A program made the position numbers and the translations under genes. A stretch of 64,000 nucleotides of DNA from Paratinospora sagittata (lineage: Eukaryota > Streptophyta > Magnoliopsida > Ranunculales > Menispermaceae): assembly GCA_035771175.1 (NCBI GenBank), contig CM069607.1, positions 16,686,001 to 16,750,000 of the forward strand, in the 5' to 3' direction. The notes under the pieces were generated by a model. It had not been told where the DNA came from, did no database searches, and saw nothing but the letters and a program-made list of their open reading frames with translations. Of the stretch, positions 1-64,000 are shown in pieces; position 1 is the first letter of the stretch; every line of letters starts with the position of its first letter.

Positions 1-252
1 TCTTATGATACAGTTGTACTTCATTCCATATCTTTTATACAGTATTGAGTTGTAAAAATAGTTATACAAAACTATTTATTACTTGCTTTTATTTTTCAAC
101 AAAGTGGTTTCTCTCAAGCCTGTAAGTTAAGAAGGTTTTAGGTTAGTCTCACACCAAGAAGCTGAGATAGGTAGTTCTCTAGTGTGTAAGTCGAGAGGTA
201 TAGGTTGGTCTCAAGCCTGTAAGTTGAGTAGTGTATTGATGGTTCTCACACC
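1..252 (+). repeat. Sirevirus-like LTR remnant, left piece (split by solo LTR)
   Basis: This is the left part of a forward LTR whose 3' end lies at 2495-2731. Positions 70-252 hold about five imperfect repeats of roughly 35-40 bases of the type CTCAAGCCTGTAAGTTGAG, short stems (CTC/GAG, CTCA/TGAG) around a GTAAG loop. The same hairpin-repeat region occurs before the 3' end of every Sirevirus-like LTR in this window. The piece ends in ACACC, the target duplication of the solo LTR that follows. Confidence 0.7.
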
Positions 253-512
253 TGTTGGCCCAGTATAACCGTCCAAAAGAGGGGGTGAATTGGACTTTGT
301 AGATTTTAACGTTACCTTTGTAATATTTTAATTAAACAAGAAATATGCGCAGACGGTAACAATCCAAATAGCAAATGCAGGAAAATAAATGGACGCAAAG
401 ATTTAGAGTGGTTCGGTTCCCCTTGAACCTACGTCCACTTTCCAATCGCACCGGTTAGGATTCTCAATCCACTATTGCTAATCACTTACGAGCAGATTAG
501 AAGCCGTTTACA

Positions 513-650
513 CTAACCAACACCAGGGCCTGGTTAGAAAACCACTGCAACGTTAACCTACACGAGGGCTTGGTTAGAAAGGCACAATCTAACCTACACC
601 AGGGCTTGGCTAGTAAGCCACAACTTGCAACCAACTTACGGGTGTGGTTA
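513..650 (-). repeat. Hairpin array in LTR leader
   Basis: Four short inverted repeats occur in tandem. CTAACCA 513-519 pairs with TGGTTAG 531-537. TAACC 554-558 pairs with GGTTA 572-576. CTAACC 589-594 faces GGCTAG 608-613, which on the transcribed reverse strand is a G.U wobble. AACCA 629-633 pairs with TGGTT 645-649 around ACTTACGGGTG. The array is transcribed, since it lies downstream of the TATA box of the reverse LTR. Confidence 0.7.
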
Positions 651-1515
651 CGTGACGTACAAATAGGGTATAGTCCCGGTTGACTTAACCAAGTCAACAA
701 TACATCAAGATTACAAAGATATAGAGAAGTGAATAACAACACTCTCAACACTTTAAGCTTACAATCTTGATTGAGTCAACAATCACTATTTCAACCACTA
801 TGATTCTAAATGAAGTGCAATGTTGAAATAGTTTATCAAAAATACATGCAATCGATTCAAAGTATGATTAATGAAGCACAAGAATCAATATGCAAGTTGT
901 TGAACAAAACTTATCAATTCAAAATTATCAATATTCAAGCTGTGAATCAATATGCACAAGTTATGATCAAAATAATCGATTCAAACAAAATATGTATTAA
1001 GCAAAAGAATCGATGTTAATCAAACCACATGAAACCACTTTGAAGATAATATAAGATGAAAACACAAGTATGGTTTCACACAATAGAGAAAAATGACTTT
1101 GATAATATGTTAAAACTAGCAATGAAAATTGTTTCTACTCAAAAGCACAAACACTAGAATCAAAAAAGAAAAGTTACCCAACTTAGGTAAGATGAAGATT
1201 GTCGATTCTCCAAGGTGTATGTGGTTGAGAAGTTTCTCTTCCAAGAATGATCAAGATCAACAAGAATGTGATGAAGAACACTTAAGAACACCATGATCAA
1301 CACTCTGGAACTCTTTTCTAGTTTCTCAAAGATTTTGGAATGGTAAGAAGAACTCTTCAAAAGATTGAACCGAAAACTCAAATGTAGTGAACTTTTGCTT
1401 TGAATGAAAGATTAAATGACTCAAGAACTTGTTTAGGATGAGTATAAATGATGTAGAAAAAATCGCACAAGTTTTCTTGATTTTGCAAAAGTTGTTCTTC
1501 AAATGAGCAATGTGG

Positions 1516-1524
1516 TATTTATAG
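1516..1524 (-). promoter_or_regulatory. TATA box of solo LTR
   Basis: CTATAAATA on the reverse strand. A cluster of GC-core inverted repeats lies immediately upstream (1546-1900). Confidence 0.65.
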
Positions 1525-1545
1525 ACAAACACCACACCAAGACAC

Positions 1546-1900
1546 AGGAAAGCGTTCCTTAACACAGGAGCGTGTTTCTGGTTTGAAATCTGAAAACTTT
1601 TAGATTTTCCTCCAATTAAGGAGTGCATTCCTTACTTAAGGAGCGCGTTCCTCAATTTGTCCGTTGGGCATAGGAAAGGGTTCCTTCAACAAGAACCACT
1701 GGCTTTTAAATTTGTTCTCATTTTGCCCTTGGCAACAGGAATACATTCCTCCTTTAAGGAGCGCGTTCCTTTTCCCTGATAAAAAAAATCTGATTCTAAA
1801 AAAAAATCACAGGAGCGCGTTCCTTAACCCTGATAAAAAAAATCACTGAGTTTTGAGAAAAAACTTAGGAGCGTGTTTCTCACTATAGGAGCGTGTTCCT
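1546..1900 (-). promoter_or_regulatory. About ten GC-core palindromes upstream of TATA
   Basis: About ten copies of an imperfect 14-bp palindrome of the form AGGAGCGCGTTCCT are spread over 350 bp, for example at about 1640, 1757, 1811 and 1885. One variant, AGGAATACATTCCT, keeps the arms while losing the CG core. The cluster lies in U3, so it is a candidate enhancer. The CGCG core resembles plant CAMTA-type CGCG boxes; that link is inference. Confidence 0.6.
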
Positions 1901-2494
1901 TCACTAACAAGTGAAAGAGACTTGATTTTTGATCATTTTGGGTCTAGGAAATTGTCGAAACATAGATTAACATTTTAAAAACATTTTTGACACGATTAAG
2001 GTATAATTAACGCAGTTAAAGCATGAGCAATTTAATCCATTAAACCAATGATAAAAGCAATAAGTACAAAACATGTGAGACGATTAAACCATGCAAAGTT
2101 GACAAGTTGAATGCATGTTAAACAATGATCAAAATAGGTATGATAAACAATTATGGCCAAGTACTGGCATGATTATCAAACTAAAATATATGCATGCATG
2201 ATAATAATAAACTATATGAATGATTTTAGAAAGATGCAAATCATGTGTGGTTGGAACAAGTAACTATTATTCTGCAACACTAAGATTCTAGTAAAGTAAT
2301 ACAACTATGAAGCTCTCGAATCTCGAATCTTCATGAAGTACTCTTCCTTCCACATGTTTTGACATTGCAGTTGAATCCATTAGATATATCGAGTTAGCAC
2401 TGAAACAACTACGTCAAAGAGATTAGATAACACAGGTATGTTGTTTGCAATCATCGAAACAAAACTAGGTGCGAGTAGTTACATCAACAACACC

Positions 2495-2731
2495 CGAAAG
2501 TTGAGAAAAAGTTGCAACGGTTTGGTTCTCACCTGTAAGAGAATCCCTTAGTGAAGAGGTTTAAAATCCTAACTGAGGAGGTTAGGTAGTGGAGGTAGGC
2601 AAGTAGTCGAACCATTATAAATCAATTGTGCTAATTGATTTAGTTTTCCACATTTTCTTATTTTTCATTGAATTATTTTTAATTGTCTAAGTGTCCAATT
2701 CACCCCCCTCTTGGACATACCTAGGCCAATA
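2495..2731 (+). repeat. Sirevirus-like LTR remnant, right piece (3' end of LTR)
   Basis: Continuation of the LTR at 1-252. It contains TTCTCACCTGTAAGAGAA, then the conserved hairpin CCTAAC / GGTTAGG followed by TAGTGGAGGTAGGC and CGAACCATTATAAATC, and ends CCAATTCACCCCCCTCTTGG...GGCCAATA, where CA is expected at the terminus. No primer binding site follows, so it is not joined to its own internal region. Confidence 0.75.
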
Positions 2732-2972
2732 GTTTGTCAATGAGGATAGAAGAGAAGGCATGATTTTGTAGATTGAAATTCAAGACAACAAGTTTAATCT
2801 TTCAAAGTTTCCTTGAGTTGTGTCGTATGAAATGTGTGTTGTCTTTAAGATCATGAGAATTCACCGTTTCAAATCAAATCCTTGTTCATTTTGAAATATG
2901 TGAGGCATTTTGTTTGTTCAATTTCATTTTTCTCTTTGCTCGGGACGATCAAAGTCTAAGTTTGGGGGAATT
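2732..2972 (+). repeat. Internal 3' remnant of non-autonomous LTR element with polypurine tract
   Basis: Matches in reverse complement the region next to the 3' LTR of the complete element at 48389-56163 (about 49950-50190). It ends with the polypurine tract AAGTTTGGGGGAA (2958-2970) directly before the LTR. No ORF is present. It joins the Sirevirus-like LTR end abruptly, so the rest of the element has been deleted. Confidence 0.75.
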
Positions 2973-4499
2973 TGATAAGTTGAGTTTTGGTTATTGTTTT
3001 GCATGATTAATTTGTTAGACTTTTAGGTTCATTTGGTTAGTTTTCAACTGTTTTTGCATGATTAGCATACTTAGTTGCTTAGGTTTATTTAGGTTTTATT
3101 TTAGGTTTTTATCATGAATAAATCATATTTTGATACTTGTTAGTATTTTAGGAATCATTTACTTAGAATTCATTTCTTTATAGTTAGTGATTTGATTCAT
3201 TTTATAGTATTTACTTGTGCTTTTGTTTGTTTTGTAGGTAAATAAAGAGCTTTAAAGTGGTTGAAACAAGGTTCAAATGATGGTGAAAAGAGGCCAAAAA
3301 CATGTTCAAACAATGTCCAAAGAATGGTCCAAGAAAGCCAAGAAAAGGGCCAAGTCCACAAGCCAAAACAAGGCCACCACCATCCAACACCCGAGACTGG
3401 GCGCTGCGGGGCCCAAATGCTACACGTGGTGGTGGTGAAGGCAGTAACTAGGCGCCGCGGCACCCGGGTTCGCAAAAATGCGGGACTTGCATTTTTTACA
3501 AGTTTTCGAAGCCCCTTTTGATCTTTTGATCCACTTAAGTGTATAACTCGTGTTTAGGGTTTCTTTGATGAGTATTGGAGACTAGAATTAGGTTTAGGAT
3601 GGGAAAAATGAGGCAAGAAAGCAAGAGGAGGAAGAACTTTGGGTTGGAGGCTTGAAGGAACCAAGAGGGAGAAGAAGATTAAACTACCATTGAAGGGGGT
3701 TTATAACCTTTGATCTCCATTTCTTGCATCTTGAAATGTTTTCCTCCATTGTTTTATTTATTTTTCATCCTATATCCATTAACATGAACATGAGCGAAAT
3801 TCTTAATCTAGAGGTTTAAATGATCTATGTTTGATTTCATGGGTTAATGTTTATTTATGTGTTATTGAATTAATTTCTAAGTTTATTTGCAATTTCATAT
3901 GCTTAATGCCTTCAATTTGCTGGCCACTACTTGAATGTTGTTAGATTTGATTTCTTACACTCGAGAGAGGTGTTATCAAATCGGAACTGGGAAATTGAGA
4001 CCTAGGTTAGTAGTATCGAGTCGAGAGACGAAAACCCTTGAAACCAGATAGCATGAATCACAAATCTTAAGGCATGCTTGATTTATTAGTTTACACTTGA
4101 GAGAGGGAATTAATAGGTTGAGTATAGATTTTCAAATTACACTCAAGATAAGGGTTTGATTGGGTTAGGATTCATGATTTATAAATTCAATAATTAATTC
4201 AATAATACAAACTTTTGAAACCCATAAAGTAAAACATAGTGATTTCAATCTTCTAGAATCTTCATTCATTGATTTTCATCCAATTCAATTTGATTTGCAT
4301 TGATTTACTTTAATTTTTCTCATATTAATTTCAGCAATTAAATCATCCCCTTTTGATCACCTAGATAAAATTAAAATCATTGTAGTTTTGGGCATTTTTA
4401 GTAGTAGAATTCACTTTTCCTGTGGACGATAACCCAACTCATCTCGATATATTATAACTTGACTATCGTGCACTTGCGATACACAAATATTCACGATCA
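2973..4499 (+). mobile_element. 3' LTR of non-autonomous (LARD-like) element
   Basis: Starts TGATAAGTTGAG after a polypurine tract and ends TTGCGATACACAAATATTCACGATCA in two readable blocks, about 1527 bp. It is the same family as the LTRs at 48389-49949, 54662-56163 and 29403-30995. Shared features are repeated CTCTCGAGTG-type motifs (around 3960, 4020, 4090, 4140) and a GC-rich block with GGCGCCGCGG near 3450. No coding region is visible in it. Confidence 0.8.
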
Positions 4500-4506
4500 A
4501 CATGCA

Positions 4507-5184
4507 CTAAAGAAGGAAGGCATCAAGAGGATTTAACTTTGCACGCGAGCTCAACCGAGGAATGATGACCCTCGAAATAATATTATGAAAGATCTTGAGC
4601 CGCAACCCGAAAATGGTGTTGGACACTATCAACACCTCATGTTCTGGCTCCACTCTAGACATGGTCCTCAGTGCTGTGATCCGATCGTAAAGAGGTAAGT
4701 CTATCTCATCGTCCTCCCCAGAATAAGAGAAAGTGGGATCATTAAAAGAAAAACCAAATGTCTCATCTAGAATAGATGGAGATATATCAATGTCGTGACC
4801 AAGAATCCTGGAGCTATAATGAAGGGGATCATTTCCAGGAACATGAGTAAGCCCATAGTAGAAAACTCGGACTAACTTAGTGTAGATGGTGTCACCATGA
4901 CAGAGAAATCGCTCCCATCTTATCTTGGTGAAGTGAGTGAATAGAGGCATATGAATCCTCGTAAAGTAGTCAAAGTTGACTCAGATGCTCGGAGCGAGAC
5001 GTCGAGTGTCATATTGTCTCACCTCAAGAAGTACAGGTCAAGAAGTGGGTGATGTCGCAGGAGTGAAAAAGGTAACATCATAATCCAATGAGGGCAATGA
5101 GGGTGATGATGGTGATCATGAAGAGGGCTCGCGAGGTGGTCGTGAGGCACAAGGTCGCGTCATGGAAAGTGGAGTGGGTGTGGG
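4507..5184 (-). pseudogene. Retroelement accessory protein, C-terminal part (copy 1 of 4)
   Basis: Reverse-strand coding remnant that continues the N-terminal piece at 7757-7861 across the solo LTR 5185-7751. Two in-frame stops lie in 4950-5140; 4507-4950 is open for 147 codons. Visible motifs are a block RRLAPS, then FYYGLTH, GHDIDISPSI and, near the end, FHNIISRVIIPR...LNPLDAFLL. The block FY-x-GL followed about 20 residues later by G-x-DIDI-x-P aligns by eye with the copies at 28545-31471, 15343-17008 and 51390-52629. It resembles what databases label a putative plant transposon protein domain (from memory). Catalytic function is unknown. The downstream end is cut by the LTR at 2973-4499. 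Confidence 0.6.
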
Positions 5185-7751
5185 TGTGACACCCCGAAAA
5201 TCATTTCATCTAGCCCATAACCCAATTGCATGTGCCCAAACTCTATGTGTTTGCCTTGTATGTGGTTGATGTTTGTTTTGTGTGTTTTCGCGTTGATTTT
5301 ACGATAACTTTATGTTGGGTGCGTCAAATGAAATCGGGGATGTTAGAATCGAGTCCGGCACACATTTTTACATAGAAAATGCCTATCTAAACGAGAAAAT
5401 CCGATGTGTATTGAGCTCTCCACGGCCAAATTGCCCAGAAAACTATTTCTTTGACATGTGGGCCCAAAATTGCCTATTTAAGCCAATGAAACCCATTTTG
5501 AGCTCATTTGCACGAATTTGAGATTGGAAAGAAGTGAAAGAGGAGGAGAGGAGAAGAAAAAGGGGAAAAGCTAGGGTTCTTGGTGTTCTTGGGGATCTTG
5601 CTCAAATCCCACCCAAAGTAAGTGCATTTCTCCATTTTCTTCCTAGTTTCTCTTTGTAGATGGGCTTTTGTGCTTGATTTTGACCTAAGGGAGGGTGTTG
5701 ACCACAGATTTGAAGTGACCCTAACCTAGGGTTCGCTGATTTTCGGCCATTAATGATTGTTTATAGTTGATCCTACCCTCTAATACCTAGATCTACACTT
5801 GGAATGCATTTTGCATGATCTTCACCTCATTTTTGATGGTGTAAAAGGTTAGGGTTTCGTGTGAAACTCTTATGGACGTGGTGTGTGGCATGGATTTGGG
5901 TTCCTTGATGGATTTGGAACCCAATGACACCATTTTCCCCAATTTCTAGCAAGAAATGGATAGATCTAGTGTAAAGACCAAAACCCTAGAAATCGAACTT
6001 AGGGATTCCGGTTGGGCTTGCATGTGAACTATGTTGAATAAGTGGCTGATCCTAGATGATTGATGGTGGTGTTCAGTATTTTTATCCATCAGAAACCCTA
6101 GTTGTAGTGTAAAATCGGCCTAGGGCTTGACTTTAGGGATTTTGCCCACATTGGGGATTTTGCCCAAATTGGGGATTTTGACCTAAACCAAGTGAATTGA
6201 TCAAATTGACTTGGGGATTTTCTAATTGGACCTAAATTGAATGGAATCATGAGTTTAAAATGTGTGAACCTATGTCAATTTGGTATGACTTAGTGCAATT
6301 TGGCTCTATGCCTATTGTAGAGATTTTCCCCAAATTGGGTCATATGCCATGTTTTGATTTGATTTGAGGAATTGACTTGTTTATAATCAATCTTGCATGG
6401 TTTTGAATGGTTTGATCTTATGTTAGGATTGATTGACCTAGACTAAGTGATTGTCTTAATATTTGGGAATTAGCCTTATCCGTGGCTTGGCACGGATGTC
6501 GAGGTTGACCATGAGATGGGAGACTCGTGGTGGGAATTAGATGCACATGGACTTGTTGGATTAGCAATTGATAATGATTAGTATGTCTATGAATGGATGG
6601 TCATGATAATTGATACATGTGCATGAATCTATGTTTCAGGACCTTGATTTGGTTGTTTCGGTCTTGGTTATCGTGAGTGGTTAACTACTCTCGCAAGGCT
6701 TGGTTTTGAGTAGACTTCAATTATGTTTAAATCTTTTATGTCATCATATTACTTATATCTTGTATGTTTGAATGATGCATGTTTTTGAATAAAACCTTAT
6801 GACCTTGGTTTGGTTCATCTATCTGACTAATAGGGAGACTTAACCTTGTCATTGGAGGGTTTTAGTATGGAAATATTTGGTGATGAGAACAGTGCGGTGA
6901 AATAGATACACTAGTAAATCCCAAATGAACATGATTGGGCATGGGAAAGGTACGGTGAAATAGACGTGAACTAGTTACTCCAATGCATATGGAATGAGAA
7001 TCGAAATGATAGTCTTTTACTTGCATCGAACTATTATAAATTGATGATATTTATATGTTATGAGCTTTTAATAATTCTACACATTAACATGAATACATGG
7101 TGTTTATTGATGAATATTGATGGCATGTTTTGAATTCTATTCACTGGGCACCGTTGGCTCACACTCTCACTCTCCTTTCAGGTCCTTCAGATAAGGGTAG
7201 GGGTGTCGTGATGGCTTGAGAGATAGCCACCGTTAAGCTAGAACTCTTATGTATGGTTTGATGTCTTTAATTACATATGTGTATGGTTTTGATTATTTGA
7301 TACATATGTAATTAATATAACCTTGTTAAACCTAGATGGTGAGAGGGATTGTTGTGGTGTGATGTATATTGGCTATGTGGCCTTAGATTTGATGTATTTG
7401 GTTGTACATTTAGGATTTGGATTTGATGAGGGGTCTAGGCATGTTGTCTTAGACCATTTTGGGTTTATGTTGAGGACTTTATGATTATTGTCTTGATATT
7501 TATGGGAGACTATATCTTTTAATTTATGGAAGTGTATGTGATGAATTAGAATTGTTAAGTCTATCAGGTTTGATGTGTTTCAAAAAAATAGCCTTAGGGG
7601 ACTCTATGTGAGAGTCTATCTGAGGCTCGTAGGGTCTCAACCGCCTCTCGCGGGTTGAGGGTGGTTGGAGATGCCTACGTCGGGCGTCCCGCCTTGGCAT
7701 TCCTCATGCCGTCCCAAGGGGATGGTGGTCCGGGGTCTAGGGGTCGTCACA
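5185..7751 (+). mobile_element. Solo LTR, gypsy-like, in the accessory gene (TSD GTGGG/ATGGG)
   Basis: Starts TGTGACACCCCGAAAATC, ends GGGGTCGTCACA, 2567 bp. Flanks GTGGG (5180-5184) and ATGGG (7752-7756) agree at four of five bases. The same family occurs in reverse orientation at 60406-63280: both share CATCTAGCCCATAACCCA near the start and a related GTCGCCACA/GTCGTCACA end. TATA-like CTATTTAA lies at 5474-5481. No internal domain remains. Nothing inside looks coding. Confidence 0.8.
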
Positions 7752-7756
7752 ATGGG

Positions 7757-7861
7757 GGACTCTTCAACCTTTACACGTCTTCGTGTAGGCCTAGGTGCTT
7801 GTGTGGAGGATTCGTTGATCTCCAATCGACGCTTAGGAGCTGTTGTTTTCTTTGGTGGCAT
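7757..7861 (-). pseudogene. Retroelement accessory protein, N-terminal part (copy 1 of 4)
   Basis: The reverse-strand start MPPKKTTAPKRRLE (ATG at 7861) opens a basic, proline-rich N-terminus that runs into the solo LTR at 7751 after about 35 residues (…KVEESPI). After removing the LTR and one target copy it continues in frame as PTPTPLSM in the piece ending at 4507. An in-frame ATG at 7912 is possible, but MPPKK matches the basic starts of the related proteins (MAPKK at 52629, MPSRSSRKRA at 28545). Confidence 0.55.
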
Positions 7862-9134
7862 TTTATCAAGCACTTTGTGTGCAAACAACGTGAACCTAAG
7901 GGTTTTGGGCAATTGATGAAAACGAGGACAAAACGGATCGAAATGAAGGTGGAAAGTCGAGGGTGGTATGGGAACGAGAAAAACAAGCTATAAAACTTGT
8001 ATTTCCATGAGAAATCGATGGAGAAATGAGAAGATGAAAATTGATGAAAAGTTTTGAAAATTTGCGGTTTAGGTAAAAAAATGTGTGGATTTGATGATGT
8101 TTTTGGCAATAAAAATGATGGATTTGATGATTGTGAAGGTGTTTGGAACAATCAAAATGAAGGGAAATGAAGTTAGAGAAATCAGGAGAGAGAGGAAAAG
8201 TGAAAAAACGGAGAAGAGAATGAGAAACAAGCTCTCGGGTTGCTTGTTTATGTTCTGTCATTAGACAGAGGAACGCGTTCTCTTAAGAGGAGCGCGTTCT
8301 TATGTTCTCTGCAAAACACCTCTCGGTGTTTTTTTTAGAGGAGCGCGTTTCTTTAGAACATAGAACACACAATTTTGTGATTTTTAATTTTCTTGATTTC
8401 CACTTTGATTAAATTGATAATTTAAGAAAATTTTGGTCATTTTTAGGTGAACAATACACACATCAAATGATAAAAACATTATAATCAACATCATTCACAC
8501 CAAAATAACACATATAGGAACATCAACAATAATTCATGTAAGATTAACATTAATAATTCATGCATCATTATCAGAGATAATACAGGCAAGATTATTAAGT
8601 GCAATACATGTACAATTATCATAGATGATACATTCAAGTGAACATCAAATATTCATCGTTCACACATTCACATGAATACATTGGAAGTAAAAAGATATAG
8701 AAAATTCAACATACATACTTCCAATTAGACTAAGTAATAATTATAATATTAATTTAGTATCAATGCTCAATAACATTATTCAATATCAAATGGATTAGAA
8801 CATTAAAATTTTTTTAAGCACATGATCCATTTAATATAAGTCAACATTCTTCATGTGAACATATGATTATCGATTTTAGCAAGTTCACAAGATAGACATG
8901 TACATATTACATAGCTTAATCAATGAACAAAATATAGATCATTCAAAGCATGTTCAAGTTGATTAACTTTAAGACATAGGCAATAAGATATAATAATCAT
9001 TTAATCAAGCCTAAGATATTTTCAAAGTCATAGAAATAATAGGCTTAAGCATAGTATGACATGAAAATTCATCCAACTCAATCATCACTCAAGCAAGTAT
9101 ATAATAGTCATCAATAACATGATATATGCAATAA
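7862..9134 (-). promoter_or_regulatory. AT-rich upstream region of accessory gene, with GC-core palindromes
   Basis: Upstream of MPPKK on the reverse strand. Three copies of AGGARCGCGTT(C/T)CT-like palindromes lie at 8268-8360, the same motif as in the LTR U3 at 1546-1900. The rest to 9134 is AT-rich without a supported gene. It is probably the LTR or leader of the same decayed element, but I cannot place the LTR ends. Overlapping short ORFs at 7900-8260 are low-complexity and not believable. Confidence 0.4.
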
Positions 9135-9628
9135 GGGGTCGTTTGGTATAAAGGATAGGATGGGATAGGATTAAAAATAATCCTATCCCTACGTTTGGAA
9201 GCACACTCGGATAGGATTAAAATAATCCCAATGTTCAATTTATCCAATTGTTACGGGATGAAATAATTCCGACCAAAAGGTCAGGATTATTTTATCCACA
9301 CCTTTTTTTTGTCAATATCCTCCTCTTCTACTTCGATTTCCTTCTTCTTCTTCTCCTTCTTTAAAAAAAAAATTGCGATTTGCAACTGGTTTTGCGATAA
9401 CTGGTTTTGCATCGCAAAACCAACCCTAAACCAGCGAGTTGTTGGTTTTTTTTTCTTTTTTTTTTAATATAATTTAAAAAATTAAGTTTAAAAAAATATT
9501 TAATTAATTTATATTAATCTCATATGTTGCACCAAACATAGGATTACACTATTTTTCATCCTATCAAATCCTGTCTTATCTAATTCCACAAAAATAATCT
9601 CATCCTATCTCGTGTACCAAACGGACCC
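9135..9628. mobile_element. MITE, PIF/Harbinger (Tourist)-like
   Basis: 494 bp with terminal inverted repeats: left GGGGTCGTTTGGTAT, right end reading inward GGGTCCGTTTGGTAC, flanked on both sides by TAA (9132-9134 and 9629-9631). Subterminal sequence also mirrors (GGATAGGATGGGATAGGATT against the complement of AATCTCATCCTATCTCG). The 3-bp TAA duplication and GGG..GTTTGGT ends are typical of Tourist MITEs. No ORF; AT-rich interior. Confidence 0.85.
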
Positions 9629-9631
9629 TAA

Positions 9632-9815
9632 GAGTGATATGATAAGTATCATGCCTGAATGGACATTTAATGCTTCAACAAAGACATATCTCTTAATACA
9701 CAATTATTTTATGCTTAAGAAGATATGTTCAAGCCATTTGTGGAATAAGACAACAAAACTATTTGAAATTTAAATAGAAGTGTTACCCACAAGCGAAGAT
9801 TGATCATGAATCACT
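9632..9815. other. AT-rich spacer, nothing recognised
   Basis: Short AT-rich stretch between the MITE and the copia gag remnant; it continues the 8.4-9.1 kb AT-rich sequence that the MITE interrupted. No motif recognised. Confidence 0.4.
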
Positions 9816-11051
9816 TCAAGGAACCTCGAAACTTGCATTTTGATCATCGACTGTGTTGCTCAAGTCCTTGCTGCATCCAAGGAGTTTCCTAATCCACATC
9901 ATCCCTCTTGGAATCTTTGGAAACCTTTGAATGTGTATTTGTATATTCAGATTTTCGTCTTCATCAGTTGAGGAATAAATGATTGAACCACTAGATGCGA
10001 CACTTGAGAGTTGGTCTTCCTCAACTTGTTCTTCTTCATAGCTGATACTCTCCAGTGATGATATTCCATTTTCGTTCACTTCATCTCAGTTATCATCACT
10101 TGGCAGATTGGCAAGCATTTCTCTTTTTTCAGATGAATCAACACTATCTTTAGAATAGGTTTTTAGTCTGCTTAACACATAATGTATTCTTTAAAAACTG
10201 CTATTAAATAGATGATCGAACATTTCAATAAAACTGACTTTGTATTTCCATTTGTTCGTAAAACCTTCTAAGAATACTTAGGCAACATCTGATGAGGATA
10301 GGTTACTCCATAACTTTGCAAATCACTTGCTAATTCCATAAACCTATCAAGTCTCTCATCAATTGATTCCTTTATTAAGAACTTGAAATTTTCAATCGAT
10401 CTTTTTAGCACTTCAGTTCTTACTGTGGTTTCATCCTTAGCCTCGATGGATATTAGTAAGTTGCAAAACTCTTCCATGGTGAAATCCCATGGATTAAATG
10501 TTTTTGCAATGCTTGTAAGATTTTCAGCCCATAATCTCAAAAGCTTGTCAGCAAAGCAGATGACGTTAATTCTACTTGGTATGTCTTGACCCAGATTTTT
10601 AAATCTTCAAGAATTTGTCTGAACTTAGAACACACTTTTTCAATTGGTTCATCATCAGAAAATATAAAATCTTCAAATCTTCTTTCTGCGTCCTTGAGCC
10701 TTGATTCCTTATCATCTAGTAGCTCGCAGTGAACCAAATGAAGCATTTCCCAAACTTCTTTTGCAATCTCGCATTCACTAACTTGCTCTAAATCATCGTC
10801 TGGGATACTGCAAAACAAAGCATACACCGCTTTCAAATTTAGACGATACTCTTCTCTTTCATGTGTTATCCATACCTCGGTTGGTTTGTCGGGAAGAGTA
10901 TAGCCATTTTCCAAATATCAACGTCTTGTGATCTTATAAATGTTTTCATGAGAATCTTCCACTCATCAAACTTCTCTATTCTAAACAATGGTGGTCTATC
11001 GGTGTATTTACTATTGTTCATGTTATAACTAGTTGAGCATTGTCTTACCAT
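9816..11051 (-). pseudogene. gag: copia gag remnant (UBN2-type)
   Basis: Reverse-strand gag directly after PBS and LTR. Likely start is MVRQ at 11051, followed by PPLFRIEKFDEWKILMKTFI, the conserved copia gag start (substrate-like F-x-x-W block). Then come LNLKAVYALFCSIPDD, EVWEMLHLVHC and ERRFEDFIFSDDEPIEKV, typical of the UBN2 gag domain, a frameshift near 10540, and a second similar helix block ENFKFLIKESIDERLDRF, suggesting an internal duplication. The last part (10079-9816) is acidic and ends PRGMMWIRK. Stops and frameshifts make it non-functional. Protease, integrase and reverse transcriptase are absent. Confidence 0.7.
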
Positions 11052-11093
11052 CTTACTCAAAGAAATTGTTAAATAACTTTGAGGCAAAAACTG

Positions 11094-11105
11094 GCTCTGA
11101 TACCA
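11094..11105 (-). other. Primer binding site (initiator tRNA-Met)
   Basis: TGGTATCAGAGC on the reverse strand, two bases inside the LTR end. It fixes the orientation of this copia fragment as reverse. Confidence 0.85.
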
Positions 11106-11107
11106 CT

Positions 11108-11946
11108 TGTTGGCCCAATTGTTGGTTATACCCAAGAGGGGGGTGAATTGGGTATAATGGCAAAAATTAAACTTTTCCAACGTCTTAGTGAAATACTTGG
11201 ATACACTGGAAATGAATAATCAACCTTAACAAAATAAGACAAAGAAAAATGTGGAAAATAAGAGACACATGATTTATAGTGGTTCAACACGCCTACATCC
11301 ACTACCTAACCTCCCCAGTTAGGATTTTCTAAATTCACTAATTAATTCTCTTACGGGTGAGAACCAAACCGTTACAAATGTCTTTTTTCTGGTTCAAGGC
11401 AAACTTATCCTTTTGCGGGCTAAGGATGAACCACGTTTCCTTTTTTGGGCTGAGAAAAAATCCATGTTCCTTTTGGGGGCTAAGGAATAACCGGTAGATC
11501 CTACTTCAAGGTGGAGGATACACCTTCTAACGATTCCAACCTTGGAATCATCAAGTGAACTAAATTCACTAGACTTGGTTGTTTCAATCCAGAAACACAC
11601 CAACTTATGATTCACTATATATGTGCATAATAAACAATTTTAACCATATGATTGCGTAATAATCATGATTGTGTGTGTGCATGCATGATCAATATAATAA
11701 TAGCATATATGCATGAGTATGATGACCTATATGCATGATGTTCAAACGATGCCTATCATACTGTGGTTGGAACGTGTAACGGTTACTCTACAACACTAAG
11801 ATTCTTGACAAAATATTACAAACATGAAGCTCTTGAATCTTCATGCATTATTGTTCCATCCACACACTTTGCAAGTATAGTTGAATCCATCTGATATAGC
11901 TAGTTAACACTAAAACAACTAAGTCAAAGAGATTAATGATAACAAA
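11108..11946 (-). mobile_element. 5' LTR of reverse copia fragment (internally shortened)
   Basis: The 3' end is next to the PBS: reverse strand ...CCAACAATTGGGCCAACA. Compared with the related LTR at 253-2489, the leader hairpins (11346-11545) and the U3 start (11640-11946) are present but about 1.3 kb between them is missing, including the TATA region. It meets a forward LTR of the same family head to head near 11946. Confidence 0.7.
11305..11487 (-). repeat. Hairpin array in LTR leader
   Basis: CCTAAC 11305-11310 / GTTAGG 11318-11323. TTCTC 11346-11350 / GAGAA 11359-11363 around TTACGGGT. ATCCTT 11407-11412 / AAGGAT 11422-11427 around TTGCGGGCT. TTCCTT 11467-11472 / AAGGAA 11482-11487 around TTGGGGGCT. 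The loop is nearly constant while stems change on both sides. Confidence 0.75.
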
Positions 11947-12310
11947 TGTAACGACCCTCACCCGATTTTGTTTTGATAATTACAAACAACATACTTGTGA
12001 TCACTAATCTCTTTGACTTAGTTGTTTCAGTGCTAACAGGCTATATCAAATCGATTCAACTATACTGTCAAAGCGTGTGGATGGAATAATAATGCACGAA
12101 GATTCAAGAGCTTCATGCTTGTATTCTTTTGTCTAGAATCTTAGTGCTGTAGAGTAATCCTTAGTCATTCCAACCATAATATGATTTGCATCTTTTGAAA
12201 ATCATGCATATAGGTTATCATATTCATGCACATACACTATTATCATATTGATCATGCATGCACACACGTTATCATGATTATCATGTAATCTTATAGTTAA
12301 GGTTATTTAT
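11640..12310. repeat. Large inverted repeat from two LTRs joined head to head
   Basis: The left arm (about 11640-11946) is the start of a reverse LTR; the right arm (about 11990-12310) is the start of a forward LTR of the same family. Matching blocks include AACTAAGTCAAAGAGATTA / TAATCTCTTTGACTTAGTT and AAGCTCTTGAATCTTC / GAAGATTCAAGAGCTTC. The spacer is about 40 bp containing CGACCCTCACCCGATTTTG. Confidence 0.8.
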
Positions 12311-13623
12311 TATGCATATCTATATTATCGTTTATCATGCCCTCATATTAACAACTCTGCATGGTTTTAATCGTTTTACTTGTATCATATCGAACGTCTT
12401 GATCATCTGTATTAATCGATTGTTGTACCGTGTTTATCTTCACTAATTGTGTTTCAATCTTGTCAAAAATATTTTCACAGTTGGTTTATGTGTTTGACAA
12501 TGTCTTAAACTCATTTTGATCGAAAAATTGAGTTTCTATCACTTCAACGTGAAGAAACACACTCCTCATTCAAGGAACACGCTACTACGCCTTTTCCCGA
12601 GATTCAGATTTTTCTTATTAGAGTTTAAGGAACACGCTCCTGCGATTTTTCTCAAAACTTAGATTTTTCTAATCAGGGAATAAGGAACGCACACATGTAG
12701 AAAAGGGCAAAATAAGAATGTTTATAAAGTTAGTGGTTCTTGGTGAAGAACCTCGCTTCGATGCCCAATGGACATATTAAGGAACGTGCTCCTCGATTGG
12801 AGGGAAATCTGAAAAGTTTCAGATTTCAAAACAAAAGCGCGCTCCTCTATTAAGGGAAACGTTCTTGTGCCTCGGTCTGATATTTTTCTATAAATACCAC
12901 ACTTGCTCATTCGAAGAGCAACTTTTGCAAAATTTTAGAACTTGTGCCAAATCTTTGTTCTCTCTTTTTTCGAGTTTTAACACAAGTTCTTGAGTTTTCT
13001 TAAACATCTTTTGAGTGCAAAAGTTCACTACATTTGAATATTTGATTCAAACTTTCAAAGAGTTCTCCTCATTCTTTCAACATCTTTGAAATACTTGAAA
13101 GACATTCTTGAGTGTTGATCAAGCTGTGTGCAAGTGAGTTCTTCACGTCTTGTTGTTCTTGATCATCATTGAAGGAAGAATCTCTCAACCATCATCACAC
13201 TTGAAGAATCTTTAAGCTTCATCCTTACCTAAGTTGGGTAAAATCTCTCTATTAAGATTCTTGTGATTTTGATTGAGTTAAATCGATTTTGTGCTTGATT
13301 TGATATCTTGAAAATTGTTTTTGTTTTGAATATTGCTTGTGGAACCATACTTAATCTTCATATGATATTATCTTGATTAGTGGTTTCATTGTGGTCTCGA
13401 TTCATGTGCTAAACTTACATTATTTTAAATGGATTTCATTGATCATTACTTGAGCATATTGATTCTTGAACTTAACCATTTATCTATTTAGAATCAACAA
13501 GTCTTGATCATTTGTGCATATTAAATTCTTATGCTTCATACATATCATCTTTAGAATCAATATTCGAATACATGTGCATATTCAATTCTTGATGTTACAT
13601 TATCACTATTTGAATCGTTTGCA
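11947..13623 (+). mobile_element. Forward Sirevirus-like LTR, first segment (split by gypsy element and solo LTR)
   Basis: Begins about TGTAACGACCC, runs through U3 to the leader, and continues at 24449-24649 and 27446-27840 after removal of two insertions. GC-core repeats (AGGAACACGCTCCT type) lie at 12550-12870 and a TATA box at 12888-12896. The leader 12900-13623 is the reverse complement of 840-1520 in the solo LTR at 253-2489. TTGCA at 13619-13623 is the target duplication of the gypsy element. No gene in this segment. Confidence 0.75.
12888..12896 (+). promoter_or_regulatory. TATA box of forward LTR
   Basis: CTATAAATA, following six GC-core repeats; the reverse-strand counterpart is at 1516-1524. 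Confidence 0.65.
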
Positions 13624-14999
13624 TGTAATACCCTAGGTTTGCACAAAAAACAAAAAAAAAAATTGTTCGGGTAACCTGCCAGAACGTTCAGGCGCCAAAT
13701 TTTCTATATACACAACCCTCCCCCTCCTCATTTCTCACACTAAAATCACTACTCGTGATTTTCCTTCTCTCTTTCACACATTTTGAGTTTTTGTCCTCTC
13801 TTTTAAGACTCTCTTTCCGAGACTCTCTATGCGGTGCAACGTGGTTCTGCCCGGGGGAAGGCGCCAGTTCTGAAAAGAGTTTTTATCTGAAGGTGGGGAA
13901 CGAAACATAGGTTTGCGCATCTTATAACTTTTATTAAAGTTTACATTCATTTACCATTATGTCTACTATTCATTTACACTGCATTATTGCGTATAATGTT
14001 CATACTGTCAGACTTATGCCTGTATAATTGGAGTTCATGTATTACACTGTTGTTATGTCGTATTAGTGGTCAATCTGGCTCAACCAGACTTAGTCTTGTC
14101 CTCAGTAACTTTAAATAGTGAACGGGAGGCAGCGTGCTGCTCTAGACGATTGGTATTTAAGTAGACCTCGTGTCTCACCTCTCAACAGGAGACTGATCTG
14201 GTTGGTCTTATTTGAAAGCTATCAGCTTATACAAGTAATATTGAATGTCCTAACCTTGCACGTCGTGATATCGACCCTGATAAGGATCACCAGACGTTGC
14301 CAAATCCTGTCTAAATGTTAAGTAAAGACCGGCCCAGTTCATGCATTGGCATCATACGTAGCACCACCTGGGGACTTACGTGGTTTGTGATTCATAGAAT
14401 AGTTAGGAGCAATGCTCGTTATTCATTATATTTCTCTAGAGAGGGACGTACAATGTGAACTTGGCTACTCCTAGGGAGGGACATCTGTACGTGAATCCAG
14501 AGCGTCGTTCCTGAGAAGGGACGTACATTGAGAACCCGACTACTCCAGGGGAGGGACATCTGTACGTGAACTCAGGCGATGTACAATCATCAAACCAATA
14601 CGAGACGGTGTCATGCATACATTCATATTGGATTGATTATGATGCTCTGATGTGTATTTAAGATATTTGATTATGAAGTTTGTTTTATTAATTGTTATAT
14701 TCACGAACTATTTTACCCACTGAGCGTGTAGCTCACCCCGTTGTTATCCAATTTTTCACAGGAGATTAGGGTGGACTGGGTGCAGGTTTTTGGGCCCACA
14801 TTTTGTACCCTTTGTATTATTCATTGGGGATTTTGGGAGAATGTTCCCTTAACTATTTCATGTACAAATATATTCTAAAATTAATGAAATCAAACTTGTA
14901 CTTAATCGTGTTTCCGCGCACTTAGTTATTGTTATAATGCATTCGCGCCCCGTCCGTGAGTGTCCCGCAGGTTTAGGCGCATCCGGGTGGGGTGTGACA
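13624..14999 (+). repeat. 5' LTR of gypsy element
   Basis: 1376 bp. U3 is only about 70 bp: CAGGCGCC sits next to AAATTTTCTATATAAAC, a TATA box at about 13704-13712, just after an inverted repeat related to GAACGTTC. The long leader holds a repeat array of GGGACGT/GGGACAT units at 14435-14590. The end is GGTGTGACA at 14999. Confidence 0.9.
14435..14590 (+). repeat. Tandem GGGAC(G/A)T units in gypsy LTR leader
   Basis: Four units of about 38 bp (two alternating types) each pair a short self-complementary block (CTCTAGAGAG, CTCCTAGGGAG, TTCCTGAGAAGG, CTCCAGGGGAG) with GGGACGTACA or GGGACATCTGTACGTGAA. The matching array in the 3' LTR is at 23880-24030, where the block CTCCTAGGGAG is replaced by CTCTTGGGAAG. 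Confidence 0.65.
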
Positions 15000-15004
15000 T
15001 TTAA

Positions 15005-15016
15005 TGGTATCAGAGC
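15005..15016 (+). other. Primer binding site (initiator tRNA-Met)
   Basis: TGGTATCAGAGC, five bases after the LTR end. GTAAGG follows directly at 15017-15022 and has the form of a 5' splice donor. Confidence 0.9.
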
Positions 15017-15060
15017 GTAAGGTCCACGGCCCGCCCAAGTCCACCAAGATAGGAGAAGAA

Positions 15061-15085
15061 ATTATTTATTAGATATATATATCTC

Positions 15086-15139
<54 letters not shown>

Positions 15140-15270
15140 TTATATATATAGTTAAGATTTATATTAAATATATATCTAGAAAACTATATAGTTTTTATAT
15201 AGTTTAGATTCAAATATATATATTGTTATGATTGAATATATATATCTATATATCTATGCATATATGAGAT
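15061..15270. repeat. AT microsatellite region
   Basis: Long (AT)n run at about 15095-15136 with degenerate ATATCT/TATAT flanks, inside the gypsy leader. No coding potential. Confidence 0.9.
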
Positions 15271-15342
15271 ATATATATCATATTGCCAATAGAAAATTTG
15301 GATTAAATGATGGCATAAACATCAAGAGAAAAATATAAAATA

Positions 15343-17008
15343 TTGTCCAACGGACAAAGCATAAATCTCAAAAATGTTAGGAATATATTTTGTCTTTCAC
15401 AAATTTATTTTTCTTTGAGTAAAAGAATAGCCTCAAGTGAAGGAACGACTTCCGGTAGTAGGGAACCAATTCCCACTAGACTCAAGGAATTGTCGAAAAG
15501 GGAGGTTACAACTATGAGGAGTATCGACAATAGAGATCTCCGCCTCCGTCCAATCCTTCACGAAAAACTCGCAACACTGGGGTGGTTGAACATAACAAAA
15601 GTTTAGGGTCACGTCTCCAACAACTTGATGAAATCCTTTTACGCAGCCATGAATTGCGTAGGACTTCAAGAAGATGGATCAGCCCTGTTTTGGAGACAAC
15701 GGTCAGGGGAACAAAGATTTCTATCAACGTCGAAATTATTGCGCGACTTATGGAGATTCCAATTGAAGATAGAATTGTTGATCCACACGAACCCCAGACA
15801 GTTGCAGAGATCGCGGAGTCCAACGAACAGTTGTTCAATTCCCTCGCAAAGAGCCGTACACCCAATCAACGTACACCCACCTCCCAAACAATCTCCTTAA
15901 ACCATCTCTTGCCGGCCTTGGAAAGATCATATTCGGCAACATCTTGCCAGAAAGGGGGACAAGAGGCACTATGTCAAGGGCTCAATTTCTTGTGTTATAC
16001 TGCATAGAGAAGAAAATTAAGGTCTCCCTACCTCACATCATCATCCAACAAATGTTGAGGGTGATTCAAAACCCTTTAAGAAAGGATCTCCTCGGCTACA
16101 GAGTCTTGATCATGAGGATGCTATACGAGGCAAACGTCAACACTTTTGATGGGTTTTCGAAGCAGATCACTGAGGCGGTTACAACATCTTCTATCTTCAA
16201 GACATATGTCACAAGTGGAGGGATAACTGACGAGGAAGTATTCGGCGCGACTTTTAATGGCGAAGAATTAGAGACGAAAAAGGACGTTGTTACCGAAAAA
16301 GTCGACGCAAGATTCCTGTTAGGGAGGTACCAAATAACGAGCCAAACCAAAACCCTAAACCCAGCCTCGAATAATGATCCAACCGCGCACCTGTTCTCTG
16401 AGGAAGATTTATTTGCCAACCTAAATCAACCTCAACCAAATCAGGATAGACAAGAAGTTCTAGCAAATCCACCTTCCTGGAACATGCCAACTCAAGGCAA
16501 TACTACGTACCAAAGGTTTCCAACTCCTGAAGTACCGTATCGGGCAGTTTCACAAATTCCTGTGAACCAACAACAACAAAATTTTGCGGCACCAAATCTT
16601 GGAAGACAGGACATCATAATGAGCCCATTGTTTCAAGACTTTTTAACCCAAGCATATCCAAATGTCCAAGGGGTTCCAGTTAGGGAATCCCCGTACCGTC
16701 AAAACAACTACCCCACACCTATGAGTCAACCATACGACCAATACTTTCCACCAATGCTTACGGCCTACCATCCACCTATGGGATAGTCAACCCATCAACC
16801 ATTGATGGGGCAATGGACTAACCCATTCGAACAGTTAAATGTGATAGTAGCCAGTATTGCTCGTATAGAGGAAACTCAAAATACTTTGTTAACATGTATG
16901 CAAAACGTCAAACAACAACGAGCAAATTCTCAACCTTCTTCTAGCAGTCTTTCTGTACCTAGCAAGAGGTCTAGAAGGAGCAGTAGTAGGCAGAAAAATC
17001 AGGAATGA
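15343..17008 (+). pseudogene. Accessory ORF1 upstream of gag (copy 2 of 4 of the retroelement accessory family)
   Basis: Coding remnant in at least three frame pieces (15343-15606, 15582-15900, 15944-16786) with a tail at 16802-17008. Visible landmarks: SFYAAMNCVGL, then VRGTKISINVEIIARLMEIP, then LLPALERS and ILPERGTRGTMSRAQFLVLY followed by KIKVSLPHIII. The order FY-x-x-M, VRG-x-x-I, LLP, LVLY-x-I matches the copies at 28545-31471 and 51390-52629. The C-terminal 130 residues are Gln/Pro/Asn-rich, ending in a basic KRSRRSS tail. Chromoviruses of this type normally start with gag, so an ORF here is unexpected. Function is unknown; it is broken by frameshifts. Confidence 0.65.
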
Positions 17009-17109
17009 CCACTGGCATTGTAAAAATTTATTTTATATATGAATGAAATGTTTTGTTTAAGACTATCTTTGGTGGGCCGACTTACAACCATTCTTTCTTT
17101 TGTATCACT

Positions 17110-17384
17110 AACTTTGGAGTGGTATGGGACACAACAAAATTGGAGGATACTAAATAAAATGTGGAAGTAAGAAAACCCACGACCTTCTGTGAAAAGAAAC
17201 ATTTGGAGAAAGTTGGATTACTAACATTATCACTAAGTTTACACGGTATGGGACGAGTAAACTTGGACGATATTATTAGTGAACTACTATTCAGTCGATG
17301 TTTTATAGAGACCGCGTTCATACAACTTAACTTGGTTGACACCCTTATTACCAAATTCATGTGGTATGGGACACACGAATTTGG
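17110..17384 (+). repeat. Three-hairpin array with constant loop GGTATGGGAC
   Basis: AACTTTG 17110-17116 / CAAAATT 17135-17141 (one mismatch). AAGTTTAC 17235-17242 / GTAAACTT 17257-17264 (perfect 8 bp). CCAAATTC 17351-17358 / GAATTTGG 17377-17384 (perfect 8 bp). Each loop contains GGTATGGGAC (17121, 17245, 17363), spaced about 120 bp. The stems differ from each other but remain self-complementary. The array lies between ORF1 and gag in a 700-bp gene-free stretch (17009-17736). Confidence 0.8.
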
Positions 17385-17787
17385 ATAATAATCGAAAAGA
17401 CTAAGCGAAAGAGTTTGAATACATAAGATCGCGATAGAACGTTAGATCAGGATACTTACCGAGGAAAATCTTAGAATTTTTATGACTCGTATGGATTTTC
17501 AATGAAATATATATGTATGTTCACAAAAACTAGAACCAAAACATTTGAAATACTTGCAAAGTTTTATACTTATTATATAAACATTCTAACCTTGTTTTTA
17601 CACGTTGGCCAAACATACTAGGCATATAAGATTCTTTGATTCCTAAACAAAAACCTTACACTATACTTAGAAAAATAAGTGATTTTTATATTGCAGTACT
17701 CTCGAATTTGTTGCTGAGAATATCATAACATTATACTTGGCTACAGTTCCTAAATCATGGTTTTATTTTCTCCTTGCCAGTGAGAAA

Positions 17788-18925
17788 ATGCAAACCAGGA
17801 AGAGAGGAAGGCCACATACTGTCCATCCAGCAAAGGAGGCACCTCCTGAGATATTGAACCAGGAACTACCGCCTCCGAAGACAGTACAGGCCACACCTAA
17901 CACTGCCACTACGTCTGGGCAGGTAGTGCCACCCCAACCCACACTCTTTTCCATACCTTCGAGTATGGAAGTATTCTTCGCCTAATTTATCGAGGCTATG
18001 AAAGTAACTGTTCAGAAGGTCGTTCCTGAGACCGCGGCCAATCAGGTTGTTACTGTTCAGGCACCTGTGAGATTTGGGTCGGAGACTCAAACCGACCAGA
18101 TTACGAAATACAAGAGGCTACAACCTCTTACTTTTGCTGGCACCATTGATACTGAAGAGGTGCAGAAATGTCTGGATGAGTCAAAGAAGGCTCTCGATGC
18201 AATGGGAGTCGATGAGGCTCAAAAGATTCCACTTGCAACCTACCAACTTATTGGTGGAGCAAATACATGGTCGATAATAGCAAAGGAGGACCCAAGGGTC
18301 AACACCACAGACATGACTTGGCAACAGTTCGAGTCACTTTTTATTGATGAGTACTTCTCCGGAGCTGTGAAGAGGCAAAAGTGCCAGAAATTTGCCAAAC
18401 TATACCAAGGTGGCATGACAGTCAGGGAGTACGCTAGCAGGTTTAAAGAATTATCGGTCTACTATCTCTCCACCATCTCAATGAAAGCAAGATAAGACCG
18501 AGAAATTCTACAATGGCCTTCATCCTGACATTCGAAAAGCGTTGTCTATCTTGGATCTCAAAATTTACAGGGAGGTCGTTGACAAGGCCATGAGATTTGA
18601 ACATGAGAAGATTGTGCAGGAGCAGAGACTGGATAGGGGAAAATGGCCTGCAACATTTTTCCAATAGGGCAACAAGAAGAAGCCTTACTATAATCAAAAC
18701 CCACCACGACACCTAAGGCTGAACCATCTAACCCTGGCCATCAGGGTTTTCGCAATCATGGCCGCGGAGGCCTTAATGGCAGGGGTGGCCGTCGAAACGG
18801 CAATGGCAGAGGTGGTGGTCAGCACCACAATCAGCATGGCCAACAGAACAGTCAGCAGCAGAGGCTGACGTGTTACAATTGCGGCCAACAGGGCCATGTA
18901 AGAAATTTTTGTCAGCACCTTCAGC
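17788..18925 (+). pseudogene. gag: gypsy gag remnant
   Basis: The likely start is ATG 17788 (MQTRKRGRPHT), which directly follows a pyrimidine-rich stretch ending in CAG, a possible splice acceptor. The basic, proline-rich head is cut by a stop at 17983. The retrotransposon gag core then runs 17998-18495: LQPLTFAGTIDTEEVQKCLD, AMGVDEAQKIPLATYQL, W-x-x-FESLFIDEYF, GGMTVREYASRF. A frameshift follows at about 18490, then a Gly/His/Gln-rich stretch with the CCHC knuckle CYNCGQQGHVRNFC at 18868-18909. The product would form the virus-like particle. Disabled by stops and frameshifts. Confidence 0.85.
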
Positions 18926-19019
18926 AACCTATTCCCATTGTTTCAGTCAAACACCACCTGCTGCTAATGCCCAACCCAGGCAGAACTAGCAAAACCAGGG
19001 GCAACTGAACCAGGGTAGA

Positions 19020-22000
19020 GCATTTGCCATTGCTCAACAACCCCTCCCAGACAACAATGTAGTCGAAGGTACATTTTTCTTATTCAATACAGTGGTGCAT
19101 GTCTTGTTCGATTCAGGTGCGAAGCATTCTTTTATATCGTCTGCATTAGTAAGACATTTAGGGTTACATCCTGAACCCACAGAAATCACAATTCATGTCA
19201 CATCACCTTTAGGATCTAGTACTGACGTGAATTTGTAGTGCTCTCGATGTGAGCTTCGAATGTCAAAACAGATAATATATGCAGATTTTTTTGTGATGGA
19301 CATTGAAGACTTTGACATCATCCTAGGCATGGATTGGCTCGCACCACTGATTGCAAAAAGCGATTGTATGAAGAAGCAAGTTCAGTTAACCTTGCCCACG
19401 GGGGAGTTTGTCAAGATTCAAGGAAAAAGGAAATGGATACACAACACGACTGTTGCACTTCTAAAGGCACAGCTTCGAGCTTTATCCCTTGGTGATGAAA
19501 ATGAATCACCAGCACTATACCCTCTCGTAGTACACGATGTCCCGGTAATTTCTGAATTCTCAATAGTTTTTCTAAATGACCTTCCTGGTCTACCTCCGGT
19601 TAGGGAATTCGATTTTGAAATCAATCTCATACGTGGGACCGGGCCTATCTCAATTTCACAATACAGAATGTCAAATGTCGAGCTCATCAAAATGGACAAA
19701 CAACTGAAGGAATTAGAGAGTAATGGCTTCATCAGAAAAAGTTCATCACCTTGGGGAGCTCCAGTTCTGTTTGTTCGCAAAAAGGATGGTTCGTTACGAC
19801 TTTGCATCGACTATCGCAAGCTGAATAACGTCACCATTAAGAACAGAAACCCGTTGCCCAGGATTGATGACTTGTTCGACCAACTTAGAAATGCCAAATA
19901 CTTCTCTAAGATTGATTTACAATCCGGTTATCACCAACTCTGGATCCGAGAGTCGGACATTTCCAAGACGGCATTTAGAACTCGGTACGGTCACTACGAG
20001 TTCTTGGTCATGTCGTTCGGTCTAACAAATGCACCTGCTGCATTCATGGATTTGATGAACCGCATCTTTAGGTTATACTTATACCGATTTGTGGTGGTTT
20101 TTGTGGGCGATATCTTGATATATTCCTCAATTGAAGAAGACCATAAGATACATGTGAAGATAGTCCTCCAGACATTGAAAAGCCACCAGTTGTATGCAAA
20201 GTTGAGTAAGTGCAAATTTTGGGCGAAGCGAGTTCAATTCCTAGGCGATGTGGTTTCAGGCAATGACATTGAGGTGGATCCTTCTAAGGTTGAAGCGGTT
20301 TTAAACTGGAAGTAGCCTACCACTGTTACTCAGATTAGGAGTTTTCTTGGTTTGGCTGGCTATTACAGACGCTTCATCAAGGACTTCTCAAAGATTGCTG
20401 AACCTATGACAAAGCTCACTAGAAAAGACGTGCGATTCATTTGGAATCCCGCTTGTGAAACATCATTTCAGGAATTGAAGAAGTGTCTCACGACGGCATC
20501 AATACTCATCACTCCAACAAATGCACTTGGATTTTCACTATACACCAACGCCTCTCTACAAGGCTTAGGTGTTGTACTAATGCAAGAAGGCCAAGTTGTC
20601 GCATATGCCTTGAGGCAACTGAAGATTCATGACGGCAATTACCCAACACATGACTTGGAACTTGCAGCTGTCGTATTTGCACTGAAGCTATGGCGTCATT
20701 ACCTATATGGTAAACGGTTTGAGGTCTTCTCGGATCACAAGAGTCTTAAGTACATCTACACCCAGAGAGACCTAAACCTCCGCCAGAGACGATGGTTGGA
20801 ATTCTTGAAAGATTATGAATTTCAACTCCAATACCATCCCGGTAAGGCCAATGTTGTCGCTGATGCCTTGAGTCGAAAATCTTATGTTGCTTGCACTCTT
20901 AACTTCGAAATGGGGAAGTTGGCTACAGAGATGGAGAATTTTAACCTACAACAGATCGAGGAGGGAGCAAGATCACGACTTTCTCAATTATCAGCCAACT
21001 CTGAGCTGGTTCAAAAGATTTCAGCAGCTCAAGCCAACAACCCTATCTTAATAGAGAAACGCGAAGTTCTACTCAGCGGACAGGACCTTCCTCACTGGTC
21101 GGTATCTGAAGACGGGGTCGTTTTCTATAAAAAACGTCTCTGTCTACCGAACGATCCTGAGGTTCGAAAAGAAGTGCTCACTGAGATGCACTGTTCGAGG
21201 TTCGCTATGCATCCTGGGGGTGGCAAGATGTACAAGGATGTCAAGCGACAATTCTGGTTTTCTGGAATGAAGAAGGCGATTGCACACTTCGTTGCACGAT
21301 GTCTCGTTTGCCAACAAGTTAAGGCAGAACGAAGACTTCCCTTTGGACTTATCCAACCGTGATCTATTGGAGAATTGAAGTGGGAGAACATCGCAATGGA
21401 TTTTGTTACGGCCTTGCCTTGAAATAATAAAGGGAAAGATGTTATCTAGATTATCATTGACAGACTTACAAAGTCTGCACACTTTTTGCCAATAAAGTTC
21501 ACGGATAACCCTGCCAAACTTGCCGAACTATATGAAAGAGAAATCGTACGCCTCTATGGCATACCACTCATGATCGTCTCTGATCAAGACCCTCGATTCA
21601 CATCAAAACTTTGGCAAAGCTTTTAGAGTAGAATGGGCTCTAAGATCACCATGAGCACAGCCTTTCACCCTCAGACTGATGGACAATCAGAGCGTCTTAT
21701 CCAAATCTTGGAAGACATGTTACAGTGTTGCATTTTGGACTTTCAACGGATGGGCAAAGTACTTACATTTAGTTGAGTTTGCATACAACAACAGCTACCA
21801 AACTAGTATCGGCATGGCACCGTACGAGGCTCTCTATGGTCGCCCTTGCAGGTCTTCGGTATGCTGGTTAGATATGGCAGATCGACCGCAGTTGGGCCCT
21901 GAACTAGTTCAAGAGACTTCTGAGTAGATTACACTAGTAAATGAATGACTTCGTGTTGCACAAAGTCGACAGAAGAGCTATGCTGACAAGCGGAGGTAGC

Positions 22001-22440
22001 CTCTAGAATTTGATAAGGGGGACTTGGTTTTTCTAAAAGTTCAGCACACAAGAGGTGTCAAACGCTTTGGGATCAAAGGAAAGCTCTCTTCACGGTATAT
22101 CGGTCCATTTCAGATCATTGAACATATTGGAAAACTTGCTTATCGTCTGTCCCTTCCATTGTCCATGTCTAAGGTTCATGACGTTTTTCACGTATCCATG
22201 CTTCGAAAGTATCGTCCTGATCCTTCGCATATCATCCCTCTAGTCAAGGTTCGGGTTGAGGAAGGAAATAGGTATCAGGAGAGAGCAATACAGATTTTGG
22301 ATAGAAAAACTCAAGAACTAAGCGACGTAGCATACCACTTGTGAAGGTGCTCTGGGATCACCACGAAGTAGAGGAAGCAACATGGGAACTAGAAGCAACA
22401 ATTAAACAGAAATACCCTGAATTGTTTTCTAGTAATAACT
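19020..22440 (+). pseudogene. pol: gypsy pol remnant: protease, RT, RNase H, integrase, chromodomain-like tail
   Basis: Protease motif VLFDSGAKHSF at about 19100 is intact. RT (about 19600-20320) has the usual LCIDYRKLN and [10 protein letters not shown], but the catalytic F-V-D-D box reads FVGDILIYS, losing one metal-binding Asp. A TAG at 20313 interrupts RT. RNase H starts [10 protein letters not shown], with Asn where Asp is usual, and keeps [11 protein letters not shown] and DHKSLKYI. Integrase has the H-x(n)-C-x2-C finger (HPGG...CLVCQQ), several stops from 21361, and the [11 protein letters not shown] block. The C-terminus near 22330-22440 reads in shifted frames as VLWDHHEVEEATWE, a chromodomain-type tail. 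The chromovirus assignment rests on that tail and on TGGTATCAGAGC. Confidence 0.9.
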
Positions 22441-22532
22441 GATGATGTGATACATTATACTTTTTTACTTATTAATAAAATGATGGAACTTTGTTTACAA
22501 ATATCTTAATACGTCGTTTCACTTGAATAACT

Positions 22533-23050
22533 ATGCAGATGTCTAAAAATAATAGCAACGGATATAGTATGCACACACGCAGTGGCCTCATTGGCAACCT
22601 GTGGGGACCCCTCCAGGATCAGAGTCAAGTCACAACTACCTTACATCACCAACTCCATCGCCACACAGACAACGATCCTTATCGCCAGAGCGTGCATGGC
22701 TTTTTCAAAACATTTTTTCCCAAAACAATCCCGTGCCCTCATCTTGGCATGACCTTTTACCAAAATTTCCAGGTGGCCGGATTTGAGCAACAACACGAAA
22801 AAACATCCCACCGCTCAACCTACCTCCCCTCAAACGATGTAACCGGCGCCCTACACCACCATCTGTTAAGCAAAGGTTTGAATCTTCTAAGGACGAATCC
22901 GACTCCATTTGCTCTCCATGTTTTCATGATGTTGAGGATTCCACCATCCACAGTGCCATTCAGGGACCATACAGGCACTACCTTGAACTAGGAAACGATA
23001 ACTCCGGCAGTGAATCTCAAGCAGATAACCATCATGACTACTTGAACTGA
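22533..23050 (+). pseudogene. Third ORF between pol and 3' LTR, unknown
   Basis: Opens MQMSKNNSNGYSMHTRSG, then the best reading shifts frame: GTPPGSESSHNYLTSPTPS, WLFQNIFSQNNPVPSSWHDL, one TGA near 22788, KQRFESSKDESDSICSP, and an acidic end reaching a TGA at 23048, just before the polypurine tract. The N-terminal half is Pro/Ser-rich, the C-terminal half acidic. About 160 residues. I do not recognise it. It could be an accessory protein or a captured sequence; a non-coding leader of the 3' LTR is the alternative. Confidence 0.4.
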
Positions 23051-23068
23051 TTTCGAGGGCGAAATTCT

Positions 23069-23084
23069 TTTAAGGGGGGTAGAG
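23069..23084 (+). other. Polypurine tract of gypsy element
   Basis: TTTTAAGGGGGGTAGAG-type tract directly before the 3' LTR start TGTAATACCC at 23085. Confidence 0.85.
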
Positions 23085-24443
23085 TGTAATACCCTAGGTT
23101 TGCACAAAAAAAAAAAATTTTTCGGGCCACCTACCCGAACGTTCAGGCGCCAAATTTTCTATATAAACAACCCTCCCCCTCCTCATTTCTCACACCAAAA
23201 TCACTACTCCTTGTGATTTTCCTTCTCTCTTTCACTCATTTTGAGTTTTTGTCTTCTCTTTTGAGACTCTCTGTGCGGTGCAACGCGGTTCTGCCCGGGG
23301 GAAGGCGCCAGTTATGAAAGAAGTTTTTATCTGAAGGTGTGGAACGAAACATAGGTTTGCGTGTCTTATAACTTTTATTAAAGTTTACATTCATTTACCG
23401 TTATGTCTACTATTCATTTATACTGCATTATTGCGTATATTGTTCGTACTGTCATACTTATGCCTGTATAATTGGAGTTCATGTATTACACTGTTGTTAT
23501 GCAGGATTAGTGGTAAATCTGGCTCAACCAGACTCAGTCTTGTCCTCAGTAACTTTAAATATTGAACGAGAGGCAGCGTGCTGCTCTAGACGATTGGTAT
23601 TTAAGTAGACCTCGTGTCTCACCTCTCAACTGGAGACTGATTTGGTTTGTTTTATTTGAAAGCTATTAGCTTATACAAGTAATACTGAATGTCCTAATCT
23701 TGCACGGCGTGATACCGACCCTGATAAGGATCACCAGACGTTGCCAAATCCTGTCTAAATGTTAAGTAAAGACCGGACCAGTTCATGCATTGGCATCATA
23801 CATAGCACCACCTAGGGACGTATGTGGTTTATGATTCATAGAATAGTTAGAAGCAATGCTCGCTATTCATTATATTTCTCTGGAGAGGGACGTACAATGA
23901 GAACCTGGCTACTCTTGGGAAGGGACATCTGTACATGAATCCAGAGCGTCGTTCCTGAGGAGGGACATACAATGAGAACCCGACTACTCCTGGGGAGGGA
24001 CATCTGTACGTGAACTCAGGCGATGTACAGTCATCAAACCAATAAGAGACGGTGTCATGCATACATACATATTGGATTGATTATGATGCTCTGATGTGTA
24101 TTTAAGATATTTGATTATGAAGCTTGCTTTATTAATTGTTATATTCACGAATTATCTTACCCACTGAGCGTGTAGCTCACCCCGTTGTTATCCAATTTTT
24201 CACAGGAGATTAGGGTGGACTAAGTGCAAGTTTTTGGGCCCACATTTTGTACCCTTTGTACTATTCATTAGGGATTTTGGGAGAATGTTCCCTTAACTAT
24301 TTCATTTACAAATATATTCTGAAATTAATGAAATCAGACTTGTACTTAATCGTGTTTCCGAGCACTCAGTTATTGTTATAATGCATTCGCGCCCCGTCCG
24401 TGAGTGTCCCGCCGGTTTAGGCGCGTCCGAGCGCGGTGTGACA
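23085..24443 (+). repeat. 3' LTR of gypsy element
   Basis: 1359 bp, same start and end as the 5' LTR. TATA at about 23158-23167 (CTATATAAAC), preceded by GAACGTTC and GGCGCC palindromes. The tandem GGGAC array is at 23880-24030. TTGCA follows at 24444-24448. Confidence 0.92.
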
Positions 24444-24448
24444 TTGCA

Positions 24449-24649
24449 TGTATTTGAAAACAACTATTTCAACACTGCACATCAGTTAAAATATTGTGGT
24501 TGGAATAGTAGTGATTATTCGTTGAAAATGGTACGCTTAAAATTGTTGAGAGTGTTTTTAGAAGATCTCCATCTATCATTTGTAATCTTGATCTATTGTT
24601 GACTTGTTAGTCAATGGGGACTGTACCATACTATTATACGACTTGTAAC
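24449..24649 (+). repeat. Forward Sirevirus-like LTR, second segment
   Basis: Reverse complement of 655-820 in the solo LTR (shared GTTGGAATAGTAGTGATTA-type block and TTGTAATCTTGAT). It joins 13623 on the left once the gypsy element is removed, and ends in GTAAC (24645-24649), the target of the next insertion. Confidence 0.75.
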
Positions 24650-24827
24650 TGTTGGTGCACCCAAGAGGGGGGTGAATTGGGTGTGATGGTCAATTTTAAA
24701 CTTTTCCAATGACTTAGTGATATGCATTGGTACATTGGAACTAAATGTACATACTAACCGTAAAGTAAAATGCATAACTTAAATCACACTAGGATTTATA
24801 GTGGTTCAGCCAAGCCTACGTCCACTA

Positions 24828-25130
24828 CCTAATCTCCCGATTAGGATTTTCTCAACCCACTAACTGATTCTCTAATGGGTGAGAACCAAATCGTTATACA
24901 TGTCCTTTTACTGGTTCAACGTGAACCTATCCTTTTACGGGCGAAGGATGAACCGTATTTCCTTTTTTCGGGATGAGAAAAAACCTATGTTCCTTTTATG
25001 GGATAAGGAAAAATTATTTTCCTTTTACGGGATAAGGAAGAACCGTTTTCTCTTTTACAGGTTAAGGACGAACCTATCCTTTTACAGGATAAGGATGAAC
25101 CGGTTTCCTACTTACAGGTGAGGATGAACC
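24828..25130 (-). repeat. Hairpin array with constant TTACGGG loop in LTR leader
   Basis: CCTAAT 24828-24833 / ATTAGG 24840-24845. TTCTC 24868 / GAGAA 24881. ATCCTT 24929-24934 / AAGGAT 24944-24949. TTCCTT 24990-24995 / AAGGAA 25005-25010. TTCCTT 25019-25024 / AAGGAA 25034-25039. ATCCTT 25076-25081 / AAGGAT 25091-25096. Loops read TTACGGGCG, TTATGGGAT, TTACGGGAT, TTACAGGAT. A:T and T:A end pairs alternate between units with pairing kept. Confidence 0.85.
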
Positions 25131-25888
25131 TTAATATGATTTCAACTCTGAAATCATTAAGTGAACTACATTCACTTGTCCTGGTTGTTTCAATCCAGAA
25201 ACACACCAGCATTACAACACAACAATAATGTTGGTTCTAACTGAGTATAACACTTTATAATTAAGCTCATGTGAATAGCATTACAAAGATGTATAAATTT
25301 GAATACGTAATGCAAAGAGACATACACTTACAGTCCTTTACCTTTCAGTGCTCGGTATTGCTTAAGTGCAGTTTTAAAAAGCGTGAATGATATGTAAGTC
25401 AGTTAAGTGCTTCTTTGAAAACATTATGATACCATTGAAAGATTGAAGTTGAAAATGCAAGACCAGTGTAAATCGAAGACACAGACAGTTTTCAAAATAG
25501 ATATAGTACATAAGCATTAAAACTTCTAGTTTAGTATTCAGTAGTTAAGACAAATACTGATATAGGTCAATATAGTACTTAAGAGATGAAATCAAGTACA
25601 ACTGTATTTCTCATGAACTAATTCTCAAATTCCTTCATCAGCATGATTGAAGTTAAGTATAAATCCAAGCTGAGAATTTGAGTAAAAACCAGTTCAAAAT
25701 AGATTTTCAAAGATAGAATATAATTGAAGCTCAATATGAAAATCTTTTGACTAAGCAAAGTATAAGTGAAGAATACTTTGAAAACTTAGAACATTTGAAA
25801 ACTTTGAAAGATTTAAACAACGACTAACATTCAAATAGTTTTTGGTACAATAAAAATTATCGGAAAGTTGTTTGATTCAAAGTGTTGG

Positions 25889-25897
25889 TATTTATAG
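25889..25897 (-). promoter_or_regulatory. TATA box of solo LTR
   Basis: CTATAAATA on the reverse strand. Upstream GC-core units begin about 270 bp away. Confidence 0.6.
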
Positions 25898-26164
25898 ACT
25901 TAGTAAATAATAGTTGTTAAATATTTGAAATTCAAATACAATGTTAACGTTTACACACAACGGCTAGAATGTTATATGAAAATGGCAACTGTAATTTTCA
26001 CTAACGATCTGGTTCTTTTCAGATCACATGAAATAGGAAAGTTTTAGAAAAACTTAATTCATGTATCAAAGAAGATCTCTAATAAATCTGAAAAGGACTC
26101 TATGCAAAGATCCGTTCTGAAATAGTAGACTTATATAGTGTACTTGTTAGAACAGTGACAGTTG

Positions 26165-26840
26165 TTGAATTAGCGTCCTGATTCCTTAATCAGCGTCCTG
26201 ACGCATAATATCAACTTTGTCGTTTTGTTCCTTCAGGGCGCTCATTACGTATAAACTTTATGCTGAATAATAAAGTGAGGGAGCTACTATCTTATAAGCG
26301 TCCTGAATTTTCTTGCGACATAAGTGACTTAACCTTGAGGGCGCTAATGCACAGTTAGCGTCCTACTTTGTCTAAAAACAGTTAAGTGCATGAGGGTGTT
26401 ACTTTCCTAGTGAGCGTCCTACCTTTTGAAACATAAAATAAAACACGAGGACGCTACTACTATGTAAGCGTCCTACCATATTTAAAACATTTGAAGAACA
26501 ATACTAAGTACACTGAAGGACAATCAGCGTCCTGAAAGTTATTAAGTTGATTCCCAAATATGAGGGCGCTCCTATCCAGGTAGCGTTCTGATAGTTTATT
26601 CAACTTATAACTATCAACGTCCTCAAAGATAAATTCTTTGAAAAACTTAAAAATCTTTCAGTAAGCTGATGCTGAGTCAGCATCCTGACACGTTCAGTGG
26701 TTGACTAACGAGAAACAGCTACTTACAAGTAAGCGTCCTGATTAATCAGTTCAATTCAACCTTGAATGTTATGAGCGTCCTAATGAATCATCAACGTCCT
26801 AACTTGTCAAGTTCAAAAGAGCGTTGCTAAATCATTAGTG
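26165..26840 (-). promoter_or_regulatory. Array of paired AGGRCGCT / AGCGTCCT units in U3
   Basis: About ten facing pairs, for example GGACGCT...AGCGTCC at about 26450-26475, and AGCGTCCTGATT / AATCAGCGTCCTGAC at 26172-26200, where CTGATT and AATCAG also pair. The outer arms are conserved; the inner bases vary but often stay complementary. The same array is in the LTR at 47770-48370. Confidence 0.65.
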
Positions 26841-27440
26841 TCTTGAAAGACTCTTTAAAAATAGTTTTTGTCTCGCGCTTAGAAATACAATGAATGCAAA
26901 TAAAAACTCAATAAATTTCAAATTAAACATAGAAAATTAAATCATTTGAAATACTGTAGAGCGTAAGATCGAAACATGCAAATATGCAAGTGATTTGTGC
27001 ATGATTTTGAAAAACGTTTAAGCAATATCGATTAGAGAAAGATATACCTTAAATACTGTGTATTTCTCGTATTTCTCATAATCTTTAAATCTAGCTCTTT
27101 ATTATGAGATCTTCAATGTGGATTTCAAGCTTGAGTTGAATATCTTGGATGTTGATCGAAAGATGTAGTCTTGAAGTTTGATCGAATCGTTCATGTGGTG
27201 TAATCTTGAATACATGATATGATCGTTAAGGTGCTTTTGATTGAAACGATCTTGAACGTCTGATATGACCTTGAGTTCCTTCATCGAATCGTTCTTTGGC
27301 TTTTTGCTTTCGTGAGGTGCTGAGATTGGTTCTTGATAAAAGCTCGTTAGCATCGAAAGAGATTTCATTTGTGATCATCAAAATATACTTCATCAAGTAT
27401 ACTTGGGGACATGCTAAGTGAGGAACTGCTTAGGTAAACA

Positions 27441-27611
27441 GTAACCACACCTGTAAGTTGGTTACAGTACGGCTTCTAGCCAAGCCCTTATGTTGGTTAG
27501 TGTGTGCGGCTTCTAGCCAAGCCCTTACGTTGGTTAGTGTATACGACTTCTAGTCATGCCCGTAAGTTGACTAGTGTGTACGGCTTCTAGTCACGCCCAT
27601 AAGTTGACTAG
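27441..27611 (+). repeat. Five-hairpin array with covarying stems in LTR leader
   Basis: GTAACCA 27441-27447 / TGGTTAC 27459-27465. CTAGCCAA 27476-27483 / TTGGTTAG 27493-27500 (one G.U). CTAGCCAA 27513-27520 / TTGGTTAG 27530-27537. CTAGTCA 27550-27556 / TGACTAG 27568-27574. CTAGTCA 27587-27593 / TGACTAG 27605-27611. Loops are CCTGTAAG, CCCTTATG, CCCTTACG, CCCGTAAG, CCCATAAG. The change CC to TC in the left arm is matched by GG to GA on the right. Confidence 0.88.
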
Positions 27612-27840
27612 CCAATAGTGGATGGGAAATCCTGATCATGGGTGGTTAGGTAGTGGAATAGGTTCAAGGGGAACCGAACCACTATAAATCGTTGTGACCA
27701 TTTATTTTTCCTGCACTTGATTATTTGGCTTGTTACCTAATGCGCATATATTCTGTTTAAATTAATTAACCGAAAGGTAACACAAAAATCCGCCAAGTCT
27801 AATTCACTCCCCCTTCTTTGACTATAATACTTAGCCAACA
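27446..27840 (+). repeat. Forward Sirevirus-like LTR, third segment (3' end)
   Basis: Continues from 24649. Hairpin array 27441-27611, then GGTTAGGTAGTGGAATAGG, CGAACCACTATAAATCG and the terminal TAATTCACTCCCCCTTCTTTG...CTTAGCCAACA. No primer binding site follows, so this is a solo or 3' LTR. Confidence 0.75.
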
Positions 27841-28526
27841 GTTCAATAAGTCAAATGTGTCAAATATTTGTTGATTGAGTGTTATTCAATGTTGGTTTGA
27901 TGATATTTGATGTTTGGTGTTGGTTGAAGTTGAAGAAAATCTCATTCGAATTCTTTGTCATTTCACCGACACGTTGGTTGGGTTAGCAGCACGCTCCTGG
28001 TGATGGCAGAAACCCAGTTGTTCCTGGGATTGGGTAGAAAAGCGTACTCTTATGGAGAGAAGCACGCTCCTTTGGTCCCATCTGGAAACATGTCCCTCAA
28101 GTTCCTCAGAGAAGCATACTCCCCAGGTGAGTAGGGCGCTATTGGCAATATCTTGCAATAAGTGTTCTTAGGTTGTCCCAGAGAAGCGCACTCCTACGGC
28201 AAGCAGTGAGCTTCTGCCTGGATCTGGGCGACACTTATATCAGGGGCTATTCACGTTTGGCATATGCTTACTCTGACTGAGATCTTTGGAGATGATTCTA
28301 TACTACAATTCGGTGTCCCTTGTTCATTTCATTTCATTTTATCTTTTATCCTTGCCCTCGCAGCGACCTCTTACTCTGTTTCAGTGTGCTCCCACCTTCT
28401 CCATCATTTCTTTGCATCTTAGGTAATTTTTCATCGTTCCTATCCATATTCTTCACTCAGTCTACTTTCTTTGTGCCCTAGATTTTCAACTTCTCATTTT
28501 CTTTGCGCAAACCCTAGATTTCTAGA
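27841..28526 (+). promoter_or_regulatory. Upstream region of accessory gene with GCGC-core repeats
   Basis: 27960-28205 contains six repeats of the form AGAAGCRCRCTCC. Pyrimidine-rich leader with TTTCATTTCATTTTATC and TTCTCATTTTCTTTGCGC follows up to the start codon. It probably corresponds to the U3 and leader of a decayed element, but LTR ends are not visible. The repeats resemble those at 57040-57290. Confidence 0.45.
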
Positions 28527-28544
28527 ATGTTACCTTGTGTCAAA

Positions 28545-29402
28545 ATGCCATCTCGCTCATCGCGAAAGAGGGCCACCTCTTTCACTCCAATGAGGGAAAG
28601 GCGAGTACGCTCTAGGCATAATCAAACGTCCACTTCAGCTTCTCCGCAAGCTTCACCTCCTTCAAACCCAAATAGTGAGACTATCTTACCTATATTTACT
28701 AAGAGGAATGTCAAAAATGGTACATATTTAGATTTTGATTTTTTTAAGAAAGCCAAGATTGACATTTACCCACTCTTTGGTCACCAAGGGTGGATTCCAT
28801 TCTTGACTTACAAGAACAAATGGTACCCCACTTCGGTCAAGATTTTCTATTCAAATCTTAGGATGCCTCCAAACTAGCAAGGCTTTATTCGTACTACCAC
28901 AATTCGAGGAAAGGACATTGATATCACACCTACAGTGTTTGAGCTCTATTTTTCCATACCAGATGTGCCTGACTATGTCCAAATAGTGCAAGATGAGGTA
29001 GTTTTCCTTGAGTATGATAAGTTGGTTGCACTTCTGATGTGCTCCAAGCGACAAGACTGGCCTCAAGGTGTTCCAAAAGACCTTAATAACTCTACCTTTC
29101 ATCCAGTTTCTCGAGTCATTCACAATATTATCTTCAATTGCATTCAACCTTGGAGAGGAAGCAGGTGTCTTGTCAAACCCATTGATTTATTCTTGACTTG
29201 GCGAGCTCTGACCAAGACAAAAGTAAATCTTTCTCACATTCTAATAGACTACTTGGTGTCCACCAAATCCACTTCTAGGAACATTCCATTTGTCATGCAT
29301 TTAACCACATTCTTTGAATCCCTTGGCATTGATCTATCCCATGAGCAGGCCTCTTTACTCACCCCTCAAGGACGTATTGGCCCTACAACTCTGATACACA
29401 TG
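28545..29402 (+). pseudogene. Retroelement accessory protein, N-terminal part (copy 3 of 4)
   Basis: Best preserved copy. Start MPSRSSRKRATSFTP at 28545 (an upstream in-frame ATG at 28527 is possible) gives an Arg/Ser-rich basic head of about 50 residues. Then come FFKKAKIDIYPLFGHQGW, VKIFYSNLRMPP, one in-frame TAG at 28875, TIRGKDIDITPTVFELYFSI, VSRVIHNIIFNCIQPW, VKPIDLFLTWRALTKTKVNL and LGIDLSHEQ. The frame is otherwise open to 29402, where a solo LTR interrupts it; it resumes at 31001. The core (FY-x-NL, RG-x-DIDI-x-P, HNII, P-x-D-x-FL) matches the copy at 4507-5184. Function unknown; nucleic-acid or capsid binding is only a guess from the basic head. Confidence 0.7.
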
Positions 29403-30995
29403 TAATTGTGAATATTTGTATCGCAAGTACATGACAATCAAGTAATAATATAGACTGACGGTGAGTCGAGTTATCGTCCATAGGGATAGTCAATTTTACT
29501 ATTAACAATGCCCAAAACTACTAAGATCTTGATTTTATCTAGGTGATCGAACTGTGATGAATTAATTGCTGAAATAGTAAATTAAACCAAATCAAACAAA
29601 ATGAAGCAAATCTAATATAAATTGGAGAAAAATCAATGGATGGATAATTCTAGGGAGATGGTTTCACTATAATTATCAATTATGAATTTTGCTAAAACAT
29701 GTGCATCACTAATTAATTCATTGATTTATAAGTCAAGAGTCCCAATTCATCCAATTCTCTCTCTTGAGTAATAAATTGAATTTATATTCCTAAAATATTA
29801 ATTTTGCTCTCCCGAGTCATAAAACCGATACATTAGAAAATTCTTTAAGATCTATGATTTTTTTAGCAACTTCAAAGGAAATTCATGGGTTTCGAATTTC
29901 AACATAAATTTTTCAAGTCATGTTTTCCCCAACCCAATTCAAAATCCCCCTCCCGGGTGATGGATTCTAAATCTAAGATCATTTAAAAATTGGCCTATGA
30001 TTTGAAAGCATTAAGATCAGATAAACACAAATAAATCAATAGAATCAATCAAATGACACTTAAAAATATCAATTCATAATATCAAAATATAGATCCATCA
30101 AATCCCTAGATGAAATGTTTAGCTCATACTCAAATCCATTAATATAAAAATGAAGATTAAAGAAGTGTTCATCATCACAAATTGAAAGAAGAATATGAAA
30201 TTAGAAACCCCCTTTTACAAGTTGATCTCCTTCTTCATGCTCCTTCTTCAATTTGCACTCTTCTTCTTCAATGGTTTCTGCTTGCTTCCTTTCTATTCTA
30301 AACCTAGCTAACTCTCTCTAATTGTCTAAAAATTAAAGATAAAATGAAAGACCCCCTTAATAAAACCCTAAAGTGAGCTTATATACAAGGAGTGAAAATA
30401 CCAAAAATAACCAATGAAAAGTGTCAAAAACACAAGAAAATCACGCGACAAAAAACCCCAACAGCGCCCAAACGCTTTCTTCTTTCTCTTTTTCTTTTGC
30501 AACCGCGCCGCGACTCCCAGAGTGCATTTTGCACTCTTTCTTGGCTTTTGGACTTAGTCAAATTTGCACACTTCTTGCACATGTTCTTGACTACTGTTGA
30601 CCATCATTTGCACCTTATTTCACCCCACTTTAAATCTCTTTATTTACCTACAAAACAAAGCATAAAAACCCAAGTAAATGATATTAGTTAATCAAGTGAT
30701 AAAAATCAAAATGCAAGTATGTATTAACATGTAAAATATGAGAATATTAATATGAAAATGCAACTAATGATTTTAGGAAAAATTCCTAAAAATCATGATT
30801 ATTTTCCTAAGCTAGCCTAAAGCATTTTATTCGTGAAAACACCTAAAATAAACCTATAAAATTCATAAAAACATCTAAATGGACCTAAAACACTATATGT
30901 GAACAATTAATGCAAAAATACCTAAAAACAAACTAAATGTACCTAAAAACCTATCAGACTAACATGTAAACAAACAACTAAAGCTCAACTTATCA
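29403..30995 (-). mobile_element. Solo LTR of the non-autonomous family (TSD ACATG/GCATG)
   Basis: On the reverse strand it starts TGATAAGTTGAGCTTTAG and ends AAATATTCACAATTA, with the final CA changed to TA. Flanks are ACATG (29398-29402) and GCATG (30996-31000). Same family as 2973-4499 and the element at 48389-56163. A TATATAAG box on the reverse strand at about 30380 follows a GC block with CGCGCCGCG at 30500-30515. The Arg-rich ORF inside is not supported. Confidence 0.82.
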
Positions 30996-31000
30996 GCATG

Positions 31001-31471
31001 CATTATATGTATTACCTCGCCAAGAGGGAGTGGATCCCTAAAAATAAGCTTCCAAAAGGCTTGAAGGATAACTCCTTTAAGAGTTCTCATACTAGAGACC
31101 CGGCTCCTATCGGTTTTGAGGCCAATGAGGCCAATCACTCGGATGCTAGAGCTCCCGAGGGTTCTCAGGTTGGTCCTCAAGATATTGATGTTCACGCCCC
31201 CCATGACGATGAGATGGGTGCCATTTTTGCTCTACCTAGCACTAATCAAATTCCAAAGCCAGCCCCATCAGTTGAGCTATTTCTTGATCGCAATGCATTC
31301 ATTCTTTCAGCACTTGCACATGCACATGCACATGCACCTGTACCTGCACCTGCATCTGCATTGGAGACCTCATCTGTCGCCTTGGAGTCTATTCTTCAGA
31401 CGATAAAAACTATCAAGACTACCCAGGCGACGATGTTTTTTGAGATCATTGCTATGCTCACGGCTATGTAG
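31001..31471 (+). pseudogene. Retroelement accessory protein, C-terminal part (copy 3 of 4)
   Basis: Continues the frame of the piece ending at 29402: YLAKREWIPKNKLPKGLKD, an Asp/Glu-rich stretch, APSVELFLDRNAFI, then a hexanucleotide run (about 31315-31355) coding alternating Ala-His and Pro-Ala, and a final helix LESILQTIKTIKTTQATMFF ending at TAG 31469. With both pieces joined the protein would be about 445 residues. Confidence 0.6.
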
Positions 31472-31699
31472 TCTTGGATGGATTCTCACGAGTTGTAACA
31501 ACCAAAACTCACACCTGACGTCATGATGACGTTTATTCCTGACTCTGGATGCTTGTGTTACGTGTTTATGTTGTGTGTTGTTTGATGTATTGTGTGTGAT
31601 AGGAGTTTACCATGAACTTTAAGAAATTTATGAATGAACCAAAGAATTCGCCTTGAGCCATGTGCATGAAAATAGGTTAGTTTGGTCGGACCCAAGAAA
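31472..31699 (+). other. 3' flank of accessory gene
   Basis: No gene. Contains TGACGTCA at 31516-31523 and a second TGACG at 31527, the form of a plant bZIP/TGA site, but with no promoter context here. Confidence 0.35.
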
Positions 31700-31718
31700 C
31701 ACTACAAAAAAATAGGTC

Positions 31719-31744
31719 TTTTGTGACACTTAAGTGTCACAAAA
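31719..31744. repeat. Perfect 26-bp palindrome next to CACTA end
   Basis: Arm TTTTGTGACACTT followed immediately by its reverse complement, 19 bases inside the terminus. It may be a subterminal transposase-binding site in head-to-head form. Confidence 0.9.
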
Positions 31745-33529
31745 AGTACTAAAATCATGGCAAAAACATTTTTGCTACAAATTTGCACAAATATGCAATG
31801 AAAAAACTTTACAACAAAATTTATACATTGCAAATTCTATTATCGACGTTTGAAGCATGTATCACTAAAACTTTGTTAAATTTTGTATTTTTTCTTACGA
31901 CGAATTTTACCACATTTACATTTGTAGCAAATATTTTGACGGCATTTCTACTATAATTGTAAAAAACACATTTGCAAGTGTTGCAAATAATTCATTTTAA
32001 AATAACAATTTAAATTTAAATTTTCATATAAAAATATGTGATTTACATCATTATTTTTATTAAACTTTTTATATACATTTAAATATAATATATAAATTAC
32101 ATTATATTGGCGACAATTCCATCAATAAATCAAATAATTGTCTTTTAATTATTAATTTTATCATGTCTATACAAAAAATAAAGAAATTCCACAACCAAAT
32201 TCAATTATAATATTCATCAAAATAAAATAAAGAGTTCTTATCCAACAAAATAAGAAAAAAAAAAAGAAAAGCCATCAACGGAAGCATGATTCAACCTCCT
32301 CTTATTCACCATCAACCGGAGCATGATTCAACCTCTTCTTATTCATTATAAAAACCTGCAAAAAAATCATAAACATTATTAATCAATTAATTACTAAAAA
32401 TATTATGCAAATAAGTAAAACAAATCTATGATATCTACTAAAAATCAAATATAATTAATAAGATATAATGACTTTTCTTTTAAAAAATTGTAGCAGCACC
32501 TCTAAAAAGGGACCTATAAAACATATAAAAAATAATCACCTCACAAAGGGAATTATAGCAAAATTATACGAAAAGTTAGAGTTTTATGTCTCCATCATTT
32601 GACATCATTAAACAAAATTTCATGCCATATTTCAAATTGTATAGTTATTAAAATACATTCAGTTCAAACCTTGGCAATGAAGCTGCATGACTTTGCTAGT
32701 TGGCATTGGAAGCTCCTAGTACCTATTAAAGAAGCTAACAAACAAATTATAGTAATAGTAAGTAAAAAGCTTTTAATTAAAATATTTAATTTATATAAAA
32801 AAAATAACATCAATTAACTGAATGTATTATATAGATTCATGATTTTCCATTGTACGTAATGAAATTGCTAATAAAAACCTAACACTATTACAAAAATAAA
32901 TATGAAATCTTATTTAACAAAATGAGGTCAAATCTAACTTTTTTTTATTCAAGCTCCAATAAAATGTTTTTAAAAAATGTGAACTTACTTAACAATAAGT
33001 GAATTTAGAAATTATGTGAAAAATTCAGTAAAATTTCCCCTGTAAATTGGACTTACACAACCTGTAAAATGTAACTATCATAAAAGAAAATAAAATGTTT
33101 CAAAGTCGCATCAATAATCAAACTATATATCCTTCAAACTCACAATTTTATAATCATAAAAAGAAACACCATGAGTACATATGATCTACACCTCAAAAAA
33201 CATACTTAATGCATTAAAAATATTTAATATCACATTCTTAAGATAGTGATTAAAAAATTATAAGATAAATAAGACATAATTGAGCATGTGAATCTGAACA
33301 TACATCTTGGGTGACATAACCTATTAAGGTTGATATTATCCCAATACATGAATATGAAAAGATACAAGTATAAGCTCCCAAATTTAATAACACGAAATTT
33401 CTTAAATGAAAATCATTAATAATATTTTAACTTTATTTTTACACATACCTCCTCGCGTGTAGTTTCAGTTTGTGATTGATGAAGGGTAGAAAATGTTGGC
33501 ATCTACCAAAATTTAGAACAGAAAAAAAA

Positions 33530-35170
33530 CTAGTTAGAAGCTTTTAAAGGAGAATTAAGTTTTGAAATATGATGTACCTGTTCAACAGCATTTTGATCCA
33601 AGTGGCCATGACAGTTTTTAATGTGAGACCGCAACAAATGAAGAAGCTCATCATATTTGGCTTGGAGATCATTTACTTGAGCTTGATATTCTCTTACAAG
33701 CTCTTCACGTATTCTAATCTCATCATTTACGTGACTCTTTGAACCTTGGGTGGCAAATGAAGATGATCCAATACTACGCAAACGAACACATCCATGCGCG
33801 TCATAACCCATGACCTCATTAAATATTTGATCTCGAATATCATCAGTTTGTTGGTCCTCTGCATTTGAGACAAACGTTCTTTCATCTGAGACTACGTACA
33901 AATTACTATATCATGTCAACTACGTTGAATAATATAATTATATACGCACACAATAATAAAAACTTAATTTAAATACATCAAGATAAACTAAAATAGAGCA
34001 CATAAACGTATATCAAACTTACAATAGCATCAGCACTATCGACATCTCCAATAGTTCCATTATTCTTTGTTCGAGATCGAGTAAATAAGCTTATTTTGTC
34101 TATCCTCTCACCTTTTTCCATCATCTTAGCAACAAATAATGAAAAACATATTTAAAATAGCTAATCAACAAAACATTTAAAATGCAAACAAAATATATAT
34201 ATATATATAAGTGTGTATACTTGTTCTTTCCATTTGGCAAATGAAGTGCGACCTGTCCTATGAGGCATTTCCTTTTGCAAACGATTATTACGATTCTTAT
34301 TTGAATATTCCTACAAGTAAATACATGCAATGCGGATTCATCACCAATATATTATAACATCAAACTTAATCAAAAAAAAATTATTATTACCACATACCTT
34401 TACTTTTGGTAAGCCCCAATAAGCTACAAGCATCTTCCATTGGCCTTCATCAATTTGAGGGGGGCAGATAGCTAAACGTTCCTTATCTGTGGAATATGCA
34501 TCATATCAAGTCTTCTTTACGCAACACCTCCACTCTCTCCAAGTTTTACCAATACATTTCAAGCAACAATCTTTATATGCATTTGGAACAGTCGAATGAT
34601 CCTTCAAACATAATAAATATATATGTTATTATATACATATTACATACAAGATATGTATAAGCATATGTATAAGTAAAATTAATACATCATACCTTCACCT
34701 CGTCCCAAACATCATCTAACCCATCCTCTAGAACGTCTGTCCAACAAGGATAAGTAAGAGGAACCTTCAAACAATTTCGAGCTATGGTCCCAAGCTGGGA
34801 CTTAAGCTTTGCACAATTTGGACCAATAGGTTGCCAAGACGAGTAAAAATCTCTAATTTCTTTCCAGAGCCCCACTTAGGAATACCGCGAGCAATACCTT
34901 GACCTCTTCTAACTTGTTGAGGCACATCTTGATCTATATAATAAATAATTTTAAAATGAATATCTAATGTCATTTATTAATAATTTAAAACCAATTACAA
35001 CTTAACGTACTTGTCTCATCTTGTTGATCAGGTGAAGGTTGAGATACTCTAGGATGACATGTATGATTGATTTTGTTTTCATGTTAGTCTAGTTTGAATA
35101 GGCGGCGATCGAGATTTTGATTGATTTCCAATTATGTCCATCATAGACATCCCCTTTTCCTTCCTTGACG
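33530..35170 (-). pseudogene. CACTA-associated gene, plant transposase (Ptta/En/Spm) type
   Basis: Reverse-strand exon pieces. 34973-34690 reads in two frames as QDVPQQVRRGQGIARGIP and then PIGPNCAKLKSQLGTIARN, VPLTYPCWTDV, DDVWDEVK, the signature of the plant En/Spm transposase-24-like domain. Further pieces are at 34500-34400, 34330-34220 and 34130-34020 (RSRTKNNGTIGDVDSAD by eye). The last exon, 33901-33550, has IRIREELVREYQAQVNDLQA, a predicted coiled coil. AG/GT-like boundaries suggest introns, but frame breaks in the first exon suggest decay. The main TNP2-type transposase is not in the window. Confidence 0.65.
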
Positions 35171-36991
35171 ACATAATTACCTTCAACCATAAATAAACTT
35201 ACAAGTTAACAATGATATTGTAACACCCCGATATTCAAAACTTAAATTTTAAGTAAAATAATGAATATTTTAATTTTATCGAGAAAGATCACTGAAAATC
35301 GAGATGCTAATCGTATCTGTCTATCTTAACCCATATCCATTATATAGATAGTAAAATTTGCAAAACTATGAATTTGTATTATTCTAACCAACTTACTGGT
35401 TAAGGTAAACGAATACATTTTCATCTTCATACCAACGACCACATAATTTTACTATACAAATTTCTATATTGAATTGTGAGGGTACTTGCCCTTGTCCATC
35501 CATTATGGACACAACATTTAATTACATTCATCAAATAGAATTAATGAATTCAAGTCCAAGGCATTCCCACGTGAAATAAACCACACAGTCTTTACTAATC
35601 GTAATAATATTCATTAAATTTCGATTGTCAATACAACCCGTTTAAATAATAAACTTTTAAAAATCAAATAAAGATATCCAGCCCTGTCACCACAATACTA
35701 ATAAATTAATTAACCCACCCCTACTACTCTGAACTACATCATGAACTCGCGATTTTACTCTCTTAAGTACCTGCATATGAAAAAATAGGGGTGAGCTTGA
35801 AAGCCCAGTGGGTCATCTAAACAATTCACAACATTTTATCATGATATATACACAAGAACATTACAAACAAGTTTCACACATTAATCGTTGTAACATTAGA
35901 TTGTTTGAGTCAAGAACTTTATCACATTCTAAATCACGTACCTTTAGGAAATCAAGCCCAGGGTGGCACTACCCAAAAATTAGAAACTCATTGGTGATAT
36001 TCATCATGAATAACTGCCCCATAATGATCAATGGCGATATTCCTTAGAATAACTGCCCCATATGTGTAATTCTTATCTTAATCGTGTTCCTTAGTGATGT
36101 CACGCCATACGTACGATATAAGTACGATATTAAATGCATTCATAAAACATATTCAAACTCCACTACACATGGTATCATGTCACAAAGTCAATTATAACAG
36201 TATTCACACATGAACTTTACTATGCCAATATTCCAAGTCATACGTTTCATCATCAGGCATTATAATTTATAAATGAGTCTCAAATATCACATGAATTGCA
36301 TGCATCCAATTATCATCTAATCAAAACAAGAATCATGCTGACACACATATCATCATAGTTAACAATCACAACATGGTATATATAAAATCATGTACAATAG
36401 GCATGCATAAGCAATCTAATAATACTATAGACCTAATTAATTTAACATTCCTATCTATATATCAAAATAAAATATTATGAAGGCCTAGAATCATCCCCAC
36501 CTGAATCGCTAAATTCCAAATCACTTAAATTCCTCGTTACGCCTAGTACTCAACCAAATATCAAATCATTAAGTTCGCACATGGCGGATGCAATATCAGA
36601 TTTCACCCGTTCCAAGAGGTTGCCTTGACGTGTCACCAGATGCCCATGCTTGATAATCTTTCACAAGCTATGCCAAAAACCGGGGAAGCATTATCCTCAG
36701 AATTTGTTCAAGGACTTGGGTTCCAGTTGATTCAATGGCTTCAACTGGAATTGGTTGAAAAGCAAAAGGAATATCAATTGCAACCTCTATGACTGTATCT
36801 GATTTGAGTTGCTGAATTGATAAGTTGCTTCACTCGCCATTGCAGGATACACGATTCACCATTGAAGCTGCATTTCCCATACCAAATCAGTGTCAAAGGA
36901 CTCAAGAGAACTTGTCATTTTGAGCAACCAACATCGGCGAACCCTCGTCTCGTGAAATCAACTCGTTCGAGAACGTCAATCCCAGCATTAA

Positions 36992-37249
36992 CCCTCGCTT
37001 CTTCAACCAGAAGATGGCGCAGAAGCTGCCGGAGAAGAAGATCCTTTCGACGCAATCGAAGGCTACGATCCGTTCTGCGAACTTTTTCGATCCGTCGATC
37101 CACCGGAGCGCCCAATCGGCTTTCTTCGCGACGCAAGGGACGGTCTCGATCGCGCGGAACAAGCGCAATTTCTCAGTCTAATCTTTGATGTAGGTTTCGA
37201 GCAAGAGAGAAGAGAGAGGCGAGATTCAGAGAGACAGAGGAGAGAGTAG
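36992..37249 (+). pseudogene. Possible captured host exon inside the gypsy LTR
   Basis: A forward frame is open from just after TAA 36989-36991 to TAG 37247-37249. It reads as ordinary protein: [17 protein letters not shown], then [18 protein letters not shown] and [12 protein letters not shown]. The coding part (about 37010-37189) is markedly GC-rich against AT-rich surroundings and stops at GATGTAGGT, which looks like an exon end with a donor site. It is antisense to the LTR. I do not recognise the protein. The Ser/Arg-rich reading in another frame (36817-37188) is composition only. Confidence 0.45.
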
Positions 37250-37345
37250 AGAGCCACGACGAGTTGCAGCGGAGAGTTACAGAGGAGAGAGAGGAGTTTG
37301 GCGGTTTTCGACGACGAACAAGAGCAGCCAAAGTAGAGAGAGAGG
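37190..37345 (+). repeat. GA-rich low-complexity tract
   Basis: Degenerate AGAGAGAG/GAGAGGCGAG repeats after the GC-rich block. CT-rich on the LTR sense strand, as in 5' leaders of many plant genes and retroelements. Confidence 0.8.
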
Positions 37346-37553
37346 TTTGGATTTCAATAAAAATGTTTCTTGTTGGCGCGATTGTAGGGAGAGAGGGCAA
37401 AGAGTCACGGTAAGATCGAGATCGCGAGATTGCAAGGCGAGAAAGTAATGAGTCATGGCGAAAGTGAAATAGCGAGATTGTAGATTTTTCAGGGAGACAT
37501 CCAATAAAATTGGAAAGTAGATTTTTTTAGATTTTTTTTTTCAGGGGATTACA

Positions 37554-40215
37554 TTCTTCCCGCCTTAAAAGAAATTTCGTCCCGAAATTAAAGTTGAAGC
37601 TTACTTACTTGATGATGTTAAATTTTTTTTTCCATTGCTGACCAGTTGTATCTCGAAACCTAAAACGTTAAAAATATTCCGTTAGCAGTCTATTAAGTTT
37701 ACCAACCCATTGGTGAGTTTGAAGAAAGAATTGATAGTACGCACATAGAATGGAGTACTATTAATTACCTAGAGTGTTCTTTGAAGTAAGTCGGCATATT
37801 TGGCCTTCATTTCACTTTCAGGTTCCCAAGTGGCTTCTTAAACTCCATGATGCTTCCACAACTCCTTAACTAATGGAATGTCTTTGTTCCTCAAACTATG
37901 AACTTTCCAATCTAGGATCTTTAAAGGTCCTTCTTCATAGGTGGCATCAGCTTGTACTTTTACTTCTTTCCAATCGATGGTGTGGGAAGGGTCTGGTTCA
38001 TATTTTTGCAACATCGACACATGGGACACGTTGTGGATGGCGGATAAACTAGTTGGCAAGTCTAGTTTGTAAGCATTCTCGCCAATTCGATCACTAATCT
38101 TGAACGGACCAATGAATCGCAGTGATAATTTCCCTTTCTTACCAAACCTCATGATGCCTTTTTGAGGGCTTATTCTCAGAAATACCTTATCACCTTTTTG
38201 GAACTCTAAAGGTCGGCACCTCTTATCTGCGTAGCTCTTCTGCCTACTCTGTGCAGTAACTAGTCTTTTCTGGATCAACTTCACTTTTTCATTCATCTCA
38301 ATTATCATATCAGGTCTTGTAAGTACCTTATCTTCTCAATCGGCCCAACACAGTGGTGACCTACATGGTCGTCCATATAGGGCTTCATATGGAGCCGTTT
38401 GTATACTTGTCTGGTAACTATTGTTATAAGCAAACTCTGCTAGGTGTAAGTATTTACTCTAATTTCCCTTGAAATCTAGTACACAAGCTCTCAACATGTC
38501 TTCCAAGATCTGAATAACCCTTTCGGATTGACCATCTGTCTGAGGATGACAGGCGGTGCTCATGGTTAATTTGGTTCCCAATTCCAGCTGTAAGCTCTGC
38601 CAGAACTGATATGTGAATAAGGAATCTCTATCTGACACTATCGATTTGGGTACTCCGTGTAGCTTCACAATCTCTTTAACATACAGCTCGCCCAGTTTAT
38701 TAATCGGATCTGTGGATTTAATAGGTAAGAAGTGTGCCACTTTAGTAAGTCGATCCACAATTACCCAAACCTTATCCTCACCTTTCTGATTTCTAGGAAG
38801 AGCTCCGACGAAATCCATTGCTATGTTATCCATTTCCATTCAGGGATTTTTAAAGGTTGTAACAATCCAGACGGTCTTTTATGTTCGGCCTTAACTTGCT
38901 GACATGTAAGGCATTTAGACACATATTTGGCTACATCTCTCTTCATACCTTTCCACCAGGAGTTTTTCTTCAAATTTTGGTACATCTTATCTCCATCAGG
39001 ATGTAAAGTGTATTTAGTCTGATGTGCCTCATCGAATAAGATCTTTTTAATTTCCTCAATTCTGGGTATACAAATTCGATTTTTGAATCTCAATAACCCC
39101 TCTGAATCGATCTTGAAATTTGCATTTACATTATTGGCTCTTGCACCTGCCACCCATTTTATCAATTTTCTATCCTGAGCTTGTCCTTCCTTAATTTCAC
39201 CTTTTTGTACGCCCAAATTATAATCTTCAATCAATTGGTACATCTGGGCTTTTTCTGCATCGTTCTTATACGATTTTCGACTTAAAGCATCTGCGACTAC
39301 GTTGGTTTTCCCTGGGTGATAATGCAACTGAAAATCATAATCATTTAGCAATTTTCATCCATCTCCTTTGCCTCAAATTTAACTCCTTTTGTGTATAGAT
39401 GTACTTCAAACTCTTATGATCAGAGTATAGATCAAATTTCTCTCCATAAAGATAGTGTCTCCATATCTTCAAGGAGAATACAATAGTAGCCAATTCTAAA
39501 TCATGAGTCGGGTAATTCTGTTCATGAGTCTTCAGTTGCCTAGAAGCATAAGCAACCACTTGTCCTTCCTGCATCAGAACAGCGCTAAGACCATTCTTAG
39601 AAGCATCAGTGTAAATAACATAACCGACTCCGCTTGCAGGAGTAATCAATATTCGGGCTGTGGTTAATCATTTCTTCAACTCTTGAAAGGAATTTTCACA
39701 TTTCTCATCCCAACTAAATTTGGCATCCTTCCTTGTTAGCTTTGTCATAGGCTCAGCTAGTCTTGAAAAATTTAGAATAAATCTTCTATAGTAACCAGCT
39801 AGTCCCAAAAAGCTTCTAATTTCTGTCACTGATTTTGGCTTTTCCCAGTTCATTACAACTTCAACTTTTGTTGGATCTACGGATATCCCTTCTGATGACA
39901 CTACATGGCCCAAAAATTTGACTGACTTCATCCAAAATTCACATTTTTCAAATTTGGCATACAATTGATTTCGCCTCAATGTTTCCAAAACTACCGTAAG
40001 GTGTTCCTGATGTTCCTCATTGGTCTTCGAATAAACCAAAATATCATCAACAAATACCACTACAAATTTGTCTAGGTGCGGCCTAAACGTCATATTCATT
40101 AGGTCCATAAATGCTGCTGGTGCATTAGTGAGTCCAAATGAAATGACTCTGAATTCAAAGTGTCCATACCTAGTTCTGAATGTTGTCTTCGGTATATCAG
40201 ATCTTTCTAAGAGAA
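37554..40215 (-). pseudogene. pol: gypsy pol remnant: RT C-half, RNase H, integrase, chromodomain-like tail
   Basis: Reverse order from 40215: YGHFEF...[15 protein letters not shown], the intact catalytic box [12 protein letters not shown], RNase H beginning [15 protein letters not shown] with DLELATIVF and [11 protein letters not shown], the spacer [18 protein letters not shown], the integrase finger HPDGDKMYQ...CLTCQQVKAEHK, the core ending [21 protein letters not shown]-type RFIGPFKISDRIG, and the end LWKHHGV, stop, EATWEPESEM. The polypurine tract follows (37554-37570). The N-terminal RT, protease and gag are missing because the element is truncated at about 40215 against a copia remnant. 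Several frameshifts; RT and RNase H catalytic residues are better kept than in the forward gypsy element. Confidence 0.88.
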
Positions 40216-41278
40216 CATACCAAGCTCTCTTTGAATGTGAACAAATTGGTCTTTGGGTAAGGCTTTAGTAAATATAGCCAGTTGTTCTTTTGTGCCAATG
40301 TGAGACAATATAATTTCTCCATTTAGCACATGATCTCGCAAAAAGTAATGTCTTATTTGAATATGTTTAGTTTGGGAGTACAATACAAGATTTTTAGATA
40401 TGTTAATAGCACTAATATTGTCACACAAAATTTCAGGACAATCAACAAATATTTGATAATCCTGAAGTTGTTGTTTCATGTACAAGACTTGAGAACAACA
40501 ACTTCCAGTTGCAACATACTCTGTTTTAGCTGTGGATAGTGCCACTGAGTGTTGTTTTTTGTAAAACCAAGAAATTAAAGAATTTCCAAGAAAGTGACAA
40601 AATCAGGAGGTACTCTTCCTATCAGTTAGACTTCCAACATAGTCGGAATCTACATAACTTCTCAGGTCAAATGAAGTACCTTTGGAATACCAAATTCCTA
40701 AGTTTGTTGTGCCATTTATATATCTGAATATTCGTTTGACACATTTTAAGTGAGATTCCTTAGGTTCTGATTGAAATCTTGCACAAAGACAGACGTTGAA
40801 CATAATGTCAGGTCTACTTGCAGTTAAGTATAGAAGACTTGCAATCATACTTCTATAAAGTTTATAATCAATTGGTTTCCCTTTTCATCCTTGTCTAATT
40901 AAATTGCTTGAGTTGCAGGGAGTATCAATTGACTTCAAATGATTTATTTGAAACTTTTTAACCATTTCCTTAGCATACTTTTTTTGGCTTATGAATGTGC
41001 CTTTTGACCTTAATTTGCAAGTCGAGAAAGTATGCAAGTTCTCCCATCATACTCATTTCAAATTCTTTTTGCATTAGTTTAGAAAACTCATCACACAACT
41101 CTTTGTTTGATGCTCCAAAAATGATATCATCCACATATATTTGAACAATAAGCATATTGCCATTGTGGTGTTTGATAAATAGAGTTGGAGCAAACTTTCC
41201 TTTTCGAAACTTATGATCTAAAAGAAATGAACTCAATCTACCATACCAAGCTCTTGGAGCTTGTCTTAATCCATATAA
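40216..41278 (-). pseudogene. pol: copia pol remnant: RT C-terminal half and RNase H
   Basis: Continues the RT from 43160 across a solo LTR. Visible blocks: TLYGLRQAPRAWYGRLSSF near 41276, the catalytic IYVDDIIFGAS, YFLDLQIKVK (usually FLGLQI), then after frame breaks LLYLTASRPDIMFNVCLCAR, RIFRYINGTTNLGIWYSKG, YVDSDYVGSLTDRKSTS, and RNase H ALSTAKTEYVATGSCCSQV with QTKHIQIRHYFLRD. It ends [12 protein letters not shown] and abuts the gypsy RT at about 40215; no polypurine tract or 3' LTR is present. Confidence 0.9.
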
Positions 41279-43159
41279 TGTTAGTCACCCAAGAGGGGGG
41301 GTGAATTGGGTGTCATGGCCACTTTTGAACTTTTCTATTTCTTATGAGATTCCATGACTCAATTGGGTTCATTAAATCTAATGAGTACAAAGTAAAATGC
41401 ATAAAGTAAAGTACACGCATATTTATAGTGGTTCAACTGCGCCTACGTCCATTATCTAATCTCCCGATTAGGATTTTGAAATCCACTAATGAATCCTCTT
41501 ACGGGTGAGGACCAAACCGTTACAAATGCCCTTTTACAGGTTCAAGGAAAACCTATCCTTTTTCGGGCTAAGAATGAACCACAATTTCTTTTTTCGGGCT
41601 AAGGAAGAACCCATGTTTCTTTTGCGGGCTAAGGAAGAATCCATGTTCCTTTTCGCAGGTTAAGGAAGAACTACTTTACCCTTTTCAAGAGAAATGATGA
41701 ACCTAGCTAGATTCCAACATTGGAATCTCAAGTAAGGACTTGGTTGTTTCAATCTTGAAACGAACCAAAAACCCCAATTACAATGATTAAAATGTTTGTT
41801 CTAATAATTAGAACAATTATACATGAAGCTCATAAACATAAATACCAAATACAAGATATGGAAATTTGAGCTCAAGGTGAAGAGAGACCTTACAATGATT
41901 TATACTTTTCTTGCAACCATATTTGCTCAAGAAAATGATTTTGAAGATGCTTTGAATGATGGACAATGAAAAAGGTTGAACAAATCAACATTTCTAAGTT
42001 CTAGGTTTTTGAAATGAGAAAAATGATTTGATCTTGAAAAAAACTCCCTAGATTCACATGGTTGTCTCTCTTGTGTTTAGAATGGCCTAATTACATGTAT
42101 TTATATATTAGAAACAAGTTATAGCCGTTACACACAAGAATATAGCCATTGGGGGTGAAAAATCTGATTTTGGACCATTGGAAATGTGCCAAGAAAAGTT
42201 GCAGAAAATTTCAGATTTTCGCATTAGCTCCCTCATTGCGCATTAGCTTGCTCATGTAGACAGTTTGCAGAAGCTTGCTCATGCAGACAGTTTGCATTAG
42301 CTTGCTCACACTCAATTAGCGTCCTAACTCTTCACAAAATTTTGAAACTTTTCTCTTTTTAAAAAATATATGAAATGAAAACCAAATATAAACATATAAT
42401 AGCTTAAAATTTATGTAAAGAGCATTCTGAAACCATTGAAAACATTTTCAAAACAATTTGAGAAAGATATCAAGTACGTTTAAAGGGTTAAAGTTTATTT
42501 GTGCATACTTTGAATGTGAAAACTTAGGTTAACATGGTTTTTTAAAATTCTAAACACATGGACTTATTTGGGCATCAAAATATGATTGAAATATATTTAG
42601 TTTGGTGATTAAAACACTTTGAAATCAACAATTAAACAAGATTTTTATAAAAATCAAAACAATTTTGATTATTTTGAAAAACTTTGTAAAAATATCATTT
42701 TAATCAAAACTAATGCAAATATGATTCAAAATAGTTTGAGAACATAAATCAAACATTTATGAATACTTGAAAATCATTTTTAAGGAATACTTAATGCATG
42801 AATGAATTTTATCAAAACTATGCATATGTGAAGTACGAATGCATGAAGTTTAGGAAAGATTGAGCAATAGGAAATGCAAGAAGGTTACTTCATAATTCTA
42901 GACACATAAAGACTCTCAACCTTTTTGTCTTCATTCCTTCAAGTTGTCCAATTGTCTAAGCTTTGAGTGTACTTGATCCTTTTCTTTGATCCTTTACTTG
43001 ATGAACTTCTTGAACTTGAAGACTTAGAACTTTTATTGATTCATCTTTGCTTTAGGTTCTGAAATATACTTAGTTCAAACATTAGCACCATTTGTTATAT
43101 TGTTTGTTAGTATCAGAACACTTAGGAGAGTGCTAAGTGAGAAACCACTTAGGCCAACG
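41279..43159 (-). mobile_element. Solo LTR, Sirevirus-like, inside copia RT (TSD TATAA)
   Basis: On the reverse strand starts (C)GTTGGCCTAAGTGGTTTCT and ends CCCCCCCTCTTGGGTGACTAACA; 1881 bp. TATAA is at 41274-41278 and 43160-43164. TATA-like TATATAAATA on the reverse strand at 42107-42098. Repeats of AGCTTGCTCATGCAGACAG type at 42225-42330 lie just upstream. Hairpins: CTAAT 41456 / ATTAG 41467; TCCTC 41494 / GAGGA 41507 around TTACGGGT; and three more to 41680. Gene-free. Confidence 0.9.
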
Positions 43160-45111
43160 TATAAGTTTGAGTTTGAACACATGATCTGGGTCTTGAGCAT
43201 CCTCAAACCCTGGAGGTTGTTCTACATATACCTCTTCATTGATATATCCATTTAGAAAAGCACTCTTTACATCCATTTGGTATAAGAGAAAATCCTTGTA
43301 ACAAGCATAGGCAAGTAACATTCTTATTGCCTCTAATCTTGCTACTGGGGCAAAGGCTTCTTCAAAGTCTATGCCTTCTTCTTGGTTGTACCCTTGTGGA
43401 ACCAATCTAGCCTTATTACAGACAATGATACCTTGTTCATTCTTTTTATTCCTAAAAATCCATTTGGTTCCTATAACAGATTGATTCTAGGAACTAATTC
43501 TCATACTTTGTTTATCACAAAGTGTCCTAGTTTTTCTTGCATAGTAAGAATCCAGTTTTCATCTTTTAGTGCATCTTCCACTTTGATCGGTTCAAATTGT
43601 GATACAAAAGCAACAAGCTCTTGATCTTTTTGAATTGAAGCTCTAGTGGACACACCCTTTTGTGGATCTCCTATTATTTGATCTTTGTAGATACCTTGAA
43701 GCAATCTAAAGTTTTTAGATGACTCTAGAGGCTTTTTAGTCTCAAGATCTATGATTTTAGTTGTCTTGGGTTCATCATCATCAAAGTTTAATTGCTTAAA
43801 TTCATTTTCAAGACTTTTCTTACATTCACTTTCATCAAAATTTACATGAATTGATTTTTCCACAATTTGAGTAGATTTGTTATAAACTCTATATGCTTTA
43901 CTGTGAGAAGAATATCCCAAGAATATTCCTATGTCAGATTTAGGTTCAAACTTGTCTAAATTATCTTTATCATTTAGGATAAAACACTTACATCTGAATA
44001 CTTGAAAGTAACTGATGTTAGGTGCTTTACCTTTTCAAAGTTCATATGGAGTTTTATTCAAGGTTTTCCTATTTAAGATTTTGATCATCACATAGCAGGC
44101 TGTGCTAATTGCTTCTCCCGAAAAATGGTTTGCAATGTTATATTCGTTGAGCATTGTTCTACACATTTCCTACAATGTTCTATTATTTCTTTCAACTATA
44201 CCATTTTGCTGAGGTGTCCTAGGGGCTTATAGATGGTGAGTGTAACCTTGATTATTACAAAATTCTTTGAGATTTTTATTAACAAATTTACCACCTCTAT
44301 AACTTTTAATTATGTTGATTTTATAACCCTTTTCATTTTCAACTCTTTTACAAAAGTTTATAAACATTTCACATGCATCAGATTTATGAGCTAATAGAAA
44401 TACCCAAGTAGATCGAGTAAAGTCATTAACAATTACAAATACATATGATTTACCACCTAAGCTTTGGGTCTTGGTTGTTCCGAAAAGATCCATGTGAATC
44501 AGTTTGAGAGCATTAGAGGTAGATTGATGCCTCTTGCTCTTAAATGATGATCGGGTATGCTTGCCCACTGACATGGTTCACACTTCTTGTCGCTTGAGTA
44601 AGTTCCCTTCGAAATACCCTTAGTAAGATCATGTTTGACAATTCTTGATATGTTATCCATACTAACATGAGCTAATCTCCTATGCCAAAGCCATGCATCA
44701 TCACAAGAAATAGCATTGAAGCATGTCACATTTTGTTTTTTCATGTCATTAAGATTTGTGCAATACACATTCTTATGTCTAGATGCCATGAATTCAACAG
44801 TTTTATCAACATGCTTGACAATGCACCTATTTCCTTCAAATGAAATGTCATAACCCTTGTCACATAATTGACTTATGCTCAAGAGATTATGCTTCAGCCC
44901 TTTAACATAAAGTATATCAGATATGGATAGAGAATCGCTACCAATACTCCCGATGCCTTCAATATCACCTTTGATGTCGTCTCCGAAGGTGACTTTTCTT
45001 CCTCTCTTCTTTTCAAGGCTCAAAAATTTAGATTTATCTCCAGTCATATGCCTTGAGCAGCCGTTGTCTAGATACCATAGATCTTCATTTTTTCTCATTT
45101 ACACAACATAA
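43160..45111 (-). pseudogene. pol: copia pol remnant: protease, integrase, RT N-terminal half
   Basis: Begins with ATG 45099-45097 directly after an in-frame TAA: MRKNEDLWYLDNGCSRHM, the protease site, with Asn for Ser in D-S-G. GAG-pre-integrase: LWHRRLAHVSMDNISRIVKH. Integrase core: LIHMDLFGTTKTQSLGGKSY keeps the first Asp, but the second catalytic block reads IKSYRGGKFVN where IRSDHGGEF is usual, so the second Asp is lost. Then the ARASIQKDQELVAFVSQFEP linker and RT starting [20 protein letters not shown] and [13 protein letters not shown], with VYVEQPPGF. The solo LTR 41279-43159 cuts it after VFKLKL. Multiple frame breaks. Confidence 0.92.
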
Positions 45112-46693
45112 AATACTTTTGACTTTAGTACTTATGCTACTTTGGGTCCATGCATGTTAGCATCAATAAGAACAGACTTTTCAATCCATGCGTATTTCTT
45201 TTTCTTTCCATTTAACACAGTACATCTAAGCATAGTAGGACCTTCCCTATGACACTTACGTCATTTCAGTCTTTTGGTCAATAAAGTGTCATATTCTTTT
45301 TGCTTTGACCCATATGTATAGCCTAAGCCAGCTCTATCAAATGCACATCTTTGTGATCCTAACATCATGTCAAATAAATTTTGACCATTGGTAAACTTAA
45401 TCTCTATGTTGTTCAAGTCTTCATTTTCCTTTTTCAGTTTCTTAGCAGCCTTCTTAAGTTGTTCATTATCTAGGAACATATCATCAAGTTCTTCTTGTTG
45501 AAACTCTATTTCCTCAAGAGCTTCTTCAAAACCACACTTGAGCTTTTCATTTTTCTTAATTTCTTTGGAAAGCTGTCTTAAGATCATGCACATGAATATC
45601 AAAAGCATTAAGTTCATCAACAGGTTCAGATTTTACCTTTGTGCTTGCCATTAAGCACAATGCATCCGTGTGATTGAATCTGGTTCATCCTCACGCGAGC
45701 TTGAATCATCCCATGTAGCTTTAAGAACTTTCTTGCCCTTCCTTTCTGATCTTGTGTTCTTCTTATATCTAGTGGGACATTCACTTTTTACATGACCTGG
45801 TTTGTTACAACCGTAACAAATTAACTCTACAGGTTTTGACTCGGGTTTCTTTCCTTTGTGAAATTTGGAGTGTGAACCACTCTTATTTTTTCTTCTAATC
45901 AAACTATTAAATTTCCTAGATAACATAGCCATGTCATCTTCTGAATCTGAATCATCTTTTGAATCAATTTCAACATTGAGGGCAATAGATTTCTTCTCTT
46001 TCTCCTCAACCTTGATTGGACACTTCTTATCTTTCATTTTTATTTCATGAACCATTAATGAATTAACTAGTTCATCAAGGGTATATTCAACCAGGTTTTT
46101 AGCTTCCTCAATGGCCATGGCCTTGGGTTTCCAAACTTTAGGTAAACCCCTTAGAAACTTTCTAACAGTTTCTTCTTGGTCATAGCTCCTTCCTAGGTTT
46201 CTCATCTCATTGATGTTTGTAGTAAACTGAGCAATTGCTTCAACTATGGACTCAGTTTCATCCATCCTATAGGTCTCATATTTCTCGACTAGCATTCGGA
46301 GCTTTGCCTTTTTAACTTGAAAAGTTCCTTCATGGGTGACTTCTAACTTATCCCATATTTCCTTTGTTGTTTCACAAGCACTAACTCTATTGAATTCTTC
46401 GACAGATAACTACAAAACTGAATGTTTACGGCTTGGTTATTCAACAACTCTCTTTTCTTTTCCTTAGGAGTCCATTCATCTAGCTCCTTAGGGACATTGA
46501 CACCCTCTACTGTTTTAGTAGGTGTTGGACAGCCATTTGTCACAACATCTCACATTTCTATGTCATGGGCTTTTAGGTAGAATCTAATCTTAGTTTTTCA
46601 ATGTGCGTAGTTGTCTCCCTTGAACAAGGGTAGCCGATTTGTGGACTTTCCTTCACTTGAAAGATATGCATCCCTTGCATTATTTCCTACCAT
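45112..46693 (-). pseudogene. gag: copia gag remnant with CCHC knuckle
   Basis: Start MVGNNARDAYLSSEG at 46693. PLFKGDNYAH, one TGA, TKIRFYLKA is the conserved gag start. Then ELDEWTPKEKKRELLNNQAV, AKLRMLVEKYETYRMDE and RSYDQEETVRKFLRGLPKVW. Knuckle CYGCNKPGHVKSEC is complete. A coiled-coil-like stretch (EEALEEIEFQQEELDDMFL) and KFTNGQNLFDMMLGSQRCAF follow; the second knuckle has TGA in place of its first Cys. It ends FYVV-stop at 45102-45100, immediately before ATG. The arrangement is nearly collinear with 59153-63667. Confidence 0.9.
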
Positions 46694-46732
46694 ACTTAAT
46701 CAAAGATTGTTAGATATTTTGATGGTTAACTT

Positions 46733-46745
46733 GTTCTGATACCAA
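46733..46745 (-). other. Primer binding site (degenerate)
   Basis: TTGGTATCAGAAC on the reverse strand, one base from the expected TTGGTATCAGAGC, next to the LTR end TGTTGGCCCA at 46747 on the forward strand. Confidence 0.8.
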
Positions 46746-46746
46746 C

Positions 46747-48388
46747 TGTTGGCCCATATGTGTCCAAGAGTGGGGTGAATTGGACACTTAGGAGATTTTA
46801 ACCTTTCTTTAAAATCATTTAAATAAATGAAAGCAGATTAAAATAAAGTAAAGCAGACAGGTAAAATAACAATAAAAGAAATAGTACACACAAGATTTAT
46901 AGTGGTTCGGCCTCGCCTACATCCACCACCTAACCTCCTCAGTTAGGATTAGTCCAAACTCCGCTATGGATCTTCTTCTGGGTGAAGATCAAATAGGTAC
47001 ACTTTCTCAACTTACGGGTGTGAGAAGAACCGTTACACTTTCTCAACTTACGAGTGTGAGAAGAACCTTTACTTAACTTTCGGGTGTGAGCATAATTGTT
47101 ACAACCTTGAGCAACACTTGCTCTAGCCTAGTGATAAACCAGTCACTAATAGCAAATTACAAGATGAAATATGATTCCCTTTACTTAGAATCAAAGGGAT
47201 GCTTACAAAGCTTTACGTTTGAACATTCTACTATCACAGATTCAACAATGTATGAAAGATGAAGTGCAGCTGAAAATCAGGTTCAAAAAGGCTTTCTTCT
47301 TCTTCGTTGGATTTTGAAAATGACTTAAATGAAGTTCAAGCAATCCAGAAGACTTAGAGTATTAAAATATGTTTGACAACTTGGAATAGTGAATAAAAGA
47401 TTAACTTCCAAATTTTTTTGCACAAATGATAACTGTTTAAGCGATTTCAAAACAAGTTAGCAATTTTCGTATTTTCAAATCGTTGTCTATATCTACAGCA
47501 AAGCATCATATATATAGAGATAACAATGGTGCAATGGACTTGGGAAGTTTTCAAGTATGATTTTGGCGCACAGTGTTATTTCAAACAACAGACAAATTCT
47601 TGCCCGAAGAGGATATGATTTAGTTTGTGCAACAACACCTAAATCTTTTGATTAATCATGGGAAAGGAATGTCCTGATAGCATTTTAGAACGTTCTGAAC
47701 AGATTCAAAAAGTTATGAAAAGTTGTGCACAGTTCTGAAAAAGTATAAGTGTCAGAACCGTGACAGTGTTGAATTAGCGTCCTGATTGGCTAATCAGCGT
47801 CCTGACGCATAATATCAACTTTGTCGTTTTGTTCCTTTGAGGGCGCTCATGGACCATAAGCGTCTTGCTGAATTGTGAAGTGAGGGCGCTACTCAATGTA
47901 AGCGTCCTAATATACTTAGTGATAAAAATGACTAAAAACCATGAGGGCGCTAATCCACAGTTAACGTCCTGCTTGTTTTAAAATGTTTAAAGTCACGAGG
48001 GCGCTATTTAACAAGTAAGCGTCCTGAAATTTTAAACCGCAAAACATAAGGGCGCTACTGACCACAGAAGCATCCAGATGTTTTAAAATATTTTAAAAAC
48101 AACTGAAAAACATAAGGGCACTGCTGGACAATGAGCATCATGATGTTTTAACTCGTAAAAATAGTAAGTACGCTGAAGGACGATCAACGTCTTGAAAGTT
48201 ACTAAGTTGGTTCTTAAGTGAGGGCGCTCCTATTCAAGCAACATTTTGATTCTTCTCCAACTTTTAACTATCAGTGTCCTTAAAGATTAAAAACATTAAA
48301 AGCTCGAAAATCTTTTAGCGAGCTGATACTAAATCAGCTTCCTGACAAGTTCATTGGTTGACTTTAATGAGGCCGTCACTGATGAAGT
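46747..48388 (-). mobile_element. 5' LTR of reverse copia element, 3' portion
   Basis: The LTR runs from 46747 to 48388 and resumes at 56169-56669 beyond the nested element. On the reverse strand it starts TGTTGAACCAATTTTTC and ends CCCCACTCTTGGACACATATGGGCCAACA. TATA (CTATATATA) at 47517-47509; U3 GC-core units 47770-48370; leader hairpins CCTAAC 46929 / GTTAGG 46942, ATCTTC 46970 / GAAGAT 46984, TTCTCA 47004 / TGAGAA 47021, TTCTCA 47040 / TGAGAA 47057. Related to the solo LTR at 24650-27440. Gene-free. Confidence 0.88.
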
Positions 48389-49949
48389 TGATAGCGTAAA
48401 TTTTAAATTCGCAAGCATACGAATTATTAAGTTATAATACCTATGGTGATTGGGTTATCTTATTCACAAAGAAGGTAATTTTACTATTCTTAATTCCCAA
48501 TTCTACAATGATTAATGGTTTTATCTAGGTGATAAAAAGAGATTGTTTAATTGCAGGGATTTAAAATAAACAAAATCAAACAAAACAATATAAGTTAAAT
48601 GGAAATTGGAGAGATATCAATGGATTTATAGTTCTAGTGTTTAGATCTCACTATGTTGTCTCTCATGATCTCTAATAATTGTGTTAATGAATTAATTTTT
48701 GAAATTTATAAATCCTGAATCCTTTTTCATTCAAACCCCTCTCTCGAGTGATAGCTTGAATATCTACTCTCAATCTATCAATTCCCTTTCTCGAGTGACA
48801 AACCTTTAGATCAAGAATGCCTTAGGTTCTATGATTCATTTTAATGGATTTCAAAAGGTTTTGTAGGTCTCTCGACTCAATACTCTACCCTAGGTTACAA
48901 AACTCTTGCTCTAATTCGATAACACCTCTCTCGAGTGTAAGAGACCAAATCTAATTTCATTCAAAGAGTGATCAGCAATTTGGAAACATTAAGCATGGAA
49001 AATCATAAATAAACCCAAAAGATTACTCAAAAACATATACACAATGACTCAATCACAAGATCCACCAAAGCTAAATCAAAACTCTAGATTATCTATTTAG
49101 TTCATAATCAAATCCATAGATACAAGAGAAAGTGCTAAAGAAGAAAACATGAAAACAAACTAAGATTAGAAGACAAATGAAGAAATCCCCTTTGTCAATG
49201 GTGGACTCTCCTTCTTCTTCTTATCTCGAACCTGCAACTTTTCTTCTTCTTCAATCCTTCACTTGCCTCTCTTTCAAAACCCTAACCTAACCTATTCTAT
49301 TCTAATTCCAATTTGCAAGATAAAACAAATGTAAGATAAAGTTTGAGATCCTTCTTAAAACCCGAAAAAAATGCTTATATACAAGGAGTCAAAATACCAA
49401 AATGGGTAACAAAAACCCACATAAGACACACAAAAAACATGCATGATGAACAGTAATGGCACCGTGGCGCCCAGAATGTGAAAAATGCACATTTTGTGCA
49501 TTCTTCTCTTGGCTTTTTGTTGGCTTTTGGTTCACTTCTTGGGCATGTTCTTGACTTCATTTTGGCTTTCACTGCACCTCATTAAGCTCCTTATTCACCT
49601 ACAAACAAAGAAAAAACAAATGTAAGTAAACTATATTAATCAATTAATATAAAACTATATGCAAGTATGTATGTATGAACATGCAAAATATGAGAATATT
49701 AATATGAAAATGATGCAATTGACTTTAGAAAAAATACCTAAAAATCATTATTATTTTCCTAAGCTAGCCTAATGCATGCAATTCATGGAAATATCTAGAA
49801 CTAACTTCTAAAATTCATAAAAAAACATCTAAATGGACCTAAAACACTAAATTTGAGTAATTAATGCAAATATATCTAAAAACTAGCTAGATGCACCTAA
49901 AAACCTATGAAATTAACATGTAAACTAACAACTAAAACTCAACTTATCA
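48389..49949 (-). repeat. 3' LTR of non-autonomous element
   Basis: Contains four CTCTCTCGAGTG-like motifs (about 48739, 48787, 48870, 48946). TATATAAGC box on the reverse strand near 49375 with a GC block GTGGCGCCC about 80 bp upstream (near 49463). Not coding. Confidence 0.9.
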
Positions 49950-49963
49950 AATTCCCCCAAACT
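49950..49963 (-). other. Polypurine tract
   Basis: AGTTTGGGGGAATT on the reverse strand, next to LTR start TGATAAG. The same tract is at 2958-2972. Confidence 0.88.
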
Positions 49964-51389
49964 TAGACTTTGATCGTCCCGAGCAAAGAGAAAAATGAAA
50001 GTTGAACAACAAAACTTTTCACATATTCTTGGATGAACAAGGATTTGATTTGCAAAAATGGATTCTCATGATCTCAAAGATAGCATACATCTCATACAAC
50101 AGAACTCAAGGAAAACTTTGAAAGTTTAAACTTGTTGTCTAGAATTTCAACCTATAAAACCATGCCTTCTTTTCTATCCTCATTGACAAATAAGCAAAGA
50201 AATCATTCACATGACCACTCGTAAATCATATAGACAAATACAAGCAAGATAGATTTATGATCTCAACAAAACAAAACATGAACTTCATATGCTTGCTTTT
50301 CACATTTCTCTCCACTAATGTAGGTCTCACACCAATTAAGATCAATAGGACTTTATTAAGCTTGTAAAGTAAGGCCAAGGGTAAGGGTATAACAACAAGA
50401 ATAAAATGAAGCTCAATACACCCAAAACCTCTTTGATACATAACACTTTTACACATTTTATGCCTTACGAAATAAGCCAAACCCAACACATTATCCAAAA
50501 CAGGATTTTTTTTTAAAATTTTTTAAATCAACATTTTCATTCACATTGCCTCCCAAAATACCCCCAAATTTATTTATTTCACTCATTGATGAAGAAAAAA
50601 ATATTTTCTTTCCATTTTTTCAATCTTTTTCATTCTTCATCTTTCTTTTTCTTCTTTTTTTTTCACATATTTTGAACCATTTTGAATCTTTTCTCATCAC
50701 CTTCACATATCATTTTCATTCCATAGCACTTGTACAAATAATTTCTCATGAAAAATAACCCAACCCATTACAATTCACATTTTCAAAAAGATTTAAGGGT
50801 GCAAGGGTGAAAATAGGGAAAAATCAATAAAAGGCTTTGGCTAATCATTTTAGGTGACAATAAACAGAATATAAGGCTCAAATAGGGTGACTAGGAGCAA
50901 TACAACAATTGGGTAGGCCTTTTGGCTCAATCTATCCAAAAATGGCCTAAATCATCTCTATCATGGTGTGATCTCTAGGATTTGGCCTCAAGAAAAGATC
51001 AAGCAAGTTCTAAAGTTCTGTTTGAGAAGTCAGACCTAAAGATGCTTAACTTGCAAAAATCTCAATTTTAAAAGTAAGTGGCACTCATGATATGATTCAT
51101 ACTCACAAGTCAACAAAAATGTCAAATAAACATGGCAAAACAAATCAAGCACACAGACTTAAAAGTACTTTCTAATTTTCCAAAGGTCATGTTCAGAAAT
51201 GAGCGCTAATCCAATCTTAGATCATCCATTCAAAGTTAAATCACATCAAAATTCATAAAAGAACATAGAATTATTCATGACCTTTCATTTATTTTAAACA
51301 CAAAACAAAGACTAAAATTTTCAAAATTTACACTAGTATGCAAACTAAAACATGCAAATTAAACTATGCAAACTAAAATATGCAAATTA
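49964..51389. other. Gene-free internal region of non-autonomous element
   Basis: AT-rich, 1.4 kb. The first 240 bp match 2732-2957. A pyrimidine run at 50600-50680. No ORF or RNA gene that I can support. Confidence 0.6.
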
Positions 51390-52629
51390 AACTAAGCAAT
51401 ATAAACATTGAACCCTCCCCAAAACTGAAATTTAGAATTGTCCTCAATGAGAAAATAAATGCAGATGCAAAGGACATAAAATAGTAAGGGAAAGGTTAAG
51501 AAACTCCCCAAAACATCCTCAGTTGTCATCCTCTTCGTCCTTGTCTTCCTCTTGTTGAGGAGACTCATGGAACTGTGGTGGTTGTGGGAATTGAACAGCA
51601 GGGGGGCCAACATTGACGCCGGATGCAATGAACATCTACACCATTGATTGGTTGAACTCAATTGAATAATGGAAGAATTGGTCCATGTGGTGCCATTGAG
51701 TGCGAACCTCTTGCTCAAGATGGTTGCTTCTATCAACCATTGACAAAGATTGTGCCTGAGGTGATTCTTCACAAAGATTCCTTGATGAAGAGGCGTCAGC
51801 ACTAGGCCCCCATCCAGGAGGGATCTCTGCGTCATCATCTTGTCTAAGACGAACCAAAGTTCCACTGTCAATCACGTTCTTGGGCTACAGTAACTCTTCA
51901 TCCTTATTCCATCTAACTCCCGCTTTATCACGTAAGGCACATATAAGTGAAGGATGAGCAAGCCCACCAGTGGTGGGGGGCTTAATGTTGTAGATGATGG
52001 AACTTTGAATTACTTTTCCCACATCAATGAACTTTCCAGTCATAATGGGATAGAGCAGTGCTGCTCGATCTTTGGAAATGCCATTCTTATGATCTCCTGG
52101 AATCAACTTAGCGTTCAAAAAGTTCAACCACGCCTTGCTTAAGTAGTTCAATCCCTTTTTTGGCATTGTTCGTGGCTCCCCCTTGTAAATTTTCTAACTC
52201 CTTGTTGGGCAAAGAGTTTTGATAATTTCTTTAGTGACAATTCCTGTGGCAACATACTTCGAGTAGTCATCACCATCAACGTTTTGTTGCCCGTACAATT
52301 CATTGATGGTGGTTCTATCAAATGGCACCATCTTCCCCTGCACAAATACTTTGTAGTCAACACTTCTTTCATGGGCATTGGTGTAGAATTCACAAATGAC
52401 CAAAATAACTGCGGGTTGAGGTTGTCGTACAAAATTCTGCCATCCTCTTGCAATAATCATGCTTGCAATTTCTGGGTATTGTAGGGGGAGCGACACATAT
52501 GCCTCGCTCTTTGATTAAGCTTATCCTCAGCACATAGCCATAAAATTGTTTGGAAGTCTCATGACTAATAAACTTTGTATGATCATAAGATTGGGAGGAA
52601 GAAGAAGGTTTCGCCTTTTTGGGTGCCAT
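51390..52629 (-). pseudogene. Accessory protein of the non-autonomous element (copy 4 of 4)
   Basis: Reverse-strand start MAPKKAKPSSSSQSYDH at 52629; basic/serine head, then FISHETSKQFYGYVL and ISLIKERGI. After a frame change: MIIARGWQNFV, CEFYTNAHERSVDYK, VFVQGKMVPFDRTTINELYG, then LNYLSKAWLNFLNAKLIPGD, ISKDRAALLYPIMTGKFIDV, GKVIQSSII, GGLAHPSLICALRDKAGV, and a tail from 51871 with QVRTQWHHMDQFFHY. Landmarks FY-x-N, V-x-G-x-x-x-x-F and LLY-x-I-x-x-G correspond to those of the other three copies. The head-to-tail order is complete over about 410 residues with at least three frame breaks. Confidence 0.68.
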
Positions 52630-53476
52630 TTCACCGGAATTGATATCTCAAAGTCTTCCACAAAAACTTAGCTCCACTAAGTCAAGATGGACTAAGGCAA
52701 TAGATGAAACACTTAGAGGGCACTCCAACACGTTCACCAAATTTGGGTAAAATCGCCACCAAAAAAAAAAAAAAAACCAAAATTCCACAATACTCACATA
52801 AATTCCAACAAACGCAAGGTCATGCCATTCATACCCATCTCAAATCCAAGAGAATATAACCACGAAGCTCAAACTTGGATGAAATCTCAACAATACTAGC
52901 AATAAAACGTGGTGGATGCTAGTGTCCCCAATTTTCGGATGCCCTAGGTTGCTTCAAAGATGAATGTGAATGATATTTCAACCCACAAATCTGTCCAAGA
53001 TGGGGAATATGATTAAAACTTAAGAATGAATGGAAAATATGAAAAGAAATGGGCGGAGAATGGTGCAAATTTTTTTTTTCAAAGATTTGGGGCAGAAGAA
53101 GAGAAAAAGGGTTTTAAAGGAGTTGCAGGAGCGAAATGAAGGATTGAAAATGAAGATTTTTTTTTTTAGCACAGCGTAACGGCGACGTGGCGCCCAGAAG
53201 AACTACCCTATTCTTTTTTTTTTCTTTTTTTTTTGGGCCACTGATCTTTTTGATTTGACCTGAAAAAGATAAAGAAACTTGTTATTTAATGAATAATACA
53301 AGATGAAACTACTATACTATATTGACTAAAAATAAAACAAAACATGAAAACTAAAAATTAGTTGGGTTGCCTCCCAACAAGCGCTTCTTTTCAATCATTA
53401 GCCAGACTTTCTCTTCTTATTTGAATCGCGTATGTTTCCTTATCATTTCGAGCATCCTCCCGTCTTCCTCATCTTT

Positions 53477-54469
53477 CTAATTTGATGAAGGAATCATCAG
53501 ACTTGTGCACTCCTCCCACAAAAATTGATATGACTGATTCGTCGGTGGAAACACATAGTCTGATGAAGCATCACTCTCAACATGTGGAGGAATTTCATCA
53601 AAATATTCAGTTGGTGCTTTGGAAATGTTTAGGCATTGACCTCCAAGCACCTCTAAATGGCTTTTATCATTACCCTCTACAACTTCAACTTGTAGCCCTT
53701 GAGAAAACCGATCCACAAAATCAAAATTATATTCCTTGACATCCAAGCACTCTTCCACCTTAGTAGGCACCTCTTCAACCTATGACATCTTAAGATTACC
53801 CAATTGTATATCCATAGGCACCTCTTGATTATCACACTCGAGCACATCCATAAACAATGCTTGATTATCATGTTCAATCACATTTGGTTGGTGATATGTA
53901 CTCGTTTCTCCTCCTCTTAAGGCTTTATAACGTTGTATCTCTTCTACAATAGTCAGTTGCCTTGGTGGTGGCGGTGGTGCCATGTCTTGGCATAAAAAAA
54001 TTTCCTTTTCAACATCTTCTTCTTCCCTGTTTGAAGTAAATTGCTCTTCTTGAACTCTCCAACTTATGAAAGAACTCAATGCCTCCTCCAAAGGTGATTT
54101 CTTCTCCACGTGGTTGTAGATGCTCGGTAGAGGTTGCAATTCATTCCATGAGTCATTGTGGGAGCAGTTCTCATGGTCATATATACCCGAATGGTATTGA
54201 TGGGGGTAAAGGTCACCCATACAATTATATTCCCAATGTTGACCATATTGAACTTGTTCCATACTTGAATCCATTCCAAAATCTCTTATGGTTGCAGCTC
54301 CCATACCGTCCATAGTATGGTGAGATCTTGCAGTATTAATATTGTCCATTTGATGTTGAAGGTGTTCTAGTTGATGTTGAAGGTAGGAAAGTGACGCCGA
54401 CAACGTTGTAATAGGATCCACTCGCCCAAAATTATCTTGGAAAGTGGAGTGGTTACAATTGTATGCCAT
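53477..54469 (-). pseudogene. PBS-proximal ORF of non-autonomous element, unknown
   Basis: Start MAYNCNHSTFQDNFGRVDP at 54469; 229 codons to a TAG at 53780, then open in the same frame for another 101 codons to 53477. A heptad-like helix SASLSYLQHQLEHLQHQM lies near residue 30. His/Tyr/Glu-rich middle, acidic charged C-terminal part (VEEVPTKVEECLDVKEYNFD). Its position after the PBS is where gag normally lies and the coiled coil would suit a particle-associated protein, but no gag motif or zinc knuckle is visible. Single TAG only; otherwise well preserved. Confidence 0.55.
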
Positions 54470-54637
54470 TTCTTCAAAAAGACAGAATAAAAAGAAAAAT
54501 CAAGTAAAAGAAAATTCAGAAAAAGAGACAAACAAATGTTTTTTTTTTCTTTTTAACATATAACAAACAAACAAAAGTACCTAAATTAAATCCAAAATCA
54601 CTTCGAATTGGTATTAATAAAAGTAAAATTGACACCT

Positions 54638-54655
54638 TCCCCGGCAAAGGCGCCA
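54638..54655 (-). other. Primer binding site (tRNA-Asp type)
   Basis: Reverse strand TGGCGCCTTTGCCGGGGA, one mismatch (T for G at position 8) to the complement of plant tRNA-Asp 3' end as I remember it; six bases from the LTR. This PBS type is usual for Athila/Tat-group gypsy elements. Confidence 0.8.
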
Positions 54656-54661
54656 AAAAGT

Positions 54662-56163
54662 TGATAGCGTAAATTTTAAATTCGCAAGCGTACTAATTAT
54701 CAAGTTATAATACCTATGGTGATTGGGTTATCCTATCCACAGAGAAGGTAATTTTCCGAATCTTAATTCCAAATTCTACAATGATTAATGGCTTTATCTA
54801 GGTGATAAAAAGAGATTGTTTAATTGCAGCGATTTAAAATAAACAAAATCAAACAAAACAATGCAAGTTAAATGGAAATTGGAGAGAAATGAATGGATTT
54901 ATAGTTCTAGAGTTTAGATCTCACTATGTTGCCTCTCATGATCTCTAATAATTGTGTTAATGAATTAATTTTTGAAATTTATAAATCCTGAATCCTTTTT
55001 CATTCAATCCCCTCTCTCGAATGATAGCTTGAATATCTACTCTCAATCTATCGATTCCCTCTCTCGAGTGACAAACCTTTAGATCAAGAATGCCTTAGGT
55101 TCTATGATTCATTTTAATGGATTTCAAAGGGTTTTGTAGGTCTCTCGACTCGATACTCTACCCTAGGTTACAAAACTCTTGCTCTAATTCGATAACACCT
55201 CTCTCGAGTGTAAGAAACCAAATCTAATTTAATTCAAAGAGTGATCAACAATTTGAAAGCATTAAGCATGGAGAATCATAAATAAACTCAAAAGATTGCT
55301 CAAAAGCACATACACAATGACTCAATCACAAGATCTAACAAAGCTAAATCAAAACTTTAGATTATCTATTTAGTTCATAATTAAATCCATAGATACAATG
55401 GAAAGATTTAAATAAGAAAGCATGAAAACAAACTAAGATTAGAAGATAAATGAAGAAATCCCCTTTGTCAATGGTGGACTCTCCTTCTTCTTCTTATCTT
55501 AAACTTGCAACTCTTCTTCTTCTTCAACCCTTCACTTGCTTCTCTCCCTAACCTAATATATTCTATTCTAATTCCAATTTGCAAGATAAAAAAATGTAAG
55601 ATAAAGTCTAAGATCCTTCTTAAAACCTTAAAAAAATGCTTATATACAGGGAGTCAAAAGACCAAAATGGGCAACATAAAGCTACATAAAACACACAAAA
55701 AACATGCATGATGAACAGTAACGGTACCGTGGCGCCCAGAGTGAAAAATGCACATTTTTTGCATTCTTCTTTTGGCTTTTTGTTAGCTTTTGGTCCGCTT
55801 CTTGGCTTCTTGGGCATGTTCTGGACTTCATTTTGGCTTTAATTGCTCCTCATTAAGCTCCTTATTCACCTACAAACAAACCAAAAACAAATGTAAGTAA
55901 AATATATTAATCAATTAATATGAAAATGGTGCAATTGACTTTAGAAAAAATACCTAAAAATCATGATTATTTTCCTAAGCTAGCCTAATGCATGCAATTC
56001 ATGAAAATATCTAGAACTAACTTCTAAAATTCATAAAAACATCTAAATGGACCTAAAACACTAAATATGAGTAATTAATGCAAATATATCTAAAAACTAG
56101 CTAAATGCACCTAAAAACCTATGAAATTAACATGTAAACTAACAACTAAAACTCAACTTATCA
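54662..56163 (-). repeat. 5' LTR of non-autonomous element
   Basis: Pair of 48389-49949, about 60 bp shorter mainly through a missing stretch in the U3 AT-rich part. Same CTCTCTCGAGTG motifs and TATATAAGC box. Nothing coding. Confidence 0.9.
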
Positions 56164-56168
56164 GAAGT

Positions 56169-56669
56169 AAGTGTCCTAATGAATAAGTACATTTCAACCT
56201 TGAACATTATCAGCGTCCTAACTTACTAAGTCCAGGAGGGCGCTGCTCAAACATTAGCGTCCTGAAAGACACTTAAAAACAATTTTTCATTTTTCATTTA
56301 AAACTCTATAAACACGATTAAAATCTCGGTATTTTCGAATCAAATCAAACACGAAAAATTCAATGCAAATGATTGAAAATCAACTCGACTAAATAATGCA
56401 ATCATGCATATTGTTGAATCATATGATAGTGAAGATTCTACAACCTAAACACAATCTAATCATACAACTATCTTCAAGTGATCATGGTCTTCAAGTAGAT
56501 CTTGATAACACGTTCACCAAGCATCATTAATTCTTTGAAACCTTCAAGTAAGATTAGATGTGCCATGCATGCAATGTTATCATAAATAGAATGTGGTTTG
56601 TAATCATCAAAATATCATTCATATAAAGGACATACTCTTGTGAGGGACATGAGAAAAATTGGTTCAACA
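56169..56669 (-). repeat. 5' LTR of reverse copia element, 5' portion
   Basis: Joins 48388 once the nested element is removed; the same junction is uninterrupted in the solo LTR at 26720-26790. Ends (LTR start) GGTTCAACA at 56669. TAATG at 56670 would be the target duplication, but the other copy is lost. Confidence 0.8.
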
Positions 56670-57486
56670 TAATGGAGCTCCAAAACCCATTGTTGTCACA
56701 ACAATAGGGGTGGCTCGTGTACAAATGAAAACTGTATTTTTCTCTACCAATTTGCAAGCAATTAACCATAGTTTCACTAAGAATTCTCTTACCTATCAAA
56801 TCCGAGCCGAAATCCCTCAAATTGCGCTCAATACACCTTCATCCAACCTACCAATCTAACCATTGACATTTTTAAAGAAAAAGGAGCGATCCATGCCTCA
56901 AATTTACTCATCTAGCTTTCGTTCTTCACCCCTTTCTTCGTTTCCCTCTTTCTCCAGCTCAATTTTTCAGGAATGATCGAGAAATTTCTGTTTTAAAACA
57001 TGCACACCGCCTTACCATCCACTTAAAAAAAGTCTGTCAAAACGTGAGGAGCCTTTGGAAGGAGTGCGCTTCTCCTCTGCCCAGAAAATAGAATTTTGTC
57101 CAAACCTGTGAGAAGCGCACTTCTTCTTCGTGGGAGCGTGCTTCTCTAAAAGATTTCAGAACCACTTATCTCGGGTTTTCACCACTGGAGCGTGCTTTTT
57201 GGGAAATAAGCGCACTCCTTGCAAAAAATCAGAATTTCATGCTCTGTGGAATCCACCACTAGAGTGCGCTTCTCCCTAAGGAGCCCGCTCCTTGCATTCT
57301 AGTTACTATTTATTTCAAAGTATTGGACCTTTAATGATATAATTAACATCCTAGTGTACCACTAGTCCTTTATCACATGAATTTTCATCATTCTAAGGTC
57401 AATACACGTACGCATACACATATAAATACGTCTTGCTATACGTATAAGTCAGCGATTATGTTTGATGCGACGTACGGGGTGTTACA
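56670..57486 (+). repeat. gypsy-like LTR, 3' portion
   Basis: Ends CGTACGGGGTGTTACA at 57486. Contains facing GAAGCGCACTTC / GGAGTGCGCTTCTCC units at 57040-57290. The left end is lost. No gene. Confidence 0.5.
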
Positions 57487-59099
57487 TATATTGTGTACAT
57501 GATGACGCATGGATAATTTACTCAAAAGCATGGTGGAAAGGAAGTCAAGTTTGTGATCAAGATGAAGACCATGCCTATTTAGGAATCTTTTTTATGTTAC
57601 TAGAATAATTTAGAATTGAAGAATGTCATTCATCATCTGATTCAACAAATCATTTGCCTCATGAATTTCTCATGATTTTTCATAAGCTTTCAAAAGATTT
57701 TCGATCTTGAAGAAAATTATTTTAATTGATTTAATCCAAAGGTTTTTCAATTTATCTTTGGACCATTTGCATGATTTCAAAATGTTTCACTTGATCCAAA
57801 AGCTCAAGTGTTGATTTGATTTTATCGAGTATTGGAAAATCAAATCTCTAGAAAAATTATTTTTCAGTGTCTTTTAGGACGCTGATGGGCCATCAGGGCA
57901 CTAATGCAGTTTCTAGTCACTTAATATCGAGTCAACACTACAGGACGCTAATAGACCATTAGGCCACTAATGGTTTCTAGGTTTGAATGTTTTTGTTCAA
58001 AGCAGGATGTTGATCGTGTATTAGCGCCCTCATCGAATCAACCTGGAAAAACCAGTAGCTGCCATTAGGACGCTAATGCGATATTAGCACCCTCCCTGAG
58101 TTTTTGGGTTTTAGAAAAATAAGCCCATCGGGACGCTAATGTAGTATTAGTGCCCTTCCTGAATAAGTTGACATAAAGTCGATTTTTAGAACAGTGTATT
58201 TCAGGGCGCTAATGCTCCTTCAGGACTCTAACGCGACACTGTCAGAGTTTCTAAAAAATACTGTCAACCTGTGCAGTTTTTGAATCTTTCTATTTTTGTG
58301 TATTTCAGGTTTCTCGAACAGTCTGAACATATTTTTTTTATGAAACATTTTGACCATTTATTTCAAATCAAGAGCCAAATCTTTCTGAAAAAAAAAAAAA
58401 ATCGAACCCATTCTCTATAAATGTATTACTTTGAGTTGTTCAAAAGAACACAGAAAAAACAAGATTCAAATCATTTTTTGCGCAAACTCTTTGAACATTA
58501 GTCTTTTATTTTGCTGTGAAAATACTTTGAAAATAATCTGATACATATTCACCTTTTGGATTTATTGATTCAACCTCATACATTTCACAAATCCATCGAA
58601 GGAAAAAGGAGGAATATACCTCACACTTTCAACCGAGCTTTATCGTACATTCATTGTTGAATTAGTGTTAGTCTAAGGTTTATTCATTGCTCTGTAAGAG
58701 TTTTTTTTTTATTCTTGGCAAGTGAATCAAGCTCTCAAACTTGTATTTGATTTGTACAAGTGACTGTGTATGTCACTAAGGTTGAGCAACTATTGCTCAA
58801 GTGTATAACGGTTATTCTCACACCCGTGAAGTTGAGAAAGGTGTAACAGTTTGATCCTTACCCGTAAGAGGATTCGATAGTGGAGTTTGGAAAAAATCTA
58901 ATCGTGGAGATTAGGTAGTGGAGGTAAGCAGGAGACGAACCACTCTAAATCTGTGTGCACTGTGTCATTTGATTGTTAGTTTATGTCTTTGTTCATTAAT
59001 TGTTATTACCTTGTTTTATTTGTAAATCAATTTTATTAAAATGGTAAACCTACTTCGCTATCCAATTCACCCCTCCTCTTGGGCATTCCTAGGCCAACA
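57487..59099 (+). mobile_element. 5' LTR of forward copia element (left end uncertain)
   Basis: Ends CCCCTCCTCTTGGGCATTC...GGCCAACA at 59099, followed by the PBS. TATA CTATAAATG at 58415-58423. U3 hairpins 57880-58235. Leader hairpins: TTGAGCAA 58782-58789 / TTGCTCAA 58793-58800, TTCTCA 58815 / TGAGAA 58833 around CACCCGTGAAGT, ATCCT 58854 / AGGAT 58869 around TACCCGTAAG, CTAAT 58898 / ATTAG 58910. The left boundary is set only by the gypsy LTR end; the usual TGTTG start is not visible. Confidence 0.7.
57880..58235 (+). promoter_or_regulatory. Hairpin-like GGACGCTAAT units in U3
   Basis: Six units: CGCTGATGG / CCATCAGGGC, CGCTAATAGACCATTAGGCC, CGCTAATGCGATATTAGCAC, CGCTAATGTAGTATTAGTGC and two looser ones. 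The first replaces CTAAT/ATTAG with CTGAT/ATCAG, keeping pairing. They lie 180-540 bp upstream of the TATA box. Confidence 0.7.
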
Positions 59100-59100
59100 A

Positions 59101-59113
59101 TTGGTATCAGAGC
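59101..59113 (+). other. Primer binding site (initiator tRNA-Met)
   Basis: TTGGTATCAGAGC one base after the LTR end. Confidence 0.92.
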
Positions 59114-59152
59114 AAGTTATCCATGAAAGCATCTAACCATCTTTGATTGATT

Positions 59153-60405
59153 ATGGCAGGACAAAATCTTAAGGATGTTACAATCCTTTGTGAAGGAAAC
59201 TCTACCAAAAAACCACCTCTTTTCAAAAGGGATAACTACCTTTATTGGAAAACTAGGATTAGGTTTTACCTTAGAGCCTAAGACCTTGAAATGTGGGATG
59301 TTGTGGTGAACTGTTGTCTAACACCTACGAAAATAGTTGGCGGTATAACTGTTCCTAATGAACTAGAAGAGTGGACAACAAAAGAAAAGAAAAGAGAGTT
59401 GCTTAACAATCAAGCTATGAACATAATCTTTTGTAGTTTATCTTGTGATGAATTCAATATGGTTAGTGCGTTTGAAACAACCAAGGAGATTTGGGAAAGA
59501 TTAGAAGTAACCCATGAGGGAACTTTGCAAGTTAAAAAGGCAAAGCTCTAAATGTTAGTTGAAGTTTATGAAACCTATAGAATGGATGAAATCAAAAACA
59601 TAGCAGAAGCTATTGCATGGTTCACCAAAAACCTAAATGAGATGAAGACTTTAGGAAGGAGTTATGATCAAGAAGAAACAGTTAGGAAATTTCTTAGAAG
59701 ATTACCTAGAGTATGGGAACCTAAAGCCATGGTTATTGAGGAAGCTAAGAACCTAGCCGAGTATACTTTCGATGAACTATGTGGTTCATTGATGGTTCAT
59801 GAGATGAAACTGAAAAATAACAAAGCCCAAATTAAAGTTGAGGATAAGGAAAAGAAAACCATAGCATTAAATGTAGAAACCGAATATGAAACTATTTCAA
59901 AAAATGAGAGTACGAATGAGGATATAGCTATGTTATTTAGGAAGTTCAATAAGTTGATTATGAGAAAAGGAAAAGGAAGCTCAAGTACTAAATTTCATAA
60001 AAGAAAGAAGTTTGGAGCTAAACCCACTGAACTTATTAGCTTTGGTTACAATAAATCAGGCCACGTTAAAAGTGATTGTCCTAACAAGCACAAGAAGAAT
60101 TGCAGCTCAAAAAGGAAGGACAAGAAAGTGTTGAAAGCTACATGGGATGACACAAGCTCGAGTGAGAGCGATTTGGATTTAGACCACAGAGCAACTATTT
60201 GTCTTATGGCAAGCACCGAGGTAAAATCCGAACCACTTGTTGAAAGTATTGATATTCTTAATTCTCATGCTAGCGATATAGTAAAAACCAAATTAAGTAG
60301 AGAAATTAAGAAAAACAAGAAGCTCAAGAAAAACTTAAAAGAAGTTCTTGAAGAGATTGAGTCTCAACATGAGGATCTTGATGAGCTATCCTTAGATAAT
60401 GAAGA
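59153..60405 (+). pseudogene. gag: copia gag, first part
   Basis: Start MAGQNLKDVTILCEG. PPLFKRDNYLYWKTRIRFYL is the conserved gag start. In-frame TAA at 59279 and 59549 break it. Then EVYETYRMDEIKNIAEAIAW, RSYDQEETVRKFLRRLPRVW and a knuckle in which the first two cysteines are lost (ISFGYNKSGHVKSDC). A Lys/Glu-rich coiled-coil stretch ends LDELSLDNED at the solo LTR. It is the forward-strand relative of 45112-46693. Confidence 0.9.
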
Positions 60406-63280
60406 TGTGGCGACCCCACACCCCAAACCACTATTCCCTGCGGGACGGTGTGCGGAATGTCGGGACAGGACGCCTGACGTAGGCATCACAAACCATCCCA
60501 CATCAACCATTGGGATGGTTGAGACCTTACAACCCTCAACCATACTCTCCATAGAGTCCTATTTTTTTTTTCAACAACAACATAATAGACTTAATAGTTC
60601 TAAAATCAAGGATACGCATCCACATAAACTAGAACAATAATGATCTCCAAAATAAACTCATAATGATCATCATAATCTCCAAAATAAACCAAAAACTGTC
60701 TAGGGTCAACATACCCAGACTCATTAATGAAAGTCCAAGGCCCATGGCCATAATTATAACAGTTATACAAAACTCCTCACCATCTAAGTTTAACATGTGT
60801 TATAAATTACATATGTTCCAAAATTAACAAAGAGATATACATATGTAACACCGACACCATCACCATACGAAAGTCCCTAGACTCACATCAAGGACGTCCT
60901 AGCTCTACAATGGCTAGGTCCTCAAGCAAAAGCAACGCCTTTACCCTTATCTGAAGGACCTAAAATGAGAGTGAGAGGGTGAGCCAACTATGCCCAGTGA
61001 ATAGTGTTCATATATGCCATTAATTATACATCAATAAAAGTCATATATATACATGAATGATGCTCATGAATATGTGAAACATTTAACACATAGTATAACA
61101 AGCATTCATCTATTATCATGCATATTAAACCATCCACCTTACTACATTTTACCACCAACCCTTTGCTATATATAGAGACCTGAAAGTTGGTCCTCCCATA
61201 TTGGGGTATAGCTTACACCTTTGGGTCATTCATCCACCTTACTACATCATTTTTCTACTGAAATAGACCCAACCTATGGTCCTCCCATACTGGGGTACAA
61301 CTATTTCACCATGATCATTCACTTTCAACCTATAAGTGAAATAATCCTACCTGGCAGGGTATTAGATACCTTACATCCTTTGGATATGTCAACCACATCC
61401 AGTCAAATCTTCACTTATGGAAGATTCAACCACACCTCTAGAGTATTTAGCTTGGTTCTATTTCAAGCCTTCTAGATATTCAATGCATGTCAATTCATAA
61501 TAAATTAAATAATCCTACCTGACGGGGTATTAGATACCTTACAGCCTTTGGATATGTCAACCTCATCCAATCAAATCTTAACTTATGTAAGATTCAACCA
61601 TACCTCTAGAGTATTTAGCTCGGTTCTATCTCAAGCCTTCTAAATATTCAATGCATGTCAATTCATAATACTTTAAACACATGCATGTTCATAATAAACA
61701 TTTCATGACTTTCAACATACAAGTATAATTTAATATGTTGACACAAATGATAAACATAAGGAACAACTACTCAAAATCAAGCCACACAAGTTATGTTATC
61801 CACTCACGGATCAACACTAATTCCAATCCCAATCAAGATTCTATAAACCATATTCACATGTACATACATCAATTATCATGATCATTTCCATGCACTAATC
61901 ATGATTATTTCCACAACCAATAAGCCCATACACACCTAAGCCTTATCATGAGTTCCATTTCTCATTATCAATATCCAATTCCATACATAAGACTCACATT
62001 CAATTCCAACACAAGTATTAGTCTAAACCATCAACTCCAACACATAACTATGTGTCTCAACCCATCATGCCATCACACAAGTCTAACCATCCTAAACTCA
62101 TAATTTAATTCAATTTGGGTTCAATTAGACAAGTCCCATGTCAATTTAATCAATTGACTTAGCTTAGGTCAAAAGCCCCGATTTTGGAAAATCATGACCT
62201 AAGCCAATTTACACTACACATAGGGTTTCCAACATGCATAACCACCAAATTACACCATCATTCATTTATAATGAACCATTTATTCAACATAGTTGACATG
62301 CACATCAAATGAAAAACCCTAAGTCCACTTTTTAGCTTTAGGTTCAATACAAACAACCCCACCAATTTCTTGCTAGAAATAGGGGAAAATGTTATCATTG
62401 GGTTCCAAATCATCCTAGGAATCCAAATCCTAAGCATACATTTTGGACTTAAGGGTTTCCATCAAAACCCTAACTTCATGCACCACCAAAAACGTGGTGA
62501 AGTGTTTGGAAAATGCACATTAGGTGTAGATCTAGGTCAAGTAAGGGCATTTCCACCATTAACAAGTTCAAAAGAGTACATACAAACCAACCCTAGGATA
62601 GGAACACCTCCAAACCGTGGTTCATACCATTCCTTAGGTCAAAACAAAGCTCATTTGCACAAATCAAATAGATTTTAGGAAGAAGAAAGGTAAATTGCAC
62701 ATACCTTAGGACAAAACCAAGCAAGAATGCTCCAAAACCCTTAGCTCCTCTTTCTATTCTCTTCTCCACCTCTTTCCCCTCTTTTCAAAGCCTAAAATGA
62801 GTAAATGGTTCGTCCAAATGGCTTTATAAAAGCCAAATCACTAGTTGGGCCCATACATGAAAAATCATAAAAATTTGGGTTTTTTGGTCATGGAGCACGC
62901 TCCACCAATTCCCTGATCATTTTTTTTTTGGGTTTTTATTCATGGGGTGCGCTCCACCAAAGACTAAATTTTTTTTCTTCTCGGACCATTTCATTGAGCG
63001 CGCTCCACCATGCACTGAGATGAATCTGTCTCGATTTTGTGCATGGAGCGAGCTTCATGGTTCCAAAACACCATTTTTGCCTCGTTTCGACACCCAACGG
63101 ATCTCCGATCATTTCGAAACTTTGCATACACATTAAACACCTTAAAACCATGAAAAAACACTTGAACTAACACACATCAAGCATCAAACACACAAACATA
63201 CACATCAAAGCAAGCACATAGAGTTTGGGCAAAATACAAATGGGTTATGGGCTAGATGAAAGGATATTTGGAGCGTTACA
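60406..63280 (-). mobile_element. Solo LTR, gypsy-like, 2.9 kb (TSD GAAGA)
   Basis: On the reverse strand starts TGTAACGCTCCAAATATCC and ends TGGGGTCGCCACA. GAAGA at 60401-60405 and 63281-63285. Same family as 5185-7751. TATA (reverse) near 62832-62822 (CTTTTATAAAG region); immediately upstream, four GGAGCGCGCTCCACC-type palindromes at 62893-63060. Repeat blocks of 61190-61660 (CCTACCTGRCRGGGTATTAG, TTGGATATGTCAACC) occur twice or more. Apparent ORFs here follow the palindromes and are not supported. Confidence 0.9.
62893..63060 (-). promoter_or_regulatory. GGAGCGCGCTCC palindromes upstream of gypsy LTR TATA
   Basis: GGAGCACGCTCCACCA, GGGTGCGCTCCACCA, TGAGCGCGCTCCACCA and GGAGCGAGCTTCA at about 55-bp spacing. 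Confidence 0.65.
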
Positions 63281-63667
63281 GAAGAACTCAAATGAATGCT
63301 TAAAAAATTGGAAAATGAAAATGTGTTGCTTAGAAAGAAAAATGAAGACTTGAACAATATAGTGCTTAAATTTACAAATGGGCAAAAGTTATTTGATATG
63401 ATGCTAGGATCTCAGGGATGTGCATTCAATAAAGCAGCAATAGGTCATACTCAAGGGTCAAAACAAAAAGATTATAACACTTTGTTAACCAAGAGACCTA
63501 AATGTCATAACTGTAATAAAGAAGGTCATATTGTATTAAGATGCAATGTCTTAAACACTAAGAAGAGAAAACTTGCATGGATTGAAAAGAGTATTATTGT
63601 TGATGCTAACATGCATGGACCCAAAGCAATATGGGTACCAAAATCAAAAGTATTTTATGTCATGTAG
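63281..63667 (+). pseudogene. gag: copia gag, C-terminal part with second CCHC knuckle
   Basis: Resumes after the solo LTR: EELK, TGA, MLKKLENENVLLRKKNEDL (coiled coil), VLKFTNGQKLFDMMLGSQGC, TLLTKRPK and the complete knuckle CHNCNKEGHIVLRC, then KLAWIEKSIIVDANMHGPKA. It ends FYVM-TAG at 63665-63667, directly followed by ATG of the protease frame. The reverse element has TAA-ATG at exactly this point. Confidence 0.88.
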
Positions 63668-64000
63668 ATGAACAAGAATTGAGATATATGGTATCTAGAC
63701 AGTGGATGCTCAAGACATATGACTGGTGACAAATCAAAGTTCTTGTGCATGGAAAGGAAGAAATGAGAGAATGTAATGTTCAGAGACAACAACAAAGGTT
63801 AAATTGCAAGCATTAAAACCATTGGTAATGATTCTCTTTTTATTTCTAATGTATTGTTTGTTAAAGGCCTAAAACATAATCTCTTGAGCATAAGTCAATT
63901 ATGTGACAAGGGTTATGGAATTTCTTTTGAAGCAAATAGGTGCATAGTTAGGCATTCTGATAATTCAATTGCATTCATAGCATCCAAACATAAAATGTAT
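63668..64000 (+). pseudogene. pol: copia pol start (protease), runs off the window
   Basis: MNKN, stop, DIWYLDSGCSRHMTGDKSKF keeps the D-S-G protease site, then stops at 63764 and 63799. ISNVLFVKGLKHNLLSISQL and GYGISFEANRCIV belong to the conserved region ahead of integrase. Continues beyond 64000. Confidence 0.88.

Follow-up and report, generated by a model that had tools for sequence, protein, structure and literature searches.

Tandem hairpins in the U3 region of a Sirevirus LTR of Paratinospora sagittata: probable selection on folded sense-strand RNA

Five hairpins in an interrupted Sirevirus LTR

What keeps the two arms of a hairpin complementary when neighbouring hairpins of the same array carry different stems? 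The question is raised by a tandem array at 27441-27611 (+ strand) in a 64,000-nucleotide stretch of the Paratinospora sagittata genome (contig CM069607.1, positions 16,686,001 to 16,750,000; hereafter the window). A first-pass annotation of this stretch had described five consecutive hairpins whose stems covary yet stay paired, and had proposed selection on folded RNA or on single-stranded cDNA. Our comparison of family copies and of related families suggests that the array, a series of small stem-loops within U3 of a Sirevirus LTR, is probably kept by selection as folded sense-strand RNA.

Folding and repeat scans re-found the five units (27441-27465, 27476-27500, 27513-27537, 27550-27574 and 27587-27611; units 2-5 with a period of 37 nt) together with their arms, namely GTAACCA/TGGTTAC in unit 1, CTAGCCAA/TTGGTTAG in units 2 and 3, and CTAGTCA/TGACTAG in units 4 and 5. 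The idea that every stem within the array is distinct is ruled out by these two shared stems. The step from the stem of units 2 and 3 to that of units 4 and 5 had been presented as a change of CTAGCCA to CTAGTCA matched by TGGTTAG to TGACTAG; one of the two pairs concerned is indeed compensatory (C:G to T:A), and the other is a wobble change (G.T to G:C). The loop had been called constant, which holds for its length: the five loops (CCTGTAA, CCCTTAT, CCCTTAC, CCCGTAA and CCCATAA in units 1-5) are all different and only roughly alike, with CCCGTAAG present in unit 4 only.

The minimum-energy fold of the + strand as RNA contains all five hairpins (-53.2 kcal/mol, z -2.08, 7/200 shuffles equal or better). 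The - strand RNA gave z -1.20 (29/200 shuffles equal or better), and the + strand folded as DNA gave z -1.71 (11/200) and showed the hairpins only in part. Scanning both strands of the window revealed nine clusters with at least four hairpins of 7 bp, among which the cluster at 27441-27611 is the only one with a single loop length throughout. Another of the nine belongs to a second copy of the same family, a presumed solo LTR of subfamily B (253-2489, - strand, 2,237 bp) with the TSD GGTGT, no PBS or PPT alongside, and a five-unit hairpin array at 478-651 (- strand). Rfam 15 covariance models, searched against 27000-28200 at E up to 5, returned a single match, outside the array and far under its gathering score, and the identification of the array with a known Rfam family was rejected on these grounds.

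The LTR that hosts the array lies in three parts on the + strand, at 11946-13623 (5' part, start approximate), 24449-24649 (middle part) and 27441-27840 (3' part, terminus ...TTAGCCAACA). An LTR retrotransposon with the TSD TTGCA is nested at 13624-24443 (its own LTRs, at about 13624-15001 and 23085-24445, are 92.7% identical), and a presumed solo LTR of a Sirevirus-like family, termed E below, is nested at 24650-27440 (- strand, TSD GTAAC) inside the 5' arm of unit 1. The middle part of the host LTR extends as far as GTAAC, the five bases that open unit 1 and that are one TSD copy of the nested LTR. Because this insertion sits in the arm, similarity of the window copy to other copies begins at 27441. 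In another family locus (L147) the array is, as judged by eye, also joined inside an arm by similar-looking sequence, and the hairpin arm is possibly a preferred insertion target. Three further repeats were observed in the window: a large inverted repeat at 11616-12324 (82% over 716 aligned positions), apparently formed where two LTR starts meet head to head around 11946; AGCACGCTCCT-type repeats at 27985-28195, soon past the LTR end, which resemble the box cluster of the family LTR; and a tandem duplication at 61332-61677 (period about 168 bp, 92% identical).

The array had been placed in the LTR leader, downstream of the TATA box, and this placement had to be reversed. The TATA box (27683-27689, + strand, in the context CACTATAAATC) begins 71 bases past the end of the array, and the array therefore belongs to U3, not to the leader. 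In retroelements, transcription from the element's own promoter covers the part of U3 that precedes TATA solely in the 3' LTR, so that the hairpins would sit in the genomic RNA's 3' UTR, a short way ahead of the poly(A) end.

Passages of PMC2829016 describe, for Sireviruses, a typical LTR/PBS junction, a PPT, a C-rich integrase signal and a TATA box after a repeat cluster, and the earlier label of a Sirevirus-like LTR is upheld by the junction, the signal and the TATA box, a PPT with one mismatch being seen in one copy. The 5' LTR/PBS junction is given there as CA / A(T or G)TGG / TATCAGAGC; a PBS-like 12-mer (<=2 mismatches) was found directly after CA/AG in 11 of 70 LTR ends (duplicates included), with the spacer AGTGG in nine and AGTGC in two, and the remaining 59 ends are taken as 3' or solo LTRs. 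The integrase signal, placed by the same source about 21 bp before the LTR end, is matched by AATTCACCCCCC (<=2 mismatches) in 65 of the 70, no more than 60 bp from the terminus, and in the window a C-rich stretch resembling it (27801-27820, + strand) ends 20 bp before the LTR end. PMC2829016 places the PPT, AGGGGGAG, 10 bp ahead of the 3' LTR and reports more copies further upstream. Locus L171 carries AGGGGGAA, with one PPT mismatch, 10 bp before the point where the LTR is inferred to start, and AGGGGGAG some 400 bp upstream. This was one of five upstream pieces, the other four comprising one 5' LTR, one presumed solo LTR and two pieces without an LTR start. A TATA box follows the repeat cluster in the window copy, where it is comparable to the published Sirevirus TATA motif, and in other copies, subfamily B having the variant CTCTAAAT. 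The domains Retrotran_gag_2, Pol_BBD, SH3_retrovirus and RVT_2 were detected in pieces downstream of 5' LTRs, and a pol-like frame was absent from one (L170) of the two pol pieces examined. At L169 2718-2990 (- strand) a gag-like frame, recognised by eye, runs reversed downstream of the pol piece and perhaps belongs to another nested element.

Arm pairing across copies and families

A 23-mer adjoining the TATA box, beside the array, occurs with <=3 mismatches at 3,218 places in the 1.29-Gb genome, and its reversed pattern at none. In total 168 family loci were fetched, 152 via queries or a motif outside the array and 16 via an array-containing query; 60 of them were taken from the 100 listed among the 3,218 places, all exact matches and so perhaps young. 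Since C7 of the assembly carries a twin of the window region, with 99.7% identity in a compared stretch of 3.3 kb, near-identical copies were removed before counting. Loci L001, L002, L009 and L039, which repeat the window or its twin, were left out, as were L008 (no anchor), L166 and L157; 164 loci stayed after exclusions, and removal of 30 near-identical ones left 134 distinct copies, in which 619 units were detected (between 1 and 8 in each, usually 4 or 5). Between C19 and C7, three family places correspond at a nearly constant offset (10,362,221 to 10,362,417) over about 127 kb, which reflects either unmerged haplotypes or a recent duplication.

Pairing in most family members, which the first-pass annotation had named beforehand as a check, was borne out: all six core pairs were standard in 410 of the 619 units, whereas 500 redeals of the 3' arms averaged 199 and never exceeded 228, and combining an arm with that of another unit in the same array gave such pairing in 610 of 2,414 cases. 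Among 24 core stem types present in at least four units, 18 were fully paired (six by Watson-Crick pairs only) and six had one mismatch. The eight commonest were all fully paired: CTAACC/GGTTAG (78 units), CTAGTC/GACTAG (51), CTAGCC/GGTTAG (49, with one G.T), GTAACC/GGTTAC (47), CTAGCC/GGCTAG (42), CTAATC/GATTAG (33), GTAACC/GGTTGC (15, one G.T) and CTAGTC/GATTAG (10, one G.T). Subfamily D adds CTATCT/AGATAG and CTAGTT/AACTAG. The arms thus change together, as had been claimed, and do so across units, subfamilies and families.

The statistical weight of this covariation within subfamilies A-D is uneven. Among the 311 units whose loop is of the CCCGTAA class, pairs 1, 4 and 5 were standard in 0.90, 0.97 and 0.96, against 0.50, 0.73 and 0.76 under independence, and the other four stem pairs were near independence; in the CCCTTRTG loop class pair 4 alone was clearly above it (0.96 vs 0.84). 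The A-D loops fall into two classes, with conservation no higher than that of the arms. Covariation beyond a phylogenetic null, the other check named in advance, did not emerge: in an R-scape-like test on a unit tree of 546 distinct units (paralogues), the best stem pairs reached E 0.18, 0.32 and 3.15, not significant, and ranked 3, 4 and 7 of 703, with two loop-loop pairs ranking higher. We attribute this to unit types that are old and few. On the sequence evidence, the covariation signal resides in the kind of substitution and in the differences between families. Folding energy was modestly better than in shuffles (mean z -1.5 in 60 of 125 arrays), and the gap in folding energy between the + and - strands was discarded as evidence, being mostly composition (shuffles -5.7, real -6.9 kcal/mol). 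A pseudoknot between the unit-start TACGG and the loop CCGTA, and a GGCTT/AAGCC helix, were likewise rejected, their pairing equalling the expectation under independence.

Three further LTR families in the window (E, F and G, joined by a relative, G2) show hairpins in the same place, their CCCGTAA-type loops being set on other stems. The family E array (24866-25118, - strand, last unit 24866-24887) lies in the nested LTR at 24650-27440 and comprises the last unit and eight CCCGTAA-like loops (<=1 mismatch), with ATCCTT/AAGGAT and TTCCTT/AAGGAA among their stems. The arrays of families F (41492-41628, last unit 41492-41513) and G (46969-47084, last unit 46969-46990, with a PBS-like junction after the LTR) are also on the - strand, and the last unit of G2 (58853-58874, + strand) is followed by the LTR/PBS junction CA/ATTGG/TATCAGAGC. 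Together with 28 genomic copies, drawn as 20, 6 and 2 of the 40 places in each of three listings, these four gave 32 last hairpins (23 distinct), of which 30 were fully paired over 7 bp and none had an A.C cell. Their stems include GGTTCTC/GAGAACC, GGTCCTC/GAGGATC, GGTCTTC/GAAGATC, GATCTTC/GAAGATC and more wobble forms, and none of 2,000 column shuffles matched the observed pairing of the 23 distinct hairpins. Among the other E-G units, judged on chosen reference pairings, full pairing was found in 33/36 (g1), 9/14 (g2), 6/19 (e1), 14/18 (e2) and 8/8 (e4), and the outer pair of the family E unit e1 was T.T in 11 of 19.

Wobble bias and the competing explanations

The kind of mismatch that a stem tolerates can tell RNA from DNA. 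A palindrome maintained in double-stranded DNA should show G.T and A.C on the sense strand about equally, whereas a folded sense RNA tolerates G.U only. On a flank-only tree of the E-G last hairpin, about 12.5 events led from Watson-Crick to G.T and none to A.C, along with 4.5 from G.T to Watson-Crick, three two-sided changes between Watson-Crick pairs and two from Watson-Crick to another mismatch. The mismatch-type cells of the other E-G units comprised 19 G.T, five A.C and 23 others. With the expected G.T share taken from per-base rates in the flanks (0.52-0.55), which gives p-values less extreme than Fisher tests on raw flank counts, binomial p was about 0.0008 (12 to 0) and 0.014 (19 to 5). 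These families supply the strongest evidence that the stems may be held as RNA.

The same direction was seen in subfamilies A-D. Flank trees of 124 copies each gave about 35 events involving G.T against 11 involving A.C in last units (p 0.0003) and about 47 against 17 in first units (p 0.0001), where flanks predict about 0.50; tips dominate these counts, and the flank trees are short and noisy. Arrays with fewer than three units were left out of first-unit and last-unit counts, and copies whose last-unit anchor lies too near an end were dropped. In 20 bootstrap trees of the units, single-sided losses of Watson-Crick pairing on deep branches averaged 11.8 to G.T, 3.5 to A.C and 3.4 to transversions, and at the tips 81, 59 and 92. 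The 26 non-stem columns had no such trend (GT-type share 0.45 both deep and at tips, transversion share 0.42 and 0.39). The deep-versus-tip test for G.T fell below 0.05 in 11 of the 20 trees and was reversed or flat in three. All wobble counts come from one genome, and their events and cells are partly non-independent. Read together, they make folded sense RNA a better account than palindromic DNA or repair by mutation. The choice between RNA and single-stranded cDNA, left undivided by the first-pass annotation, falls on the RNA side, because pairing in minus-strand cDNA would leave the opposite bias.

This bias bears on each of the other explanations. The units could be double-stranded DNA palindromes, dyad-symmetric transcription-factor sites just upstream of TATA of the sort proposed for repeated Sirevirus motifs, and in accordance with this proposal the array occupies the place upstream of TATA described in passages of PMC2829016, where dyad symmetry is also said often to mark retrotransposon activators, and TARYC is common to many A-D half-sites. 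Strand symmetry, however, predicts equal G.T and A.C, and families E-G show 12.5 to 0 and 19 to 5 with flanks near parity; moreover, a single factor should prefer a single half-site, and the stems vary both within one LTR and between families. We therefore regard such DNA sites as rather unlikely to explain the array. Pairing might instead be kept by mutation, if one arm were copied onto the other, either when reverse transcriptase switches template at a hairpin or when one unit converts another. Two-sided changes do occur, and the range of 1 to 8 detected units per copy indicates that units are gained and lost, but this process also predicts G.T equal to A.C, and deep branches that resemble the tips. 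Both predictions disagree with the counts, although the deep-branch difference is not robust in every tree, and a purely mutational origin is the least probable of the explanations considered.

A role on the side of the host is scarcely more credible. Palindromic RNA would in that case seed siRNAs and silencing, the stems persisting through a separate cis-regulatory role, and the palindrome-rich LTR regions of maize Sireviruses are indeed small-RNA hotspots according to passages of PMC10760457 and PMC5311732. Selection on the element, however, should then weaken the stems, and stems of 6-8 bp with loops of 8-11 nt are short for Dicer substrates.

A possible role and known systems

Selection on folded sense-strand RNA together with a protein that reads the loop is, taken as a whole, on balance the explanation that we favour. 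The presence of one loop type on differing stems in several families suggests that the loop is the part that is read, although the A-D loop falls into two classes. The CCCGUAA-type loop, presented on interchangeable stems, would be recognised by a protein, either the Gag of the element or an RNA-binding protein of the host, and the repetition of hairpins would provide avidity. That the array serves as a platform for such a protein is proposed tentatively. The likeliest benefit would be a genomic RNA that is stabilised, exported or packaged, and with similar reserve the array may be seen as a row of RNA-recognition sites in the 3' UTR through which Gag or a host protein sorts genomic RNA to stability, export or packaging. 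It might then be distinct from the promoter boxes and represent a plant-retrotransposon counterpart of retroviral transport and packaging elements, a comparison we offer as a conjecture.

Sirevirus palindromes have so far been interpreted as promoter boxes and as hotspots of small RNAs, and their persistence despite attracting silencing is a puzzle. A wobble bias on the sense strand tells selection on RNA from selection on DNA by sequence alone; if it holds, some Sirevirus repeats are kept as RNA, which is testable in thousands of copies.

The closest published relatives are the repeated motifs (RM boxes) of Sirevirus LTRs (Bousios et al. 2010, PMC2829016), and the first-pass annotation had left undecided whether the hairpins are the same as published Sirevirus palindromes. 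As far as the available passages of that paper describe them, both are repeated dyad-symmetric LTR units upstream of a conserved TATA box, and the clustering upstream of TATA inside the LTR was found here as well. RM boxes, though, are compact palindromes with a CGG-CCG core in 12 of 13, at least 8 copies per element, 66-100% identity between copies and a position bounding CpG islands, whereas the array has loops of 8-11 nt and stems that vary between units and covary. The CGG-CCG core was absent from the frequent arms, and the interleaved TACGG/CCGTA helix was without covariation. Moreover, the array lies between TATA and a separate CG-core repeat cluster. This second cluster, noted in the LTRs at 253-2489 (-) and 11946-13623 (+) at about 590-930 bp from the LTR start, consists of GGAACGCGCTCC-like near-palindromes resembling the classical Sirevirus boxes; 25 matches were found on both strands of the window, where 0.46 are expected. 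The shared position thus stood, and the identity of the array with a published RM box was rejected for its lack of the core and for the separate cluster in the same LTR.

The maize Sirevirus LTR palindromes that attract siRNAs (Bousios et al. 2016, as cited in passages of PMC10760457 and PMC5311732) are alike in that they cluster in the regulatory part of the LTR and are predicted to form secondary structure, and differ in their motif, CACCGGACNNNGTCCGGTG (PMC10760457). Palindromic repeats upstream of the Sirevirus TATA box are therefore known, and no report of covariation or wobble bias in Sirevirus hairpins was found in the passages covered of PMC2829016, PMC10760457, PMC5311732, PMC3601003 and PMC12501189, a scope to which the 2016 Genome Research palindrome study does not belong. 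Arabidopsis Copia93/Evade offers a precedent for the role suggested here, namely the ENE RNA element of its 3' UTR, described in passages of PMC12501189. The ENE is a triple helix that involves the poly(A) tail, unlike tandem stem-loops, and is likened to the array by description, not by homology; it is, as proposed for the array, a structured 3'-UTR RNA of a plant Copia element, and it raises RNA stability and mobility.
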